A stretch of 64,000 nt of DNA from Pontiella desulfatans (GTDB lineage Bacteria; Verrucomicrobiota; Kiritimatiellia; Kiritimatiellales; Pontiellaceae): assembly GCF_900890425.1 (NCBI RefSeq), contig NZ_CAAHFG010000001.1, positions 1,178,001-1,242,000 of the forward strand, written 5' to 3'. The position numbers and the translations under genes are program-made. Below are positions 1-64,000 of the stretch, piece after piece (the first letter of the stretch is position 1; each line of letters opens with the position of its first letter). The notes under the pieces were generated by a model. The model ran no database searches and was not told where the DNA came from. It was given only the letters and a program-made list of their open reading frames with translations.

Positions 1-1
1 G

Positions 2-808
2 TTCATCAACCGCTTCGCGACGAATTCCGCGGTGGCCAACCAGCCGTTCTTTATCTATTGCCCTATGATTCTGCCGCATAATCCCTTTATCGTTCCGCCC
101 GAAACGTTTGGATTGCCAGCTAATAACAACAATGAAAAGGCGCGCCTCATGACCCGCTATCTCGACCAACTGGTGGGCGACACGCTGGATCTGATCCGCT
201 CCGACCCCGCGCTCGCGAAGAATACATTGGTCATCTTTACCGCCGACAATGGAACCCACCGGAGCATCACATCCAGATTCAATGGGGAAAACTTCCAGGG
301 GGCGAAACGCGAAACGCGCGACGCCGGCAACCATGTGGCCTGCGTGGCTTGGTGGGGGGGCGACGGCGGCGGGATTCCCGTCGGCCAAATCAATACCGAT
401 GTCGTGGATATCTCGGATATCATGGCCACGATCACGGAGTGCGCCGGGGTGCCCATCCCGCAGGACTACATCCAGGACGGCCGCAGCTTTCGTTCTCACT
501 TGATGGGCAAGAGCCGCGATCCGCGCCGTTGGACCTACGGCCATTGGAAGCTGAAGGGCAGCGAGGACTCTAAAGTTATTCGATGGGCACGTAATCGCCA
601 CTACTCACTCTATCACGCCGGAGGGACCGCCGACTCGGGGGCGGACAACATTGATCGCTCAGGAAACTTCTACGACGTGGTCAACGATCCCATGGAAACC
701 GAGCCGCTGCCCGAACCCGAACCGGGAACCCGTCTCGCGGCGCTCAAAGCGGAGTTGCAGGCGGTGCTCGACCTCATGGACGCGGATACCGATAGCGGAA
801 ACAACTAA
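2..808 (+). CDS. S1 sulfatase, C-terminal part (cut by window edge)
   Basis: The open frame runs in from base 2 with no start, so the N-terminus and the formylglycine site lie outside the window. The visible part carries the sulfatase metal-site motif FTADNGTH and ends with a typical C-terminal DPMETEPLP segment, in which sulfatases list net product and weight-like values. The shape (TADNGTH followed by a GGGIP-type loop) is closest in this window to the sulfatase at 42,688-43,968. It would remove sulfate esters from a glycan. Its stop codon (TAA, 806-808) touches the next frame, so the two are probably one operon. Sulfatase family is sure; the substrate is not readable. Confidence 0.85.
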   Translation, partial: FINRFATNSAVANQPFFIYCPMILPHNPFIVPPETFGLPANNNNEKARLMTRYLDQLVGDTLDLIRSDPALAKNTLVIFTADNGTHRSITSRFNGENFQGAKRETRDAGNHVACVAWWGGDGGGIPVGQINTDVVDISDIMATITECAGVPIPQDYIQDGRSFRSHLMGKSRDPRRWTYGHWKLKGSEDSKVIRWARNRHYSLYHAGGTADSGADNIDRSGNFYDVVNDPMETEPLPEPEPGTRLAALKAELQAVLDLMDADTDSGNN

Positions 809-849
809 TGGTGATAAGGGAGCGGAAAATGGTTCAAGGAGGAATGGGT

Positions 850-1905
850 ATGGCCAGGTTGTTTGAGCGGGGGTTGAGTTTCGCGTTTATGATCGCATTG
901 GTGGTCCGCGCGGAGGAACCGTTGGATCTCGGTGCTCGAATGCAGCCGGTTCCTCGCGCGGCGGTTTTCCAGGACGAGGGGTGGTTCACGTGGGGTGGCT
1001 CTATGGTGCAAGGCGATGACGGGCGATATTATCTCTGCTATTCGCGTTGGCCCTATGACGTTCAGATGAAGGGATGGATCACCCATTCGCAGATTGCCTG
1101 CGCCGTTGCCGACCATCCGCTGGGGCCGTATCGATTCAGCCACAAGGTGCTGGAAGGGCGGGGGGATGGATTTTTCGATGCTACCATGGTTCACAATCCC
1201 CATATCCATAAATTCGACGGCACCTATTATCTCTACTACATCGGTGCGACGGCGCAGCCTAAGTTCGAGGCCACGCGAAGGACGCAACGGATCGGCGTGG
1301 CGACCGCGCCATCCATCCATGGTCCATGGAAGCGGCTCGACAAGCCATTGCTCGATGTCAGTCCCGATTCCTTCGACAGCCAGTTCACAACGAATCCATC
1401 GGTGGTGGAGCACAACGGGCGCTACGTCATGCTCTACAAATGCCTCGGGAAAAACAAAAAGGTGTTCCATGGCGTCGCCTTTTCCGATTCGCCCACCGGG
1501 CCGTTCAAGAAACATGGGCAGCCGATCTTTACCCACGAAACCCATCCATTCCCGGCGGAGGATCCCTTCATCTTTCCGTATCATGGAAAGCTGCATGCTA
1601 TTTTATCCGACCATGCCGTCTTCACCGGAATCAAGCAGGCGCTTTGCCTGTTTACCTCAGAGAATGGAATCGATTGGGAGCCGGCGGTAATCCCGCTTAT
1701 TTCCGACCGGACGGTTACGTGGGAAGATGGAACGCAGGAAAAGCTGGCCGACCTCGAACGCCCCCAGATCTACTTCGGCGCGGACGGCGAACCCATGGTG
1801 CTGTTTTGCGCGGCCACCCATGTGAAGCGCGCCCCCGGCAACACCTTCAATATTCATATTCCATTAAACAGGGGGCTTCTGCTAAATCCTGAGGAACACG
1901 AATAG
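850..1905 (+). CDS. GH43/GH117-like five-bladed beta-propeller glycosidase
   Basis: A secreted protein of about 351 aa with an N-terminal signal peptide. I chose ATG 850 because AAGGAGG lies 7 bases upstream; the upstream ATG at 808 has no ribosome site. Repeated blade motifs are visible (GGSMVQGDDGRYYLCY, NPHIHKFDGTYYLYY, NPSVVEHNGRYVMLYK, AEDPFIF), with the acidic residues expected in the central pocket of propeller glycosidases. It is a clear relative of the protein at 30,330-31,427 (same ERPQI and FNIHIPL ending) and a more distant one of the two proteins at 13.9-17.3 kb. Likely an exo-acting glycosidase releasing a terminal sugar from a sulfated oligosaccharide. The exact GH family cannot be settled by eye. 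Confidence 0.75.
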   Translation: MARLFERGLSFAFMIALVVRAEEPLDLGARMQPVPRAAVFQDEGWFTWGGSMVQGDDGRYYLCYSRWPYDVQMKGWITHSQIACAVADHPLGPYRFSHKVLEGRGDGFFDATMVHNPHIHKFDGTYYLYYIGATAQPKFEATRRTQRIGVATAPSIHGPWKRLDKPLLDVSPDSFDSQFTTNPSVVEHNGRYVMLYKCLGKNKKVFHGVAFSDSPTGPFKKHGQPIFTHETHPFPAEDPFIFPYHGKLHAILSDHAVFTGIKQALCLFTSENGIDWEPAVIPLISDRTVTWEDGTQEKLADLERPQIYFGADGEPMVLFCAATHVKRAPGNTFNIHIPLNRGLLLNPEEHE

Positions 1906-1916
1906 CCGAACGCAAT

Positions 1917-1993
1917 GTGTAGCACCGAATCTCAATTCGGGGCTCCCTGTGCGAAGGAAAGAACGTCGGATCGGAGTCCGGCGCTACTGTATT
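1917..1993. repeat. REP-like inverted pair between convergent genes
   Basis: Two imperfect copies of a short palindromic element face each other: GTAGCACCGAATCTC on the plus strand, and GTAGCGCCGGACTCC read on the minus strand. They sit in the gap between the convergent genes ending at 1,905 and 2,009 and could fold into hairpins and serve as a two-way terminator. A pair of oppositely oriented REP units is a common intergenic arrangement; the family is inferred only from these two copies. Confidence 0.5.
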
Positions 1994-2008
1994 CTATCGA
2001 TCAATCTC

Positions 2009-3370
2009 CTAGAATTCCCGGTAGGGCTCGCGGATGTATTGGTTGAACTCTGGATGGCTGGTGACGGTGAGCGTTTGGTTATCGCACACGATCTTTTCGC
2101 CGGTCCGGACGGCCAGCACGCCGAGCAGCACCATTTCGGTGAGCGGGCCGGCATAGTCGAAGTTTGAGCAGGCGGGATGTCCGCCTTCCTTGCAGGATTG
2201 GATCCAGTCGGCCGCATGGCCGCCCTCGATGCGCGACAGGGTTTTGGGCGGGACGCCCGCCTTGGCGAATTCGCGCATGGCGGTTTCGGGAATCAGGCGA
2301 ACGCTGGAGGCGTTGTGGCTGGCCAGCATTTTGCCCGTGTCGCCGACAATCAGCTGTCCACCGATGGACGGCCCCATGCTACGCCCTTCTTCCAGCTCGG
2401 CCGGGCGTTCGGGCATGTTGCCACCGTCGTACCAGACCACTTTCACTGGCGGGCGGCTGCCATTGGCGGGGAATTGGTAGGTGACGACGGCGGACTTCGG
2501 GAAGGTTTCCGCCTTGCGTTCTGAGGTTTCGGCGGAGACCCATTCCGGCCAGCCGAGATCCAGCGCCCAGAAGGTGGCGTCGAAAAGGTGGCAGCCCATG
2601 TCGCCGAGCGCTCCCGCACCAAAGTCGTACCAGGAGCGCCATTTTTTCGGCACATAGTTCGGGTGGTAGGGGCGTTTGGGCGCGGTGCCCAGCCAGAGGT
2701 TCCAGTCGAGGGGTTCCGGAGCGACCGGGGTGTCGGTTGGCCGGTCGGTTCCGCAGGGGGTTCCCCAACTGGTCGGACGATCCGTCCAGAGATGGATTTC
2801 GCGAACGGTGCCGATGGCGCCGGCGCGCGTCCATTCCGCCAGCAGGCGGGTGCCGTCGTTGGAATGACCCTGATTGCCCATTTGGGTGGATACGCCATGC
2901 AGGCGCGCGGCTTCGGTCAGCATCCGGCATTCCCATAGCGTGCGGGTGATCGGTTTTTGAACAAAGGCGTGCTTGCCCAGCTTGATGGCGGCCATGGCGG
3001 CGGGATAGTGGGTGTGGTCGGGCGTACTGACGGTCACGGCGTCGATCTGCCCGTCTATTTCCGCGAACATTTTCCGGTAGTCCTTGTAGAGCTTGGCGTT
3101 CGGGAAGGCCTTTGCCATTTTCCGCAGATTGTTTTCATCCACATCGCAAAGCGCCACGACGTTTTCGCCTTTCATCGCTTTGGTGTCGCTACTGCCCTTT
3201 CCTCCAACCCCGATGCAGGCCACGTTCATTTTTTCGCCCGCCGGAATCAAGCGCGGTCGGCGGATATTGGCCGGCGGCATGTAGAATGTCCGTTGGTTGT
3301 TTGCGCAGCCCGACAGCGTTGCCAGTGCGCCCATGCTTCCAATAAAATATCTGCGGTTAATCGTGTTCAT
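2009..3370 (-). CDS. Gfo/Idh/MocA family oxidoreductase, exported
   Basis: A 453-aa NAD(P)-dependent dehydrogenase. The N-terminus is twin-arginine-like and ends in a lipobox-like LSGCANN (NRRYFIGSMG...). The Rossmann motif CIGVGGKGSSD follows, then TPDHTH and the family signature VQKPITRT where most relatives have EKP. It ends with the typical IREPYREF tail. Such enzymes oxidise or reduce sugar hydroxyls with bound NAD(H). It lies downstream of the sulfatase run 7,960-3,497 and could share its transcript across a 126-base gap. It is a paralogue of the proteins at 18,591 and 38,396. Confidence 0.88.
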   Translation of the reverse strand: MNTINRRYFIGSMGALATLSGCANNQRTFYMPPANIRRPRLIPAGEKMNVACIGVGGKGSSDTKAMKGENVVALCDVDENNLRKMAKAFPNAKLYKDYRKMFAEIDGQIDAVTVSTPDHTHYPAAMAAIKLGKHAFVQKPITRTLWECRMLTEAARLHGVSTQMGNQGHSNDGTRLLAEWTRAGAIGTVREIHLWTDRPTSWGTPCGTDRPTDTPVAPEPLDWNLWLGTAPKRPYHPNYVPKKWRSWYDFGAGALGDMGCHLFDATFWALDLGWPEWVSAETSERKAETFPKSAVVTYQFPANGSRPPVKVVWYDGGNMPERPAELEEGRSMGPSIGGQLIVGDTGKMLASHNASSVRLIPETAMREFAKAGVPPKTLSRIEGGHAADWIQSCKEGGHPACSNFDYAGPLTEMVLLGVLAVRTGEKIVCDNQTLTVTSHPEFNQYIREPYREF

Positions 3371-3496
3371 ATGGCGATCCTTGGTTGCGTTTAAAATGTT
3401 TCTATAAAGACGTGCGCGCCTGGCATTTTATGACAGATGCGCCGTTTTGGGGGATGTTTTTGACAGGAGAAGCCGACCCTCGACCATGCTCCTTAT

Positions 3497-5077
3497 TCAG
3501 TTGTCTGTTTTGGGTTTTGTCAACGGGCTTGCTATACGGCCATGCTTCCAGCCGGCGGTCTCCATCGCCTGATGAACCTTCTCTGCTTCCTGTAGGTAGG
3601 CAAGCCGCTTTTCTTTCCAAAAGTCGCCCTTGAAGTATGGCTGCTCGTCGTAGCGATCGTCGCCGGCAATTCTCGGATCTTTCTGCTCGGCGAGTATTTT
3701 ATTCAGCCTGTCCCTGAGCCTGTTCTGCTCTTGGGCATGTTCGGGGTTGCCGGCCAGATTGTTGATGCAATCTGGATCCGCCTTAATGTCGTACAATTCC
3801 TCGGCGGGGCGTTTTGCCCAGGCCAACCGGAGATAGGGTTGAATAGCAGGATTCTCGCATTGATAGATATAGAGCGTCCGCGAAGTGGATCCCCCCGCAC
3901 CATAAAACGTATCCCCCTCCGGCCACCGGCCGGGTTTCAGGTTCCGAATGAACAGATAACGATCCGTGCGGATTGCGCGGCCGGGATAGCCTACATCGTT
4001 TTCACGAACATAGGGGGTGTGGCGTTCCTGGCCGACAACAACGCAATCGCGACTCGCATCGACCCGGCCGGACTTTCCTGACTTCAATATTTCCAGCAGG
4101 CTTCTGCCCGAAACGCCTTTTGGAACGGGCTGCCCGGAAGCCTGGAGAAACGTCGGGGCCAGATCGATCAGGCTGACCAGGTCGTCTACGTTGCGTTTTG
4201 GCGGAACCGGGGTTCCCCAGCGGATCGCCAAGGGCATATGCACGCCGTACTCATAGATATTGGCTTTGGCGCGGCTCCATGGCATGCCATTGTCTGAGGT
4301 GACAACAACCAGGGTGTTGTCCAGTTCGCCGCTCTCTTCAAGAATTTCAAGCATCCGTCCCAGATGAGCGTCGAATCGTTCTATCTCAAGGGCATAGTCA
4401 AGCATGTCGCTGCGCACGCTCACGTCATCGGCAAGGAATTTTGGAACCGCAACCGATTCAAGCGTTTTGCCGGCCTTGAGCCCCGAACCCACCTTGTATC
4501 CCCGGTGGGGCTCCCTTGCCCCGTACCAGAAGCAGAAGGGCTGGCCGGATTTGCGCTCCTTGAGAAAGGACTGGAATGCACCGGTGTAGTTGCCCTTGCC
4601 CTTGCCCTTGCGAAGGGTATAGTCCTTTCCGGCGGGGTTGTCGCCTTCGAACAGTCCGGGCGCCCACCCTTTTCCCGTCATGCCGACATGGTAGCCCACT
4701 TTTTCCAGCAAATCGGTATAGAGCGGAATATCGGTGGGTATTGATGTCCCGTGTACCGCGGCATCGCCATTTTTCCAAGGATTGCGTCCTGTCAAAATGG
4801 ATGCCCGCGTTGGACTGCACTGCGGAGCGGGCGCGAAAGCATTGTGAAAAAGAACGCCTTCGTTTGCGACGCGGTCAAACGCAGGCGTATTGACAAACTT
4901 GCAGCCGTAGGCGCTGGCATGCGGCCAGGACTGGTCATCGGAAATTGCCAGCAGGATGTTGGGCGGTAACGGTTTGTTTGCTTCATCCGACAATTCCGCC
5001 AGAACGCTCGCGCAGGCAGATATCGCAAAAGCCGCAACGATAAAACCTCTTCGTGCTGTACCTTTATGTCTGGCCAA
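3497..5077 (-). CDS. S1 sulfatase
   Basis: A secreted 526-aa sulfatase with a TTG start at 5,077 preceded by GAGGAG. Metal ligands DD are at residues 47-48, the formylglycine site CSPTR starts at Cys87, and TSDNG lies near residue 265. Cys-type sites are matured by FGE or anSME; neither gene is in the window. The C-terminus keeps the ELYDIKADPDC block. It starts 3 bases after the stop of the upstream sulfatase (5,081), so the two are translationally close. General appearance is N-sulfoglucosamine-sulfohydrolase-like, but substrate assignment is a guess. Confidence 0.92.
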   Translation of the reverse strand: MARHKGTARRGFIVAAFAISACASVLAELSDEANKPLPPNILLAISDDQSWPHASAYGCKFVNTPAFDRVANEGVLFHNAFAPAPQCSPTRASILTGRNPWKNGDAAVHGTSIPTDIPLYTDLLEKVGYHVGMTGKGWAPGLFEGDNPAGKDYTLRKGKGKGNYTGAFQSFLKERKSGQPFCFWYGAREPHRGYKVGSGLKAGKTLESVAVPKFLADDVSVRSDMLDYALEIERFDAHLGRMLEILEESGELDNTLVVVTSDNGMPWSRAKANIYEYGVHMPLAIRWGTPVPPKRNVDDLVSLIDLAPTFLQASGQPVPKGVSGRSLLEILKSGKSGRVDASRDCVVVGQERHTPYVRENDVGYPGRAIRTDRYLFIRNLKPGRWPEGDTFYGAGGSTSRTLYIYQCENPAIQPYLRLAWAKRPAEELYDIKADPDCINNLAGNPEHAQEQNRLRDRLNKILAEQKDPRIAGDDRYDEQPYFKGDFWKEKRLAYLQEAEKVHQAMETAGWKHGRIASPLTKPKTDN

Positions 5078-5080
5078 AAC

Positions 5081-6484
5081 CTACTCCTCGGAATAATCCG
5101 CTCCGTTGATGCTGCGCACCACTGAACGCATCCACATATCCAGTTCCTTCTTCATGCGTTCAACACGTTCCTTGTGTTCAGGGTTGGAGGCGAGATTTGT
5201 GGTTTCCATCGCATCGTTGGCCAGGTTGTACAGTTCGAAAACTTCGTCTTGCTTTTTGTTGATCCGGTGCAGTTTCCACGGCCAGTCGTTCCAAGCGGCG
5301 TGCCCGGTTGCCGAGTCTTCCGGGAACTGCGGAAAATCATCGACATCCTTTTTCATGCGGAGGGGATCGTGGGGCGTGGGTTCGCCCGCCTGTTGCTTTT
5401 CCATGATCGCCTTCAGGATCGCATCGCTTTTGGTGGACTGCCCAGACTGGAATCCACCCCAAAAACCCATGGGGCGGGGGCGTTGTGCGGTGGTTCCGTC
5501 GAACACGCCGCTCATGTCGACCCCGTCGAGCGGGTGGGGGAAGTCCGTTTCGACGCCTGCCATGGAAAGCAGGGTGGGAAGCATGTCGAAGGTGTTGACC
5601 GGAACCGCCGAGCGTCCCTTTAGTTTTTTCGCCGGCCATTCGACGATTCCGGGGATACGCAGTCCGCCTTCGTAGATGCTGGCCTTCCTGGCGCGTCCGC
5701 CGGACGTCTCTTCGTTCAGTCCACCATTGTCGCTGCAATACCAAAGAATGGTGTTTTGCTCCATTTCAAGTTCCCGAAGCGCACGGCGCAGGCGGCCGAA
5801 CTGTTGGTCCAGCAGGGTGATCTCCCGGTAGTAGGCCACCATCTTTCCTTTGCCCTTGTAAAGTGCGGGGCCGGAGGGCACTTCCTCGTGGGGGGAGTGG
5901 GGCGAGGGAAACCACGCTACCGCGAAGACCGGTTTTTCGCCATCCTTGTGTTTTTCCAGAAATGCGATGGTGTCGTCGATCAAGATTGCGGAACCCTTGC
6001 CCTTTCGGCGTTCCACCTTCCCGTTGTGGCTGAGGTAGGGGTTGTTGTCGAAAAAGTTGAGGCCGACCGCCCATTCATCAAAACCCATTCCGGACGGGTT
6101 GCATGGCGAGCCGGGTTGTCCCGAACCCAGATGCACCTTGCCGAAGATGCCGGTCGCATAACCAGCGGCTTTCAGCGTTTCGGCAATCGTCCGTTCCTGC
6201 GGGCGCATGTAGCGGCCATGGCTGGTTACCTTGGAACGAATCGGCGTGCGCCCGGTCATGATGCTCGCGCGGGTCGGCGAACAGATCGGGGCTGCGGCAT
6301 AGAAGCGATCAAAAACAAAACCGTCCGCCGCCATGGCATCCAGTTCCGGGGTCTGCACAAACGGATGCCCGTTGTAGCCAACATCGCCCCAACCCTGGTC
6401 GTCCGCCATGACCAAAACAATATTCGGCCGTTCCGCATGTGCAACGGCCACTACAGTCAACAGGGCCAGCAAACCAATCTTCAT
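5081..6484 (-). CDS. S1 sulfatase
   Basis: A secreted 467-aa sulfatase with signal peptide (MKIGLLALLTVVAVAHA). ADDQGWGD supplies the metal Asp pair near residues 28-29, and the modified cysteine is Cys68 in CSPTRASIMTG. WYCSDNGG lies in the middle and the family C-terminal subdomain contains FELYNLANDAMET. AAGGGAAA precedes the ATG. It is in the middle of a close-packed run (gaps of 3 bases on both sides) with sulfatases at 3,497 and 6,488, so it is presumably co-transcribed from the operator at 8,969. It hydrolyses a sulfate ester on a glycan; position and sugar unknown. Confidence 0.93.
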   Translation of the reverse strand: MKIGLLALLTVVAVAHAERPNIVLVMADDQGWGDVGYNGHPFVQTPELDAMAADGFVFDRFYAAAPICSPTRASIMTGRTPIRSKVTSHGRYMRPQERTIAETLKAAGYATGIFGKVHLGSGQPGSPCNPSGMGFDEWAVGLNFFDNNPYLSHNGKVERRKGKGSAILIDDTIAFLEKHKDGEKPVFAVAWFPSPHSPHEEVPSGPALYKGKGKMVAYYREITLLDQQFGRLRRALRELEMEQNTILWYCSDNGGLNEETSGGRARKASIYEGGLRIPGIVEWPAKKLKGRSAVPVNTFDMLPTLLSMAGVETDFPHPLDGVDMSGVFDGTTAQRPRPMGFWGGFQSGQSTKSDAILKAIMEKQQAGEPTPHDPLRMKKDVDDFPQFPEDSATGHAAWNDWPWKLHRINKKQDEVFELYNLANDAMETTNLASNPEHKERVERMKKELDMWMRSVVRSINGADYSEE

Positions 6485-6487
6485 GGA

Positions 6488-7960
6488 TTATTTCCCTTTA
6501 TATGGATGCCATTCGGGGGTGCCGAACCAGTCGTGCATCTCCTTTTCGAACGGGGCGACGATTTCATCGGGTTCAGGGAAGACGCCCTGGTCCTGCATTT
6601 CGACTTCCCAGACGGCGAGTGCGGCGCGCATGGCGACCAAGGCTTCGCGGTGTTCCGGTTTGTCGGAGTTGGCGAGGTTGTTGATTTCGTGCGGATCGTT
6701 CACGGTGTCGAACAGTTGCTCCGGCGCGACCGTCGGCGCCATCAATTCTGCAGGTGCTCCGGTGAGCTTTCCTTCGGCCATCATCTGGCGCATCAGCGGC
6801 TTGATGGGGAAGCACTTTTCCTTGTAGCGGTTGAGCGAGGTGAAGTGGCGGTCGGGATAATAGTTGCGAATGTAGTGATAGCGCTGGCCACGCACGCTGC
6901 GGACGCGGTTGACGGTTTCATCGACCCGGTCGCGGCTGGAAAAGGCATACTGTCTTTCCGGGCCGACCCGGTTGCCAAGAAAGATGCGGCCATGCATGCC
7001 GAGCGGACGCTTGATGCCGGCGAATCCGAGGGTGGTTGGGGTCATGTCGATCAGGCTGACCACTTCATCGCTGACGGTGCCGGGGCGGTAGTTCTTCGGC
7101 GCGGGAAAGTTTTTCGGCCAGTGGATGATCATGGGCACGTGCAGTCCGGTGTCGTAGCACCAGTGGATGCCGCGCGGCTCGATGCGCCCGTTGTCGCCGA
7201 AGAAGACAATGATGGTGTCGTCGGCGACGCCGTCCTTTTCAAGCTGGCGGAGAATCTTGCCAACGGTGCGATCCATGCCGGAAACCGAGTTCAGGTAGCG
7301 TGCCCATTCTAGCCGGACGAGCGGGTGGTCGGGATAGTAGGGGGGCGGGCTGACGTTTTCCGGGGTGGCGATCTTTTCGTGGGTCGGCTCGCCCTTCCAT
7401 TCGACGCGCGGCTGTTGCCAGGTGTTGCGGTCGTAGATGTCGTATTCCGCCTCCAGCGTGTTGATCTGAGCGAAGAAGGGCTGGTTGGCTTTCAGATCTT
7501 CCCATGCGCCGGTGTCGTAGAGCTTGCCTTCGTTGACAAAGTTGAGGTCGAGCTTGCCGGAGCCGACTTCCTCGCCGTTCATCGTTTTGATGTTGGCGGT
7601 GGTGTAGCCGACATCCTTAAGCCGGTGGGTGATCGGCCGCACGCCTTCGGGCAACCGGTAGTCGTCCTCGCGGTGCGAGCGCATGTTGTGGGTGTCGGAT
7701 GTGTTTTGATACATGCCCACAAAAAAGGCGCTGCGCGAGGTTGCGCAAACCGGCGCCGTCGAGAAGGCATGGGTGTAGCGCACGCCCCCGGCGGCCAAGT
7801 TGTCCAGATTGGGGGTCTTGACGTTTTCGGCGCCGTAGCAACCTAGATCCAGCTTCAGGTTTTCGGCGACAATCCAAATAATGTTGGGGCGCTTTTGTTG
7901 CGCGGAGCAAATGGTTGCGGCGGCCGCGACGGCGATAGCGAGACAACGATATGGTTTCAT
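6488..7960 (-). CDS. S1 sulfatase with divergent active-site motif
   Basis: A secreted 490-aa sulfatase. The modification motif is CATSR (Cys72) instead of CxPxR, and the first metal motif reads VAENLKLDLGCYG where most S1 enzymes have ADD. One acidic ligand is therefore replaced by Asn. FFGDNG supplies the later metal residues, and a C-terminal LFDTVNDPHEINNLA block is intact, so this is not a decayed gene. AGGAGAAA precedes the ATG. It is the second gene of the leftward run after the GNAT gene. Related sulfatases with AED in this place exist; whether this one is active, and on what, cannot be read. Confidence 0.88.
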   Translation of the reverse strand: MKPYRCLAIAVAAAATICSAQQKRPNIIWIVAENLKLDLGCYGAENVKTPNLDNLAAGGVRYTHAFSTAPVCATSRSAFFVGMYQNTSDTHNMRSHREDDYRLPEGVRPITHRLKDVGYTTANIKTMNGEEVGSGKLDLNFVNEGKLYDTGAWEDLKANQPFFAQINTLEAEYDIYDRNTWQQPRVEWKGEPTHEKIATPENVSPPPYYPDHPLVRLEWARYLNSVSGMDRTVGKILRQLEKDGVADDTIIVFFGDNGRIEPRGIHWCYDTGLHVPMIIHWPKNFPAPKNYRPGTVSDEVVSLIDMTPTTLGFAGIKRPLGMHGRIFLGNRVGPERQYAFSSRDRVDETVNRVRSVRGQRYHYIRNYYPDRHFTSLNRYKEKCFPIKPLMRQMMAEGKLTGAPAELMAPTVAPEQLFDTVNDPHEINNLANSDKPEHREALVAMRAALAVWEVEMQDQGVFPEPDEIVAPFEKEMHDWFGTPEWHPYKGK

Positions 7961-7984
7961 GAGGTTTCTCCTGGTGGTTGAAAG

Positions 7985-8905
7985 TTAGCCGGATTCCGGA
8001 AGGAAGGTGGGCATGGTGATTCCGTTGGGGCGGAAGGCTTCGCCAAGGCATTGCGCCACGTGGGTTTCGCAGTTGCGCCCGCCAAGACCGTAGACATGCT
8101 GCACAGCACGGTTGAAGCGCCCGGGCAGCAGCAGGACGGGTGTGCGGCCGCGGTGGCGGTCGAGCTCAGCATCGATCAGGGCGATGGCCGCCTCCTCGGT
8201 ACGGGAGGCGCCGGGGCCGATCATGTTGCAGGCCTGCGATGAGCCGGAGGCCAGATAGCCCGTGATATTTCCATCCTCTTCGGCGACCGACAAATGCCAC
8301 AGACCATCCGGGTTGGTGATGAAGTGGGTATAGTCGGTGCGCCGCGAGATGCCGGAAATCTCCAGCTCCAGTTTTGCAATCGCTTCAACATCGGCGAGCG
8401 TGCCGGAACGAACGGCTATGCCGCCATCCGCATTGGGCAATCCCGCTTCCGGAACGTCGACCAGCAGATCCTGATAGAACTCGAACGGCTTTAATCCGGC
8501 GCGGGTGTAGAGCGAATAGGAATCGAGATTCATGCAGCTGGAAACAAGGCGCAAGGGGAGTCCGGCGGCTTCAGCCTGAAAGATGATCTCCGTCAAAAGT
8601 TGCCGGGCGATGCCCTGGCCGAAATGGTCGGACGACACGTTCATGATTCCGAGCGAGAAGTGGGTTTCGCGCCGATGCATAAAGCAGGAGCCGCCAATGG
8701 CGCCGTCTTCATCGACACACAGCAACGCCTCGCTTCCGTCGAGCTGGTTGTACAGGTCGACAAAATCGCGCGTGTGCATTTCCGTGGGCGGGAAGATGCC
8801 CGTTCCAAATTTGTTTTGGTAGTAGGCATTGGTGGAATCGCGAATCAATGTTGCCAATGCGTCGCGGTCTTCGGGTTGCGCGCTTCGGATGGTATAGCTG
8901 CCCAT
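7985..8905 (-). CDS. tandem GNAT acetyltransferase
   Basis: A cytoplasmic protein of about 306 aa with two GNAT folds: residues 1-150 with the acetyl-CoA loop SSDHFGQGIARQLL, and a degenerate second copy at 150-306. I chose ATG 8,905 because AGGGGGAC lies 5 bases upstream. It is the first gene after operator F (8,969-8,998) and is followed 24 bases on by three sulfatases. Acetyl transfer to an amine is the family reaction. In this setting an amino sugar or a metabolite of glycan breakdown is possible, but no substrate can be inferred. Confidence 0.85.
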   Translation of the reverse strand: MGSYTIRSAQPEDRDALATLIRDSTNAYYQNKFGTGIFPPTEMHTRDFVDLYNQLDGSEALLCVDEDGAIGGSCFMHRRETHFSLGIMNVSSDHFGQGIARQLLTEIIFQAEAAGLPLRLVSSCMNLDSYSLYTRAGLKPFEFYQDLLVDVPEAGLPNADGGIAVRSGTLADVEAIAKLELEISGISRRTDYTHFITNPDGLWHLSVAEEDGNITGYLASGSSQACNMIGPGASRTEEAAIALIDAELDRHRGRTPVLLLPGRFNRAVQHVYGLGGRNCETHVAQCLGEAFRPNGITMPTFLPESG

Positions 8906-8944
8906 ATGTCCCCCTAGTTTCAATGTTCTTAGAATAGTCCTGAC

Positions 8945-8950
8945 AAACTA
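8945..8950 (-). promoter_or_regulatory. -10-like box of unit F
   Basis: TAGTTT on the minus strand, 18 bases downstream of operator F and about 40 bases before the GNAT start. The spacing matches the hexamers found after the other operator copies. Confidence 0.4.
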
Positions 8951-8968
8951 TCAGGAAGGGAAACCGCC

Positions 8969-8998
8969 GTCTTGTAAAAAAAAGGCATGGTGGTGTAT
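8969..8998 (-). promoter_or_regulatory. AraC-type operator, copy F
   Basis: 30-bp motif on the minus strand: ATACACC at positions 1-7, ATGC at 11-14 and TTACAAGAC at 22-30. The two TACA half-sites are 21 bp apart in direct orientation. It lies upstream of the GNAT/sulfatase run reading left. Confidence 0.8.
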
Positions 8999-9054
8999 TC
9001 CCCAACACGCGGCAAGATCCACACCAGCCTGCTTTTATTGTGAAGCCTTGGGTC

Positions 9055-9175
9055 GAATGCCCCGCAGCTTGCTGCGATTGATGGGGGGTCGTCGGCCTCG
9101 ACGACTAGCGTGCGCAAGGCACGGAGGCCCTTGCCCCTCCATAGTGATACCCCTCAGCTTGCTGCGGGGAGATTC
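9055..9175 (+). repeat. two direct REP-like hairpin repeats
   Basis: CCCCGCAGCTTGCTGCG near 9,059 and CCCCTCAGCTTGCTGCGGGG near 9,151 are near-identical palindromes in the same orientation. They sit beside the scrambled sulfatase remnant. Conceptual translations of this stretch give repeat-type peptides (SKLRGI), not a protein. Confidence 0.55.
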
Positions 9176-9231
9176 ATTTACCTTGGTGACGGCTTGCACT
9201 TTTGCCACGGAAGCCGCGCCGGGACAAGAGC

Positions 9232-9592
9232 GGTCTGCTGTTCGAGCATGCCTGCTGCCAGACGGCTGTCTGCATGCCTTCAAGGGGGAGCGTCCTCTCC
9301 GGGTTGCGCCCCGAAAGCTTCGGTTGCTCAGGACGCTTTCCCCCGAAAGTGGCAAAGAAGGCGACCTCCCTGCCGCTGTTTAAAAACGAGGGATATGCCA
9401 CCGTATCGATCGGGAAGATCGATCATGCCAATGCGGATGTCCCCCAAGAAACCCCGTCCAGTCGTTCAGGCCATCCACCGCGATAAACAGAACATTGGGC
9501 TTCCGATCCTTTGCTATTCCGGTTAGGGCTGACATCGATACGATCAGGATCTCAGTCGTCAGGGAAGCGATTTTTCTTTTAGTTCGTCTCAT
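9232..9592. pseudogene. scrambled sulfatase remnant (inverted pieces)
   Basis: The minus strand from 9,592 to about 9,440 reads as a sulfatase N-terminus (signal peptide, then [16 protein letters not shown] and FLGGHP). The plus strand from about 9,232 to 9,435 reads as the next part of the same kind of protein, with the active-site motif CMPSR, LSGLRPES and [14 protein letters not shown]. The two pieces are head to head, so an inversion has occurred inside one iduronate-2-sulfatase-like gene, losing the TPN-DRLA stretch and everything after the GKI motif. Nothing here can be translated as one enzyme. REP-like repeats border it on the left. Confidence 0.72.
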
Positions 9593-9702
9593 TTTATTTC
9601 CCGCTTTCTGTTCTTTCGTTTCGGCGCGGAAGGATAGGGTCGCTTAACCATACAATTTCATTTTGTGCTTATGTCCTCGGTATCCGGTTAAGATTGAAAC
9701 AG

Positions 9703-11109
9703 TCAATGTATTGATAGCGGTTTCGGGTCATGCACGAAAGCAGCCGGTCGACTGTTTTGCGCCAGATCCTTCTCAAACTGATCGATATGGACCCGCATTC
9801 GGGCAGCGACTTCCGGATGGTTCTTCAACACATTCGTGGTTTCCCCGATATCCTGTTCGAGGTCATAAAGCGCGGGCTTGGTTTTTTTTCCTTTTTTGTC
9901 GTGCGACTGATGATATTTCCATTTGCCGGAACGTACTGCCGCGAGGGCGTTGCCTTTGTGGAAGAAGAAGGCTTCGTGCGGGCTTTTTGCGCTTCCGGAC
10001 AGCACCGGCCAGATGTCCTCGCCGTCGATCACGCGGTCGGATGGAATGGCGGCCCCGGCCAGCTTCGCGAAGGTTGGCAATAGATCCATGGCGGTCATGA
10101 GTTCATCGTTCACGGTGGCGGCGGGGATTTTTCCGGGCCAGCGGATTACGGCCGGCTCGCGCATGCCGCCCTCGAACGTGGAGCCTTTCTTTCCTTTCAA
10201 CGGCGTGGCTCGTCCGACAGCCGGGCCATTGTCGGAAGTAAAGACCACCAGCGTGCTGCCATCAATTCCGTGTTTTTTCAGGGCATCCAGAATCTGGCCG
10301 ACCGACCAGTCGATTTCGCTGATGGCCTGCTCGAAGATTTTGTCCCGGGTTTTATAGTCGATGTTGCTGTTTTCCTTGGCCAGCTTCTCTTTGGTTTCTT
10401 CCGGCAACTCCTTCATGAAAGGCGGCGAGACATGCAGCGGGCGGTGGGGAATCGGGTGGGGGATGTAGAGGAGGAACGGGACGTCGTTGTTTTTCCCGAT
10501 GAAGTCCACCGCACGCTCGGTGATGCGCCGAGTCAGGTAGTCCGCATCGGGATCCATTTCAACGACGGTCTCGCCTTCGAGCAATGGTAGGGAAGGAAAG
10601 TTGTAGTTTTTCTGATTGGGATGAAATGGATGGATGTCGTGGCTGTAGGGGATGCCAAAGAATTCGTCGAATCCCTGCCGGGAGGGAAGGAATTCCGGCT
10701 GGTCGCCAAGGTGCCACTTTCCGAACATGCCGGTTTTATATCCCGCCGGTTTCAGCACTTCGGCCATGGTGATTTCTTCTGGGTTGAGTCCTTTCGCTTC
10801 AGCAGCGAGCAATACGCCGAAATTGGAGCCGAAGGCCATGTCGATCCGCTTGGGATAGCATCCGGTCATCAGGGCGGCGCGGGACGGCGTGCAAACGGGC
10901 GCCGCCACGTAGAAGCTCGTCAGCCGCGCACCTTCGGCCGCCATCTGGTCGATCCGGGGCGTATCGACATGCGTTCCCCCGAAACAGCCGAGGTCGGCAT
11001 ACCCCTGGTCATCGCTAAATATCACCACAAAGTTGGGCTTTTCCGCCGCCGTTGCCTGCAGCAAGCACGCCAGAATGCTGTATCTGATCACTAGGCCTAA
11101 TTTTCCCAT
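9703..11109 (-). CDS. S1 sulfatase (arylsulfatase A-like)
   Basis: A secreted 468-aa sulfatase. A short signal sequence is followed by FSDDQGYADLGCFGG (metal Asp pair), and the site of modification is Cys73 in CTPSRAALMTG. KWHLGD, FTSDNGP and a C-terminal ALYDLEQDIGET block are present, so all core elements of an arylsulfatase-type enzyme are there. AGGAAC precedes the ATG at 11,109. It is the last gene of the leftward unit D, 18 bases after the GH27 gene. After its stop about 110 bases show nothing before the sulfatase remnant. Confidence 0.93.
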   Translation of the reverse strand: MGKLGLVIRYSILACLLQATAAEKPNFVVIFSDDQGYADLGCFGGTHVDTPRIDQMAAEGARLTSFYVAAPVCTPSRAALMTGCYPKRIDMAFGSNFGVLLAAEAKGLNPEEITMAEVLKPAGYKTGMFGKWHLGDQPEFLPSRQGFDEFFGIPYSHDIHPFHPNQKNYNFPSLPLLEGETVVEMDPDADYLTRRITERAVDFIGKNNDVPFLLYIPHPIPHRPLHVSPPFMKELPEETKEKLAKENSNIDYKTRDKIFEQAISEIDWSVGQILDALKKHGIDGSTLVVFTSDNGPAVGRATPLKGKKGSTFEGGMREPAVIRWPGKIPAATVNDELMTAMDLLPTFAKLAGAAIPSDRVIDGEDIWPVLSGSAKSPHEAFFFHKGNALAAVRSGKWKYHQSHDKKGKKTKPALYDLEQDIGETTNVLKNHPEVAARMRVHIDQFEKDLAQNSRPAAFVHDPKPLSIH

Positions 11110-11127
11110 ATAATGTTCCTTTATGAA

Positions 11128-12363
11128 TCAAGGGATGCCCAGCCGATAGACCTTTACGTCGTGGCTGGCGATTTCCAGTTTAAGCGATTGATTGATCGTT
11201 CCCAGGGTTTTTTTCGCCCACAGGTCTCGGACGATATAGGCGTTCACTTCCAGGCTGGCATCGGCAAAGTTAAACGTGAAGTCCACCGGCTCGTCGTTGC
11301 GGTTCAGGATCAGGACGCCCGTGTCGCCGTTCTTCAACGGCTTGACCCAAACCTGGACGCCATCCCGGCTGTATCCGATCTTGCCTTGCTTGCACAGCAC
11401 ATCCTGGTTCAAGGCGATAACTTCTTTGTTGGTGATGATTTCGACGACATCGTCTGGAATATTGCGCAGGTCGTTGCCCAGAATCAATGGAGAGTTCAGA
11501 ATGCACCACAGCGAAAAATGGGCGCGGTTTTCAGCCCGTGTAAGATTTCCGTTGCCCACCTCCAGCATGTCGGGATTGTTGAAGGCGCCGGGGCCGGCGA
11601 GTTCCTCCAGCCCTTCCTGCATGTCGAGGATTTGCATGATGCGTTTCCAGTTTGCCTTGATGTCGCCGGTGGTGCGCCACATCGTGCCCAGCTCCGGTGC
11701 CCATGCAAAGGCCGCGTGGCGCTGTTCGGCGGTTACCGTTCCATTCGTCGCCTTGCGCTGGCGCCTGCTCAACGACCCGGCCCATCCTTTTTCGCAAATG
11801 GCGTGAACCATCTCGGGGTCGACCTTGTTCAACGCCTCGGTGAAGACCCGGTAGCGACGGATGATTTCTTCGCGCCCGGTTTCCTGTTCATCGTTGCGCG
11901 TCGGGCAGTAGTCGTATTTAACAAACTTCACGCCCCACTCGGCAAACTGCTGCGCATGAAGTTCCTCGTTGCCCAAGCTACCCGGCCAGTCGCCGCACGT
12001 CCGTTTGTTCGGAGAGGAATAGATGCCCAACTCGAACCCCTGCGACTTGACATAGTCGGTCAGCGGCTTGATCCCTTCGGGAAAACGGTTCGGGTCGGGA
12101 ACAAGCCGGCCATCGGCCGCCAGTTCGCGCTCGGGCCATCCATCATCCATGACGATGTATTTGTAGCCCGCCTCATCGAGCTTATACCTCTTTGCCCCGT
12201 CCACGGTTTCCCGCACCAGGAAGCCATGCACTCCCAACCCGAATTTGTTGTAGGAATTCCAGCCCATGGGGGGTGTTTCTCCACCAGCTGCATCCGTCGC
12301 CTGCAGCAAGCTCGCCAGAAGACAAGATCCAACCAACAGGCTGAGCGTCCGGTGCATAATCAT
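11128..12363 (-). CDS. GH27 alpha-galactosidase
   Basis: A secreted 411-aa TIM-barrel glycosidase followed by a beta-sandwich. Typical GH27 motifs are present: PPMGWNSYNKFG near the N-terminus, YIVMDDGW, then VKYDYC, whose Asp is the family nucleophile. A conserved TGDI region and the LILGNDLRNI motif of the substrate pocket follow. GH27 enzymes release terminal alpha-D-galactose (or alpha-N-acetylgalactosamine) with retention. The gene overlaps the upstream sulfatase stop by 4 bases (12,360-12,363), so translation is coupled. It indicates galactose in the target glycan. Confidence 0.9.
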   Translation of the reverse strand: MIMHRTLSLLVGSCLLASLLQATDAAGGETPPMGWNSYNKFGLGVHGFLVRETVDGAKRYKLDEAGYKYIVMDDGWPERELAADGRLVPDPNRFPEGIKPLTDYVKSQGFELGIYSSPNKRTCGDWPGSLGNEELHAQQFAEWGVKFVKYDYCPTRNDEQETGREEIIRRYRVFTEALNKVDPEMVHAICEKGWAGSLSRRQRKATNGTVTAEQRHAAFAWAPELGTMWRTTGDIKANWKRIMQILDMQEGLEELAGPGAFNNPDMLEVGNGNLTRAENRAHFSLWCILNSPLILGNDLRNIPDDVVEIITNKEVIALNQDVLCKQGKIGYSRDGVQVWVKPLKNGDTGVLILNRNDEPVDFTFNFADASLEVNAYIVRDLWAKKTLGTINQSLKLEIASHDVKVYRLGIP

Positions 12364-13946
12364 TTTCCCGCTGGTTTTTTCCTGCGTTTCTTTTGCTTAG
12401 GCGGAGCCGCGGGTGGCGCGTAGGATTTGATCAAGGCATCGAGTTCCTGAATCACTTCGGGATAGTCCCGGTACAGGTTTCTGGTCTGGGCAAGATCCGC
12501 TTCCAGGTCGTATAGCTGGGCGGGCGGGGCATCCGGCTTGATCTTGCCGTTTTCAATATCGCTGTTTTTGTAGCCGGCATAGGCGACCGCCGGTGCCCCT
12601 CCAAAATTGTGGTCGCCTCGTTTGTCCCCGGGGAATCCGCCGCTTCCCTGTCCGCCGATATACATCCATTTTCCTTTGCGGACGGCCAGGCACTGCGGCT
12701 TGTTGGGCGCGAGCACCAAGTGTTCGCGGATTGTATTTTGGGGGTTTCCAGTAAGCGCGGGCAAAAGGTTTACGCTGTCGCGCGCTTGACCGGGTTTGAT
12801 CTCGACGTCGGCCAGCGCGGCCATGGTGGCCACCATGTCGACATTGCAGAGCAGCTGCTTCGAGACGGATCCCGCTTCGATGTTGCCCGGCCACCGGGCG
12901 ATGAACGGAATGCGATGCCCGCCTTCCCACACACCGAACTTGAAACCGAGCAGCTCACCGTTGATGCGATGTCCCGCGTCCCAAGCATCCTGGCCGGTCG
13001 TGTTGAACATACCGCCGTTGTCGCTGGTGAAGATGATCAGCGTATTGTCCGCGACGCCGTTTTCTTCCAGGCATTGGATAACTTCGCCGACCATCCAGTC
13101 CAGCTCGTGTATAAAGTCGCCGTACAGCCCGCATTGGCTCGTGCCCTTGAAGCGCGGTGCGGGAGTGAAGGGGTGGTGGATATTGGTGGTGGGCAGATAG
13201 AGGAAAAACGGCTTCGCCTTGTTTTTGCCGATCCAGCCTTTCGCCTTTTCAATCAGCAGCGAGGCGGTACGTTCGTCGTCGTAGATTTCGTGCGCCTTCC
13301 TTGCCCCCGCAAAAATGTTCGGGCTTTTTCGTCCGGCCTCCGGTGGGAAGGTCGGGGTCGGCGACGCGTTTTTCTTGTCGATCTTCAGCGGGTCGTTCGG
13401 GTCGAATCCAACGATCTCGTGGTTTTCCACATAGACAAAGGGGACGCCGCTGTTTACCTGAGGAACCCCGAAATAATAGTCGAACCCGACCTCTAGCGGA
13501 CCGGGTTTCAGTGGCTTGTTCCAACCGTGCATGTCTTCGCCAAAGCCAAGGTGCCATTTTCCGATGCAGGCCGTGGAATAGCCCGCCTCTTGGAACACCT
13601 TGCCCAGCGTCTGGCGTTCGGTTCCAATCAGCAGGCCGGTCTTGTAGCTCAGGGGACCCCATATTCCGTGGTCGCCGTGACGCAGCGGATAGTCGCCGGT
13701 CAGCAAGGCATAGCGCGACGGCGTGCACACGGCCGAGGCCGAATGCGCATCCGAAAACCGCCTGCCCTCGGCGGCCAGTTTGTCGATGTTCGGTGACTGC
13801 ACCTTGGTCGCGCCGTAGCAACCAAGGTCGCCATAGCCGAGATCGTCGGCGAAAATGAAAACAACATTTGGCGTTCGCGCCTCCTCGCTGAACCCCGTCA
13901 TCGAAAGCGCGAATAAAACCAAACCAATCAATCGTCCTATTTTCAT
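12360..13946 (-). CDS. S1 sulfatase
   Basis: A secreted 528-aa sulfatase: signal peptide, FADDLGYGDLGCYGA with the Asp pair, and CTPSR with the modified Cys74. KWHLGFGEDMHGWNKPL, LPTTNIHHPF and FTSDNGGMF follow, and a lysine-rich C-terminus ends the protein. Arylsulfatase A-like enzymes of this build act on sulfated mono- and oligosaccharide ends. The ATG overlaps the stop of the upstream fusion gene by 4 bases (13,943-13,946) and its own stop overlaps the GH27 start, which fixes it inside one operon. Confidence 0.93.
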   Translation of the reverse strand: MKIGRLIGLVLFALSMTGFSEEARTPNVVFIFADDLGYGDLGCYGATKVQSPNIDKLAAEGRRFSDAHSASAVCTPSRYALLTGDYPLRHGDHGIWGPLSYKTGLLIGTERQTLGKVFQEAGYSTACIGKWHLGFGEDMHGWNKPLKPGPLEVGFDYYFGVPQVNSGVPFVYVENHEIVGFDPNDPLKIDKKNASPTPTFPPEAGRKSPNIFAGARKAHEIYDDERTASLLIEKAKGWIGKNKAKPFFLYLPTTNIHHPFTPAPRFKGTSQCGLYGDFIHELDWMVGEVIQCLEENGVADNTLIIFTSDNGGMFNTTGQDAWDAGHRINGELLGFKFGVWEGGHRIPFIARWPGNIEAGSVSKQLLCNVDMVATMAALADVEIKPGQARDSVNLLPALTGNPQNTIREHLVLAPNKPQCLAVRKGKWMYIGGQGSGGFPGDKRGDHNFGGAPAVAYAGYKNSDIENGKIKPDAPPAQLYDLEADLAQTRNLYRDYPEVIQELDALIKSYAPPAAPPKQKKRRKKPAGK

Positions 13947-16297
13947 TTCTTCACCTTGTTTTTGGGCGCAGGCGCCTTGAATTCTATTTTAGCCCGTCCC
14001 TTTTCGGCGTCGGACAATTTATCCCAATGCAGTCGGTCGTTGCCGATCACCGGCACTTCCGGAAAGAGCGAGCCGGTGGGGCGCTGTTCCGTTCCTCGTT
14101 GACCGTATTCGCCTAGTTTTACTCGCATGTCGTTTGCCAGTCGCGTCAGGTGAGCGACGACCTCTGGGTATTTCGCCGAAAGGTCCGAATCTTCGCCTTT
14201 ATCTTCAAGGTTGTAGAGGAGAGGTTTGGTGACCGGGTTCCTTCCGTGTTCCCAAAACGGAATCTGCTCTTCCGTGCGGGGGAGGTGCAGCTTCCAGTTG
14301 TCCACGCGGACGGCCTGCAGGTTTTCACAGTTGTAGTAATAAAAGGGTTCTACCGGTTTGCGTGCGATGGGGCGCTGGTCGAATAGGGGCACGAGGCTGG
14401 TGCCGTCATATGCCCGATCATCCGGGAGCGGTTCGCCGATGATTTCGCTCAGGGTTGGGAAAAGGTCCATCGCGTTTGCCGGGACATTGGATACGGCGGG
14501 TTTCGTGATCCGGCCTTTCCAATACAGAATGAAGGGGACGCGATGCCCGCCTTCGAGTGAAACATACTTTGTGCCGCGGTAGGGAAGGGCATATTCGTTT
14601 TTAACCGGGCCGTTGTCGGACGTGAAAACAACCAGGGTGTTTTCCAGAATACCATTCCGCTCCAACGCCTTGACGATTTGCCCGATGCTCCAGTCGAGTT
14701 CCTGGATCACATCCCCGCGCTTGCCGTCTTGGGAGCTACCCGCGAATGCGGGTCCGGGCTTGTAGGGGGTGTGGGGATAGTTGTGGGCATAGTAGAGAAA
14801 AAACGGCCGGTCTTTATGGGTTCCAATGTCGCGCAGGATACGGGCGGTGTAGAGCTCGGTGAGCCGGGGTAAGGGGGCTTTTTTATAGACGACTTTCTTC
14901 CCGTCAAAAAAATGCGGATCGGCGGACACGTTGCTGGGGATACCGTAATACTGGTCGAATCCCTGATTGAAGCAGGAGAATTCTTCCTCCGTACCCAGAT
15001 GCCATTTCCCCACCATCAGTGTTGTGTAGCCCCGCTTCTTGAACTGCTCAGCCAATGTGATCTCATCCGGGTTCAAGCCAAGGAACCAATGTGCTTCGCG
15101 CTTGGAGTTAATCCCCATATACAGGCCGCACCGCTGCGGATAGCCCCCCGTCAAGAAAGCCGCGCGCGAGGGCGAACAGATGGAGGCCGCCGTGTGGAAA
15201 TCGGTAAACCGGATCCCTTCGGCCGCCAGCCGGTCGATATGCGGCGTCTTGACTTTCTTTGCGCCGTAACAGCTGACATCCGAGTAGCCCATGTCGTCCA
15301 TCAGAATGAAAACAACGTTGGGGCGCAACGCTGTTTTTTCTTCCTTCCTCAAAAAGTCGAATCGCTCCAGAAAGGGGAGGCGCCGGATTTCTTTGGATCC
15401 GATATGCAGGCCCCATTCGGGCATGCGGCCTTTGCCGCTGTCGGTAAATGCTTCGGGGCGATACGTGCCCGCAGCATAGATGGTGTGGGAGAGCGCGCGT
15501 TGCTTTCTAAAAGAGATGCCGTCCGGGGCGTACTGAAGCGTGTTCCGGATTCCACGGGGGCCAATTTTCCCGATCAGGGCCATCACGCCCTCGCCTTCAG
15601 GCCACACGACCACCTCATGCCCACCCTGAATGATCGGGTTGGACTCATGTTTGATGTAGGGGCCTTCCGGCTTGTCGCTGATGGCCACCCCCATCCTGGT
15701 CTGCCCCGGGGATTTCCCCCATTGCCGCCCCTTGTAATACATCCAGTATTTTCCGTCGCGAACGATCAGGCACGCGTCGTCGACCCTGTGACTGTCGAAT
15801 AGGGACGGATCGTCGCTGGCCTTGAGAATTGGATTGCCGCCCAGCTTTTTCCATGGGCCGTCCGGGGAGTCGGACACGGCTAGTCCAATGGCCGTTTTGG
15901 TGGATGATTCGCCCTGGTTGACGAAGGGTTCGGGCACGGCCGTGTAGAACAACCAGTATTTGCCTTTGGCGACCAGAATGTTGGGCGTGAAAACGCTGTG
16001 CTCATCCCAACTCCCTTTGGGGCCGCGGGGAAGGGACTCGCTCTTTTCCGTCCAAACGTGGCCATCGGTTGAGGTCGCGTACCAAATGGTCGCATCATAT
16101 CCACTGACTTCTTCCGGATCGGTATGCCGCGTATACCAGACATAGTATTGGTCGTTTACCTTGATGATATCGCTGGGGTCGCGGCGCATGATGCCTTCCT
16201 GCATGCCCAGCCCCTTGGCCGGCGATGTGGTGTGGGTTTGTGTCCAGGCCCTGTCTGCGCTGCATGTCAGCAGCATGATTAGGATGATCCAACGCAT
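13943..16297 (-). CDS. GH117/GH43-like glycosidase fused to S1 sulfatase
   Basis: One uninterrupted 784-aa frame with two enzymes. Residues 1-19 are a signal peptide. Residues 20-316 are a beta-propeller glycosidase domain (MRRDPSDIIKVNDQYYVWY, HSVFTPNI, DDACLIVRDGKYWMYY, PEAFTDSGKGRMPEWGLHI). Residues 325-784 are a complete sulfatase with MDDMGYSD, Cys374 in CSPSR, FTSDNGP and YNLEDKGEDSD. The propeller half is closely related to the stand-alone gene just upstream (16,360-17,322). GH117-type enzymes remove terminal 3,6-anhydrogalactose or related sugars, so one polypeptide may desulfate and trim the same chain end. The ATG at 16,297 has AAGGAA five bases upstream. Confidence 0.9.
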   Translation of the reverse strand: MRWIILIMLLTCSADRAWTQTHTTSPAKGLGMQEGIMRRDPSDIIKVNDQYYVWYTRHTDPEEVSGYDATIWYATSTDGHVWTEKSESLPRGPKGSWDEHSVFTPNILVAKGKYWLFYTAVPEPFVNQGESSTKTAIGLAVSDSPDGPWKKLGGNPILKASDDPSLFDSHRVDDACLIVRDGKYWMYYKGRQWGKSPGQTRMGVAISDKPEGPYIKHESNPIIQGGHEVVVWPEGEGVMALIGKIGPRGIRNTLQYAPDGISFRKQRALSHTIYAAGTYRPEAFTDSGKGRMPEWGLHIGSKEIRRLPFLERFDFLRKEEKTALRPNVVFILMDDMGYSDVSCYGAKKVKTPHIDRLAAEGIRFTDFHTAASICSPSRAAFLTGGYPQRCGLYMGINSKREAHWFLGLNPDEITLAEQFKKRGYTTLMVGKWHLGTEEEFSCFNQGFDQYYGIPSNVSADPHFFDGKKVVYKKAPLPRLTELYTARILRDIGTHKDRPFFLYYAHNYPHTPYKPGPAFAGSSQDGKRGDVIQELDWSIGQIVKALERNGILENTLVVFTSDNGPVKNEYALPYRGTKYVSLEGGHRVPFILYWKGRITKPAVSNVPANAMDLFPTLSEIIGEPLPDDRAYDGTSLVPLFDQRPIARKPVEPFYYYNCENLQAVRVDNWKLHLPRTEEQIPFWEHGRNPVTKPLLYNLEDKGEDSDLSAKYPEVVAHLTRLANDMRVKLGEYGQRGTEQRPTGSLFPEVPVIGNDRLHWDKLSDAEKGRAKIEFKAPAPKNKVKK

Positions 16298-16359
16298 ATG
16301 ATTCCTTTGCTATATGTTATGTACGGAACAGCCTGAAAGCTGAAGGTAAAGTACGAGGT

Positions 16360-17322
16360 TTATTCGTTCTCCCACGAAAAGCTGAATCGTTCAAGGAAGG
16401 GAAGGCGACGGATTTCTTTAGACGCGATATGGAGGCCCCATTCAACCATCTGGCCTTTTCCGCTGTCGGTAAATGCTTCAGGCCGATACGTCCCTCCGGC
16501 TCGCATGCCATTCGGGTCATCCTTTGTTTTTTCAAAGGTGATCCCATCCGGGGCATATTGGAGTGAGTTCTTGATTCCTGGCGGGCCCGCCTTTCCGATT
16601 AAGGCGGCGACGCCCTCGCCATAAGGCCACACAACGACTGCATGTCCGCCGTGAATAATCGGGTTGGCTTCGTGTTTGATATAGGGACCTTCCGGCTTGT
16701 CGCTGATGGCTACGCCCATCTTGGTCTTCCCCGGCGAGTTGTTCCATTGCCGCCCTTTGTAATACATCCAGTATTTTCCGTCGCGAACGATCAGGCATGT
16801 GTCATCGATGCGCAGGCTATCGAATGCTTCGTGATCATCGCTTGGTTTGAGAACTGGATTATCCAGCTTTTGCCAGGGGCCATCCGGAGAATCGGACATG
16901 GCCAGGCCAATGACTGTTTTTGAAGTCATCTCACCCCGGTTAATGAAGGGTTCGGCAACGGCGGTGTAGAACAACCAGTATTTGTCTTCGCCAACCAGGA
17001 TGTTGGGGGTAAAGACGCTGTGTTCATCAAAGCGTTCTTCGCCGCCGCGGGGAAGCGCTTCTCCCTGCTCCGTCCACGCATGGCCATTGGTTGAGGTGGC
17101 ATACCAGACCGTTGCATCGTATCCGCTTGGATCCTCTGGATTGGTGTGCCGGGTATACCAGACATAGTACTGGTCTTTTACCTTGATGATATCGCTGGGG
17201 TCGCGGCGCATGGCACCGTCCTCGATCCCCAGCCCCTTGGCCGGCGATGTGGTGTGGGTTTGAGCTGGTACCCCGCCTGCACTACAGAGCAACAATATCA
17301 GAATGGTTTTTATATGGATCAT
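16360..17322 (-). CDS. GH117/GH43-like glycosidase
   Basis: A secreted 320-aa beta-propeller glycosidase. It matches the N-terminal half of the next gene almost block for block: SPAKGLGIEDGAMRRDPSDIIK, HSVFTPNILV, DDTCLIVRDGKYWMYYKGRQW and RLPFLERF are shared with few changes. It therefore looks like a recent tandem duplicate without the sulfatase part. The Asp in RRDPSDI is in the place of the conserved first-blade aspartate of this clan. It starts inside the last codon of the upstream gene (4-base overlap at 17,319-17,322). Probably removes a terminal sugar of the galactan/fucan; the exact family needs a profile search. Confidence 0.82.
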   Translation of the reverse strand: MIHIKTILILLLCSAGGVPAQTHTTSPAKGLGIEDGAMRRDPSDIIKVKDQYYVWYTRHTNPEDPSGYDATVWYATSTNGHAWTEQGEALPRGGEERFDEHSVFTPNILVGEDKYWLFYTAVAEPFINRGEMTSKTVIGLAMSDSPDGPWQKLDNPVLKPSDDHEAFDSLRIDDTCLIVRDGKYWMYYKGRQWNNSPGKTKMGVAISDKPEGPYIKHEANPIIHGGHAVVVWPYGEGVAALIGKAGPPGIKNSLQYAPDGITFEKTKDDPNGMRAGGTYRPEAFTDSGKGQMVEWGLHIASKEIRRLPFLERFSFSWENE

Positions 17323-18554
17323 TTTCGGAAGACCTCTTTGATTTCATGCAGCCGCACGCCCAACGTTTTTTGTGCGATGGCGTCCAATTCCGATTCCGGC
17401 CCCGCAATATGAATGGTGCGCTGGATGTGCCGAATGCTTTCACCGGGTTTCAGCGCGGCAGCGGGCGATGACGTCTCCAGTTCGTAGAACGGCCCCAGTG
17501 GATCGAGGCCGGGGCTGGGCGATCCGTCGTTGTATGAATTGATCACGTCGCCGCCGAACGGCTGCTTTTGGATTTCCCACATGGAGTTGACATAGCCGTC
17601 GGTTTTTTTCGGCGCGTTATAGGTGACCAATGTGAGCACCCGGCCATCCGCATCATAGCTGCCGGCGATGCCTTTGGAGCGCGCCGGGCTGATGCCGATT
17701 TTCCCCCGACGGGTTCCATCGCCTTTGAAAAAAACAGTGGATTTCGACACCGCCATGTATTCCGGCGGCACCCTCCCGAAGTATGCGTCATTAACCGCGG
17801 GGCCAAGCTGCGCTTCCGGTCCATCCTTGAAAGGGATGACAACCGTGGTGCCGGGCGATGGTTTGTACATGCCCAGCAACCAGATCGAAAGCATGCCGCC
17901 TTCTTTCGTCCAAGGCTGGTCACCGATGTTTTTGAGCACGTTGTCGGATTCATAGGCCACATACTTCACATGATCCGGCACGCTGCTGCCGAACACATCC
18001 TTTACACCGTTGTCGTCCAGCAGCCGAACCGTCCGTTCGATGCCCACCGAAAATTCCGTGCCGCTGTGGTTCTGGAGCGAGCAGTCATGCGCAAATGCAA
18101 CGCTGTCTTTGGTTTGGTTCGTTATTCGATAGGGAAGGGTGTCGAGCGATGCCGGGGTTTTCCACACGGCGAATTCGAAGGGATCGCCCGGTTTGAAAAA
18201 GATTCCAAACTGTCCTCCCTCCGGCCCCAGCCAGAAACGCTCTTCCCCGCCAAAGACATAGATATGCTCCTCCAGTGCCCCCTTGGCTTCCCGCTCCGAG
18301 AGCAGCCCTTTTTCAATGACCTTATAATTCAGCCATCCAAAACTGGCTCCGGCTCCGGTTGTGCTGGTCATGACGCGACCCTGATACTGCGGCACCACCG
18401 CAGCCTGCCGCTCCCCTTTCTTGAGTACAACCACATCGGTATGTTTTTTGAGAAATGCAACATCCTCATCGAACGTGAGGGGTTTGGGTGCAGCACAGAG
18501 CAATGCTGCGGAAACAAACAATCCATGCATTATGCCAACTAGTTTTTTATTCAT
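17319..18554 (-). CDS. secreted beta-sandwich protein, DUF6786-like
   Basis: A 411-aa protein with a signal peptide (MHGLFVSAALLCAA). No catalytic motif that I recognise is present. The sequence is rich in beta-strand blocks (GRVMTSTTGAGASFGWLNY, EERFWLGPEGGQFGIFF) and resembles proteins annotated DUF6786, whose fold is like galactose mutarotases. A role in sugar anomer or oligosaccharide binding is only an inference from that likeness and from its position between the oxidoreductase at 18,591 and the GH117-like gene. Translationally coupled to the latter. Family name from memory, moderate certainty. Confidence 0.6.
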   Translation of the reverse strand: MNKKLVGIMHGLFVSAALLCAAPKPLTFDEDVAFLKKHTDVVVLKKGERQAAVVPQYQGRVMTSTTGAGASFGWLNYKVIEKGLLSEREAKGALEEHIYVFGGEERFWLGPEGGQFGIFFKPGDPFEFAVWKTPASLDTLPYRITNQTKDSVAFAHDCSLQNHSGTEFSVGIERTVRLLDDNGVKDVFGSSVPDHVKYVAYESDNVLKNIGDQPWTKEGGMLSIWLLGMYKPSPGTTVVIPFKDGPEAQLGPAVNDAYFGRVPPEYMAVSKSTVFFKGDGTRRGKIGISPARSKGIAGSYDADGRVLTLVTYNAPKKTDGYVNSMWEIQKQPFGGDVINSYNDGSPSPGLDPLGPFYELETSSPAAALKPGESIRHIQRTIHIAGPESELDAIAQKTLGVRLHEIKEVFRK

Positions 18555-18590
18555 GCCGTTTCATCCATTTTCATCCATCAGGTCGCGCGG

Positions 18591-19976
18591 TTATAAAGTC
18601 CAACCTTCGCGATATTCATGCTGAATAAGGCGGTTGGCCAGCTCGTGGTCGGTTTTCATGTTTTTGCTGTCCCACATTAATTTGGTTCCGGCGCCGACAC
18701 GCTCGGCGACGCAGCCGAGCAGGATGGTTTCGGTCAGTGGCCCGGCATAGTCGAAGTTGGATTTTGCGATCGAAGGATCGTTGGCCTTGATGGCGTTGAA
18801 CCATTCCACGTAGTGGCCGGGCGAGCGTTGCATGGTCTTCGGGGGAATTTCTCCGGCGCGGGCGACGGCCTGCATGGCGCTTTCGGGGAAGAGGCGCGGC
18901 GTTGTTTTATGGGTGCACATCATGCTGTTTTTGCTACCGTGGAAAATCATGCCACTGGAGGTCAGGGTGCGTTCCTTTTCCAGCGCTTCCGGGCGTGGTG
19001 GCAGCGTTTTCCCGTCGAACCATTTCAACGTGACCGGGGGCCGGGCGCCGCGCGCCGCGAACTGGAAGGTGACGGTTGCCGACGACGGGTAGGTGTGCTT
19101 GGCGCTGGCGGGGTTCGTGCGTTCGAATTCCGCCTCGACGCTCAGCGGTGCGCCGAGTCCGAGCGCCCAGACGGGATAGTCCATGATATGCGCCCCCATG
19201 TCGCCGAGCGCTCCGGCTCCATAGTCATAATACGCGCGCCAGTTGAACGGGGCGACGACCGAATCCTTGTCCGTTCCGCCGAAGGGGGCGTCGGGAGCCG
19301 GCCCCAGCCAGAGATCCCAGTTCAAAGTGGATGGTGCGGGTTGCGCTTTCGGGCGGACGATGCCCTGGGGCCAGATCGGCCGGTCGCTCCAGCAGTGCAC
19401 CTCGGCAACGTCTCCGAGCAGGCCGCCCTTGATCCATTCGTTGACCAAACGCGCCCCTTCGCGGGCGTGGCCCTGGTTGCCCATCTGGCAGACGATTTTG
19501 TTTTCGCGGGCATATTCCGTGAGGATGCGCGCTTCGGAGATGGTGCGGGTCAGTGGCTTTTCGCAATAGATTGGCAGCCCCAGCTGCATGGCGGCCATGG
19601 CCACCACGGCATGGGTGTGGTCGGGGGTGGTGATGACGACCGCGTCGAGGTTTTTCGCCTCCTTGTCGAGCATCACGCGCCAGTCCTCGAACCGCTTGGC
19701 GGGTGGGTGCTTTTTGAAGGATGGCGCGCTCCGCACCTGATCGACGTCGCATAGCGAATGGATATTGTGAGCGGCGCAACCCTGAATGTTTATCCTTCCT
19801 TTTCCGCCAATACCGACAAATCCAAGGTTTAGGCGTTCGCTCGGTGGGAGTTGGTTATTTCGGGACTTGCCGTCCTTGCGGGCGCTTTGCGCCAGCACGG
19901 ACGATGGAACAATATTGAACGCAGCAACGGCGGCGCTTGCCGCCAACACCTTTCTCCGGCATATCTGGTTGGTCAT
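18591..19976 (-). CDS. Gfo/Idh/MocA family oxidoreductase, Tat-exported
   Basis: A 461-aa NAD(P)-dependent sugar dehydrogenase family protein. It has a Tat-type leader (RRKVLAASAAVAAF), the Rossmann motif VGIGGKGRINIQG, TPDHTH, the CEKPLTRT signature, DYGAGALGDMG and a C-terminal IQHEYREG. ATG 19,976 is chosen since AGGAAGAA lies just upstream, and because operator D and its -10 box fall at 20,013-20,066; the longer frame to 20,213 would read through them. It is the first gene of the long leftward unit D. Similar overall to the proteins at 2,009 and 38,396. Confidence 0.9.
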   Translation of the reverse strand: MTNQICRRKVLAASAAVAAFNIVPSSVLAQSARKDGKSRNNQLPPSERLNLGFVGIGGKGRINIQGCAAHNIHSLCDVDQVRSAPSFKKHPPAKRFEDWRVMLDKEAKNLDAVVITTPDHTHAVVAMAAMQLGLPIYCEKPLTRTISEARILTEYARENKIVCQMGNQGHAREGARLVNEWIKGGLLGDVAEVHCWSDRPIWPQGIVRPKAQPAPSTLNWDLWLGPAPDAPFGGTDKDSVVAPFNWRAYYDYGAGALGDMGAHIMDYPVWALGLGAPLSVEAEFERTNPASAKHTYPSSATVTFQFAARGARPPVTLKWFDGKTLPPRPEALEKERTLTSSGMIFHGSKNSMMCTHKTTPRLFPESAMQAVARAGEIPPKTMQRSPGHYVEWFNAIKANDPSIAKSNFDYAGPLTETILLGCVAERVGAGTKLMWDSKNMKTDHELANRLIQHEYREGWTL

Positions 19977-20012
19977 AAGTTCTTCCTCATGATGAGTCAT
20001 TCTACTCTGGAA

Positions 20013-20018
20013 AGATAG
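20013..20018 (-). promoter_or_regulatory. -10-like box of unit D
   Basis: TATCTT on the minus strand, 18 bases downstream of operator D and about 37 bases before the oxidoreductase ATG. Confidence 0.45.
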
Positions 20019-20036
20019 CATCGAGAGGGGTGGGGG

Positions 20037-20066
20037 TCTTGTAAAAAAAGAGCATAGCGGTGTAGA
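20037..20066 (-). promoter_or_regulatory. AraC-type operator, copy D
   Basis: Minus strand: CTACACC at positions 1-7, ATGC at 11-14, TTACAAGAC at 22-30; half-sites 21 bp apart. It drives the leftward unit from 19,976 to 9,703. It faces copy C, 20 bp away, in a divergent promoter region. Confidence 0.82.
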
Positions 20067-20086
20067 TCCCAGAGGATTTTCTCCTC

Positions 20087-20116
20087 TACACCAATGCGCC
20101 GTTTTTCTACAAGACA
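20087..20116 (+). promoter_or_regulatory. AraC-type operator, copy C
   Basis: Plus strand: CTACACC at 1-7 and CTACAAGAC at 22-30. The central ATGC is shifted 2 bases (9-12). It lies 71 bases upstream of the GH29 start. No good -10 hexamer is seen at the usual distance; TTTTAA 26 bases downstream is the nearest. Confidence 0.75.
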
Positions 20117-20187
20117 GTGGGGGCGTTGCCAGAGGAACATGTTTTAACATGAATAAAGGTGTTTCAGTAAAGGAAAGGAAATTGGAT

Positions 20188-21984
20188 ATGGGCATTGGGG
20201 ATCGAGTAGGCAAACTGATGGCGGGAATTCTTGTGCTTTCGCTTATTGGAGGGATGGCGCATGGGAAAGAAGAGGTGGAGTGGTCTTACCGGGACGAAAC
20301 CGCGGAGCAGCGCAATGCCCGGATGGGCTGGTGGCGCGAGGCGCGCTTCGGCATGTTCATCCACTGGGGCGTCTATTCCGTGCCGGCTGGAACCTACAAG
20401 GGCGAGCAGATCGGCTTCATCGGCGAGTGGATCATGCATCGCGCCCAGATTCCGATTGCGGAATACAAGGAATATGCCAAGCAGTTCAATCCCGTGAAGT
20501 ACGACCCCGAAGCCTGGGTGCGCATGGCCAAGGATGCGGGCATGAAATACATCGTCATCACCTCGAAGCACCACGACGGCTTTGCGCTGTTCGACACCAA
20601 GGCGAGCGACTGGAACGTCGTGCAGGCTTCGCCGTACGGGAAGGATCTGCTCAAGCCGTTGGCCGAAGCTTGCCGGAAGCACGGCATGAAGCTGGGCTTC
20701 TACTATTCGCAGGCGCAGGATTGGACGCACCCCGGCGGCTCTTCGAGGGATAATGAATATTGGGACGACGCCCAAAACGGCGATATGGACGAGTTCATCA
20801 AAAACATCTCGATTCCCCAGATCAAGGAGCTCTTCACGAACTATGGCGACGTCGCCGTTCTTTGGTGGGACACGGCGCTGCGCATGACCCCCGAACGAGC
20901 CAACCTATTCAAGGGCCTCGTGGAGCTTCAGCCCGGAATTATCACCAACGACCGCCTGTTGCGCGGGCATAGCGGCGATATGAAAACCCCGGAACAGCAT
21001 GTCCCGGCCACCGGTCTCGACTACGACTGGGAATCGTGCATGACCATGAACACGACCTGGGGCTACAAGAGCTACGACGATAACTGGAAATCGAGCGAGC
21101 AGCTCATCCGGCACTTGGTCGATGTGGCCAGCAAGGGCGGCAACTATCTCTTGAACGTCGGCCCCATGTCCACCGGCGAGTTTCCGCCGGAGAGCGTCGA
21201 GCGCCTCAAGGACATCGGCGACTGGATGGAGGTCAATTCTTCATCAATCTACGGCACCACCGCCAGCCCCTTTATTCGGCTCAAGTGGGGGCGCTGCACC
21301 AAGAAGGAATACATCAATTCGTCGCAGCTCTATTTCCATGTGTTCGACTGGCCGGAGGATGGACGGCTGGTGATCGACGGCCTGCGCAACGAGGTGTTGG
21401 ATGCCTACTTCATGGCCGATCTCCAGCAGCACCCCAAGGTAGAGCGGACGGACAAAGGCGTGGTGCTGCTCCTTCCGGAAAAACCGCTTGATCCGGTGAC
21501 CACCGTTATTGTCGTGAAGGTGGATGGCAAACTGGATGTGGAGCGGATTATGCCGAAGCAAAATGAGGATGGTGTGCTGGCGCTGAAGCTGGAGGATGCC
21601 AACCTCCACGTTCCGGCATATGGCGACCAAATCAAAATCAAGCAGGATGCCAACGGAACCGACTACATCGACGGATGGACGGACTACCGTTGCCGGATCG
21701 ACTGGCTCGTTCAGATCGACCAGCCGGGCATGTTCGATGTCTACGCCGAGGTGGGCGTTGATGAGACGACTGGGTTCATGCTCCTAGTGGACAAGGCTCG
21801 GAAGCCCATGGCGGGCAAAACCACCGGGGGACTCGAAAACTACAAGACCATCAAAGTCGGCCGAATGAAGCTGACGGAAGGGGAACGCACCATCAAAATC
21901 TTTCCGCAAAAGCAGAAGTGGACGGCCATGAACTTCCGGTCGATGACCTTGAAGCCCGCCGCCGCACCGCCCGGACAGGAGTAG
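20188..21984 (+). CDS. GH29 alpha-L-fucosidase
   Basis: A secreted 598-aa fucosidase. I chose ATG 20,188 because AAGGAAAGGAA lies 8-18 bases upstream and a clean signal peptide follows (MAGILVLSLIGGMAHG). Family motifs: FGMFIHWGVYSVPAG, KYIVITSKHHDGFALFDTKAS, and Asp228 in VLWWDTAL, the place of the GH29 nucleophile. GGNYLLNVGPMSTGEFP follows, and the C-terminal part (about 440-598) is a beta-sandwich that may bind carbohydrate. It releases alpha-L-fucose from the glycan outside the cytoplasm. It is alone behind operator C and ends convergently with the sulfatase at 22,019. Confidence 0.94.
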   Translation: MGIGDRVGKLMAGILVLSLIGGMAHGKEEVEWSYRDETAEQRNARMGWWREARFGMFIHWGVYSVPAGTYKGEQIGFIGEWIMHRAQIPIAEYKEYAKQFNPVKYDPEAWVRMAKDAGMKYIVITSKHHDGFALFDTKASDWNVVQASPYGKDLLKPLAEACRKHGMKLGFYYSQAQDWTHPGGSSRDNEYWDDAQNGDMDEFIKNISIPQIKELFTNYGDVAVLWWDTALRMTPERANLFKGLVELQPGIITNDRLLRGHSGDMKTPEQHVPATGLDYDWESCMTMNTTWGYKSYDDNWKSSEQLIRHLVDVASKGGNYLLNVGPMSTGEFPPESVERLKDIGDWMEVNSSSIYGTTASPFIRLKWGRCTKKEYINSSQLYFHVFDWPEDGRLVIDGLRNEVLDAYFMADLQQHPKVERTDKGVVLLLPEKPLDPVTTVIVVKVDGKLDVERIMPKQNEDGVLALKLEDANLHVPAYGDQIKIKQDANGTDYIDGWTDYRCRIDWLVQIDQPGMFDVYAEVGVDETTGFMLLVDKARKPMAGKTTGGLENYKTIKVGRMKLTEGERTIKIFPQKQKWTAMNFRSMTLKPAAAPPGQE

Positions 21985-22018
21985 GCGACCGTCGGAATGG
22001 GCATCGGCGGCCTGTTTT

Positions 22019-23605
22019 TTATCGGGGATCGTTTTCTATGTGGGTTTTCGGATAGCCGGGGCCGCCTTTGGCCTCAACCACCAGTTCCCGGCATCGTTCC
22101 CGATAGTGTTCGAGCACCTTGCGGTGAGTGCTGGAAGGCGCGAGGTTCTTTGTTTCCAGTGCGTCGTTCCGCAGGTCGTACAGTTCTTCATAGACCGGTT
22201 GCTCCCCTTCGATGGATGCCGTGAGCGAGAGGATATGGTGTTGGTCTTTCGCCTTGTCGAAATAGCGGACATATTTGAAGTCCGTGCCGCGCACGCCTTC
22301 GATGCGCGGATAGTTTTGCCCCATGAACATGTTTTCGCAAAAGAAATCCTTCCGCCAGGAAACGCTGGTGTCGTTCATGAGCGGCGCGAGGCTCTTTCCC
22401 TGCATTTCAGCAGGAACAGGGACGCCTGCCAGTTCCAGCAGGGTGGGGGCGATGTCGATGGACAGGGCCAGTTCTTGTTTTGTTTTTCCGCATTGGCTAT
22501 CCGGCAGGCGGGGGTCGTATACGATCAATGGCACCCGCAGGGACTCGTCGTAGAGCAGCACCTTGCCTCCCAGGCCATGTTCCCCGTGCTGCAGCCCGTG
22601 GTCGGAGGTATAGAGAATGATGGTGTTGTCTAGCAGACCTTGATGTTGCAGTTCGGCGATGACCGCTCCGGTGAGCTGGTCAATCCCGGTAACCGTCTGG
22701 CACGTGAGCACTTGGCGCTCGCGCAGCGCCTTGGGGGTTTGGACATAGTTGTAGCCCTTGAGATATTTCCCGTTGTAGACCTGCTTCGGGATTTTGGGAT
22801 CACGGATGGACTTTTTGGCGACATAGGTTTCGGGGCGCGGCATCGCGTTGATCTTGTCCCGATAGGTGCTTCGGTACAACTCGGGATCAGTGGGGCGCTG
22901 CTCCATCGATCCGGTTCCCGCGCCGTGCGGAACGTTAAAGTTGACCAACAGGCAAAACGGCTGGTTGTCGGGTTTTGTTTTCAGGAAATCACTTGCTCCG
23001 GAAAACGATGGATTGTTTTGCAGGAAATTCAGGGCGCCCTCCTGGAAGATTTCAACCTGCGTTTCCGCCGTTGAATTCGTGTAGATCGGATGCTTCCCTT
23101 TGGGGTAGAACATGGAGTGTTTATGGTTGCCGTACCAATAGTCGAATTGCTTTTCCATGACGCCGCTGGAGTAGCCGGAACCTTGCGGAGACAGCCCGAT
23201 CGGCGAATGGTTCTTGCCGACGTAGCCAACATAATATCCGGCCTTCCGCAGCACCATGGGATATGTTTCCGCGAAAGCCTCCAGGCTCAAGCTGCTTTCC
23301 GAACCGAAGGTAACGCCATGTTTGCGCTCGTACTGCCCTGTCAGGATGCTGGTGCGGTTCGGCGTGCATGCCGCCGTTGTGGCAAACGCATTTTCGAAGC
23401 GAATCCCTTTGGCGGCAAGGCGGTCGATGTTCGGCGTTTTTACAACCAGATGCCCGGCGCATCCCAGATAGTCGGCACGTTGATCGTCGGCAAGTATGAC
23501 GACCACATTGGGCCGGTTCGTTCGGGCGGAGGCATGTCCCGCCATGAGCCATGCGCCAACAATCATCATTGCACTGTTTCTCAAGATATGAATGGGTTGT
23601 TGCAT
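22019..23605 (-). CDS. S1 sulfatase
   Basis: A secreted 528-aa sulfatase. ATG 23,605 is preferred over the frame opening at 23,632 because AGAAGGAAG lies right before it. Motifs: LADDQRADYLGC with the metal Asp pair at 40-41, Cys80 in CTPNRTSILTG (Asn in place of Ser/Thr before Arg), YTSDHGLQHGEHGL, and EELYDLRNDALET near the end. The DHGL variant of the DNG motif is typical of choline- and iduronate-sulfatase-like S1 members. It is a single-gene unit behind operator E. Confidence 0.92.
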   Translation of the reverse strand: MQQPIHILRNSAMMIVGAWLMAGHASARTNRPNVVVILADDQRADYLGCAGHLVVKTPNIDRLAAKGIRFENAFATTAACTPNRTSILTGQYERKHGVTFGSESSLSLEAFAETYPMVLRKAGYYVGYVGKNHSPIGLSPQGSGYSSGVMEKQFDYWYGNHKHSMFYPKGKHPIYTNSTAETQVEIFQEGALNFLQNNPSFSGASDFLKTKPDNQPFCLLVNFNVPHGAGTGSMEQRPTDPELYRSTYRDKINAMPRPETYVAKKSIRDPKIPKQVYNGKYLKGYNYVQTPKALRERQVLTCQTVTGIDQLTGAVIAELQHQGLLDNTIILYTSDHGLQHGEHGLGGKVLLYDESLRVPLIVYDPRLPDSQCGKTKQELALSIDIAPTLLELAGVPVPAEMQGKSLAPLMNDTSVSWRKDFFCENMFMGQNYPRIEGVRGTDFKYVRYFDKAKDQHHILSLTASIEGEQPVYEELYDLRNDALETKNLAPSSTHRKVLEHYRERCRELVVEAKGGPGYPKTHIENDPR

Positions 23606-23641
23606 AGGGCTTCCTTCTGTTTTGTACGTCACGCAATATTC

Positions 23642-23647
23642 AACATA
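23642..23647 (-). promoter_or_regulatory. -10-like box of unit E
   Basis: TATGTT on the minus strand, 17 bases downstream of operator E and 37 bases before the sulfatase ATG at 23,605. Confidence 0.42.
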
Positions 23648-23664
23648 TCAAGAAACGGCTGGGT

Positions 23665-23694
23665 GTCTTGTAGAAAACAGGCATGCCGGTGTAG
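23665..23694 (-). promoter_or_regulatory. AraC-type operator, copy E
   Basis: Minus strand: CTACACC at 1-7, ATGC at 11-14, CTACAAGAC at 22-30, half-sites 21 bp apart. It lies between the sulfatase at 22,019 and the end of the XRE gene. Confidence 0.82.
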
Positions 23695-23741
23695 GAAACG
23701 GCTCATTCAATCCAAAACAAAGTCCGCAGGGGTTCCTGTTT

Positions 23742-27811
<4,070 letters not shown>

Positions 27812-27822
27812 GGGGACGAACA

Positions 27823-30225
27823 TTGAAAAAATGGAATGTGATAATCGGGTTGGTAATGATCTCGGCCATAGGGGCCTTTTCAGCGCCTACCACAAGCCGA
27901 CTTGAAAACTGGAGATTTAGCAAGGCCGACACCGATGAATGGACAGCGGTCACCGTGCCGCACACCTGGAACGCCGCTGATGGCCACAACGGCGGCACCT
28001 ACTATCGCGGGGCGGGGTGCTACCGAACCGACCTGAATATTCCAGAGGTTGGAAGCCAACGGGTCTTCCTGCGTTTCATCGCAGTGGGCACTGCGGCGGA
28101 GGTTGTTCTCGACGGGCAATCCATTGGCTCGCATCTGGGCGGCTACTCGGCATTCGCGTTCGAGATTACCGATCAGGTGAAAAGCGGGAAAACCCACGAC
28201 TTGCGCGTCAAGGCCGACAATACGCATCGCCCCGACGCGGCGCCGCTTTCGGGCGACTTCACCGTATGCGGCGGCATGCACCGCCCGGTGGAGCTGATCG
28301 TTAAAAATGCGGTGTGCATCTCGCCGCTCGACCACGCCTCTCCAGGTGTTTTCATCTTTCAGGAAAACGTGAGCCGCGAAAAGGCGGGCTTGCGCGTGCG
28401 GACGTTGATCGACAACGGGGAGCGGAAGGAAAAGAACATCCGGACGCTTGTCACGCTAACCGATGCCGAGGGGAAGCAAGTTGCGCATAAGAGCCAGAGT
28501 GTTCAGGTTGAAGCTGGCTTGGTGGAAAACGCGGAACTGCTGCTGGAACTATCAAACCCCCGCTTGTGGCACGGCATCGAAGATCCCTATCTCTACACGC
28601 TGACCGTCGCCCTTTTTGATGGCGAGACGGAGGTGGACCGATATGCCAAGCGGGTGGGGTTGCGCTATTTTCATATCGATCCCGAAAAGGGGTTCTTCTT
28701 GAACGGGGAATCCTATCCGCTACACGGCGTGAACATGCATCAGGACCGCGCGGTCAAGGGCGCGGCGGTTTCGGACGAGGATATTCGGAGCGACTTTGCG
28801 CATATCCGCGAAATCGGCGCCAACTGCCTGCGCCTGGCGCACTATCCGCATTCGTCGCTGTCCTACGAAATATGCGACGAGACCGGCCTGCTGGCCTGGG
28901 CGGAAATCCCGCTGGTCAACCAGGTCACGCACGATCCGGGCTTTGCGCCGAACGCCAGGCAGCAATTGCTCGAAATGGTTCGGCAGCACAACAACCATTG
29001 CTCGATCTTTACCTGGAGCCTCTCCAACGAAATGTTCCACCGCAAAACCGAGGAGCCGATGGAGCTGCTCCGGGAATTGCAGGCCATATGCAAGGCGGAG
29101 GATCCCGCCCGTCCGACGTCGCTGGCCACGAACAACCGGCGCAAGGAACTGTGCAACCTCACCGACCTGGTTGCCTTCAACAACTATCCGGGCTGGTATG
29201 GCTCGAATCCCGAAGGCATGCAGGGCGTGCTCGATGCCTACAACCAAGCAGGCGGTCTCCGCGGCGTCGGGGTCAGCGAATATGGCGCGGGCGGCTCCAT
29301 CCGCCATCAGGATCTTTCCCTTAAGCGCGTCGCGCCCAAAGGCAATTGGCATCCGGAACAGTGGCAGGCCCATCTGCACGAGCGGCAGTACAACGCCATC
29401 ATGAACACCCCAGCCTGCTGGGGCAGCTTCGTCTGGGCCATGTTCGACTTTTCCAGCGACGGCCGCTCGGAAGGGGATCGCGACGGCGTGAACGACAAAG
29501 GCCTCATGACCCACGACCGCGCGATACGCAAGGATGCGTTCTATTTCTACAAGGCGCATTGGTCAAAGGAATCCGTGCTGCACCTGACGTCGAAGCGCTA
29601 CCGGATTCGCAACACCCGCCGCGTTCCGGTCAAGGTCTACAGCAACCAACCGGAAGTGATGCTGTCGGTGAACGGAAAGAAAATCGGCGCGTCCAAGCCC
29701 GACCGCCTCAAGGCCGCCCGCTGGGAAAACATCGAGCTCGTTGAAGGGAAAAATAAAATCGTAGTCGCCGCCGGAGATCTTCGCGACGAAGCCGTATGGA
29801 TTTTCGATCCGACCGCTCCTACGCCCGGTCCCGCCGCCGAATCGATTGTCCAAGGGCTGTTCAGCGCCTCTGATGCTGAAAAAGGGCATTCTCCCAAAGG
29901 TGCGTTCGATGGAAATGCCGCCACGCGCTGGGCAACCTCGAAAAAGGGCGCATGGTTGGCGCGCGAATTCGAGAATCCGGTTGAAACCCGATCCATCTCC
30001 ATCCGTTGGTACAAGGGCGGCGAGCGAAACTATTCCTTCAAGGTTGAAACCTCGACCGACGGAAACACTTGGCGCCCAGCCTTTGCCGGCAAGAGCGGCA
30101 AGCAGGACGGATACGAAACCTATTCGTTCGACGTCGCCTACGAGCTGAGCCATGTCCGGATCATCTGCAACGGACATGGCGGCGGGGTATGGTCATCGAT
30201 CGTCGATGTCCGGCTTGGGATGTGA
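27823..30225 (+). CDS. GH2 beta-galactosidase/glucuronidase-type enzyme with discoidin domain
   Basis: A secreted 800-aa GH2 enzyme starting at TTG 27,823 behind GGGGGACG; no in-frame ATG fits better. Domain order: jelly-roll, immunoglobulin-like, TIM barrel with acid/base Glu403 (WSLSNEMF) and nucleophile Glu486 (GVSEYGAGG), a DUF4982-like stretch, and a C-terminal discoidin domain (GAFDGNAATRWA). It is shorter than LacZ and has the plan of small GH2 enzymes found in polysaccharide loci. Specificity (beta-galactoside or beta-glucuronide) cannot be told. The stop codon is only 1 base from operator A. Confidence 0.92.
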   Translation: MKKWNVIIGLVMISAIGAFSAPTTSRLENWRFSKADTDEWTAVTVPHTWNAADGHNGGTYYRGAGCYRTDLNIPEVGSQRVFLRFIAVGTAAEVVLDGQSIGSHLGGYSAFAFEITDQVKSGKTHDLRVKADNTHRPDAAPLSGDFTVCGGMHRPVELIVKNAVCISPLDHASPGVFIFQENVSREKAGLRVRTLIDNGERKEKNIRTLVTLTDAEGKQVAHKSQSVQVEAGLVENAELLLELSNPRLWHGIEDPYLYTLTVALFDGETEVDRYAKRVGLRYFHIDPEKGFFLNGESYPLHGVNMHQDRAVKGAAVSDEDIRSDFAHIREIGANCLRLAHYPHSSLSYEICDETGLLAWAEIPLVNQVTHDPGFAPNARQQLLEMVRQHNNHCSIFTWSLSNEMFHRKTEEPMELLRELQAICKAEDPARPTSLATNNRRKELCNLTDLVAFNNYPGWYGSNPEGMQGVLDAYNQAGGLRGVGVSEYGAGGSIRHQDLSLKRVAPKGNWHPEQWQAHLHERQYNAIMNTPACWGSFVWAMFDFSSDGRSEGDRDGVNDKGLMTHDRAIRKDAFYFYKAHWSKESVLHLTSKRYRIRNTRRVPVKVYSNQPEVMLSVNGKKIGASKPDRLKAARWENIELVEGKNKIVVAAGDLRDEAVWIFDPTAPTPGPAAESIVQGLFSASDAEKGHSPKGAFDGNAATRWATSKKGAWLAREFENPVETRSISIRWYKGGERNYSFKVETSTDGNTWRPAFAGKSGKQDGYETYSFDVAYELSHVRIICNGHGGGVWSSIVDVRLGM

Positions 30226-30226
30226 T

Positions 30227-30256
30227 CTACACCAATATGCTTTTTTTCTACAAGAC
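30227..30256 (+). promoter_or_regulatory. AraC-type operator, copy A
   Basis: Plus strand: CTACACC at 1-7, central TATGC at 10-14, CTACAAGAC at 22-30, half-sites 21 bp apart. It starts directly after the GH2 stop codon and serves the unit from 30,330. Confidence 0.83.
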
Positions 30257-30274
30257 GCCGTGTTTCCCATTTGG

Positions 30275-30280
30275 TATCCC
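30275..30280 (+). promoter_or_regulatory. -10-like box of unit A
   Basis: TATCCC, 18 bases downstream of operator A and 49 bases before ATG 30,330. Confidence 0.4.
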
Positions 30281-30329
30281 TAGAGCATGTGCAGTCCGTC
30301 CGACTGCAAGTCAGGTTTGGAGGATGGCA

Positions 30330-31427
30330 ATGGGGAATTCGAAGTGCTGGCCTAGCCGGTGTATATGGAGTTGCATTCTACTGGCCATGCTTTGCACGGT
30401 TTGCGGTACAAGCATGGCCTCTTCGGAAATCCAGCTGCTTCCCGTGCCGCGCACATCGGTGCTCTCGGAACCCGGACTTATTGTCTGGGGCGCGAGCATG
30501 GTGCAGGACGATGATGGCGTCTGCCACCTTTTCTACTGTCGATGGAAGGGGCGGTTGGTGAGGGATTGGTACATGCGCTCGGAGATCGTGCATGCCACGG
30601 CGCCATCGCCCGGAGGACCCTACACGCCCCAGGGCGTGGTGCTGACCAAGAGGCCGGAGGGCGCCGATGCGTGGGACGGCCTTTCCTCCTACAATCCGAC
30701 CGTTGTGCGTTTCGGCGACAAATACTACCTCTACTACACCGGCTGCAACGGGGCGAACCGCCGCATTCGCCGGGAAGACGGATCGTTCAAGTCCTCCCCG
30801 AACGGCACCGCATTGGCGCAACGCGTCGGCGTGGCGGTGGCCGACCATCCGGCTGGGCCATGGAAACGGATGGACGAACCGTTGGTGGATCTTTCGGATG
30901 ATGGCTTCGATTCCCAGATGGTTTGCAACCCCAGCGTGACCCAAGGTTCGGACGGCCGCTTTTTGATGGTCTATAAGTGTTCGGATGGGTCGCCGAAGAC
31001 CGGGGGCGGCATCTATCTGACCGTCGCTTTTTCCGACCACCCGACCGGCCCGTTCAAAAAGACCGGAACGAAGATTCTTTCGCATCCGGATAGTGCATTT
31101 GCCGTGGAGGATCCCTTCGTCTGGTGGGAGGATGGCCGATACCGTATTGTGGTAGACGACCAGCACGGCGACTTTTCCGGAGAAAAGGGGCTGATCCTGT
31201 TTGAGTCGGAGGACGGCCTGGATTGGCGGAAATCCGATCCGTTCGTGCTCAGCCGGTGCCAGATCGACTGGGAAGGCGGGCCGCTCGAAAAAACACATCA
31301 TCTCGAACGCCCGCAGATCTGGCTGAAAGACGGAAAGCCGGCCATGCTCTTTGCCGCGATTGCGCGAGAGGGCAATGAATATTTCAACGTGCATATTCCG
31401 CTCCAGGCGGTATCTTCGGAAAAATAA
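30330..31427 (+). CDS. GH43/GH117-like beta-propeller glycosidase
   Basis: A secreted 365-aa propeller glycosidase, paralogue of 850-1,905. ATG 30,330 is chosen because GGAGG lies six bases upstream, while the ATG at 30,324 has no room for a ribosome site; upstream frame to 30,069 overlaps the GH2 gene and operator. Blade motifs: WGASMVQDDDGVCHLFY, NPTVVRFGDKYYLYY, NPSVTQGSDGRFLMVYK, VEDPFVWWEDGRYRIV; it ends FNVHIPLQ. First gene of unit A, followed by a fucosidase. The role is probably exo-removal of a terminal sugar before or after fucose release. Confidence 0.8.
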   Translation: MGNSKCWPSRCIWSCILLAMLCTVCGTSMASSEIQLLPVPRTSVLSEPGLIVWGASMVQDDDGVCHLFYCRWKGRLVRDWYMRSEIVHATAPSPGGPYTPQGVVLTKRPEGADAWDGLSSYNPTVVRFGDKYYLYYTGCNGANRRIRREDGSFKSSPNGTALAQRVGVAVADHPAGPWKRMDEPLVDLSDDGFDSQMVCNPSVTQGSDGRFLMVYKCSDGSPKTGGGIYLTVAFSDHPTGPFKKTGTKILSHPDSAFAVEDPFVWWEDGRYRIVVDDQHGDFSGEKGLILFESEDGLDWRKSDPFVLSRCQIDWEGGPLEKTHHLERPQIWLKDGKPAMLFAAIAREGNEYFNVHIPLQAVSSEK

Positions 31428-31454
31428 ATCATGGTTTAATGAGGAGATTGGATT

Positions 31455-33089
31455 GTGAAGATTAAAAACGTGGGAGCTGTTGTTGTGCTGGGGTTGGTTC
31501 TTGTTGCCGCCAGCAGTTGCAAGAGCACGGGAACCAAGCGTGCGGAAGCAAGGCACTATGACGGCAGTTGGGAATCGTTGCAGACCATGCCGATTCCGGA
31601 TTGGTTCGAGGAAGGAAAGATCGGCATCTTCATCCACTGGGGACCCTACAGCGTGGTGGGCTATCGCAAGGCCGCGCGCGGCTACTCGGAGCATGTGCCG
31701 AAAATAATCTACGAGGATCCGAAGCATTACTATCCCTACATGGAAAAACGCTGGGGGGCGCATCCGCCGGATTTTGGCTACAAGGACATCATTCCCGAAT
31801 TCAAGGCGGAGAATTGGAATCCGGAGGACTGGGCGGAACTGTTCGCGGAAGTGGGGGCGAAATATGTCGTGCTGACGGCCGAGCATCACGACGGCTGGGC
31901 CAACTGGGATTCGGACCTGACGCCATGGAACGCCGTGGATAAAGGGCCGAAGCGCGACTTGGTCGGCGACCTGGGCGAAGCGGTTCGCGCGAAGGGGTTG
32001 CGATACGCGCCGTCGTACCACCGCGAGCGGCACACGGGCTTTTTCGCGAAAGCCAAATTCGCCGTTCATAGCGAACCCCGCCCGGATATCGCGGAAGAGA
32101 TTCGCCGCGTTCCCGAGGCATTGATGCTGTATGGTCCGGAGTTTTCCTACAACAAAGCATTCGTCGATGATTACGTGGCGCGTTGGAAAGAGATTCAGAC
32201 TAAATATCAACCGGATATGTTGTGGACGGATGATGTCCCGATTCTTACCCGCGACGGAAACAACCTGGCCGCGGGAGAGCTGAGGCCGGAGATTCAATAT
32301 TTTTATGACCAGCTGCGCCTGATGATCACCGACTACATGAACGACGCCGCGGCGCGGGGCCAGGATGTTTATCTGAACAACAAAGGGGCGAATTGCAACT
32401 GGCCGGACGGCGTGGGCTGTTTGGAAAAAGATAATCTAAAGCTGGCGGTGATCGGTCCCAAGTGGGAAAGCTGCACCACCTTCGGATCTTCGTACGGCTA
32501 TCTGGCCGCCGAGGAAGAGCCCGGCCACAAAAAAAATAAAACCGTGAAGGAAGTTGTTCATAGCCTGATCGAAACCATCAGCCGCAACGGCAATTTCCTG
32601 ATCAATATCGGGCCAAGAGCGGACGGCACGATTCCGGAGTGGCAGGTGAGCCGGTTGCGCGCAATGGGCGGGTGGCTGAAGATCAACGGCGACGCGATCT
32701 ACGGCACACGCTACTGGAAGGAATTCGAGCAGCAAAACGAGAACCTCGCCTTCACGACCAAGCGCAAGGCGCTCTATGCGATTAAGCTGGAAAAACCCGC
32801 CGCTCCATTCATGATCGACGCCACCGCGGGGTGGACGAAGGATCAGGTTAAGTCGGTCAAGCTGCTTGGTTCCCCCGCGGACGTTGCTTGGGAAATGACC
32901 GCCAACGGATTGCGAATCACTCCGCCGGCTGATTTGGGCTCCAGCATGTACGCCTGGTCGTTCGAGATCGCGACCGATGAGCAACAGCATGATCCCAACG
33001 CGATCGTCAAGGACGCGAACGAAGTGCTGAAAAACACGGGGCACGTGAATCTGGATGGCCATGCCCGTAAAACCCCCGGGAAGAAATAA
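31455..33089 (+). CDS. GH29 alpha-L-fucosidase, lipoprotein
   Basis: A 544-aa fucosidase with a lipoprotein leader ending VAASSCKS, so it is probably membrane-anchored. GTG start at 31,455 behind GAGGAG. Family motifs: GKIGIFIHWGPYSVVG, KYVVLTAEHHDGWANWDS, Asp259 in PDMLWTDDVP (nucleophile place) and GNFLINIGPRADGTIPEW. It lacks the long C-terminal sandwich of the fucosidase at 20,188. The two belong to different GH29 branches, so they may differ in linkage or exo behaviour. It is followed after 4 bases by a sulfatase. Confidence 0.93.
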   Translation: MKIKNVGAVVVLGLVLVAASSCKSTGTKRAEARHYDGSWESLQTMPIPDWFEEGKIGIFIHWGPYSVVGYRKAARGYSEHVPKIIYEDPKHYYPYMEKRWGAHPPDFGYKDIIPEFKAENWNPEDWAELFAEVGAKYVVLTAEHHDGWANWDSDLTPWNAVDKGPKRDLVGDLGEAVRAKGLRYAPSYHRERHTGFFAKAKFAVHSEPRPDIAEEIRRVPEALMLYGPEFSYNKAFVDDYVARWKEIQTKYQPDMLWTDDVPILTRDGNNLAAGELRPEIQYFYDQLRLMITDYMNDAAARGQDVYLNNKGANCNWPDGVGCLEKDNLKLAVIGPKWESCTTFGSSYGYLAAEEEPGHKKNKTVKEVVHSLIETISRNGNFLINIGPRADGTIPEWQVSRLRAMGGWLKINGDAIYGTRYWKEFEQQNENLAFTTKRKALYAIKLEKPAAPFMIDATAGWTKDQVKSVKLLGSPADVAWEMTANGLRITPPADLGSSMYAWSFEIATDEQQHDPNAIVKDANEVLKNTGHVNLDGHARKTPGKK

Positions 33090-33093
33090 TCCA

Positions 33094-34596
33094 ATGAGGA
33101 AAATTGCTCTCGCATCTTTCTTGTGCGTTATGGCTGCTGGCGCTGCGGATCAACCGAACGTGGTTCTTATCTATGCCGATGATATGGGCTATGGAGAAAT
33201 CGAAGCCCTCAATCCGGAGCGGAGCAGCATCCCGACGCCGAGCCTGAACCGGCTGGCGGAAGAAGGGGTGGTCTTCACCGACGCACACACCAGCTCATCG
33301 GTCTGCTCCCCGTCGCGCTACGCGCTGCTGACCGGTCGCTACAACTGGCGCACGCGTTTGCAGCGGGGGGTTGTGAAAGGCAACGCCGATCCGTTGATCG
33401 CCGAAGGCCGCGCGACGCTCGCCAACCTGTTCCGCGATCAGGGATACAGCACGGCGATTGTCGGGAAGTGGCACCTCGACTATAACTATGAAATTCCTGA
33501 AGGGCTGAAAAACGCGCCCGTGCAGGGGGAGACGAGGGAATTCTATCCCTCCGGGTTTCCGGTCGGCACCCATATTCCCGACGGACCGATCACCCGGGGG
33601 TTCGATTCCTTCTATGGCTTCCACCATGCCGGCGCCATGAGCGGCATCGTTCGTGACGACACCATTGTCGAAGACATGAAGGTGGTTGACGTGCTGCCCG
33701 CGCTGACCAAGGAGGCGGTTGGCTTCATTGATCGCAAAAGCACCGAAGCCAAAGCCGGAAAACCGTTCTTTCTCTACTTTCCGCTCAGCTCGCCGCACGG
33801 CCCGATTGCTCCTTCCAAGGAGTGGCAAGGGAAAAGCGAGCTCGGAAGCTATGGCGATTTCATCATGCAGACCGACGCCTCGGTCGGGGCGGTGATGGCG
33901 GCGCTTGACCGCAATGGGCTGCGCGAAAACACGATCATTGTTTTCAGCACGGATAACGGGACTTCCCCGATCGCGAAATTTGAAGATCTGGAAGCCGCGG
34001 GGCATTATCCCAGCGCCAACCTGCGCGGTCACAAGGCCGATCTGTGGGATGGCGGCCACCGCGTTCCCTTTATCCTGCGTTGGCCGGGCAATGCGGCGCC
34101 CGGGACGCAATGCAACCAGCTCATTTGCCTGTCGGACATGATGGCCACCTTTGCCGAGTTCTTTGGGGTAGCTTTGGCCGACGACACCGCCGAGGACAGC
34201 GTCAGCTTTCTGCCGGCCCTGTACAGCAAGCCGGTAAAGGAGGGGCGGGAAGCCATTGTCCACCATTCGATCAATGGCCGGTTTGGTATTCGCCGGGGTG
34301 ATTGGAAGCTGCTGCTCGCGCCGGGATCCGGCGGCTGGGCTTCTCCCAAGGATCCGGACGCGGCGGCGAAGGGGCTGCCGGATGTCCAGCTCTACAATTT
34401 GCGAGAGGATCTCGGCGAACAAAACAACCTCCAGGCCGAGCATCCCGAAAAAGTCGCTGCGCTGATCCAGCTTCTGGAAACCTATGTGGCCAATGGCCGC
34501 AGCACGCCCGGGGCTGTCCAAAAGAACGATGCCGAAATCGACCTCTTCAAAAAAGAACTGAACAAGCCCCGGAAACGGGTCAAAAAGAAGAAATAG
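33094..34596 (+). CDS. S1 sulfatase
   Basis: A secreted 500-aa sulfatase. ATG 33,094 begins a signal peptide (MRKIALASFLCVMAAGA) and is 4 bases past the fucosidase stop; the upstream in-frame ATG overlaps that gene. YADDMGYGE carries the Asp pair at 29-30, Cys71 lies in CSPSRYALLTG, FSTDNGTSP follows, and VQLYNLREDLGEQ is near the end. The build is that of arylsulfatase/GalNAc-6-sulfatase-like enzymes with an extended insertion after GRYNWRTRLQ. Paired with the next sulfatase in unit A. Confidence 0.93.
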   Translation: MRKIALASFLCVMAAGAADQPNVVLIYADDMGYGEIEALNPERSSIPTPSLNRLAEEGVVFTDAHTSSSVCSPSRYALLTGRYNWRTRLQRGVVKGNADPLIAEGRATLANLFRDQGYSTAIVGKWHLDYNYEIPEGLKNAPVQGETREFYPSGFPVGTHIPDGPITRGFDSFYGFHHAGAMSGIVRDDTIVEDMKVVDVLPALTKEAVGFIDRKSTEAKAGKPFFLYFPLSSPHGPIAPSKEWQGKSELGSYGDFIMQTDASVGAVMAALDRNGLRENTIIVFSTDNGTSPIAKFEDLEAAGHYPSANLRGHKADLWDGGHRVPFILRWPGNAAPGTQCNQLICLSDMMATFAEFFGVALADDTAEDSVSFLPALYSKPVKEGREAIVHHSINGRFGIRRGDWKLLLAPGSGGWASPKDPDAAAKGLPDVQLYNLREDLGEQNNLQAEHPEKVAALIQLLETYVANGRSTPGAVQKNDAEIDLFKKELNKPRKRVKKKK

Positions 34597-34607
34597 GGGA
34601 ACCACGC

Positions 34608-36137
34608 ATGAACTCAAAGACATTTTCAAGCGGCCTTGCCATGCTGCTCCTAACGGGCGCCGTCCTTGCGGAAAAGCGGCCAAACTTTCTCTTTATCCTC
34701 GCGGACGATCAGTCGCCGTTCGATCTGAAGGTTTACGATTCCGATTCGCCGCTGGACACCCCGGTGATTGACAGCCTGGCGGCGGAGGGGCTGGTTTTTG
34801 ACGGTTCCTACCACATGGGCGCTTTCATCGGCGGGGTTTGCCGGCCGTCGCGGCATATGATCATGACGGGGCGCACCGTGTGGCGGTTGCCGCACGTTAG
34901 GCCGCCAAAGAAAGGATCCCCGCCGCGAAAACACCCCGGCACGCCCTTGGCCAACGAAACGCCCGTCACACCGTTCGATGCCGAAAACGACAGCCTTCCA
35001 GCCGTGTTCAACAAAGCGGGCTACGATACCATGCGCACCTGCAAGAACGGCAACAGCTACGAGGCCGCAAATGAATTGTTCACGGTTCGCCACGACGCCA
35101 CAAAACGTGGCGGACCCGATCCCGAGGGCAGCGGCTGGCATGCCCGGCAGGTGCTCGACTACCTCGATGCCCGCGAAAAGAGCAAGGATGCCGATCCGTT
35201 CCTGATCTACTTCGGCTTCTCCCATCCGCACGACATACGCGATGGAAAATCGGAGCTGCTTCGGAAATACGGCGCGACCAACCACCGCGATAAAAAGAGC
35301 CTGCCCAAGCTCAGTCCGGAAAATCCGGCGCCGGATCTCCAGGTGAACTATCTGCCCGCCCATCCGTTCCACCACGGCCACCCGGGATTGCGCGACGAAG
35401 AGAAGGTGTCCGGCGTCTGGAAAAACCGCGACGAAGCCACCATCCGCAACGAGCTTGGCCGCGAATACGCCTGCTCCGAAAACATCGATATCCAGATTGG
35501 ACGCGTCCTCGAAAAGCTCGAAGCCATGGGCGAGCTCGACAACACCTACATCATCTACACCGCCGACCACGGCATCGCCATCGGGCGCCACGGATTGACC
35601 GGGAAGCAAAACCTTTACGAGCATACCTGGCGCGTGCCGTTCATCGTCAAGGGACCCGGAGTGAAGAAAGGGCGGGCGTTGGGCAACATCTACCTGCTTG
35701 ATATCAGCAAAACCCTTTTCGACCTCGCGGGCATCGAATCCCCCGAATTGAACGAAGGGATCAGTTTTAAACCTGTGCTCGAAGGCAAGAAGGAAGCCGT
35801 TCGCGACGTGCTCTACGGCGTCTACTGCGGCGGAACCAAGCCGGGCATGCGCTGCGTGAAAAAAGGCGACTGGAAGCTGATCAAGTACGATGTGCTAGAC
35901 GGCAAAGTGCGCGAGACACAGTTGTTCAATCTTGCTGAAAACCCGGACGAACTGATCAAGGAACACCACGATCCCGATGTGGTTGCTTTCACCGGGAACC
36001 AGCCCAAGCCGAACCAGCTTAATCTGGCTGACGATCCGAAATATGCGGACAAACTGGCCGAGATGGAAGCGCTGCTGCTTTCGGAGCAAAAGCGGTTGGA
36101 TGATCCCTATCGTCTATGGAACCAGCCGGATGGGTAG
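34608..36137 (+). CDS. S1 sulfatase
   Basis: A secreted 509-aa sulfatase beginning at ATG 34,608, 11 bases after the previous stop; a frame opening back to 34,302 is only overlap with that gene. LADDQSPFDLKVYD gives the metal pair, Cys78 sits in CRPSRHMIMTGRTVW, and YTADHGIAIGRHGLTGKQNLYEH supplies the second half of the metal site. The latter block is typical of choline-sulfatase-like S1 enzymes acting on glycans. AFTGN and a lysine-rich tail end the protein. Last enzyme gene before the regulator. Confidence 0.92.
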   Translation: MNSKTFSSGLAMLLLTGAVLAEKRPNFLFILADDQSPFDLKVYDSDSPLDTPVIDSLAAEGLVFDGSYHMGAFIGGVCRPSRHMIMTGRTVWRLPHVRPPKKGSPPRKHPGTPLANETPVTPFDAENDSLPAVFNKAGYDTMRTCKNGNSYEAANELFTVRHDATKRGGPDPEGSGWHARQVLDYLDAREKSKDADPFLIYFGFSHPHDIRDGKSELLRKYGATNHRDKKSLPKLSPENPAPDLQVNYLPAHPFHHGHPGLRDEEKVSGVWKNRDEATIRNELGREYACSENIDIQIGRVLEKLEAMGELDNTYIIYTADHGIAIGRHGLTGKQNLYEHTWRVPFIVKGPGVKKGRALGNIYLLDISKTLFDLAGIESPELNEGISFKPVLEGKKEAVRDVLYGVYCGGTKPGMRCVKKGDWKLIKYDVLDGKVRETQLFNLAENPDELIKEHHDPDVVAFTGNQPKPNQLNLADDPKYADKLAEMEALLLSEQKRLDDPYRLWNQPDG

Positions 36138-36236
36138 GTGTGCGGAAATCAAGAAGTGCCCAAGAAGTGCCCATCCAGTATTTTTTACTAGAGGCTTGTG
36201 CATGGAACGAAGGATGTAATATATGTTGAGCAACAT

Positions 36237-37010
36237 ATGAGTAGGGATACACAAAGCAAGGAGACACTCATTCAGGAGTGCGACGCGTTTCGCGAAAGTC
36301 TGCATGGTGCGCAGCTCAAGCAGCTGTTAAACTTTCTTCCAGGCATCTATTTTGTTGTCAAAAATTTCGATGGTCGCGTGATGATGGCCAACGATGAGGC
36401 GGCCCGGTTGTGCGGTTTCGAAAACGAGACAGAGATGCTCGGGAAAACCGACTACGACATCTTTGCATCGGATCGTGCCGATACCTATGTGAAAGACGAC
36501 CAGCATGTATTGCAAACCGGCGAAAGCATTATCGATCGTGTGGAAATGGCTCCCGATCCAAACAACTCGATCAACTGGTTTGTGACCACGAAGATTCCGC
36601 TCTATTCGCATGAGAACGAGATTGTCGGACTGGCCTGCATCGCCCGAAACATGACCGATGCCTATGAGATGCTACGTCCCTATACGGAAATGAATGAAGT
36701 GCTCGAGTATGTGCGGGAAAACTACGCCACGCCTATCAAGCTTGAGGATCTGGCGCGGGAGGCCTCTCTCTCGCCCAGCCAGTTTGAACGAAGCTTCAAG
36801 AAGCTGTTTGAAATCACGCCGGCTCGGCACATTCTGAATGTCCGGATCCGTGCGGCCTGCAACCTGCTCAGTTCCTCGAACGACACAATTGCTTCCATTG
36901 CCATGGAGACTGGGTTCTACGACCACAGCCACTTTGCCCGTGGCTTCAAGAAGGTGATGGGCATCTCTGCGGGGGAATACCGTTCCAAGGGTCGCAAAAG
37001 CCCTTGGTAA
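36237..37010 (+). CDS. PAS-AraC transcriptional regulator
   Basis: A 257-aa cytoplasmic regulator. Residues 20-140 form a PAS domain (FLPGIYFVVKNFDGRVMMANDEAARLCGF, GKTDYDIF, WFVTTKIPLYS). Residues 150-257 are the double helix-turn-helix of AraC proteins (YATPIKLEDLAREASLSPSQ and SIAMETGFYDHSHFARGFKK). AraC domains bind two half-sites in direct repeat spaced 21 bp, exactly the spacing of the seven operators in this locus, so it is the likely activator. It ends 1 base before operator B. The start is uncertain: ATG 36,237 has a weak ribosome site, and GTG 36,198 (behind AGAGG) would add 13 residues. Confidence 0.9.
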   Translation: MSRDTQSKETLIQECDAFRESLHGAQLKQLLNFLPGIYFVVKNFDGRVMMANDEAARLCGFENETEMLGKTDYDIFASDRADTYVKDDQHVLQTGESIIDRVEMAPDPNNSINWFVTTKIPLYSHENEIVGLACIARNMTDAYEMLRPYTEMNEVLEYVRENYATPIKLEDLAREASLSPSQFERSFKKLFEITPARHILNVRIRAACNLLSSSNDTIASIAMETGFYDHSHFARGFKKVMGISAGEYRSKGRKSPW

Positions 37011-37011
37011 T

Positions 37012-37041
37012 CTACACATCAATGCCTTTATTTTACAAGAC
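37012..37041 (+). promoter_or_regulatory. AraC-type operator, copy B
   Basis: Plus strand: CTACACA at 1-7, ATGC at 12-15 (shifted by one), TTACAAGAC at 22-30, half-sites 21 bp apart. It lies 1 base after the regulator's stop and precedes the unit starting at 37,114. Confidence 0.8.
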
Positions 37042-37060
37042 GACGGGTGCCCCTCCCTGA

Positions 37061-37066
37061 TACCTT
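37061..37066 (+). promoter_or_regulatory. -10-like box of unit B
   Basis: TACCTT, 19 bases downstream of operator B and 47 bases before ATG 37,114. Confidence 0.4.
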
Positions 37067-37113
37067 TCCAACCATGAAACCATACGTCTTTGGCGGAATT
37101 GAATGGAAAGTGA

Positions 37114-38403
37114 ATGATTGGTAGAATCTACAGGATCGCATGGCTTGTTCCGGCACTGCTGCTAAATGCGCAGGCGGATGTTCCCGGGAAAGGGTTTAGC
37201 CCTCTTTTCAACGGGAAGGATCTGTCCGGCTGGTGGGGGCTGCGGACGGCCAATCCGGTCGTTTGGATGGCGGAAACCGAACAGCGGAAGGAAGCCCGAC
37301 GCCTGGCCAGCTTCGAAAACATCAATAAGCATTGGCGCGCCGAATCGGGGGTTCTCGTCAACGATGGCAAGGGATTGACCCTGGCGACCGTGAAAAACTA
37401 TGCCGACTTCGAACTCGTTCTGGAATATAAAACCGAAGCACGCGCCGACAGCGGCGTCTATCTGCGCGGCATTCCCCAGGTGCAGATCTGGGACTACACC
37501 GACCAAGCCAAGTTCAAGCTGGGTGCGGACAAGGGATCGGGCGGGCTTTGGAACAATAAAGCAAGCCGTGAAGGCAAGGATCCCCTCGTGCTGGCCGACA
37601 AGCCGTTCGGCGAATGGAATGCCATGCGCATTCTCATGGTCGGGGAGCGTGTCACCGTTGAACTCAACGGCCAGCTGGTTGTCGATCACGCCCGGCTGGA
37701 AAACTATTTCGACCGCAATAAGCCGATTCCGCCCACGGGGCCCATCCAGCTGCAGACCCACGGTGGGGAGATTGCCTGGCGCAACATATTCATCCGCGAG
37801 ATCGGCGGAGCCGAAGCCAACCGCATCCTCGCCGCCAACTGCTGGAACGGCGGCGGCGCCCCGGGCAACTGGAAAGGGAAGGTTGAAAGCTATGAGTTCA
37901 ACGCGGGAACCATCCGGTGCAAGGACAAAAAGGGCGGCACCGTCTTTACGGAAAATGAATATGCCGACTTTTCCGTCCGGTTCGAGTTCAAGGTTCCTCC
38001 GGGCGGCAACAATGGGCTGGCACTCCGCTACCCAGGCAAAGGCAATCCCGCCTACGCCGGCATGTGCGAGCTGCAGGTGCTTGACAACACTTCCCCGAAA
38101 TATACCGAGCTGGATAGCCGGCAGTACCACGGATCGGCCTATGGCATGGTTCCGGCGCACCGCGGTTATTTGCGCGCACCGGGCGAATGGAATTTCCAGA
38201 CCGTCGATGTGGCCGGATCAACCATCCAGGTTGAACTGAACGGAACGCGGATCCTGGATGCCGACCTTTCCGTGGTTTCGGAATACATGGGCAACAAACA
38301 GCATCCGGGGAAGGAGCTTACCTCCGGCCACTTTGGTTTTGCAGGGCATGGCAGCGCCGTTGCATTCCGGAATATTTTGATCAAGGAGTTGGCTCATGAA
38401 TAA
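37114..38403 (+). CDS. tandem DUF1080 protein (3-keto-glycoside hydrolase-like)
   Basis: A secreted 429-aa protein with two concanavalin-like DUF1080 (PF06439) domains: residues 25-230 (FSPLFNGKDLSGWWGL, DSGVYLRGIPQVQIWD) and 235-429 (NNGLALRYPGKGNPAYAGMCELQVLD). Proteins of this family include 3-keto-disaccharide hydrolases that split glycosides already oxidised at C3. It heads a unit with two Gfo/Idh/MocA dehydrogenases, which fits that chemistry. The role is inferred from family and neighbours; which domain is active is not visible. Its stop overlaps the next start by 8 bases. Confidence 0.85.
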   Translation: MIGRIYRIAWLVPALLLNAQADVPGKGFSPLFNGKDLSGWWGLRTANPVVWMAETEQRKEARRLASFENINKHWRAESGVLVNDGKGLTLATVKNYADFELVLEYKTEARADSGVYLRGIPQVQIWDYTDQAKFKLGADKGSGGLWNNKASREGKDPLVLADKPFGEWNAMRILMVGERVTVELNGQLVVDHARLENYFDRNKPIPPTGPIQLQTHGGEIAWRNIFIREIGGAEANRILAANCWNGGGAPGNWKGKVESYEFNAGTIRCKDKKGGTVFTENEYADFSVRFEFKVPPGGNNGLALRYPGKGNPAYAGMCELQVLDNTSPKYTELDSRQYHGSAYGMVPAHRGYLRAPGEWNFQTVDVAGSTIQVELNGTRILDADLSVVSEYMGNKQHPGKELTSGHFGFAGHGSAVAFRNILIKELAHE

Positions 38404-39715
38404 AAGTAGACGAGCCTTTGTCAAGGCATCGGCGGTTGCAGGTCTCCCGTTATTCAATATTGGAACGGCAGGCGCCTCGCCCAACGGAATGCTGAACCAC
38501 GCCAGTTTTGGTGTGACCGGCATGGCGAACCGCGACCTCAAAACCCTGGTACGCAGCGACCACCTGAAACTTGTGGCGGTGGCTGATGTGGATGAAACGG
38601 CGCTGGCCACAGTGCGGGAGGAATTCCCCGATGTCCGCGTCTACAAGGATTGGCGCGTCCTGCTGGAGAAGGAGCACAAGAACCTCGACTCGGTCAACGT
38701 CTCCACACCCGACCACATGCACGCGCCCATCGGGGTGTCGGCGATGAACCTTGGCCTGCATGTCTATGGCCAAAAACCGCTTGCGCAAACCCTCTACGAA
38801 ACAAGGCGCATGGCCGAAATTGCCAAGGAAAAGGGCGTGGTTACCCAGATGGGAACCCAGCTCACGTCGAGCACCTACGAACGCCTCGCCGTGAAAATGA
38901 TCCAGGACGGAGTCATCGGCAAGGTCAAGGAAGTCCACATCTTCAGCAACAAGACCTGGGGCGACCCCCAGCCGCTTCCAGACAGGAGCGACCCCGTTCC
39001 CGCCGGACTTGACTGGGACCTGTGGTGTGGCATTGCCGCCGAACGCCCCTACATCAAAGGGGGCTACCACCCCAAGACCTGGCGCAAGCGGCTGGATTTT
39101 GGAACCGGCACGCTGGGCGACATGGGGTGCCATATCTACAGCCCCATGTTTGCGGCCTTGGGGCTCCGGGCGCCGCTGGCGGTGAAATCTGTCGGTGCCG
39201 TGCCGAATGAAACCAATTGGGCTATCGATGAAAAGCTTGAATATGTCTTTCCGGGGAACCGCTACACGGCGGGAAAAACCGTCAAGGCCACCTGGTGCGA
39301 CGGATCGGTGCGTCCTCCTCGCGAATTTGTCGAAATGTTCGGGGAAAAAATGCCGAGGCAGGGCGGAGTCTATATTGGAACCGATGGCATACTATTGGTG
39401 CCGCACGGCGGCTTGCCTGTTCCATACCCGCGTGAAAAGTTTGCGGACTACCGCTATCCAAAATTCCCGGCGCGCGACCACTACAAGGATTTCATCGCCG
39501 CCGCGTGCGGCGAAAACGTGAAGCCGCTGGCCGACTTCCATGACTATGGTGGGCCGCTGACGGAAACCGTGTTGCTCGGGAGCCTGGCCACGCGCTTCCC
39601 GGACGAACGCCTCGAATGGGATGCCGCCAACCTGCGCTTTATAAATAGTTCGGCCGCAAACGCGTTTGTCCGCCGCGAATATCGCGAGGGCTGGGAAGTG
39701 GAGGGAGTGTCATGA
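38396..39715 (+). CDS. Gfo/Idh/MocA family oxidoreductase, Tat-exported
   Basis: A 439-aa dehydrogenase with a Tat-like leader (SRRAFVKASAVAG), the Rossmann region FGVTGMANRDL, STPDHMHA, GQKPLAQT in place of EKP, GTGTLGDMGCHIYSP and a closing VRREYREG. It overlaps both neighbours by 4-8 bases, so it is tightly coupled to the DUF1080 protein before and the second dehydrogenase after. It probably acts outside the cytoplasm with carried NAD(P), oxidising a sugar hydroxyl. Substrate unknown. Confidence 0.9.
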   Translation: MNKSRRAFVKASAVAGLPLFNIGTAGASPNGMLNHASFGVTGMANRDLKTLVRSDHLKLVAVADVDETALATVREEFPDVRVYKDWRVLLEKEHKNLDSVNVSTPDHMHAPIGVSAMNLGLHVYGQKPLAQTLYETRRMAEIAKEKGVVTQMGTQLTSSTYERLAVKMIQDGVIGKVKEVHIFSNKTWGDPQPLPDRSDPVPAGLDWDLWCGIAAERPYIKGGYHPKTWRKRLDFGTGTLGDMGCHIYSPMFAALGLRAPLAVKSVGAVPNETNWAIDEKLEYVFPGNRYTAGKTVKATWCDGSVRPPREFVEMFGEKMPRQGGVYIGTDGILLVPHGGLPVPYPREKFADYRYPKFPARDHYKDFIAAACGENVKPLADFHDYGGPLTETVLLGSLATRFPDERLEWDAANLRFINSSAANAFVRREYREGWEVEGVS

Positions 39716-40665
39716 TCAATGTCGGAATCATTGGACTCGGTTTCATGGGGGGCGTCCACCTGCGCAACTGGCAGGCGCTCGACGGCGTGCGGGTTGTGGC
39801 GGTGTGCGATGCCAACCCCATTGTCCGAACTGCCAAGCAGGGGAACATCGAAGCCGGATCGGATGTGCTGGATCTCGAAGGCATTGCCATCTATACCGAC
39901 GTGGCTGATATGCTCGCCCGCGGGGATCTCGACGCGGTGTCGATTGCGCTGCCGACCCATCTCCACAGGGCGGTTTCCATCCAATGCCTGGAGGCCGGGG
40001 TGCACGTGCTGTGCGAAAAGCCCATGGCCCTTAGCGTTGCGGACTGCGATGCCATGATCGACGCGGCAAGGGCGGCCGGGAAGCAGTTGATGGTTGCGCA
40101 ATGCATCCGCTTCTGGCCGGCCTATGCCTGGGCGAAGGCGGCCGTTGGTGGCGGCGAATACGGGAAGGTTCTTTCGGCGGACTTTTCGCGGCTCACCTAT
40201 GCGCCTGCATGGGACGGCGACAGCTGGCTTTCGGATTCTTCCAAGAGCGGGGGCATTGCGCTCGACCTTCATATTCACGATCTCGATTTTATCCAGCACC
40301 TTTTCGGGGTGCCGCAGGAGGTTCGTTCGGACCGCGTTGATTCAAGGCATGTCCATACGCTGGTGGATTATGGCGGAGGCTGCGTGGTTTCGGCCACGGC
40401 CAGCTGGCTCATGCCGGAACCGTTCGGTTTCGAAATGTCCTATAGCATTGTTTTCGAAAAAGCCGCCGCTGTTTTTAAGGACAATGAACTGAAGGTCTAT
40501 CCGGCTGAGGACGAACCCTTTGTGCCCGATCTGGCCGAGGGCGATGGGTATCAGGGGGAAATTGAATATTTTGCCCGGCTGCTGTCGGGAGCGAATGTGG
40601 AAGAAATAATCACGCCAGAGCAGGCGCGCGAATCGGTGCGCATGGCGTTGGAGATCATACAATGA
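39712..40665 (+). CDS. Gfo/Idh/MocA family oxidoreductase, cytoplasmic
   Basis: A 317-aa dehydrogenase without a leader peptide, so unlike its neighbour it stays in the cytoplasm. N-terminal dinucleotide motif GIIGLGFMGGVHLRN, LPTHLH, CEKPMALS, and GGIALDLHIHDLDFI in the place of the catalytic His/Asp motif. It could reverse the oxidation made by the exported enzyme once the sugar has been imported. Start overlaps the previous stop (ATGA, 39,712-39,715). Clear family, unknown substrate. Confidence 0.92.
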   Translation: MINVGIIGLGFMGGVHLRNWQALDGVRVVAVCDANPIVRTAKQGNIEAGSDVLDLEGIAIYTDVADMLARGDLDAVSIALPTHLHRAVSIQCLEAGVHVLCEKPMALSVADCDAMIDAARAAGKQLMVAQCIRFWPAYAWAKAAVGGGEYGKVLSADFSRLTYAPAWDGDSWLSDSSKSGGIALDLHIHDLDFIQHLFGVPQEVRSDRVDSRHVHTLVDYGGGCVVSATASWLMPEPFGFEMSYSIVFEKAAAVFKDNELKVYPAEDEPFVPDLAEGDGYQGEIEYFARLLSGANVEEIITPEQARESVRMALEIIQ

Positions 40666-41456
40666 AGAAAAAATACCGACTCGGAATATGCAGCTGGTCA
40701 TTGCACAACGACCTTGCCGAAGTTTCGCAGACCCTGAAGGAAACCGGATTGACCCATTTGCATCTCGGCATCGATACGGTCAACACCTTCCGTGAGGCCA
40801 TAGAGCAAAACAACTGGATGAGCACCAGCACCATGATCGGCTTCCCGCAGGAGGATTACTCCACGCTGGAAAGCATCCGTGAAACCGGTGGAATCATGCC
40901 CAACGAGTGTTGGAAAGAAAACCGTGCGTTGGCGTTGCAGGCGATCGACCTGACGGCCGAATATGGCGTCGACTTTCTCTCCATGCACGCGGGGTTCATC
41001 GACCACAACGATGCAGATGGCTACCGCAAATTCTGCACCCGCATCCGGGAGCTGGCCGATGCCGCCCTAGAAAAGAAGGTGATGCTCCTGCTGGAAACCG
41101 GCCAGGAGACCGCCGAGGATCTGCGCTTCTGTCTCGAAGAGCTCGACCATCCAGCGCTGGGCGTCAATTTTGATCCGGCAAATATGATCCTCTACGGCAT
41201 GGGTGATCCCATCAAGGCGGTGCGCACTCTGGCACCTTGGATCAAGCATGTGCATATCAAAGATGCCATAAGTTCGCCCAATCCCGGCGAGTGGGGGGTC
41301 GAAGTTCCCTGGGGCGACGGCGAAGTGGATTGTGTTGCCTTCATGCAGGTTTTGGAAGCGGTTGGATACACCGGGGCTCTGGCGATCGAACGTGAAGGCG
41401 GCGATACGCGTGCGGAAGACATTAAACTGGCGGCTGGCCGTCTGGGGGGAATGTGA
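40662..41456 (+). CDS. TIM-barrel sugar isomerase/epimerase
   Basis: A 264-aa xylose-isomerase-like TIM barrel (AP endonuclease 2 superfamily). LGICSWSLHNDLAE opens the barrel; metal-binding positions are visible as Glu in LLLETGQE, Asp in NFDPANMILYG, the HVHIKD motif and Glu in AIEREGG. Enzymes of this family move carbonyl groups or epimerise keto-sugars, fitting a product of the adjacent dehydrogenases and DUF1080 protein. Overlaps both neighbours by 4 bases. Cytoplasmic. Confidence 0.9.
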   Translation: MKKKYRLGICSWSLHNDLAEVSQTLKETGLTHLHLGIDTVNTFREAIEQNNWMSTSTMIGFPQEDYSTLESIRETGGIMPNECWKENRALALQAIDLTAEYGVDFLSMHAGFIDHNDADGYRKFCTRIRELADAALEKKVMLLLETGQETAEDLRFCLEELDHPALGVNFDPANMILYGMGDPIKAVRTLAPWIKHVHIKDAISSPNPGEWGVEVPWGDGEVDCVAFMQVLEAVGYTGALAIEREGGDTRAEDIKLAAGRLGGM

Positions 41457-42691
41457 TGGGGGCAGATGTGAAACACTCGTTTATCGGGGCGCGTTTGTCG
41501 GCCATGATGTTCCTGCAGTTTTTTGTGTGGGGTGCGTGGTTTGTTACGGTTGGGAACTACATGCTGAAAACCGAAATGGGCGATGCCATCGGCTGGGCCT
41601 ATTCCGTGGGGCCGATCGCCGCGATCCTGTCGCCGTTCCTGCTGGGCATGGTGGCCGATCGTTTTTTTGCCACCGAGCGGGTGCTCGGGGTGCTGCATGT
41701 GGTTGGCGGCCTCGTGCTCTATTGCTCGCCGATGGTGGTGGATGGCGCGGCCTCGTCCTCGCTGTTTGTCACGATGTTGTTCCTGCACACAGTCTGCTAC
41801 ATGCCGACGCTGGGCCTCACCAACACGCTGGCCTTCCACAACATCACGGATCAGGAAAAGCAGTTCCCCCTGATCCGCGTGTTCGGAACTCTCGGTTGGA
41901 TTGCCGCCAACTTTGTGGTGAGCAAGGTGTTCCATGCCGATGAAACTGCGCTGCCGCTGCAGATTGCCGGAGGTGCCGGCGTGCTGCTCGGGCTATACTG
42001 CCTAACGCTTCCGCATACGCCGCCTCCAGCCAAAGGACAGAAAATTTCCGTTCGCGACCTGCTCTGCCTCGATGCGTTGTCCTTGCTGAAGCAACGCTCG
42101 TTCCTGGTCTTTATCGTCAGCTCCACACTCATCTGCATCCCGCTGGCGGCCTACTATGCCTATGCCCCGGTGTTCGTGAATACGAGCGGCCTGGCCGATC
42201 CCGCCTTCAAGATGTCGTTCGGCCAGATGTCGGAAATCTTCTTCATGTTGGTCATGCCGCTGTTCTTTGCCCGGCTCGGTGTAAAGAAAATGCTGCTCGT
42301 CGGCATGTTTGCGTGGGTGGCGCGCTATGGCCTCTTTGCCCTCGGCGCTCCGGCGGGAACGCTCTGGATGATTCTCGCAGGCATTGCGCTGCATGGCGTT
42401 TGCTACGACTTTTTCTTCGTCACCGGGCAGATCTATGTCGACAAGGTCGCACCCGTGGCGCTGCGCGGGCAGGCCCAGGGTTTGCTGATCCTTGTGACGC
42501 AGGGCATCGGCATGCTGGTGGGCGCGCAGGTTGCGGCCAAGCTGTATGCACGTGTTGTGCAGGGCAGGGAGGTCGACGTGCTGCAGGGATGGCAGCAGTA
42601 TTGGTTGATCCCTTGCATTGCCGCCGCCGTGATCATGGTTCTGTTCGGCCTGCTTTTTACCAATGGCAAAGAAGACGCGGAGCAAGAATGA
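41453..42691 (+). CDS. MFS transporter, nucleoside/sugar:proton symporter type
   Basis: A 412-aa membrane protein with about 12 hydrophobic helices. The start (FLQFFVWGAWFVTVGNYML), the loop after helix 2 (LLGMVADRFFATERVLG) and FPLIRVFGTLGWIAAN are marks of the NupG/XapB-like nucleoside:H+ symporter branch of the major facilitator family. In glycan loci this branch often imports monosaccharides or small oligosaccharides. It is the only transporter in the locus, so it probably takes up the final sugar. Coupled to genes before and after by 4-base overlaps. Confidence 0.9.
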   Translation: MMGADVKHSFIGARLSAMMFLQFFVWGAWFVTVGNYMLKTEMGDAIGWAYSVGPIAAILSPFLLGMVADRFFATERVLGVLHVVGGLVLYCSPMVVDGAASSSLFVTMLFLHTVCYMPTLGLTNTLAFHNITDQEKQFPLIRVFGTLGWIAANFVVSKVFHADETALPLQIAGGAGVLLGLYCLTLPHTPPPAKGQKISVRDLLCLDALSLLKQRSFLVFIVSSTLICIPLAAYYAYAPVFVNTSGLADPAFKMSFGQMSEIFFMLVMPLFFARLGVKKMLLVGMFAWVARYGLFALGAPAGTLWMILAGIALHGVCYDFFFVTGQIYVDKVAPVALRGQAQGLLILVTQGIGMLVGAQVAAKLYARVVQGREVDVLQGWQQYWLIPCIAAAVIMVLFGLLFTNGKEDAEQE

Positions 42692-43968
42692 TGAAGTTTT
42701 TTACAATACTCTGCCTCGCAGGTATCTGCCTGAGCGCAGGAGCGGACGGGCGCAAAAATATTATTCTGATCATGGCCGACGACATGGGCTATGAATGTGT
42801 CGGCGCCTACGGCTCGACCTATTCAACGCCGAACCTCGACCGCGCCGCCAAGGCTGGCGTGCGCTTCAACCATTGCTACTCCACGCCGCTGTGCACCCCC
42901 TCGCGCGTCGAGATCATGACCGGGAAATACAACAACCGGAACTATAAGGCGTTCGGCTATCTCGACCCCACCCAGAAAACGATTGGAAACCTGTTCCGCG
43001 ATGCCGGCTACGCAACCTGCATTGCCGGCAAGTGGCAACTGGGCGGGGGGGCATCGGCCATCGATGGGTTTGGCTTCGACGAGCACTGCCTGTGGAACAT
43101 GATCGAATACTACGATCCGGTTCAGGGTAAGAAGATCAAGGGAAAGGTCGAACCAAATAAAAGGCTGCGCTACTGGGAACCGGCTCTCTTTCAGAACGGG
43201 GCGTGGCGGGATCAAAAGAAAGAGGAATATGGCGCCGACGTTTGCGCGGAATTCATGATGGATTTCATGGAGAGGAACAAGGATAAGCCGTTTTTGGTCT
43301 ACTATCCGGCAATCCTTGTCCATAGTCCGTTTCCCCATACACCCGATTCGCCGGGGACGGATCAATCCGAAGGACAAAACTTCGCCGATATGTGCGCCTA
43401 CACCGACAAGGTGGTTGGAAGACTCGAGGCGAAGCTCAGGGAGCTCGGCCTCTATGAAGACACCGTCGTTCTATTCACCGGCGACAACGGAACGCACGGA
43501 CGGATGCGGACGCCGATGCAGGATGGAACCGTCATCAAGGGCGGAAAAGGTTCGATGACCGATGGCGGAACGCATGCCCCCCTGATTGTCTGGGGCGGAG
43601 GTATCGAAGCGCAGGAGCCGAGCGAGGCGTTAATCGACTTTACCGACATGCTGCCGACGATCACCGACCTTGCAGGGGTCGAACTCCCTGCAGGATTCGA
43701 GACCGACGGGCAAAGTTTCAAGCCCGTGCTTGCGGGGGAAAAGAAGGACGTCCGCGACACCATCTATTGCTACTACAATCCCCGGTGGGGAAAAGCCTCG
43801 GAAAAAATCTGGGCGCGGGACAAGGAATACAAGCTCTATTCCGATGGTCGGTTCTACCATGTGCCCACGGATGTCCTTGAAGAAAACCCCATTCAACAAG
43901 TAACCGAAAAGCACATTGCGACAATCAAAAAGCTTCAGGATGTGCTGGATCTGAATGTAAGGAACTAG
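42688..43968 (+). CDS. S1 sulfatase
   Basis: A secreted 426-aa sulfatase, the shortest complete one here. ATG 42,688 overlaps the transporter stop by 4 bases; the longer frame back to 42,313 is only the transporter read in another frame. MADDMGYECVGAYG gives the metal pair (31-32), Cys69 sits in CTPSRVEIMTGKYN, and FTGDNGTHGRMRTP follows. It resembles the truncated sulfatase at the left edge. Last gene of unit B and of the locus, 170 bases before the UUCG terminator. Confidence 0.92.
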   Translation: MMKFFTILCLAGICLSAGADGRKNIILIMADDMGYECVGAYGSTYSTPNLDRAAKAGVRFNHCYSTPLCTPSRVEIMTGKYNNRNYKAFGYLDPTQKTIGNLFRDAGYATCIAGKWQLGGGASAIDGFGFDEHCLWNMIEYYDPVQGKKIKGKVEPNKRLRYWEPALFQNGAWRDQKKEEYGADVCAEFMMDFMERNKDKPFLVYYPAILVHSPFPHTPDSPGTDQSEGQNFADMCAYTDKVVGRLEAKLRELGLYEDTVVLFTGDNGTHGRMRTPMQDGTVIKGGKGSMTDGGTHAPLIVWGGGIEAQEPSEALIDFTDMLPTITDLAGVELPAGFETDGQSFKPVLAGEKKDVRDTIYCYYNPRWGKASEKIWARDKEYKLYSDGRFYHVPTDVLEENPIQQVTEKHIATIKKLQDVLDLNVRN

Positions 43969-44137
43969 AATGAACGTTGAACGCTCACATGTGCAATCAT
44001 CATTTCAACCGGTGGCCTATACGGAAAGTCGTCTGGAACGACTGAGCCTGAAAACAAAAGGTGAGAGTGCGTCAATTTACGAAAAAAATGTTCGGCTGAT
44101 TTTACGCAGTCGTCACCCGGCTCTATGATTAGAGCTT
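43969..44137. other. gap between the last sulfatase and its terminator
   Basis: 169 bases with no convincing frame. No REP unit, operator copy or att-like sequence was recognised in it. Confidence 0.4.
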
Positions 44138-44175
44138 GTGGGTGCCCTGCTTCGGCGGGGCACCCACTTTTATTT
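44138..44175 (+). terminator. intrinsic terminator, UUCG hairpin
   Basis: A 13-bp stem with no mismatch except one G-U pair (GTGGGTGCCCTGC / GCGGGGCACCCAC) is closed by TTCG and followed by TTTTATTT. It ends the sulfatase locus on the plus strand. Confidence 0.92.
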
Positions 44176-44271
44176 GGGAGTCACTTCGCGCGATATGGCT
44201 TCAGAAATAAGCGACATGAAAGTTGTTACTTAATGCGCAGGAGAGCATTCGCTTCAAACCATCGATAGGTA

Positions 44272-44304
44272 AAGAAAACCCGCCCGCCCCGCGCGGGGCG
44301 GGGC
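44272..44304 (-). terminator. intrinsic terminator of the element's last gene
   Basis: A perfect 20-base palindrome (CCCGCCCCGC/GCGGGGCGGG, 44,283-44,302), followed on the minus strand by GGGTTTTCTTTA. It lies right after the stop of the gene at 44,306. Confidence 0.8.
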
Positions 44305-44305
44305 G

Positions 44306-44899
44306 TCAGGTGAGTTGGCGGGACAGGTCGATCAGTTCAGAAACGGATTTCTCCTTGAGCTGACTTTCGATGCGCTTGCGCAGGATGGCCTGGACTGTCG
44401 CTTTGGTAGCAGTTCCGGCGCCCCCGACCACCGCCACAACCCCGGCGATGGTCAGGGCGAAGCCGGCCAGGGCGACTCCCGCCCCGGCCACGAGCGCCAG
44501 CAGTCCGGCGGAGACCCACTTTTCGGCCTGCTCCTTTTCGACGTAGAGCACGGAGAGCATACCGGTGGCAGCCAGGATGCCGCCGATCACCATCACACCC
44601 TGGCCGAGCGTCACCAGACCGGGGCCTAGCATGATGCCGCCGATCCCGGCCGCCAGCATCCCCGCTGAAAAGCAGTAGGGATGTTTCTTTGCGCATTCGC
44701 CAAGCTGGTCGAGCAGACCGTTGATGCCGGAGTTCAGGTTCGGGGATGGTTGATCGGGGTAGGGATTAATGTTGAGCGGCTCATCACGCCGGAGTGACGT
44801 TTTAAGCGGCTCTCCGCAGCTTCCGCAGAAGCTTTCCCGCTGCCAGGTCTTCTGGTCGAACGCCCGCCCGCATCCCGGGCAGTGTCGGTATACATTCAT
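44306..44899 (-). CDS. zinc-ribbon membrane protein, unknown
   Basis: A 197-aa protein with an N-terminal zinc ribbon (CPGCGRAF and CGSCGEPL, residues 8-31), a polar linker, and two to three glycine/alanine-rich hydrophobic segments (about 80-165: MLAAGIGGIMLGPGLVTLGQG and ALVAGAGVALAGFALTIAGV). A charged C-terminus with a predicted coiled helix ends it. I do not recognise a family. It is the most downstream gene of the leftward element cluster and precedes a strong terminator. Confidence 0.7.
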   Translation of the reverse strand: MNVYRHCPGCGRAFDQKTWQRESFCGSCGEPLKTSLRRDEPLNINPYPDQPSPNLNSGINGLLDQLGECAKKHPYCFSAGMLAAGIGGIMLGPGLVTLGQGVMVIGGILAATGMLSVLYVEKEQAEKWVSAGLLALVAGAGVALAGFALTIAGVVAVVGGAGTATKATVQAILRKRIESQLKEKSVSELIDLSRQLT

Positions 44900-44909
44900 A
44901 AGATCCTCC

Positions 44910-45200
44910 TCAATACTCGGACGGGAGTAGGCAGCAGGTTGAGCTGCGGTCGGCTTCGGTGATCAGCCAGATCCTGGTTCCGTCTTCGAGCCGGTAGGCG
45001 GATAGTATCCGCATTCCGCTTGCGACGGCCTCGACATTGGTCTGGCGGTCTTCTTTGCACAGGATCTCGCCCCAGTCACCGGTCACATGCCGCTCCAGAA
45101 ACTCGGTGCAGCCGGTGCTGTTTTCTTCGAGCGCAGCAAGCGCGCCCGGTGTGACGACCAGTCGGCCGAGGGGGAAGAGCGGTTTGATTATTTCAGGCAT
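44910..45200 (-). CDS. plasmid-type conserved small protein
   Basis: A 96-aa protein starting at MPEIIKP (ATG 45,200). It matches from memory a family common next to antirestriction genes on proteobacterial plasmids and integrative elements: PLFPLGRLVVTPGALAALEE, HVTGDWGE, and RILSAYRLEDGTRIWLITEA near the end. No function is known to me. It overlaps the upstream gene by about 13 bases. Its presence supports reading this region as a mobile element. Confidence 0.78.
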   Translation of the reverse strand: MPEIIKPLFPLGRLVVTPGALAALEENSTGCTEFLERHVTGDWGEILCKEDRQTNVEAVASGMRILSAYRLEDGTRIWLITEADRSSTCCLLPSEY

Positions 45201-45613
45201 GGCGCATCCTCCTTTAATTGTATTTCCCACGGGCAGGTATCGCAGGCGGCACCATCAACCCCATGCTGATCGAGGCAGGCGCTGCACGGCAGCAGGATCT
45301 CCCCGCACACCGGGCACGGGAATTCCTTCTGTGCGCGATAGGGCACCTCGGCCGCACAGGCGGGGCAGTATTCGGTGAACGCGGGAACATCGGGTTCCAC
45401 TCCGTCGTTGATTTCGAGGAAACCGGGGCCGTTGCTTTCCGGATCCGCCATCACAAAAACCGTCTTTTCGACTGTTTTGCCGTTCTGTTTACCTTTGGCG
45501 GCAAAGCCCCAGTATTCGCCGGAGTCATCAACGACGCCTCCGGTGATGGTGAGGCCGGTCAGTTCCGGAATCAGCCGTTCGAGGCATGCATTTATATATT
45601 CATTTGGTTTCAT
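45188..45613 (-). CDS. zinc-ribbon protein, unknown
   Basis: A 141-aa protein. The N-terminal half (1-75) is an alpha/beta domain with no recognised motif (GVVDDSGEYWGFAAKGKQNG). The C-terminal half has four to five CxxC pairs (CPACAAEVP, CPVCGEILLPCSACLDQ, CDTCPW) likely to bind one or two zinc ions. Terminator 45,644-45,677 lies upstream and separates it from the gene at 45,698. Confidence 0.7.
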   Translation of the reverse strand: MKPNEYINACLERLIPELTGLTITGGVVDDSGEYWGFAAKGKQNGKTVEKTVFVMADPESNGPGFLEINDGVEPDVPAFTEYCPACAAEVPYRAQKEFPCPVCGEILLPCSACLDQHGVDGAACDTCPWEIQLKEDAPCLK

Positions 45614-45643
45614 GGTTCTGTCTCCTTGTGGGTTGTTTATGAA

Positions 45644-45677
45644 AATAAAAAGGCCGCCCCGGGGATCGGGACGGCCT
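45644..45677 (-). terminator. intrinsic terminator
   Basis: Minus strand: AGGCCGTCCC and GGGGCGGCCT form a 10-bp stem with one G-U pair, followed by TTTTTATTTTC. It lies after the gene at 45,698. Confidence 0.8.
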
Positions 45678-45697
45678 GGGCCTGAGAAGGAGGGCGG

Positions 45698-46000
45698 TTA
45701 TGCGCCGTCGCGTTCCCTAAGCCAGCTGGTGGGTTCAGGTGCGTCCCATTTTGCGACGGAAACATCGCAGGGCACACAAACTTCGGCGATGGTGCCGTCG
45801 GGATTGAAACGAACACCGACAGACTCCTCCACCTCGGGCCCTTCGCCCGCGGGATAGACGAGCACCTGCAGGCGCTCGGCGACTTCACCGTAAACATCCT
45901 GCGCTACGATGATGGGGAACCGGCTTTCCGGCACGGCGATGTCAAGCTCTACGCCATAGGGAGACCGGCAGGGTTCGACTGTTGCTTCGTAATCTTTCAT
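45698..46000 (-). CDS. small hypothetical protein
   Basis: A 100-aa acidic protein starting at ATG 46,000, which overlaps the upstream stop by 4 bases (ATGA). No motif recognised beyond a beta-rich centre (PIIVAQDVYGEVAERLQVLV). Ends before a terminator. It belongs to a chain of small coupled genes in the element. Confidence 0.62.
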   Translation of the reverse strand: MKDYEATVEPCRSPYGVELDIAVPESRFPIIVAQDVYGEVAERLQVLVYPAGEGPEVEESVGVRFNPDGTIAEVCVPCDVSVAKWDAPEPTSWLRERDGA

Positions 46001-46293
46001 GCCTGCACCTCCTTTCCGTCCCGCCACGCCTCATCGGTGTCGTAGCGGTTGAAAACACCGCCGTCATCCGGCACGCCCTCGTTGATGTGGAACCCGCAGG
46101 TCCAGCCGAGTTCGTCCCCGGGATAAGCAGGTCCGGAAACTCTGCCTGGCTCCCCGCCGAAGTGGGTGCAGATCAGCTCTCCCAGGTCTTCGAGGAAGTG
46201 CCGGTAGGCCTCGTATTCTTCGATCACCGTTTTGTCCTCCACCGCCCGGCTTATGATCTCCGCCATCTCAATGTCCTTCAGTATCTTGGCCAT
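45997..46293 (-). CDS. small hypothetical protein
   Basis: A 98-aa acidic protein. ATG 46,293 has AGGAGG six bases upstream, which decides the start; the long in-frame extension to 46,785 covers two other genes and is rejected. Helical N-terminus (MAKILKDIEMAEIISRAVED), then a GWTCGFHINEG segment. No known family. Coupled to the next gene by a 4-base overlap. Confidence 0.65.
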   Translation of the reverse strand: MAKILKDIEMAEIISRAVEDKTVIEEYEAYRHFLEDLGELICTHFGGEPGRVSGPAYPGDELGWTCGFHINEGVPDDGGVFNRYDTDEAWRDGKEVQA

Positions 46294-46301
46294 GGTGCCT
46301 C

Positions 46302-46574
46302 CTATGATTTCATGAACAGTTCGCCGGGTGCCCAGTGCCCCGGCTTGCTGATTTGTGCCAGCGGCACAACCGGTACCATTGCGCCGGACCGCAGCCCTTC
46401 GGCATAGTACGCCGCGTGCTCGTCCGTCTGCTTGTCGAAGTATTCGGCCAGTGGTTCCGCGAGCTCTTTGTGCCGTTCCACGCCCGTCATAGGTTGGTTC
46501 GTGAGAGCCAGCCGCAGGTGCGCCAGCTCGGCCGGCAGCAGCTGTCGGTAATATCCTTTCGGTGGTTTGTTCAT
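46302..46574 (-). CDS. small hypothetical protein
   Basis: A 90-aa mostly helical protein (GYYRQLLPAELAHLRLAL). No motif recognised. Its start overlaps the stop of the upstream gene by 4 bases and its stop is 8 bases before the next start, as expected for a compact operon. Confidence 0.62.
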   Translation of the reverse strand: MNKPPKGYYRQLLPAELAHLRLALTNQPMTGVERHKELAEPLAEYFDKQTDEHAAYYAEGLRSGAMVPVVPLAQISKPGHWAPGELFMKS

Positions 46575-46960
46575 GATTCGTGCTCTCCTTCAGGTTGCAG
46601 TTGTCCGAGCATCTCCACGACACCCGGCTCGACGAACGCCACCGGGCCGGTAAGCGCGATGTTGAAGATCCGCGCGGCGGCCGCCGTGCGGATGTGGGCG
46701 ACACGCCCGGTTCGGTATGCGTTCTCCGGCCTGATGGTACCGCCGGTGAATGTGCTCTTCTGCGGATCGCACTCGACGAGCGCAATATACCCTTTCTTCC
46801 ACAGCGCGGCGTGTTCCGGGCACAGGTCCCAGCCGGTGACCGTATGACGGTCGAGGCTGTTTCTTAACCGCTTGTCGAGCAGGATGGTGCCTGTATCGAA
46901 CGCCTGTCCGCAGACCGGGCAGACCTTTTGTTCCATACCGACATGGCTTTTTGTGCTCAT
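46571..46960 (-). CDS. plasmid-type zinc-binding small protein
   Basis: A 129-aa protein starting at MSTKSHVG (ATG 46,960). CPVCGQAFDTGTILLDKRL and GWDLCPEHAALW give a four-ligand Cys/His zinc site. PENAYRTGRVAHIRTAAAARI follows. I recognise this as a conserved accessory protein of proteobacterial plasmids and integrative elements, often misannotated as ATPase; its function is unknown. It overlaps genes on both sides. Confidence 0.75.
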   Translation of the reverse strand: MSTKSHVGMEQKVCPVCGQAFDTGTILLDKRLRNSLDRHTVTGWDLCPEHAALWKKGYIALVECDPQKSTFTGGTIRPENAYRTGRVAHIRTAAAARIFNIALTGPVAFVEPGVVEMLGQLQPEGEHES

Positions 46961-46962
46961 GA

Positions 46963-47614
46963 TCAATCTCCTGTTGTTGGTTGTAAGGTTTTGATGGTGG
47001 TGGGTACGAGGACTTCGGTCTCGACCATTTCATAGTCGCGACAGAAGCCGACGAAGATGTCTACGACATCGTCGCACAGCCGGTCGAACGAGCAGACCAG
47101 CCGCACGCGCTTGCGCAGGTCGCTCATGTACCATTGACTGAAATCCTCGCCCTGGTCCACGGACCTGCCGGGCCATGTGATGATTTTCGGTTCCGGTTCG
47201 GGCAGCACCCGCAGCAGGCCGATGCAGCCGTCTGTTGTGCAGGGCGTGTCCGCCTTATGCCACGTCGACCGTCCGCACAGATCGCAGCGGGCGGTTCTGG
47301 CATTCTTGCGGTTCAGTCCGCCCTGGTAGAGCACCAGGTATCCGCCGCTGCGGCCGTTGAAGCCGGCCTGCCATGTCCAGTTATATTCCTGCGCCCACTC
47401 CTGCAGCCGGGTGTCAATGGCCCACCGCACTTCGCTGCAATCGAGCATCTCCCACGCCTTGTCCATCACCTCCGCCGGGAAACCCAGCGTGTGGATCTTG
47501 AGGTTGTTTGCGTAGGAGGTGCTTGTTCATCGTGCTGTAGCGGCTGTGTGTCCGCAGGAACGCGATCATCGCCGCGCGGCTGCGCAGGTCGACGTGTTGT
47601 GTGAATCGTTTCAT
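46963..47614 (-). pseudogene. frameshifted plasmid-type protein
   Basis: The N-terminus (MKRFTQHVDLRSRAAMIAFL, from ATG 47,614) and the rest (STSYANNLKIHTLGFPAEVM on to VPTTIKTLQPTTGD) lie in two frames that meet near 47,527. Proteins of this plasmid-type family carry TMN-STSYANN in one frame, so one base is gained or lost at ATGAACAAGCACC. The second part alone (from ATG 47,469) could still be made. It keeps a zinc-binding CDLCGRSTWHKADTPC stretch and the GFNGRSGGYLVLYQGG motif. Mutation, sequencing error or programmed shift cannot be told apart here. Confidence 0.68.
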
Positions 47615-47642
47615 GATTTTGCTCCTTGTGTGATTTTCAGGT

Positions 47643-48173
47643 TCAGCTGTGCATATCCAACAGCACGGCGTATCGCATTCCTGACCGCCGCTCGTCATCC
47701 ATATGGGTGACGCCGAACTCGGTGTACTCCCACGGGCGGAACCGCGTACCGAATACGCAGAGCGGACCTTTCCGGTCCATTGCGCCCTTGCCGGACAGCC
47801 CGGCCGAATAAACGGCATGCAGCCGGTCGACGAACTCCTTCAGTGCGTACAGGCGGCCGCAGACTTCCGCCGGAGTCCCTTCCGTAATTCCGTCGTAATT
47901 GCCGGCGGCCAGCATGGTGATCGCGTGCTTTACTTCCGGGTCCGGGTTCAACCGGACGGCGTCCATCAATTCCCTGTTCAGCACTTCGAGCGTGAAGGGG
48001 CCGGTGTATCGCGAATCCGCTTCACCGGCATACCATGCGCCGTTCGCGTCAACGGCCCCGGCGATCGAGCGCCAGTTGTTTTCATCGCCCCATCCATCGA
48101 TGTAGGCGTCCACTTCCGCCATGGCCTCTTCTGCCGAGTCGGCCCGGGCCACAATAATGTGCAGATTATGCAT
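47643..48173 (-). CDS. hypothetical protein of the element
   Basis: A 176-aa protein with no family I recognise. The start (MHNLHIIVARADSAEEAMAEVDAYI) looks like an alpha/beta domain of plasmid accessory proteins. The rest is mixed, with a GPLCVFGTRFRPWEY segment. It starts one base after the upstream stop. Confidence 0.62.
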   Translation of the reverse strand: MHNLHIIVARADSAEEAMAEVDAYIDGWGDENNWRSIAGAVDANGAWYAGEADSRYTGPFTLEVLNRELMDAVRLNPDPEVKHAITMLAAGNYDGITEGTPAEVCGRLYALKEFVDRLHAVYSAGLSGKGAMDRKGPLCVFGTRFRPWEYTEFGVTHMDDERRSGMRYAVLLDMHS

Positions 48174-48374
48174 TCAGGCCTCCTTGCGTTTATCGGGTGT
48201 TCCTTCGTTGATGTTGTCGCGCCGGGTGAAGGTGTAGACCTCCTCCCACGACGCACCGCACTCCGTGCAGATCATTTCCTGCACGGCCTCCATACCGCAG
48301 ATCTCCACGATGCCGCCCTCGATGTGAGGGCTGCCGCAGACCGGGCACTTGCTGTTATCGGGTTGGTCGCTCAT
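48174..48374 (-). CDS. small zinc-ribbon protein
   Basis: A 66-aa protein starting at MSDQPDNSK (ATG 48,374), overlapping the upstream stop by 4 bases. Two CxxC pairs (CPVCGSPHIEGG and CTECGASWEEVYTF) make a zinc ribbon. A nucleic-acid or protein contact role is possible but not shown. Confidence 0.65.
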   Translation of the reverse strand: MSDQPDNSKCPVCGSPHIEGGIVEICGMEAVQEMICTECGASWEEVYTFTRRDNINEGTPDKRKEA

Positions 48375-48862
48375 AGCGCACCCGCCTTTTCCGCCTTTGC
48401 CACCGGTGCGCCCCACCGGGCGCGCTCATACCCGGGCAGGGCGCGGACCGCCTTGTCCTTCAAGGCCTGAAGAAAGGCGTGGGCCTCGCTGGCTTCCCAA
48501 CCGGGATGCTCGCAGCTCTGGTATTCCAGACAGTTGCAGGACTTGAGCACCTGGACCGGCTCGAACGCAACGGTGGCCTGCTGGAAGGCAACGTCCGCCT
48601 CTGTTATGTCGTCCTCGACATAGCGGTCGCCCGGCAGTTCTTCAACCGGATCGCTGTAGCGGTGGGCCACGGAGATCATGTTTTCCTTCCAGAGCATGTT
48701 GGCGGCTTCTACGGCTGCAGTTAATTCTCCCTCTCGGATGCAGTCTCGGCTACTTTCCCCGTGATACCATTCCAGTCCGCCGCCATACGGCTTACCGGTT
48801 CCGGCCATGGCCATGGCGGCCAGGTAAGCTACGTGTTCTTTTGCTACAATGTATGCGCTCAT
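48371..48862 (-). CDS. hypothetical protein of the element
   Basis: A 163-aa protein behind AGGAG. It is helical, with a CNCLEYQSCEHPGWEASEAH stretch holding three cysteines and histidine. No family recognised. It is the first gene of the small-protein chain after the ArdC-like gene, from which it is separated by a hairpin near 48,890-48,920. Confidence 0.6.
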   Translation of the reverse strand: MSAYIVAKEHVAYLAAMAMAGTGKPYGGGLEWYHGESSRDCIREGELTAAVEAANMLWKENMISVAHRYSDPVEELPGDRYVEDDITEADVAFQQATVAFEPVQVLKSCNCLEYQSCEHPGWEASEAHAFLQALKDKAVRALPGYERARWGAPVAKAEKAGAL

Positions 48863-48928
48863 GTTGAATCTCCTGTTTGTTGAATGAAGAGGGAGGGAGC
48901 ACCGTTCGCCGGCACTCCCGTAGGGATG

Positions 48929-49819
48929 TTACGCGGCCTGCTGCAGCTCAGCCTGCTGTTCAGCCGCTCTGGCGTCCATGATATAATCGAACGCCTTCTG
49001 CGCTTCGCTGCCGGCCTTGATGAGCATGGAAGGGTCTGACTTCAGCTTCTCCAACCAGCCCCGCAGATAGGCTGCTGAGTTGGTTTCGGTACATAGCAAT
49101 ATTCCGCAGTACCCGCACAGAAACGCCGACCCCATCTCGGCCACCAGCTCCTCCTGCGAGTAGGCATGCGATCCGAAGCCCGTGGGCTCCATGATAGCCT
49201 TTCGCCCTACTCTTGATTCATGGCCGACCGAGTGACAAATTTCATGAAACAGGGCTCCATAAAATTCCGCACCCGACGTGAACCACTCCGGGGAAGGCAT
49301 CGATACACAGTCCATTGACGGGCTATACGATGCCAGCGTCCGGCCATAACCGATGTCGGGTTTGTTGGGCATGTTGGCCACCAACTCTTCAGCGATCTCC
49401 AGCGGCGTATGTTCCCGCGTAGGAATTTCCACTACGGGAACTTTACTCTCCGGAAGGCCCTCACATTGCTCGACATTGAACACCCGGTAATACCGGAGCA
49501 TTGCGTATCCTTTCTGCTTCGGGTCGTCCTCTTTTGCATCCACGATCCGCCAAAACACGACGGGGCAGGATTTCTCGCCCTTCCGGACTTTGCCTCCCAT
49601 CGCCGTGACCTGTTTGAAACTCAGGAAATAAGGGGATGCGTAGCCGAGCATGTGCAGCAGGAATATATTTACCCCTCTGTAGTTATTTCCGGTTACCAGA
49701 TTTCGAGGCATCAGGCTCACCGAGGTCCACGGCTTCTTCCAGGGCAGGGTATTCGTTGCTTCTATCCGCTCGATAAGTCGGGCGGTGATCATTTTATTAA
49801 TCTTCTGATACGCACTCAT
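48929..49819 (-). CDS. ArdC-like antirestriction protein with zinc-metallopeptidase domain
   Basis: A 296-aa protein starting at MSAYQKIN (ATG 49,819, AAGGAG upstream). The N-terminal domain (1-130: PWKKPWTSVSLMPRNLVTG, YRGVNIFLL) is the ssDNA-binding ArdC_N/DUF1738 fold. The C-terminal domain is a zincin with HEICHSVGH and a downstream EELVAEMGSAFLC motif supplying the third ligand. On plasmids, ArdC shields incoming single-stranded DNA from host restriction. Family confident; activity inferred. Confidence 0.88.
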   Translation of the reverse strand: MSAYQKINKMITARLIERIEATNTLPWKKPWTSVSLMPRNLVTGNNYRGVNIFLLHMLGYASPYFLSFKQVTAMGGKVRKGEKSCPVVFWRIVDAKEDDPKQKGYAMLRYYRVFNVEQCEGLPESKVPVVEIPTREHTPLEIAEELVANMPNKPDIGYGRTLASYSPSMDCVSMPSPEWFTSGAEFYGALFHEICHSVGHESRVGRKAIMEPTGFGSHAYSQEELVAEMGSAFLCGYCGILLCTETNSAAYLRGWLEKLKSDPSMLIKAGSEAQKAFDYIMDARAAEQQAELQQAA

Positions 49820-49849
49820 GGGTTGTCTCCTTGGGTTTGGTGTGGGCAC

Positions 49850-49877
49850 AAAAAGACCACCCGGGATTGGGTGGCCT
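49850..49877 (-). terminator. intrinsic terminator
   Basis: Minus strand: AGGCCACCC and GGGTGGTCT pair around AATCCC, then TTTTTG. It ends the clamp-like gene. Confidence 0.75.
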
Positions 49878-49897
49878 CGCTGTCATCTAGTTTGCTG

Positions 49898-50503
49898 CTA
49901 CGCCGCGATCCTGTCTTCCTTCTCCTTCATCGCCTGCATTACACGCTCGGTCTGGATGGCTTCAATCTGCTGGATCCAGTAGTGATCGAGCATCATCGGC
50001 ATGACCACCAGCGTCGTCGTCTCATTCGTTACGAGCACGGGGGACCTTTTCGGATCGATCTTCTGGATATGGAGAGTCACGGCCTCGTCGTCACCGAGCT
50101 CCACCAGCTTCGGATCAACCCAGCACCCGAGTCCGGCGGTGGCCCACAGCACAAACTGCTTGCCGACGCCCTCCAGAGTATAGACGCCAGCGCCGGAGCT
50201 GATGGGAATGACCTGCCGATAACTCGGGAAGATAAGCTCCTCCTGACACTGGGTCAGAAAGACCGTCTTCGCTGTACACGCCTTGATGTCGTAAATACCC
50301 GGTCCGGCTTCGAGGCTGAAGCGGTCACTGCGCATCCGTTTGCCGTCCGTGGCGATGATGGTGATGCCGTCTTCATTATTCTCCACCAGCACCTTGGTGA
50401 TGACGTGACGGGTGGAATCCTTCGAGGCACAGGCGAGCACCGACTTCATGCGGGCAAAGTCGGCGCGGTTATATTTATCGTTATTAAGTTCTATCGTATT
50501 CAT
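49898..50503 (-). CDS. short sliding-clamp (DnaN)-like protein
   Basis: A 201-aa protein from ATG 50,503 (AAGGAG upstream). Residues 10-60 resemble a beta-clamp domain (ARMKSVLACASKDSTRHVIT, DGITIIATDGKRMR), and TTLVVMPMML copies the VVMPM end of bacterial DnaN. A helical tail follows. Bacterial clamps have three domains and about 370 aa, so this is a reduced version. It may help element replication with the primase and helicase genes, or bind clamp partners. Assignment rests on these two motifs. Confidence 0.6.
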   Translation of the reverse strand: MNTIELNNDKYNRADFARMKSVLACASKDSTRHVITKVLVENNEDGITIIATDGKRMRSDRFSLEAGPGIYDIKACTAKTVFLTQCQEELIFPSYRQVIPISSGAGVYTLEGVGKQFVLWATAGLGCWVDPKLVELGDDEAVTLHIQKIDPKRSPVLVTNETTTLVVMPMMLDHYWIQQIEAIQTERVMQAMKEKEDRIAA

Positions 50504-50534
50504 CGTTGCTTCTCCTTGGGGTTTAAACTGCGGA

Positions 50535-50562
50535 AAGCCGCCTCCCGGATTGGAGGCGGCCT
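50535..50562 (-). terminator. hairpin, possible terminator
   Basis: Minus strand: GGCCGCCTCC and GGAGGCGGCT pair around AATCCG; the following T run is short (TTT). Confidence 0.5.
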
Positions 50563-50612
50563 CTTCTTCGCGCTTCCTGCGAGCGCCTGGCGGTGCATAG
50601 GCCTGATGTGTT

Positions 50613-50745
50613 CGCAACTGTCATAACGGTCACGATTTCGCGTTCGGTATCTTGCGCCAGTTGGAACTGTTTGGATCATGTTTGCAACTGCACCAACTGT
50701 CGGGAGACGGGCATGCCGCACTTCCGCCAGTTGGAACAGTTGATG
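50613..50745. repeat. cluster of CAACTG/CAGTTG boxes
   Basis: Six exact CAACTG or CAGTTG hexamers (50,615; 50,658; 50,685; 50,694; 50,728; 50,737) stand in 130 bases. They include two direct copies of CGCCAGTTGGAAC 70 bp apart. No gene explains it; an operator or iteron-like site is possible. Confidence 0.5.
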
Positions 50746-50749
50746 TATA

Positions 50750-50965
50750 TCAGGGACCTGCACCGGCCAGCTGCCGGTCATACTCCTGCTCCGCATCAAC
50801 CTTTTTCCACTGCCAGCCATATACGGCGTTCACGATGCTGATCTGGGTGTCCACATCCGGTCCGTCCTCGTAGACGTAGGCCCGGGTGATGCGGTCCACC
50901 AACTCCGTTTCCTTGCCTCCGCCAACATACATGCCGTCTGCGGTCTTAATGACTACTTTGCTCAT
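50750..50965 (-). CDS. small hypothetical protein
   Basis: A 71-aa protein behind AGGAGG. DGMYVGGGKETELVDRITRA and ISIVNAVYGWQWKKVDAEQE are the notable parts; no family recognised. It lies 12 bases after the RadC gene and is presumably co-transcribed. Confidence 0.6.
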   Translation of the reverse strand: MSKVVIKTADGMYVGGGKETELVDRITRAYVYEDGPDVDTQISIVNAVYGWQWKKVDAEQEYDRQLAGAGP

Positions 50966-50977
50966 TCGACTTCCTCC

Positions 50978-51409
50978 TTATCCGAAATTGCACAACCCAG
51001 CTTCTCGTAGACTCAAGGCTGTATTTCCGATAATTACGTGATCTAGAATTTTAATGCCCATGATCTCGCCAGCTGCGATGAGCTGTCTTGTAATTTTCAG
51101 GTCTTCGCAAGAAGGAGAAGGACTTCCGCTGGGGTGGTTATGCGCCAGTATGGTGTACGATGCTCCGCTTTGAATGAGCGGCCGGAACACCTCACGAGGA
51201 TGGACCAGCGCCGATGATACGGTGCCCAATGAAACCAGATGTTTCTCGATCACCCGGTTCTTAGCATTCAACGCAATAACCACAAACGCTTCTTGTGCAG
51301 CCGACTTCAGCTCACTCAAATACGCTTCAACATGTTCCGGTGACGTCAGCAAAGTTCCGTCGTAAGCAGCCTCTTTTACCGCCAGATCTGTATGTAATTG
51401 AAGTACCAT
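50978..51409 (-). CDS. radC: RadC-like JAB-domain protein
   Basis: A 143-aa protein that is only the JAB/MPN metal domain of RadC, lacking the N-terminal helix-hairpin-helix of the chromosomal form. The JAMM ligands are seen as ILAHNHPSGSPSPSCED, with VIIGN toward the end. I prefer ATG 51,409 (GGAGAA eight bases upstream) to ATG 51,415. Short RadC proteins are frequent on plasmids and genomic islands next to antirestriction genes. The biochemical role is unsettled. Confidence 0.9.
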   Translation of the reverse strand: MVLQLHTDLAVKEAAYDGTLLTSPEHVEAYLSELKSAAQEAFVVIALNAKNRVIEKHLVSLGTVSSALVHPREVFRPLIQSGASYTILAHNHPSGSPSPSCEDLKITRQLIAAGEIMGIKILDHVIIGNTALSLREAGLCNFG

Positions 51410-51441
51410 TTTCATTTCTCCATTTTGTTGTGGTTTAAACT

Positions 51442-51473
51442 AAAAACCCGCTGTGCCGGGATGGCGCGACGGG
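51442..51473 (-). terminator. hairpin, possible terminator
   Basis: Imperfect stem on the minus strand between CCCGTCGCGCC and GGCACAGCGGG, followed by TTTTTAG. It lies after the nuclease gene. Confidence 0.45.
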
Positions 51474-51500
51474 GTGGGGGTGGTTGATGCAGGGTGTGGA

Positions 51501-52331
51501 TCAGGCGGCCTGGGCGATGGAATATTCCCCGTTGCACCAGCTCTTACACGCCCCGGCAAAGGGGCAGTCATTGCATGCGAACGAATCCAGACTCGGGTAA
51601 AACAACTCCTGCTCCACGATCTGATCCGCCTTCGCCGCCAGCGCACCCAACAGGTTCCAGTCCTCCCGGGTACGGGAGGTGGAGTGGGATTCGAAAATCG
51701 GGGTCTTGTTTTTTACCGCTATATCGAATCTCACCACTGGGTTGGTATTGTGAATGAGGTCATAGGCATACGAGTACGCCAGGGCTTGTGCCGATTTGTC
51801 AGCCTTTGCCTTTGGCCAACGGGTGGCGCTGGTTTTCCAATCCACAACGATCGGAGCGCCAGCCTTTTCAACGACAAGGTCAAACTCGCCAATCAGCGGC
51901 TTGGAAAGAAAACGGCCCTCGTGACTGATCGGCACGCAGAACGCCTCCGACACCTCCAGCACTTTTTCTGATGGGTCGATATTGTTCCATGCCACCTTGA
52001 TGAGTCCGCGACCCTGTTCCTCAACCCCGGCGGCATCGAGCTTGCCATACTTGATTGGCGGGTCCTCCTTCGAGGCTGCTCGCCAGTCCTGCGTATACAG
52101 CTCCAATGCCTCGTCCAGCGTCAGTGGCATCTCGAGCTTCCGGGCTAGGAACACTTGATCGAGGGTACGATGGTATACCGACCCCGCCACTAGGTTCACG
52201 CTGGTGTGGGACGGGGGGAGTTTCTCGATCTTCTGAAACCACCAATTCAGGCTGCAAATGTTGAGTAACGAGTTCAGTGAGCTGAAGCTCCAATGTGGCC
52301 GCTTGCGCAGTTCGTTTAATGTCATCTTCAT
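51501..52331 (-). CDS. PD-(D/E)XK nuclease, Cas4/RecB-like
   Basis: A 276-aa protein of the RecB/Cas4 nuclease fold (PDDEXK_1). The core is visible as Glu in GSVYHRTLDQ, GEFDLVVEK (first Asp) and IVVDWKTSATRW (Asp-x-Lys), followed by QALAYSYAYD. A C-terminal CNDCPFAGACKSWC cluster matches the iron-sulfur or zinc cysteines of this family. No cas genes are near. The likely role is DNA end processing or recombination for the element. The start has GGAGAAAG upstream. Confidence 0.87.
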   Translation of the reverse strand: MKMTLNELRKRPHWSFSSLNSLLNICSLNWWFQKIEKLPPSHTSVNLVAGSVYHRTLDQVFLARKLEMPLTLDEALELYTQDWRAASKEDPPIKYGKLDAAGVEEQGRGLIKVAWNNIDPSEKVLEVSEAFCVPISHEGRFLSKPLIGEFDLVVEKAGAPIVVDWKTSATRWPKAKADKSAQALAYSYAYDLIHNTNPVVRFDIAVKNKTPIFESHSTSRTREDWNLLGALAAKADQIVEQELFYPSLDSFACNDCPFAGACKSWCNGEYSIAQAA

Positions 52332-52350
52332 GTACTTTCTCCGTTAAATG

Positions 52351-52383
52351 AAAAAGCCCCGCCGCTCATATGAGCGACGGGGC
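52351..52383 (-). terminator. intrinsic terminator
   Basis: Minus strand: GCCCCGTCGCTCATATGAGC pairs with the following GGCGGGGC around ATAT, then TTTTTC. It ends the gene at 52,406. Confidence 0.82.
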
Positions 52384-52405
52384 CGGGTGTTTGGGGTGGG
52401 GGAAG

Positions 52406-52816
52406 TCAGGCTGCCCGCTGATATTCATCAATCAGGCGGCTGCAATTTTTGCGGTCGAGATCATAGATCGAGTCCACGCCGAACCGCGTCTTAACATCGA
52501 CGTTCAGCTGCATGAGCGTCACGTTTCTGGCTTTCGCGAGGTCGAGCAGATAGCCCACCTGGCGGTTACTGGCCTTGCCCTCTGCCGGGGCAGGTAGGTG
52601 CTGTGGTTCGGGTTGCCCTGCTGATGCGGTATTCTTTGCCAGTTCTGCTTCCACGGAGTCACGGACCAGGCGGAAGGTGTTGGCAATCTTCTCTTTCAAC
52701 TCGGACTCCGTGAGCCCCGCCGGGAGCTCCAACTCCACGGATGCCATGAAGCTTTTGGAGCTAAATTCGACCTCAGCCGGCACCTTTTTTTGAAACGAAG
52801 CGTTTAGACGTAGCAC
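52406..52816 (-). CDS. hypothetical protein, element replication region
   Basis: A 136-aa protein with GTG start 52,816 chosen because AGGAGG lies seven bases upstream. The N-terminal part (FMASVELELPAGLTESELK) is followed by a proline-rich linker, and the C-terminal part SNRQVGYLLDLAKARNVTL looks like the small helical domain found in phage and plasmid accessory DNA proteins. No enzyme motif. It could assist the adjacent nuclease. Confidence 0.62.
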   Translation of the reverse strand: MLRLNASFQKKVPAEVEFSSKSFMASVELELPAGLTESELKEKIANTFRLVRDSVEAELAKNTASAGQPEPQHLPAPAEGKASNRQVGYLLDLAKARNVTLMQLNVDVKTRFGVDSIYDLDRKNCSRLIDEYQRAA

Positions 52817-53301
52817 TGGAAACCTCCTTATGGTTTTGGGTGAATAAAGAAACGCCGCGGAAGCAAGTGCCGGGGCGAGTTGGATGAAGAATAGGCTGAC
52901 CTTTCCTTCAATTATTAATAACACGCTGAGGCACGTTTTTCACCCATTTCACTCTTCTGCCGTTGTTAACAGCTGTATAGGGCCCATTGGCACCGCCGCG
53001 TATGAAGGTGGTGCCCTACATGGCGACGGAGGTGTTTCACTGATTACAAAGTCGGCTCGGGGTATCGGTTCATTTGTTCATGTCGCATAAGCAAAACTAC
53101 GCATTTGGGACAAAAGGTTCTTCTTTTGCTATGCCGCGTAAGTGATGCCTTTATTATCAACGGTTGCGTGGTTCTGAATTCAGCGTGCTGAGCGGTAGTA
53201 GCGATATTTGGGGCTAAATAAATTTGGCATATGCCGACTGGATTTGCGTAACTGCCATTTTATCAGGACTATACATATGCAAAATCGCAAGTAGGAGGTC
53301 G
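52817..53301. other. 485-base non-coding stretch
   Basis: No credible gene. It holds the ribosome site and presumed promoter of the 52,406 gene at its left. An imperfect inverted repeat (GCATAAGCAAAA at 53,085 and TTTTGCTATGC at 53,124) lies in the middle. The rest is AT-richer than its neighbours and shows nothing I can name. Confidence 0.5.
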
Positions 53302-54411
53302 TTAATCTATAAGATTTCCGGCGGCATCCCGTTTTAAACACCCTGGATTATCGGGGTCGGCGCCTATAGGCAACTCAAACTCCCTTTTGACGCGCCATGT
53401 AGCAGGCGGGGCTCGGAATCGGTTAAACGCGAATAGCGTATCACGCACGATATCGCCGTCAGGATGTAGAACACCCGGCAGCTGAGCCATGTGCGTATTG
53501 AGCCAGTTGATGAAGAACGGCGCCAGCTGCATGATATCAAGCCTCCATAGAAGCCGGTAATAGCTATGGTATTTCGGCAGATCGAATGTGCTGCCGTCTT
53601 TGCTGAAGGGCAGTCCTAGCAGCTGAGCCTGGTTGCAGGATATGCGTTTAGAAAACTTAACAATCCCATTGATGCTCGTACTCCCGGAAATCAATGCAAG
53701 CAGCGTGATCGCCAGTAAAGTATCCAGAGGATAGTGACTATTGTTTTCGCGCGGATCATGCACTTCTTTGAAGGCGGCTGAAAATGAGGACAACAGCTCA
53801 TCCTTAATGGGAAGCAAGCCATCGACGTATGGTGAGGTTCCGCCGGTATAGGCTTTGTCGAGGTGCTTGGCCGTGATGATGGCCCTCGCATCGGGAACCA
53901 GTTCCTTGAGCCAATGGCTGGCCGCCGCCCGGGGATTCTTGTCCGTTGTCCGTGTCCAGCCGGTTTCTTTAAAGTAGCCGGCGAATCCGCTGCTTGCCTC
54001 AAGATGCGTGTCCGCTAGCAGCGGAGCATATCCAAAATAGTCGACCCAGTCAGGTTGCAGAGATAGTAGCGCCGCATTGAGCGCGATGCTTCCGTAGTTG
54101 GGTTGGTCTGGCGAATGATGCATCGGCTGGAAACCGAGGCATTCAATCACGAGAGGAAGTCGTTCTGCCTGTTGTGAAATATGCCAGCCCAAAAAGCGGT
54201 TTCTCGGATACGAGAAGTGCCTACCTCTTCGCCAGAGGAATGCCCCCAGCCAGAAGTGTTTTTGGTAGAGAACGATCTGACCTAGATCATAGCCGTCGAC
54301 CTGCGACTCAAGGCAATCATACCACGGACCCATGTATGCCTTTGCGGTTTCAGCGAATTTGTCGCTGGTTGCGGCGTACACGTAGATTTCATTCGGATTG
54401 ATGTTCGTCAT
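53302..54411 (-). CDS. DUF4338 (DruA-like) plus transposase-associated domain, no DDE domain
   Basis: A 369-aa protein from ATG 54,411 (AAGGAGAA upstream). Residues 20-200 follow the DUF4338/DruA pattern: FLGWHISQQAERLPLVIE, NYGSIALNAALLSLQPDW, YFGYAPLLADTH and the GYFKETGWTRT loop. Residues 235-330 match the domain that precedes the catalytic part of ISAs1/H-repeat transposases (NSHYPLDTLLAITLLALISG). The DDE catalytic domain that should follow is absent; the protein ends after a short tail. A domesticated transposase derivative or defence protein is possible. First recognised by pattern only. Confidence 0.65.
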   Translation of the reverse strand: MTNINPNEIYVYAATSDKFAETAKAYMGPWYDCLESQVDGYDLGQIVLYQKHFWLGAFLWRRGRHFSYPRNRFLGWHISQQAERLPLVIECLGFQPMHHSPDQPNYGSIALNAALLSLQPDWVDYFGYAPLLADTHLEASSGFAGYFKETGWTRTTDKNPRAAASHWLKELVPDARAIITAKHLDKAYTGGTSPYVDGLLPIKDELLSSFSAAFKEVHDPRENNSHYPLDTLLAITLLALISGSTSINGIVKFSKRISCNQAQLLGLPFSKDGSTFDLPKYHSYYRLLWRLDIMQLAPFFINWLNTHMAQLPGVLHPDGDIVRDTLFAFNRFRAPPATWRVKREFELPIGADPDNPGCLKRDAAGNLID

Positions 54412-54520
54412 TTTCGTTCTCCTTCGAGTGGTGTGCAGATAACTTCGGTAACTTTTTGAATCCGCTTCATTTCGTTGTCCTTGTTTGGTTGTGTGAATCC
54501 TGATCCGGCTGCCTAAGGGA

Positions 54521-55102
54521 TTAAGAGTCTGTGTCATGCAAACTCTTTACCCATCGCGTTACGTGGTCGTTTCCCCCCAGCGCCTTGCTCCAGCCCATTT
54601 TCTCGAGGTACGGGGCTTCTGAGTCGGATGTTTTTAGATAAGCTTCGGTGGCCACAGGATGGACTCCAAAGCATCCAAGCCAGTGTTCCGGTAGCATCCG
54701 CATGACAGCGAATAGTACGATGGGGCCCCAGCTCAAACCAGCGACATGGGAAGGCTTTGGCAAGATCATCTGAATCTGGGCAATCTTGTCGAGGTCTTTG
54801 AGTTCTACGCTGGTCCACTCGTTCCAATGGGCAAATAATTTGTTTGGAATACCCCAGTCCACTGTGCCAATCCATTGATTCTGGAAGAGGACCACCTGCC
54901 GCATCTCTTTGTCTTGCGCCGTTTCGATGGAGAGCCTGTAGTGCTTGTGCCCAATCGCGTTATCCAATAGCGCGTAATTTTCACTGCGAGCCGCCAGCAC
55001 TTCTAAATCATCGATATAGATTCGCTCATTCGTTCTGTCAACGGTTCGGGCGAGTTGCTTTGCCTCAGCGCATGTCAGAATTTGGTACTTACGCTTACTC
55101 AT
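54521..55102 (-). CDS. DUF4338-like protein
   Basis: A 193-aa protein (AAGGAGAA before the ATG). Residues 50-190 resemble the DUF4338 part of its downstream neighbour: RQVVLFQNQWIGTVDWG parallels GQIVLYQKHFWLGAFLW, and LPEHWLGCFGVHPVATEAYL parallels LQPDWVDYFGYAPLLADTHL. MGWSKALGG stands at the place of the GWTRT loop. It lacks the transposase-associated domain. Likely a second half or partner of the same system. Confidence 0.6.
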   Translation of the reverse strand: MSKRKYQILTCAEAKQLARTVDRTNERIYIDDLEVLAARSENYALLDNAIGHKHYRLSIETAQDKEMRQVVLFQNQWIGTVDWGIPNKLFAHWNEWTSVELKDLDKIAQIQMILPKPSHVAGLSWGPIVLFAVMRMLPEHWLGCFGVHPVATEAYLKTSDSEAPYLEKMGWSKALGGNDHVTRWVKSLHDTDS

Positions 55103-55279
55103 CGTATATTTCTCCTTATCTTCATTCGATATGTATCATCTGTCATTATGTATCTTCGTTTCCTTCGTGTGTTTCTCTTAATACGATACGGCCTCGCATG
55201 AGACTCGTTCGTTCCGCCGGGGGAAGCGATGACGCCGAATGCAACGGCGCCATCACCCCGCCTTTGGGGCCGTTCCGAT

Positions 55280-56416
55280 TTATCTCTGCGCCGCCGCTAC
55301 GTTAGGTTCCGGCTGGAATATGAGTCTAAAGCCCTCGAGCACCTTGGATACAAATGGTTTGTCGGGTGCCATATGTTCGGGCAGCTCGTCCTTGTGTATC
55401 TTTAGCCATTTCTCCAGAGTCTCGGTGACTACATCCATATCGAAGAACTGATGCAACTCAGTGTAGGTCGCCGGGTCGTTATGCCAGAGATCGCCACCAG
55501 TGGCCGAATTGGGCAGCCCCAGTGCATAGGCCTGAAACGCGTTGAGACTCTGGCCGAACTCCACGACCGCCTGGATGTTTCGCGCTCCGAGCAGCGCCGC
55601 CAAGAACGAGATGGTCAATACGGCTGGCAATCTCGCCCGAAGCTCACTCTTCATTGAATCCGCCCCCTGATTACTTAGGGCATCCCTCAGAGTGATTACG
55701 AGGTGGCCGGGGACGGGAAGATGCTCCATTTTCCGATAGTATGAATGGTGGAAGCCACGAAAGGATGACGTATCGCAGGTTACTTCGGTGCTCGGTCCGT
55801 TGTCATTAGAGCGCAGGCTGATGCGTAGGTCTCCTGAGATTTCTGCCACCCCGTCCACCATGATGTTTCCACTGATATAAGCGTTTCCGTGAATGGTCGC
55901 GCAATCCGACACCTGCGTGTGGTCCCATACTTTGGCGTTTTCAAAGATCCTCGCAAACCCGCTGATTTCCGCATGGTCGGAGACGCGCGCCCTCCCAAAG
56001 ACTCGTGCCGCTCCATTGATTTTTGCGTCGCCGTAGACCGATGCATCCCCGTATACCTTAGCCGCACCGCTAATTTCCACATTGCCGTAGATCTGGGCAT
56101 TTTCATAGACTCGCGTTTTGCCGGAAATCTTCGCGCTAGCTGACACCTTGGCGCGGTCGCAGACCGTCGCATCGCCCTCCACTCGGGCATTCCCCAGAAC
56201 CCTTGCTCGGCCGTAAACTGCGGCGTTGTCCGCCACCCAGGCTCTTCCCCGCGGGGAGAGATTGCGCGTTTCCTCGAGCCAACCGCCTCGATCCCCCGAC
56301 TGAACATCGCCGAAATCAGAGGTCGCCTGTACTCGGTGAAGAGTGACGCCATCGATTTCTTTGGTCTGACTGGTCAGCGTGAATTTCTCGTTTTTTATTT
56401 TCTTTGTCTTTTTCAT
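55280..56416 (-). CDS. hexapeptide beta-helix plus transposase-associated domain
   Basis: A 378-aa protein. Residues 10-60 match the start of a prophage family of polymer-forming hexapeptide proteins (EIDGVTLHRVQATSDFGDVQSG). Residues 60-200 are about twenty left-handed beta-helix turns (VYGDASVYGDAKINGAARVF). Residues 245-345 resemble the ISAs1/H-repeat associated domain of the gene at 53,302 (RLPAVLTISFLAALLGARNI). No catalytic DDE residues. This combination is unusual. ATG 56,416 has AGGAA upstream. Confidence 0.65.
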   Translation of the reverse strand: MKKTKKIKNEKFTLTSQTKEIDGVTLHRVQATSDFGDVQSGDRGGWLEETRNLSPRGRAWVADNAAVYGRARVLGNARVEGDATVCDRAKVSASAKISGKTRVYENAQIYGNVEISGAAKVYGDASVYGDAKINGAARVFGRARVSDHAEISGFARIFENAKVWDHTQVSDCATIHGNAYISGNIMVDGVAEISGDLRISLRSNDNGPSTEVTCDTSSFRGFHHSYYRKMEHLPVPGHLVITLRDALSNQGADSMKSELRARLPAVLTISFLAALLGARNIQAVVEFGQSLNAFQAYALGLPNSATGGDLWHNDPATYTELHQFFDMDVVTETLEKWLKIHKDELPEHMAPDKPFVSKVLEGFRLIFQPEPNVAAAQR

Positions 56417-56452
56417 GTTATTCCTGCTCTTCACGGGGATGTCCCCGTTTTC

Positions 56453-56629
56453 TTATTTGTCTTCAATGAGGCATGACGCCTCGTTGTTTGCTCCATAGGG
56501 GAGGGCTATGTCGGCACCACGCCCTTTCTCGTCCATCGCGAGGACCGTGTCCGGCGCGTCGTCGACTTTACATTCTGAGACTGGATCTCGGCGGGAGACC
56601 TGAATCTGGTACCTGGAATCATTGTTCAT
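56453..56629 (-). CDS. small hypothetical protein
   Basis: A 58-aa protein whose ATG (56,629) lies inside the end of the primase-like gene, so it would be made by coupled translation. Sequence SRYQIQVSRRDPVSECKVDD has no recognised family. It is short enough to be doubtful. Confidence 0.4.
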   Translation of the reverse strand: MNNDSRYQIQVSRRDPVSECKVDDAPDTVLAMDEKGRGADIALPYGANNEASCLIEDK

Positions 56630-57626
56630 GGCGTGGTTGACCAGTGAGATTCTGTCGGTGCGCACTGTGTGAGTGTTGTTTGCCCCCGATGATTGCTCCC
56701 CGTACCGGATGTGGGTTCAGGTATAGCAGCGTTTGCCAGCGACCCGTCTCCTCTCTGCAGTGCCCAGGCAAACGGCTAAGTCGCGACTCATTTTTGCAGT
56801 TGGGGTCAACACCCATCGGGATCAGCCGCCGGGCATACAATTCAGTTTCGATCTTCTCTGTCCACACCTTACTATCGGTGATGCCATCGGTCCTTATCCA
56901 CCCGTGGATCGACTTCCCGCCGCTGTCGATCAGTGCGGCCACGGGGAGGGGCACCACTGCCCAGAATGCAAGTTGATCTTCCCTGCTGAGATTGTCGAAC
57001 TCCACCACGGTGTAGCGAAACGCCTTGACCGCCGCGTCGCACCGGAACGACAGCCCGCCGCCTTTTTTTTCGCCCAGGTTGCCTGTGAGGGGGTTGGGAA
57101 TGATGTGGGGAAGGCCGGATGTCCCATGCCCGTGAATATAGTCTATCCAGTCTTTCGCAGGTCTGAGCCCGGTATCGTACCGTCCACCAAGAAAAAGGAT
57201 GTCTTCGGGGTTGAACAGGACTTGTAGGATGAAATGGGCATCGTACTGTGGCACTTCAAGCAGTTGTACCGGCGAGACTGCCCTGAGATCCTGCTCGCTG
57301 ATCCCTTTGCCTTGTTTCAGGAGGTGGGGCAGGTAGGCGGATTTGATCACGGGGCGGGGTTTGTGGGGAACGGCAGGCCGTCCACCGGTGGAGGTGATTC
57401 CGGTAAGATCCTGCCTTGCGCGCCGTATAGCCGCATCGATCTCGTTGTCCGGAACCGGGCGGTCGCCGTCGGGGATTGAGTTGCGGATATCGGTGAACAT
57501 CCGTTCGTCTGTCAGTTCCGCCATGACTCCGTGGTTAGCGACACCAAGTAGAGCAGGGTGACATCCTCCGCCACCGGGTAACGGGATAGATTGGAGGGCC
57601 TTATTGTACTTTGTGAGTTGCTTCAT
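56619..57626 (-). CDS. primase-like replication protein
   Basis: A 335-aa protein from ATG 57,626 (AGGAGA upstream). Key motifs are those of plasmid/phage archaeo-eukaryotic-type primases: VVEFDNLSREDQLAFWAVVP, then DSGGKSIHGWIRTDG (the conserved S-G-G-K-x-x-H-x-W block), and DPNCKNESRLSRLPGHCRE. It sits directly before the helicase gene (read leftward), which completes a primase-helicase pair for element replication. The polymerase activity itself is inferred. Confidence 0.8.
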   Translation of the reverse strand: MKQLTKYNKALQSIPLPGGGGCHPALLGVANHGVMAELTDERMFTDIRNSIPDGDRPVPDNEIDAAIRRARQDLTGITSTGGRPAVPHKPRPVIKSAYLPHLLKQGKGISEQDLRAVSPVQLLEVPQYDAHFILQVLFNPEDILFLGGRYDTGLRPAKDWIDYIHGHGTSGLPHIIPNPLTGNLGEKKGGGLSFRCDAAVKAFRYTVVEFDNLSREDQLAFWAVVPLPVAALIDSGGKSIHGWIRTDGITDSKVWTEKIETELYARRLIPMGVDPNCKNESRLSRLPGHCREETGRWQTLLYLNPHPVRGAIIGGKQHSHSAHRQNLTGQPRHEQ

Positions 57627-57768
57627 ATTTCTGTCTCCTAAATACACTAGGGATGGTTGTAGTTGTGGAGGATGTGGAGGGGTCTGTTCCTGTTTCTGGG
57701 AGAATAGTTCCTTCGGGGTGTTCGAGTGTGCTCATATCTTTTCTACTACCGTTTTTCTATGAATTGAG
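57627..57768. other. gap between helicase and primase-like genes
   Basis: 142 bases carrying the ribosome site of the primase-like gene. No other signal recognised. Confidence 0.35.
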
Positions 57769-59102
57769 TTAGAGGGTTCCACCCCCTCCACTAGAGTGGC
57801 TGATAGGGGGAGAAGGAGGGTCAAAAAGCAGACTTCCCTTCGTGACTATCCGCCACCTGTTTTCGGTCGCACTCCGCTGTTTAATTACCTGCGGGTTGGG
57901 CAGATTTGACAGGCGTGCCAGATACGTCCCTGCGGCTCCGGCGAAGAACAGTAGTTTGTCAGCTTGTCGCCCTGCTGATTGTCGAAGCTCCTTTTCCAGA
58001 TTGGCGGCGGTTCCCGCATAGGGGAGTTTGACGTACGCTTCTACAAGCGACAGGAATTCCGCCTCATTGCTTGTGGTGTGCAGGGACGTGATCAAATCCG
58101 GGTTGTGGTAATGAGCAATGCCAAACCGGTCCGAGGTCAGAGCGTCCGGTATCTTATACGAGTTGAGCAGCCAGTATAAAAATGCCGGTATTTCTGAGAG
58201 GAGAGTTTCCCAAAAAGCTTTTTTATCTGTCCGAGTTGTGGCCGGCATCGGCAACTCACGTTTGAAGGCTCGCAGTATGATCAGTTTGTCCTCAACTCCT
58301 GCATCGAGCGGTGGCAAGACATGCAGGTCCTCCGGCTCATCATTGAGAGTGATGCTTAATCTCCAAAAGGGCTTCAACATTAACGCATCCCTTTTTTTTG
58401 CATGAAACCGCTGGTCCTGATTAACCGTGATTTGCTTGATAAAGCTCCCCAGTTTGCGGCGTGATCTGTAATCCGTTGAGGGGGCTTCGTCTTCGATCAT
58501 CAAATGTTCCGCAGCGAATAGCTCGGAGTTGAAATCCGTTCCGCCGATCATATATTGGTAAGGTTTTGCGGATCGTCCTCCAAAGATTATGGTGAATAGA
58601 TTCTGCAGCAGGCTCTTGCCGCAACCAACAGGTCCTGCCATGACTAGGGCCTGCCCAGGCATCAAGCTGCCGCTCCGCAGGGCTGCTACAGCCCATTGGA
58701 GCCAGCCGAAGAAATGAAGCAGTTGAGCTGGTTGGTCGGGATCATCCAATATGGCTTTGATGGTTTTCAGCAGGACGTCAAAGCCCCCCTTTACGGGTTC
58801 TAAAAGCTGAGGGCTAAGTGTCACGAGCACGCGGTTCCCGTTCTGTTCCGTGATGCCTTCATTATAGCCGGCGAGAGGTCCAGCATAAGAGACTGCGCAG
58901 TTATCTTGAACCCTCAGAATTTCGCTATCCGCCGCGCTTAGCAACAATCCGTCAGATGGCTTGGCCGAGATGCCGGCCTGGCGCAGTCTGCGTTTGAGTT
59001 GAGATTCAGAATGGTGAATCCATTGACTGCCGTTCCATACCAAGTACTCTTTGCGAGTAATGTCGTAATAGGCGGTAAGGTTCGTTGTGTGGCCCGCTCG
59101 CG
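57769..59102 (-). pseudogene. primase-helicase (DUF5906-like), C-terminal part split off by IS
   Basis: This is the larger part of an SF3-type/DUF5906 replicative helicase: Walker A AGPVGCGKSLLQNLF, Walker B-type HLMIEDEAPS, then FWRLSITLNDEPEDLHVLPP (sensor region) and a C-terminal winged-helix-like tail. The first codons of the open frame, from GTG 59,124, belong to the insertion sequence. The true N-terminus is at 60,492-60,606. Joining the two with one copy of the CTCGCG duplication gives one 482-aa frame without a stop. A shortened product from GTG 59,124 could still be made. Confidence 0.82.
59097..59102. repeat. target-site duplication, left copy
   Basis: CTCGCG, repeated exactly at 60,486-60,491 on the other side of the insertion sequence. 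Confidence 0.85.
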
Positions 59103-60485
59103 TTGCCTCAAAAATAAATGACACCGTAGAGGTGCGGATGAGGAGTCGTTTGACTGCATTAATGGGTACCCTCTAATTCGGGGGTTGTCAAGGTGGGGAG
59201 GCAGTCGGGGAACCCGGGTTCCCCGACTGCGGCGGACTCGCCGGTTTTCTTCATTTTTTCGATCTTGCGACGTCGGCGCTGGATGCGATTGCCCAGCTCG
59301 AAAGGGTCGAGCGTTTCGTATTCGCGTTGCAGAGCAGCCTCCTGTTGTTCGCCAAGGATGCCGCTGACCTTCAGGCGGTCAAAGGGCGTGGCGGGGGCAT
59401 CGTATTTCTTTTTGTACCGGCTTTTGACGCGAACCTTGCTTTTTAGCTTGAACGAGGGTTTGAAGAAGTTGTTGAGCCGTTCCCAGTCGCGGTAGAGTGC
59501 GTTGAGCTCTCTGATCATGGCCGGGTTGTCGAGCCGGTCGTAGCCGAGCAACTCGCGCACGTGCGTCCAGTTCTTTTGTTCGACATGGGCGTTGTCGTTC
59601 TTGTGGTACGGTCTGCTGCGTGTAAAACAGACGGGCTGTTTGCGTTGCAGGAAGTAGCGCGTGAGATGGTGGTTGAGGAACTCGCTGCCGTTGTCGCAGT
59701 CGAAGCCCAGGATGGCGAAGGGCAGCTTGTTTTCCACGTCGTGGGTTTGGTGCATCACGCCTTCAGCGCCTTTGTTCCAGACCGCGCGGGTTACCGTCCA
59801 GGTGCTTATGATGTCCGTATAGGTGATCGACCAGATGAAGTCCCCGCTCATCGATCCGCCACAGTGGGCTACTGTGTCGGCTTCGAGATAGCCGGGCCGG
59901 TCGATGTCCTCGGTGGAGGTGCGGATTGGGATCTGATTCTTGAGCAGCGAGCCGGGCTTGGTACCGGTATTGCGCCTTCGCTGGTACTGCGCTTTGAAGG
60001 GTTTGAGCACCCGGTCGATGCTTGCCGGGCTGATTCTCAGTAGCTTTTCACGGCATTCGGTCGATAGCGGTTCGTAATGTTTTTCATAGTGCTTCAGCCA
60101 ATGTGGCATAGCAGGCTTGAGGCGCTTCCCGCACAGTTGTCCAGAACGAAGCCACAGAGTTTTGAGGGTCTTGCGCAATTCAGCAGAGTCGTACTCGCCT
60201 TTGCGGCCGCGTTTGCCCCTGGAGGGCGTAAACGAGTCGTTGAGCAGCTTGGTGGCATGCTTGCGATCATAGCCGCATACCGCGCATACTTCATCGAGCA
60301 ACCGGGTCTTGTAGGCCTTTTCCGCGCGCCTATAGCGGCGTTTTTGTACCGCGATGTATTCCATTCTGGTTTCGCAACTCATCTCTTTCATCCTCCCTGT
60401 ATACAGGGTGTGATTTTTTGTGAGTCAACGAATCCTTTCCGCCCGCATCCTATCGGATGCTTCGGTGTCATTTAATTTGAGGCAA
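59103..60485 (-). mobile_element. insertion sequence, 1,383 bp
   Basis: The ends are inverted repeats of 24 bases (20 identical): each starts TTGCC and ends TAAATGACACCG when read inward, at 59,103-59,126 and 60,462-60,485. It carries one transposase gene on the minus strand and is flanked by a perfect 6-bp target duplication (CTCGCG). The clean ends suggest a rather recent insertion. It interrupts the primase-helicase gene in the element. Confidence 0.9.
59159..60382 (-). CDS. DDE (rve-type) transposase
   Basis: A 407-aa transposase. The start is ATG 60,382, nine bases after AGGGAGG. Residues 10-50 form a helix-turn-helix (KTRLLDEVCAVCGYDRKHAT). The retroviral-integrase-like catalytic core follows, with Asp in YLEADTVAHCGGS, Asp in FDCDNGSEFLNHH and Glu in NDNAHVEQKNWTHVR. 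A basic C-terminal tail ends it. It resembles IS481/ISNCY-type enzymes; the exact IS family should be read from ISfinder. It moves the 1,383-bp element around it. Confidence 0.9.
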   Translation of the reverse strand: MSCETRMEYIAVQKRRYRRAEKAYKTRLLDEVCAVCGYDRKHATKLLNDSFTPSRGKRGRKGEYDSAELRKTLKTLWLRSGQLCGKRLKPAMPHWLKHYEKHYEPLSTECREKLLRISPASIDRVLKPFKAQYQRRRNTGTKPGSLLKNQIPIRTSTEDIDRPGYLEADTVAHCGGSMSGDFIWSITYTDIISTWTVTRAVWNKGAEGVMHQTHDVENKLPFAILGFDCDNGSEFLNHHLTRYFLQRKQPVCFTRSRPYHKNDNAHVEQKNWTHVRELLGYDRLDNPAMIRELNALYRDWERLNNFFKPSFKLKSKVRVKSRYKKKYDAPATPFDRLKVSGILGEQQEAALQREYETLDPFELGNRIQRRRRKIEKMKKTGESAAVGEPGFPDCLPTLTTPELEGTH

Positions 60486-60491
60486 CTCGCG
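60486..60491. repeat. target-site duplication, right copy
   Basis: CTCGCG, exact copy of 59,097-59,102. Confidence 0.85.
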
Positions 60492-60606
60492 CTTCTTCAG
60501 CTGCAACATCGAACGCTTGCAGGGTAGCATCGATCATGATATGTTCTTCTTGTGTTCGAGTATGGGATTCCGCGCCTGCCAGCGCGGGGTCTTTTTTATC
60601 AGTCAT
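60486..60606 (-). pseudogene. primase-helicase, N-terminal part
   Basis: From ATG 60,606 the frame reads MTDKKDPALAGAESHTRTQ to AAEEAR and then enters the insertion sequence. Without the IS and one duplication copy it continues in frame into AGHTTNLTAYYD of the larger part at 59,102. The ATG overlaps the stop of the helix-turn-helix gene by 8 bases, so the helicase was coupled to it. Too short for the usual gene lists, but needed to understand the locus. Confidence 0.8.
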
Positions 60607-60895
60607 TTTGTACCCCCTCGGCGATACCTTGAGAGGCGATGCGAAGTATCTCTTCTTCGTCGTATCTGATCCGCCGTGCAGAAAATCTGATCGGGTGGAT
60701 CTGACCGCGCTTGACCATTCGCCTGACGGTCAATTCACAACAGTCCAAAATTGCTGAACTCGCTTTGAGTGATATTAGGTTCCGACGCCGTGTTTTTCCG
60801 GCCAAGAGGGCCAGAAACTCTTTCGTCATGTGCGGATCGATCTCCGGATCGTTGTCCATCGCCAGCTGGACGAGCTGTCTTGTCGTGTTTTTCAT
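60599..60895 (-). CDS. helix-turn-helix (excisionase/MerR-like) protein
   Basis: A 98-aa protein from ATG 60,895 (GGAGAA upstream). Residues 45-90 form an excisionase-type winged helix: LKASSAILDCCELTVRRMVKR, then GQIHPIRFSARRIRYDEEEI, the order of HTH_17 domains. It may direct excision with the integrase or regulate the replication genes it overlaps. It lies between the integrase unit and the helicase. Confidence 0.78.
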   Translation of the reverse strand: MKNTTRQLVQLAMDNDPEIDPHMTKEFLALLAGKTRRRNLISLKASSAILDCCELTVRRMVKRGQIHPIRFSARRIRYDEEEILRIASQGIAEGVQND

Positions 60896-61078
60896 CTGAT
60901 TTCTCCGTTTATTGCTTAACGGATCTGATGAAATCATAACTAGCCACTTACTGTCCCCCCAGTGAGGGGCCTGCAAATTCTGATTATTAGGGATTTATAC
61001 GGAAGATTAAGGACAGCAATGAATTGCGACAGATGTTATTTTCGACATATTTATTTTGATTAGATGTTGGTATGGAAA
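60896..61078. other. gap upstream of the HTH gene
   Basis: 183 AT-rich bases. It holds the HTH gene's ribosome site and probably its promoter; no clear -35/-10 pair is seen. Confidence 0.35.
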
Positions 61079-61118
61079 ATGATTCGTTTATGATTCGTTT
61101 ATGATTCGTTTATGATTC
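61079..61118. repeat. 11-bp tandem iterons
   Basis: ATGATTCGTTT is repeated three times exactly and followed by a fourth partial copy. The array overlaps the end of the gene at 61,110. Unit length is about one helical turn, so bound proteins would line up on one face. Possible binding site for the nearby HTH protein, integrase or replication initiator. Confidence 0.75.
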
Positions 61119-62288
61119 AGCGCGCTCTATCGCAACCTTAAGTTGTTGCTCAAATTGTCCAGAGGAGAGATTGCTTAGACGTAGAAAAATGTCGGCTATT
61201 TCGTAGCAGTGGGACTGTTTGGTATATGCCAGTTTGATGCCATTTATTTTGCATAAGCCGGAGAATTCAGCCAGTGCATTGATCTGGTTGTTGTGGCGTT
61301 TGGAGGACAAGTCTTTTATCATCATATCAAAGTGCTTCGCAGTATTTTCGTAGAAATCAGTATTAGCCATAAGAAGGTCAACAAGGCATAACTCGGATAT
61401 TGGGTTATTGGCGTTTTTCCCGTATGCGCTCTTCTCATATAGTTGAAAATTGTTGACTAGATCCTCTTGGAGAGCACGTGCAATAAGGCTTTTCGTGAGC
61501 TCGGGTAAAGCGTGGAGTTGTCGGAGTATGTCGCGGCATTTCTTCAGGCTTTCGATAAAATCCTCATCAGCAAGCCATGTGGTTTCATCTTCACCCTTGG
61601 GGGTAAGACTATTTTGGTCCAGGTGAAGTTTGACTGTTATTTTGTCTAGTGATCGAAGAAAAGCCGCGGCTTTTTTAGGGCAGGAATTCCTCTGGCTGAA
61701 GTGGCAAAATTTCAGCAGCCCTTTGGCATTAAATGGCGCGCGTTTTTCTTGGAATTCCTTTCGTGTGCAAACCTGTAGATGCCGGCTAATGACGCGTTCG
61801 GCAGTTTCAATGTCGATAACCAATCTTTCATAAACTACGTCACGTACTGCATCACGGATCGTTTCATCGTCTGCATCTTTCCACGAATGCAGTAGATCCA
61901 TGGATGTGCAAAGACAGGCCAACAAGTTAACAGTATCATCGTCTTGGTTATCATCTGATCGATCATATTTGTTCAAGCACGATAAAAAGGAATGCATGGT
62001 ATTCTCTGCATCACGTGTGATATTTTGAAATTTTTCTCTGAGGCGCTCGTCCAGTTGACGCGCTTTGAATTGCAGTTCTTCTTGAGGGAGGGGCTCTGCG
62101 ACTAGAGCTTGTTTGAAAAACTCTATGTCCTCCGGTGAGAGGATGCCGTCCCGATGAAAGGAGGATAGCGTGATTGCCACGTTGGATAGATAGAATAACC
62201 TCGGATCAATATAGGTTGCTACTCGTCTGCCATACTCCTCGAATGCAATCTTGCCTTGGTACGCCTTGGATTGCTTTTTCTTGCTCAC
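61110..62288 (-). CDS. unknown protein coupled to the integrase
   Basis: A 392-aa, largely helical cytoplasmic protein with GTG start inside the integrase stop (GTGA overlap, 62,285-62,288). Seen in the sequence: a charged region at 100-120 (NKYDRSDDNQDDD), a CTRKEFQEKRAPF stretch and scattered single cysteines without metal-site spacing. No signal peptide or membrane segment. I do not recognise a family. Its place right after the integrase is where elements often carry cargo or excision functions. Confidence 0.7.
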   Translation of the reverse strand: MSKKKQSKAYQGKIAFEEYGRRVATYIDPRLFYLSNVAITLSSFHRDGILSPEDIEFFKQALVAEPLPQEELQFKARQLDERLREKFQNITRDAENTMHSFLSCLNKYDRSDDNQDDDTVNLLACLCTSMDLLHSWKDADDETIRDAVRDVVYERLVIDIETAERVISRHLQVCTRKEFQEKRAPFNAKGLLKFCHFSQRNSCPKKAAAFLRSLDKITVKLHLDQNSLTPKGEDETTWLADEDFIESLKKCRDILRQLHALPELTKSLIARALQEDLVNNFQLYEKSAYGKNANNPISELCLVDLLMANTDFYENTAKHFDMMIKDLSSKRHNNQINALAEFSGLCKINGIKLAYTKQSHCYEIADIFLRLSNLSSGQFEQQLKVAIERAES

Positions 62289-63742
62289 AGCAACTCCCCC
62301 CTAATCTTTTCCCAGTTCTCTGCCGTCATCGCCTCCAGTTTTTCCCTGATCCACCTAGGCACCTCGCGAACCTCCTCGAACTCCGCATCGGTAATGCCGG
62401 AGTCCAAGGCCTTCGCTGCCTGTAGAGCGGCTTCCTCTCCAATATGGGTGTAGTGCGCAGTCATGGCCGGGTTCCCGTGTCCAACAACGGCCTGCACGAC
62501 TGCTAAAGGGGTTCCTCGTTCCGCCTGCAGGGAAACATAGGTGTGTCGCAATGAGTGGAAGCCTACTTCAACTACGGCGCGTTTCCCGGTGTGCACTTTT
62601 TTGAATTTTCCGGGCTTGCCGGTGACAGGCTCGAGTTTATAGCCGGTGTCTTCTTTGTGGATTTGAATTCCGCATTTCTCGAAATGGTCCTGTGTCTCAC
62701 GGAATATGAGTGAGCGTCGTGTTTGTTCGCCGTCTTTGTTTCTGAATATGTAGAGAGCTGAATATTTTGGAAGCACGTACCCCTTGCGCTTCCCCTTGGG
62801 CGTGCGTCCTAGTTGGGCCAGTAAGGCATTTGGCAAGCCAATCGTAACCGGGGTCTTCTTGCTGTTTTTTGTTTTGTTTGGAACGCGGCGGATCAAGCCG
62901 CGTTCCAGGTCAACTTCATTCCATGTGAGGGTGCAGCAGTCGCCAATACGCAGCCCGGTGAAGGTGCCGATTAAAAGCAGTGTTTGTAGTTCGCCTGTTG
63001 CCTCGGCTAGCACTTTTTTTAGCTCCTCAATGCCCAGCTCGCGGCGGGGCTCTGTCTTGAGCTTCTTGCTTTTTATTTTATCAAAGGGGTTGCTATCAAG
63101 CCGGGCCGGTTCACTAAGAGTTTTAAACAATAACCTCAGGAAGCAGGTGTGCTTGTTGAACGTGTTGGGCGTGACTTTTTTCTTTACGAGAAGGGTTGCG
63201 TACTGGTTCGCATCTTTTGTGGAAATGTCCCTCAAAAATTGTATCTCGGAGTTTTGCGCGCAGACCCAGCCGGAGAACTTGTTCCAATAGCCTTTATAGC
63301 GCCGCAGAAGTTCTTCTCCGCTGTCGGGGCGTTCATGGCTTGAAAGATAAGCCTCCCATGCATCTTCTATGGTTAGCGGGGGATTAGCGTCCTCAATGGC
63401 TTTGGCTTGATCGTGTTCAATAACCTCTAGCTCCGCCTTGAGCCGTTCGAGGCGTTCCTTCTTATTGCCGGAAAGATACTGGTTTACAATTCGCTCCCGT
63501 GCCTTCTCCGCTTCTGGGTGGGTAGTGACAGGTGAGCCATCTTCAAATGTGAGTTGAACCTTCTTGCGCTTGCTTACCTGCTTCCCCGTTACAGGGTTTA
63601 TTTCTCCTGTAGGATAGTTATACTCCAGATAATATGTTCCTTTAAACCCGGAACCTGGCTTCCGCTCTCTGCCATCCTTTGTGCGAATGTAGAGCCGGCC
63701 ATAGCCTCGTTTGGTGTAGCTTCTTTTGCTGGTTGTCTTCAT
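62285..63742 (-). CDS. int: tyrosine-type site-specific integrase
   Basis: A 485-aa tyrosine recombinase. N-terminal part 1-130 is a basic arm-binding region, 130-230 an SAM-like core-binding domain (PPLTIEDAWEAYLS), 250-450 the catalytic domain. Catalytic residues are visible: Arg in TGLRIGDCCTLTW, HSLRHTYVSLQ, His in VVGHGNPAM and the Tyr in AHYTHIGEEA. It lies 130 bases from a partial tRNA-Leu, the usual arrangement of an integrase and its attachment site. The start is uncertain (ATG 63,742 with weak CAGG, or 63,793). Confidence 0.94.
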   Translation of the reverse strand: MKTTSKRSYTKRGYGRLYIRTKDGRERKPGSGFKGTYYLEYNYPTGEINPVTGKQVSKRKKVQLTFEDGSPVTTHPEAEKARERIVNQYLSGNKKERLERLKAELEVIEHDQAKAIEDANPPLTIEDAWEAYLSSHERPDSGEELLRRYKGYWNKFSGWVCAQNSEIQFLRDISTKDANQYATLLVKKKVTPNTFNKHTCFLRLLFKTLSEPARLDSNPFDKIKSKKLKTEPRRELGIEELKKVLAEATGELQTLLLIGTFTGLRIGDCCTLTWNEVDLERGLIRRVPNKTKNSKKTPVTIGLPNALLAQLGRTPKGKRKGYVLPKYSALYIFRNKDGEQTRRSLIFRETQDHFEKCGIQIHKEDTGYKLEPVTGKPGKFKKVHTGKRAVVEVGFHSLRHTYVSLQAERGTPLAVVQAVVGHGNPAMTAHYTHIGEEAALQAAKALDSGITDAEFEEVREVPRWIREKLEAMTAENWEKIRGELL

Positions 63743-63870
63743 GCCTGTGCGTACCTGTTCATTTGCGTTGCAAACGGTACGATTAGAGGTCATGTAAATC
63801 AACTGAAATACATCATAAATGCATCATATAATTAGAATAACCTTCTATAGTTGGTTGAAGTTATGTATTT
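63743..63870. other. integrase promoter region / att arm
   Basis: 128 AT-rich bases between the integrase and the tRNA fragment. It should contain the integrase promoter and arm sites; no repeats stand out. Confidence 0.35.
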
Positions 63871-63930
63871 GACGGGATTCAAAATCCCGCGGAGAAATCT
63901 GTGTGGGTTCGAGTCCCACCTCCGGCACCA
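63871..63930 (+). other. 3' part of tRNA-Leu(CAA), probable attachment site
   Basis: Anticodon arm CGGGA-TTCAAAA-TCCCG (anticodon CAA), a variable arm, T arm GTGGG-TTCGAGT-CCCAC and acceptor end CTCCGGCACCA are intact. The 5' acceptor strand (GCCGGAG) and D arm are missing upstream, where element-type sequence begins. This is what remains of a tRNA gene at an att site after integration; the junction is at or before the anticodon arm. Confidence 0.85.
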
Positions 63931-64000
63931 AACTTTCTTAATACGAACTTCCCATCAATTCCCGTCGCGGGAAAAATACGCATTTTACCCAGTAAATGCG
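63931..64000. other. right flank, no gene
   Basis: Two small hairpins (TTCCCG-TCG-CGGGAA near 63,959 and GCATTTTA-CCCAG-TAAATGC near 63,980) but no gene. Presumably chromosome beyond the element. Confidence 0.4.

Follow-up and report, generated by a model that had tools for sequence, protein, structure and literature searches.

Which function is served by three genes that are related to parts of transposases, possess no nuclease domain and stand side by side in an integrated element of Pontiella desulfatans? The initial annotation of the window (the whole analysed stretch of 64,000 nucleotides) considered them either an undescribed defence or element-competition system or a domesticated transposase family.

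The genes, hereafter A, B and C, are intact co-oriented open reading frames in the region 53302-56416, in the order C, B, A:

53302 to 54411, minus strand: gene A, a degenerate DruA-like (GNAT/Mom-like) domain followed by a DDE_Tnp_1_assoc domain, with no DDE domain
53410 to 53814, minus strand: the all-helical associated domain of A (AF2 pLDDT 91.5)
54521 to 55102, minus strand: gene B, a degenerate DruA-like domain alone, 193 aa
55280 to 56434, minus strand: gene C, an N-terminal left-handed beta-helix (YdcK/phage hexapeptide type) and a C-terminal DDE_Tnp_1_assoc domain, 384 aa

The longest frame of A spans 53302-54537 (411 aa), and a ribosome-binding site (AAGGAG) preceding codon 43 points to a likely start at 54411, giving a product of 369 aa, near the 364 aa of A', its counterpart in a second element of the same genome. 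C has an alternative ATG at 56416, the end coordinate originally given to the cassette, and matches phrog_5070 (1.4e-67) as well as PF18836 (2e-7, Pfam). A scan of promoters and terminators gave nothing above chance.

In Pfam searches, the associated domain (PF13808) was detected in A (1.4e-12) and A' (2.5e-14), fell below threshold in C (0.047) and was missing from B, while a DDE domain (PF01609) was absent from A, B and C. Both A and C stop just after the first DDE strand, and A' has the same end point as A. Although hmmscan returned no PF14236/DUF4338 match in A, A' or B, hhalign against a profile of 26 DruA-ISAs1 transposases, which included no cassette member, aligned A/A' over 310 columns (E 3.7e-40), B with the DruA part (E 1.1e-6) and the C-terminus of C with the associated domain (E 2.3e-15). 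PF14236 is matched by 13 of the 16 proteins in the initial family alignment, and B retrieves the A protein of Pontiella sulfatireligans in blastp (1e-9). These alignments show A and B to be genuinely related to DruA. The initial description thus holds: the three genes lie side by side where they had been placed, two of them end in an ISAs1-associated domain (A by the anticipated PF13808 match, C by hhalign), and none has a DDE nuclease. The DUF4338 assignment of A and B stands through alignment to PF14236-positive transposases, and not as a direct hmmscan match.

The cassette is carried, within a host genome of 8.66 Mb, by an integrated element with the order tyrosine recombinase, helicase and primase, a variable slot, u52406, PD-(D/E)XK exonuclease, RadC, a clamp-like protein and ArdC:

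62285 to 63802, minus strand: tyrosine recombinase of the element (PF00589, 5.8e-19)
57769 to 59124, minus strand: SF3-like helicase (DUF5906) of the replication module (PF19263, 2.5e-6)
56619 to 57647, minus strand: primase-like protein upstream of the slot (phrog_2597, 8e-16)
52406 to 52924, minus strand: u52406, a conserved element-core gene downstream of the slot, 72% identical in the second element (locus L036) and also present in L152-L156 and L158
51501 to 52331, minus strand: PD-(D/E)XK exonuclease of the element core (PF12705, 1e-20)
50978 to 51415, minus strand: RadC of the element core (PF04002, 1.5e-40)
48929 to 49849, minus strand: ArdC antirestriction protein of the element core (PF08401/PF18818)

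The cassette had been placed between replication and nuclease genes; these prove to be the primase-helicase genes on one side and u52406, the exonuclease and RadC on the other. The helicase gene is separated from the element's upstream genes by an insertion sequence with an rve-type integrase domain (59159-60391). Elements of this family (44300-63802 of the window; L036, L038, L152-L156 and L158) have in common the core of u52406, exonuclease, RadC, clamp-like protein and ArdC, and their replication and cargo modules are exchangeable. Several copies can occupy one genome, and the exonuclease gene is found at seven places in this one. Beside the second element, three consecutive tyrosine recombinase genes (L036, 17239-19900) resemble a recombinase-in-trio element.

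Eight core copies with enough flanking sequence (the window, L036, L038 and L152-L156) could be compared. Cassette genes fill the slot in three of them, as C-B-A in the window, C'-A' in L036 and B with a truncated A in P. sulfatireligans, and unrelated genes do so in the other five, as also in L158 from a further genome. Since slot contents differ in this manner, the trio is cargo in a variable slot and not a fixed unit. The linkage that the initial annotation proposed to check is accordingly partial: members recur together, but not strictly as three. The same comparison bears on the main alternative, according to which the cassette is an accessory to the element's own replication or excision and has no role against transposons. 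Its position on the same strand as the primase-helicase genes and the u52406-exonuclease-RadC core, and between them, would suit such a role, but the five core-sharing elements that do without it speak against this, and we regard the explanation as possible, though doubtful.

With regard to origin, the relatives found in the same class are proteins of the ISAs1 type that combine DruA, associated and DDE domains. Among the 346 genomes of the class that were searched, the DDE-less clade of A occurs in Pontiella only, and C with its solenoid fusion in the two elements of this genome only, as C and C'. A strict-pattern scan of 84,980 species genomes, a set from which the window's own genome is possibly missing, retrieved P. 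sulfatireligans only, and the closest relative with the cassette among the genomes covered is P. sulfatireligans F21. Querying IMG/VR with A, B and C yielded no relatives of A or B, querying phage and plasmid records with A yielded none either, and C recovered only hexapeptide proteins from IMG/VR and phage records; a DNA search of plasmids with the cassette gave no match.

Trees unite A with A' on the DruA domain (91/95) and on the associated domain (99/91), and the latter also joins A/A' with C/C' (97/95), but the long branches on which A, B and C are placed call for caution. Although only 42% identical, A and A' both lack the conserved TKG..R..FY..RPK.LW block of DruA; as this deletion and the end point are common to them, loss of the DDE nuclease most likely predates the divergence of A from A' (and of C from C'). 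In comparison with the P. sulfatireligans copies, dN/dS amounts to 0.23 for A (Nei-Gojobori, residues 1-274; Fisher p 2e-10) and to 0.28 for B, whose copy is 94% identical (Nei-Gojobori; p 0.002); synonymous change is saturated in the A/A' and C/C' pairs. Thus, these reading frames of A and B are not due to chance, and both genes are under purifying selection.

P. sulfatireligans lacks C, and its A has lost most of the associated domain, ending at a junction with a different exonuclease gene; this copy of A may be decaying. Such a truncation, together with the fact that full-length relatives outside the clade are transposases, is what would be expected if the whole cassette consisted of decaying transposase remnants without function. 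That explanation appears unlikely, however, given that both dN/dS values are significantly below 1, that intact frames persist in two elements despite the distance between their A proteins, that the fusion in C is common to both, that no inverted repeats flank the cassette at its borders, and that the terminal repeat of a single distant DruA-ISAs1 element has no match in the window. Within the genomes searched, the data rather support domesticated transposase fragments that form a small family confined to Pontiella. The second proposal of the initial annotation is thereby borne out: the DDE domain that full-length relatives possess is missing from the cassette clade, and selection keeps the cassette. 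Homologues followed by a DDE domain, which it had regarded as the mark of truncated transposases, are indeed the rule outside the clade, whereas the clade itself, A' included, is devoid of it.

The transposases themselves displayed a further property. In 24 of the 25 DruA-ISAs1 transposases with a detectable 3' half of the DDE domain, that half lies in another frame (16 at -1, 8 at +1), the split falling past the second catalytic D, where a homopolymer run occurs. Such a run (C5-10T4-6, T5-7C3-5 or A6-9) is present in the overlap of approximately 21 of the 24 (frame-split loci: L023, L037, L039, L041, L043-L046, L048, L053, L086, L088, L090, L092, L095, L097-L099, L101, L103 and L104). This pattern points to transcriptional slippage or programmed frameshifting within the DDE domain, and the predicted unshifted product would comprise DruA, the associated domain and half a DDE domain, a composition close to that of A. 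One genome (G378) contains two 1.91-kb copies of such an element (L169 and L183, 1350-3261), bounded by inverted terminal repeats CAAGGTAACTTyATTTAG, with the site CCCCCCTTTT and the end of the DDE domain in the -1 frame; as the copies are 99.9% identical over 1912 nt, the element seems to have been active recently. A limited set of publications consulted included no paper on DruA-ISAs1 transposases or their frameshift. The analysis brings to light an insertion-sequence family with a conserved, putatively programmed shift of frame in its catalytic domain.

What the DruA-like domain might do was approached through its fold. The AF2 model of A (pLDDT 80) places a GNAT domain at approximately residues 45-225, for which the best solved match is Mom of phage Mu (8bv8_A; Z 11.9, rmsd 4.2, 166 aligned residues), ahead of general acetyltransferases (Z 10.1 and below); a profile search of PDB sequences gave no match. 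DUF4338 is also termed a GNAT domain in PMC10853773. When 12 Mom proteins were combined into a profile, it aligned to the DruA domains of the transposases (E 2.4e-6), with N..S and D motifs of the two in register, and the Mom-type S and D are invariant or nearly so in the DruA domains of 28 DruA-ISAs1 transposases. DruA/DUF4338 may accordingly be a nucleic-acid-modifying GNAT. The associated domain of A is modelled as a helical bundle, and its structure search gave no convincing solved match (best Z 5.5, globin-like helices).

Positions that show no or almost no variation in the same 28 transposases were followed into the cassette. The structural ones (R112, W118, R126, G169, W194, G285 and P321) are kept in A and A'. 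Of the Mom-type ones, H73 is changed in all cassette proteins except B and R135 in all; N147 persists only in the two A copies of the window and P. sulfatireligans, S150 only in the A of the window, and D180 only in A'. The A of the window therefore alters H73, R135 and D180, A' alters H, R135, N and S, and B alters R135, N, S and D, so that each cassette protein is without at least three of the conserved H, R, N, S and D residues. At the positions of the Mom S/D pair (S124/D149 of PDB 8bv8, equated with S114/D139 of AF083977 by an assumed offset of +10), A has S/E, its P. sulfatireligans copy C/K, A' V/D and B P/K. Net charge has also shifted, from +7 ± 5 in the DruA domains of transposases to between -2 and -11 in the cassette, and from +8 ± 3 in their associated domains to +1 (A), +4 (A'), +5 (C') and -5 (C). 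With the Mom-type residues broken and less positive charge, the cassette DruA domains are probably pseudo-enzymes whose contact with DNA is weakened, and enzymatic or Druantia-like roles are unlikely.

These results weigh on the proposal that A and B form a Mom-like pair of DNA-modifying antirestriction enzymes guarding the element alongside ArdC. The GNAT fold with Mom as its closest solved match, the register of the Mom and transposase motifs and the presence of ArdC in the same element all favour it, but the residues aligned with the Mom S/D pair are altered in the cassette, R135 is altered throughout and the Mom profile gives no alignment with A/A'; we therefore consider it very improbable. 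If DruA is a Mom-like GNAT with a likely active site intact in transposases and broken in the cassette, this contrast makes DNA modification by the DruA proteins of Druantia and of transposases testable.

Some Druantia types include DruA, and the DruE-type helicase of these systems carries an MZB/DUF1998 domain. The DruA1 model of PADLOC matches a transposase relative (L042) at 2e-4. Even though DruA belongs to some Druantia types and the cassette sits on a mobile element, a Druantia-like anti-phage system has hardly any credibility left, and the undescribed defence system first envisaged is not supported, as PADLOC gave no match for A, B, C, A' or C', no MZB domain was found anywhere in the genome and no open reading frame of DruE size in the element (so that no locus combines such a helicase with DruA or DruH), most DruA-type catalytic residues are lost, and the neighbouring genes belong to replication and recombination and are not recognisable as defence genes.

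The explanation that we favour, with modest confidence, is that A, B and C are element cargo made from non-catalytic parts of DruA-ISAs1 transposases, acting through protein contacts and likeliest as poison subunits. The cassette would have been built from two such parts, the Mom-like GNAT 'DruA' domain and the helical ISAs1-associated domain. One half of A (DruA) is common with B and the other (associated domain) with C, in which it follows the solenoid; as its two halves recur in this way, A could bridge B and C in a non-catalytic complex held by like-with-like contacts, an idea drawn from domain architecture and three loci. In P. sulfatireligans, C is absent and A is cut in its associated half, a single case that fits a pairing of A with C. 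By mixing with a DruA-ISAs1 transposase, the proteins would act as poison subunits and block transposition, by analogy with other transposons. This specific role against DruA-ISAs1 transposition is tentative, the benefit of an inhibitor being in doubt as only one such transposase was seen in this genome. It is rather unlikely that the bridged complex, with B on the DruA half of A and C on its associated half, constitutes the element's immunity against DruA-ISAs1 transposons; if true, one mobile element would have made its immunity against another from the rival's own transposase. Element competition may be one reading of such a dominant-negative role.

Compared with known systems, A has the same domains in the same order as the DruA and associated parts of DruA-ISAs1 transposases (PF14236, PF13808 and PF01609; NCBIfam NF033564, ISAs1), whereas the DDE domain and terminal repeats are missing from A, B and C, A and A' lack a conserved loop of DruA, and the cassette has less basic charge and retains only a minority of the catalytic residues. 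The DruA domain has its fold in common with Mom of phage Mu, a GNAT DNA modification enzyme, and motif register in its transposase version, whereas the catalytic S/D pair is not kept in the cassette. The N-terminal 200 residues of C resemble YdcK and phage hexapeptide-repeat proteins (phrog_5070), but are fused here to a transposase-associated domain. With DruA of Druantia, the DUF4338/DruA domain is common at the level of the transposase relatives, whereas A and B match no DruA model and no Druantia partner genes were found. A further parallel is with truncated-transposase inhibitors such as InsA of IS1 and Inh of IS50, in which a non-catalytic transposase part is likewise kept as a separate protein. 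Those are the transposon's own products, whereas the cassette is the cargo of another element and its inhibitor role is putative. As an example of transposase domestication, the cassette offers a non-catalytic protein whose two halves recur in two neighbours and which travels as mobile-element cargo.
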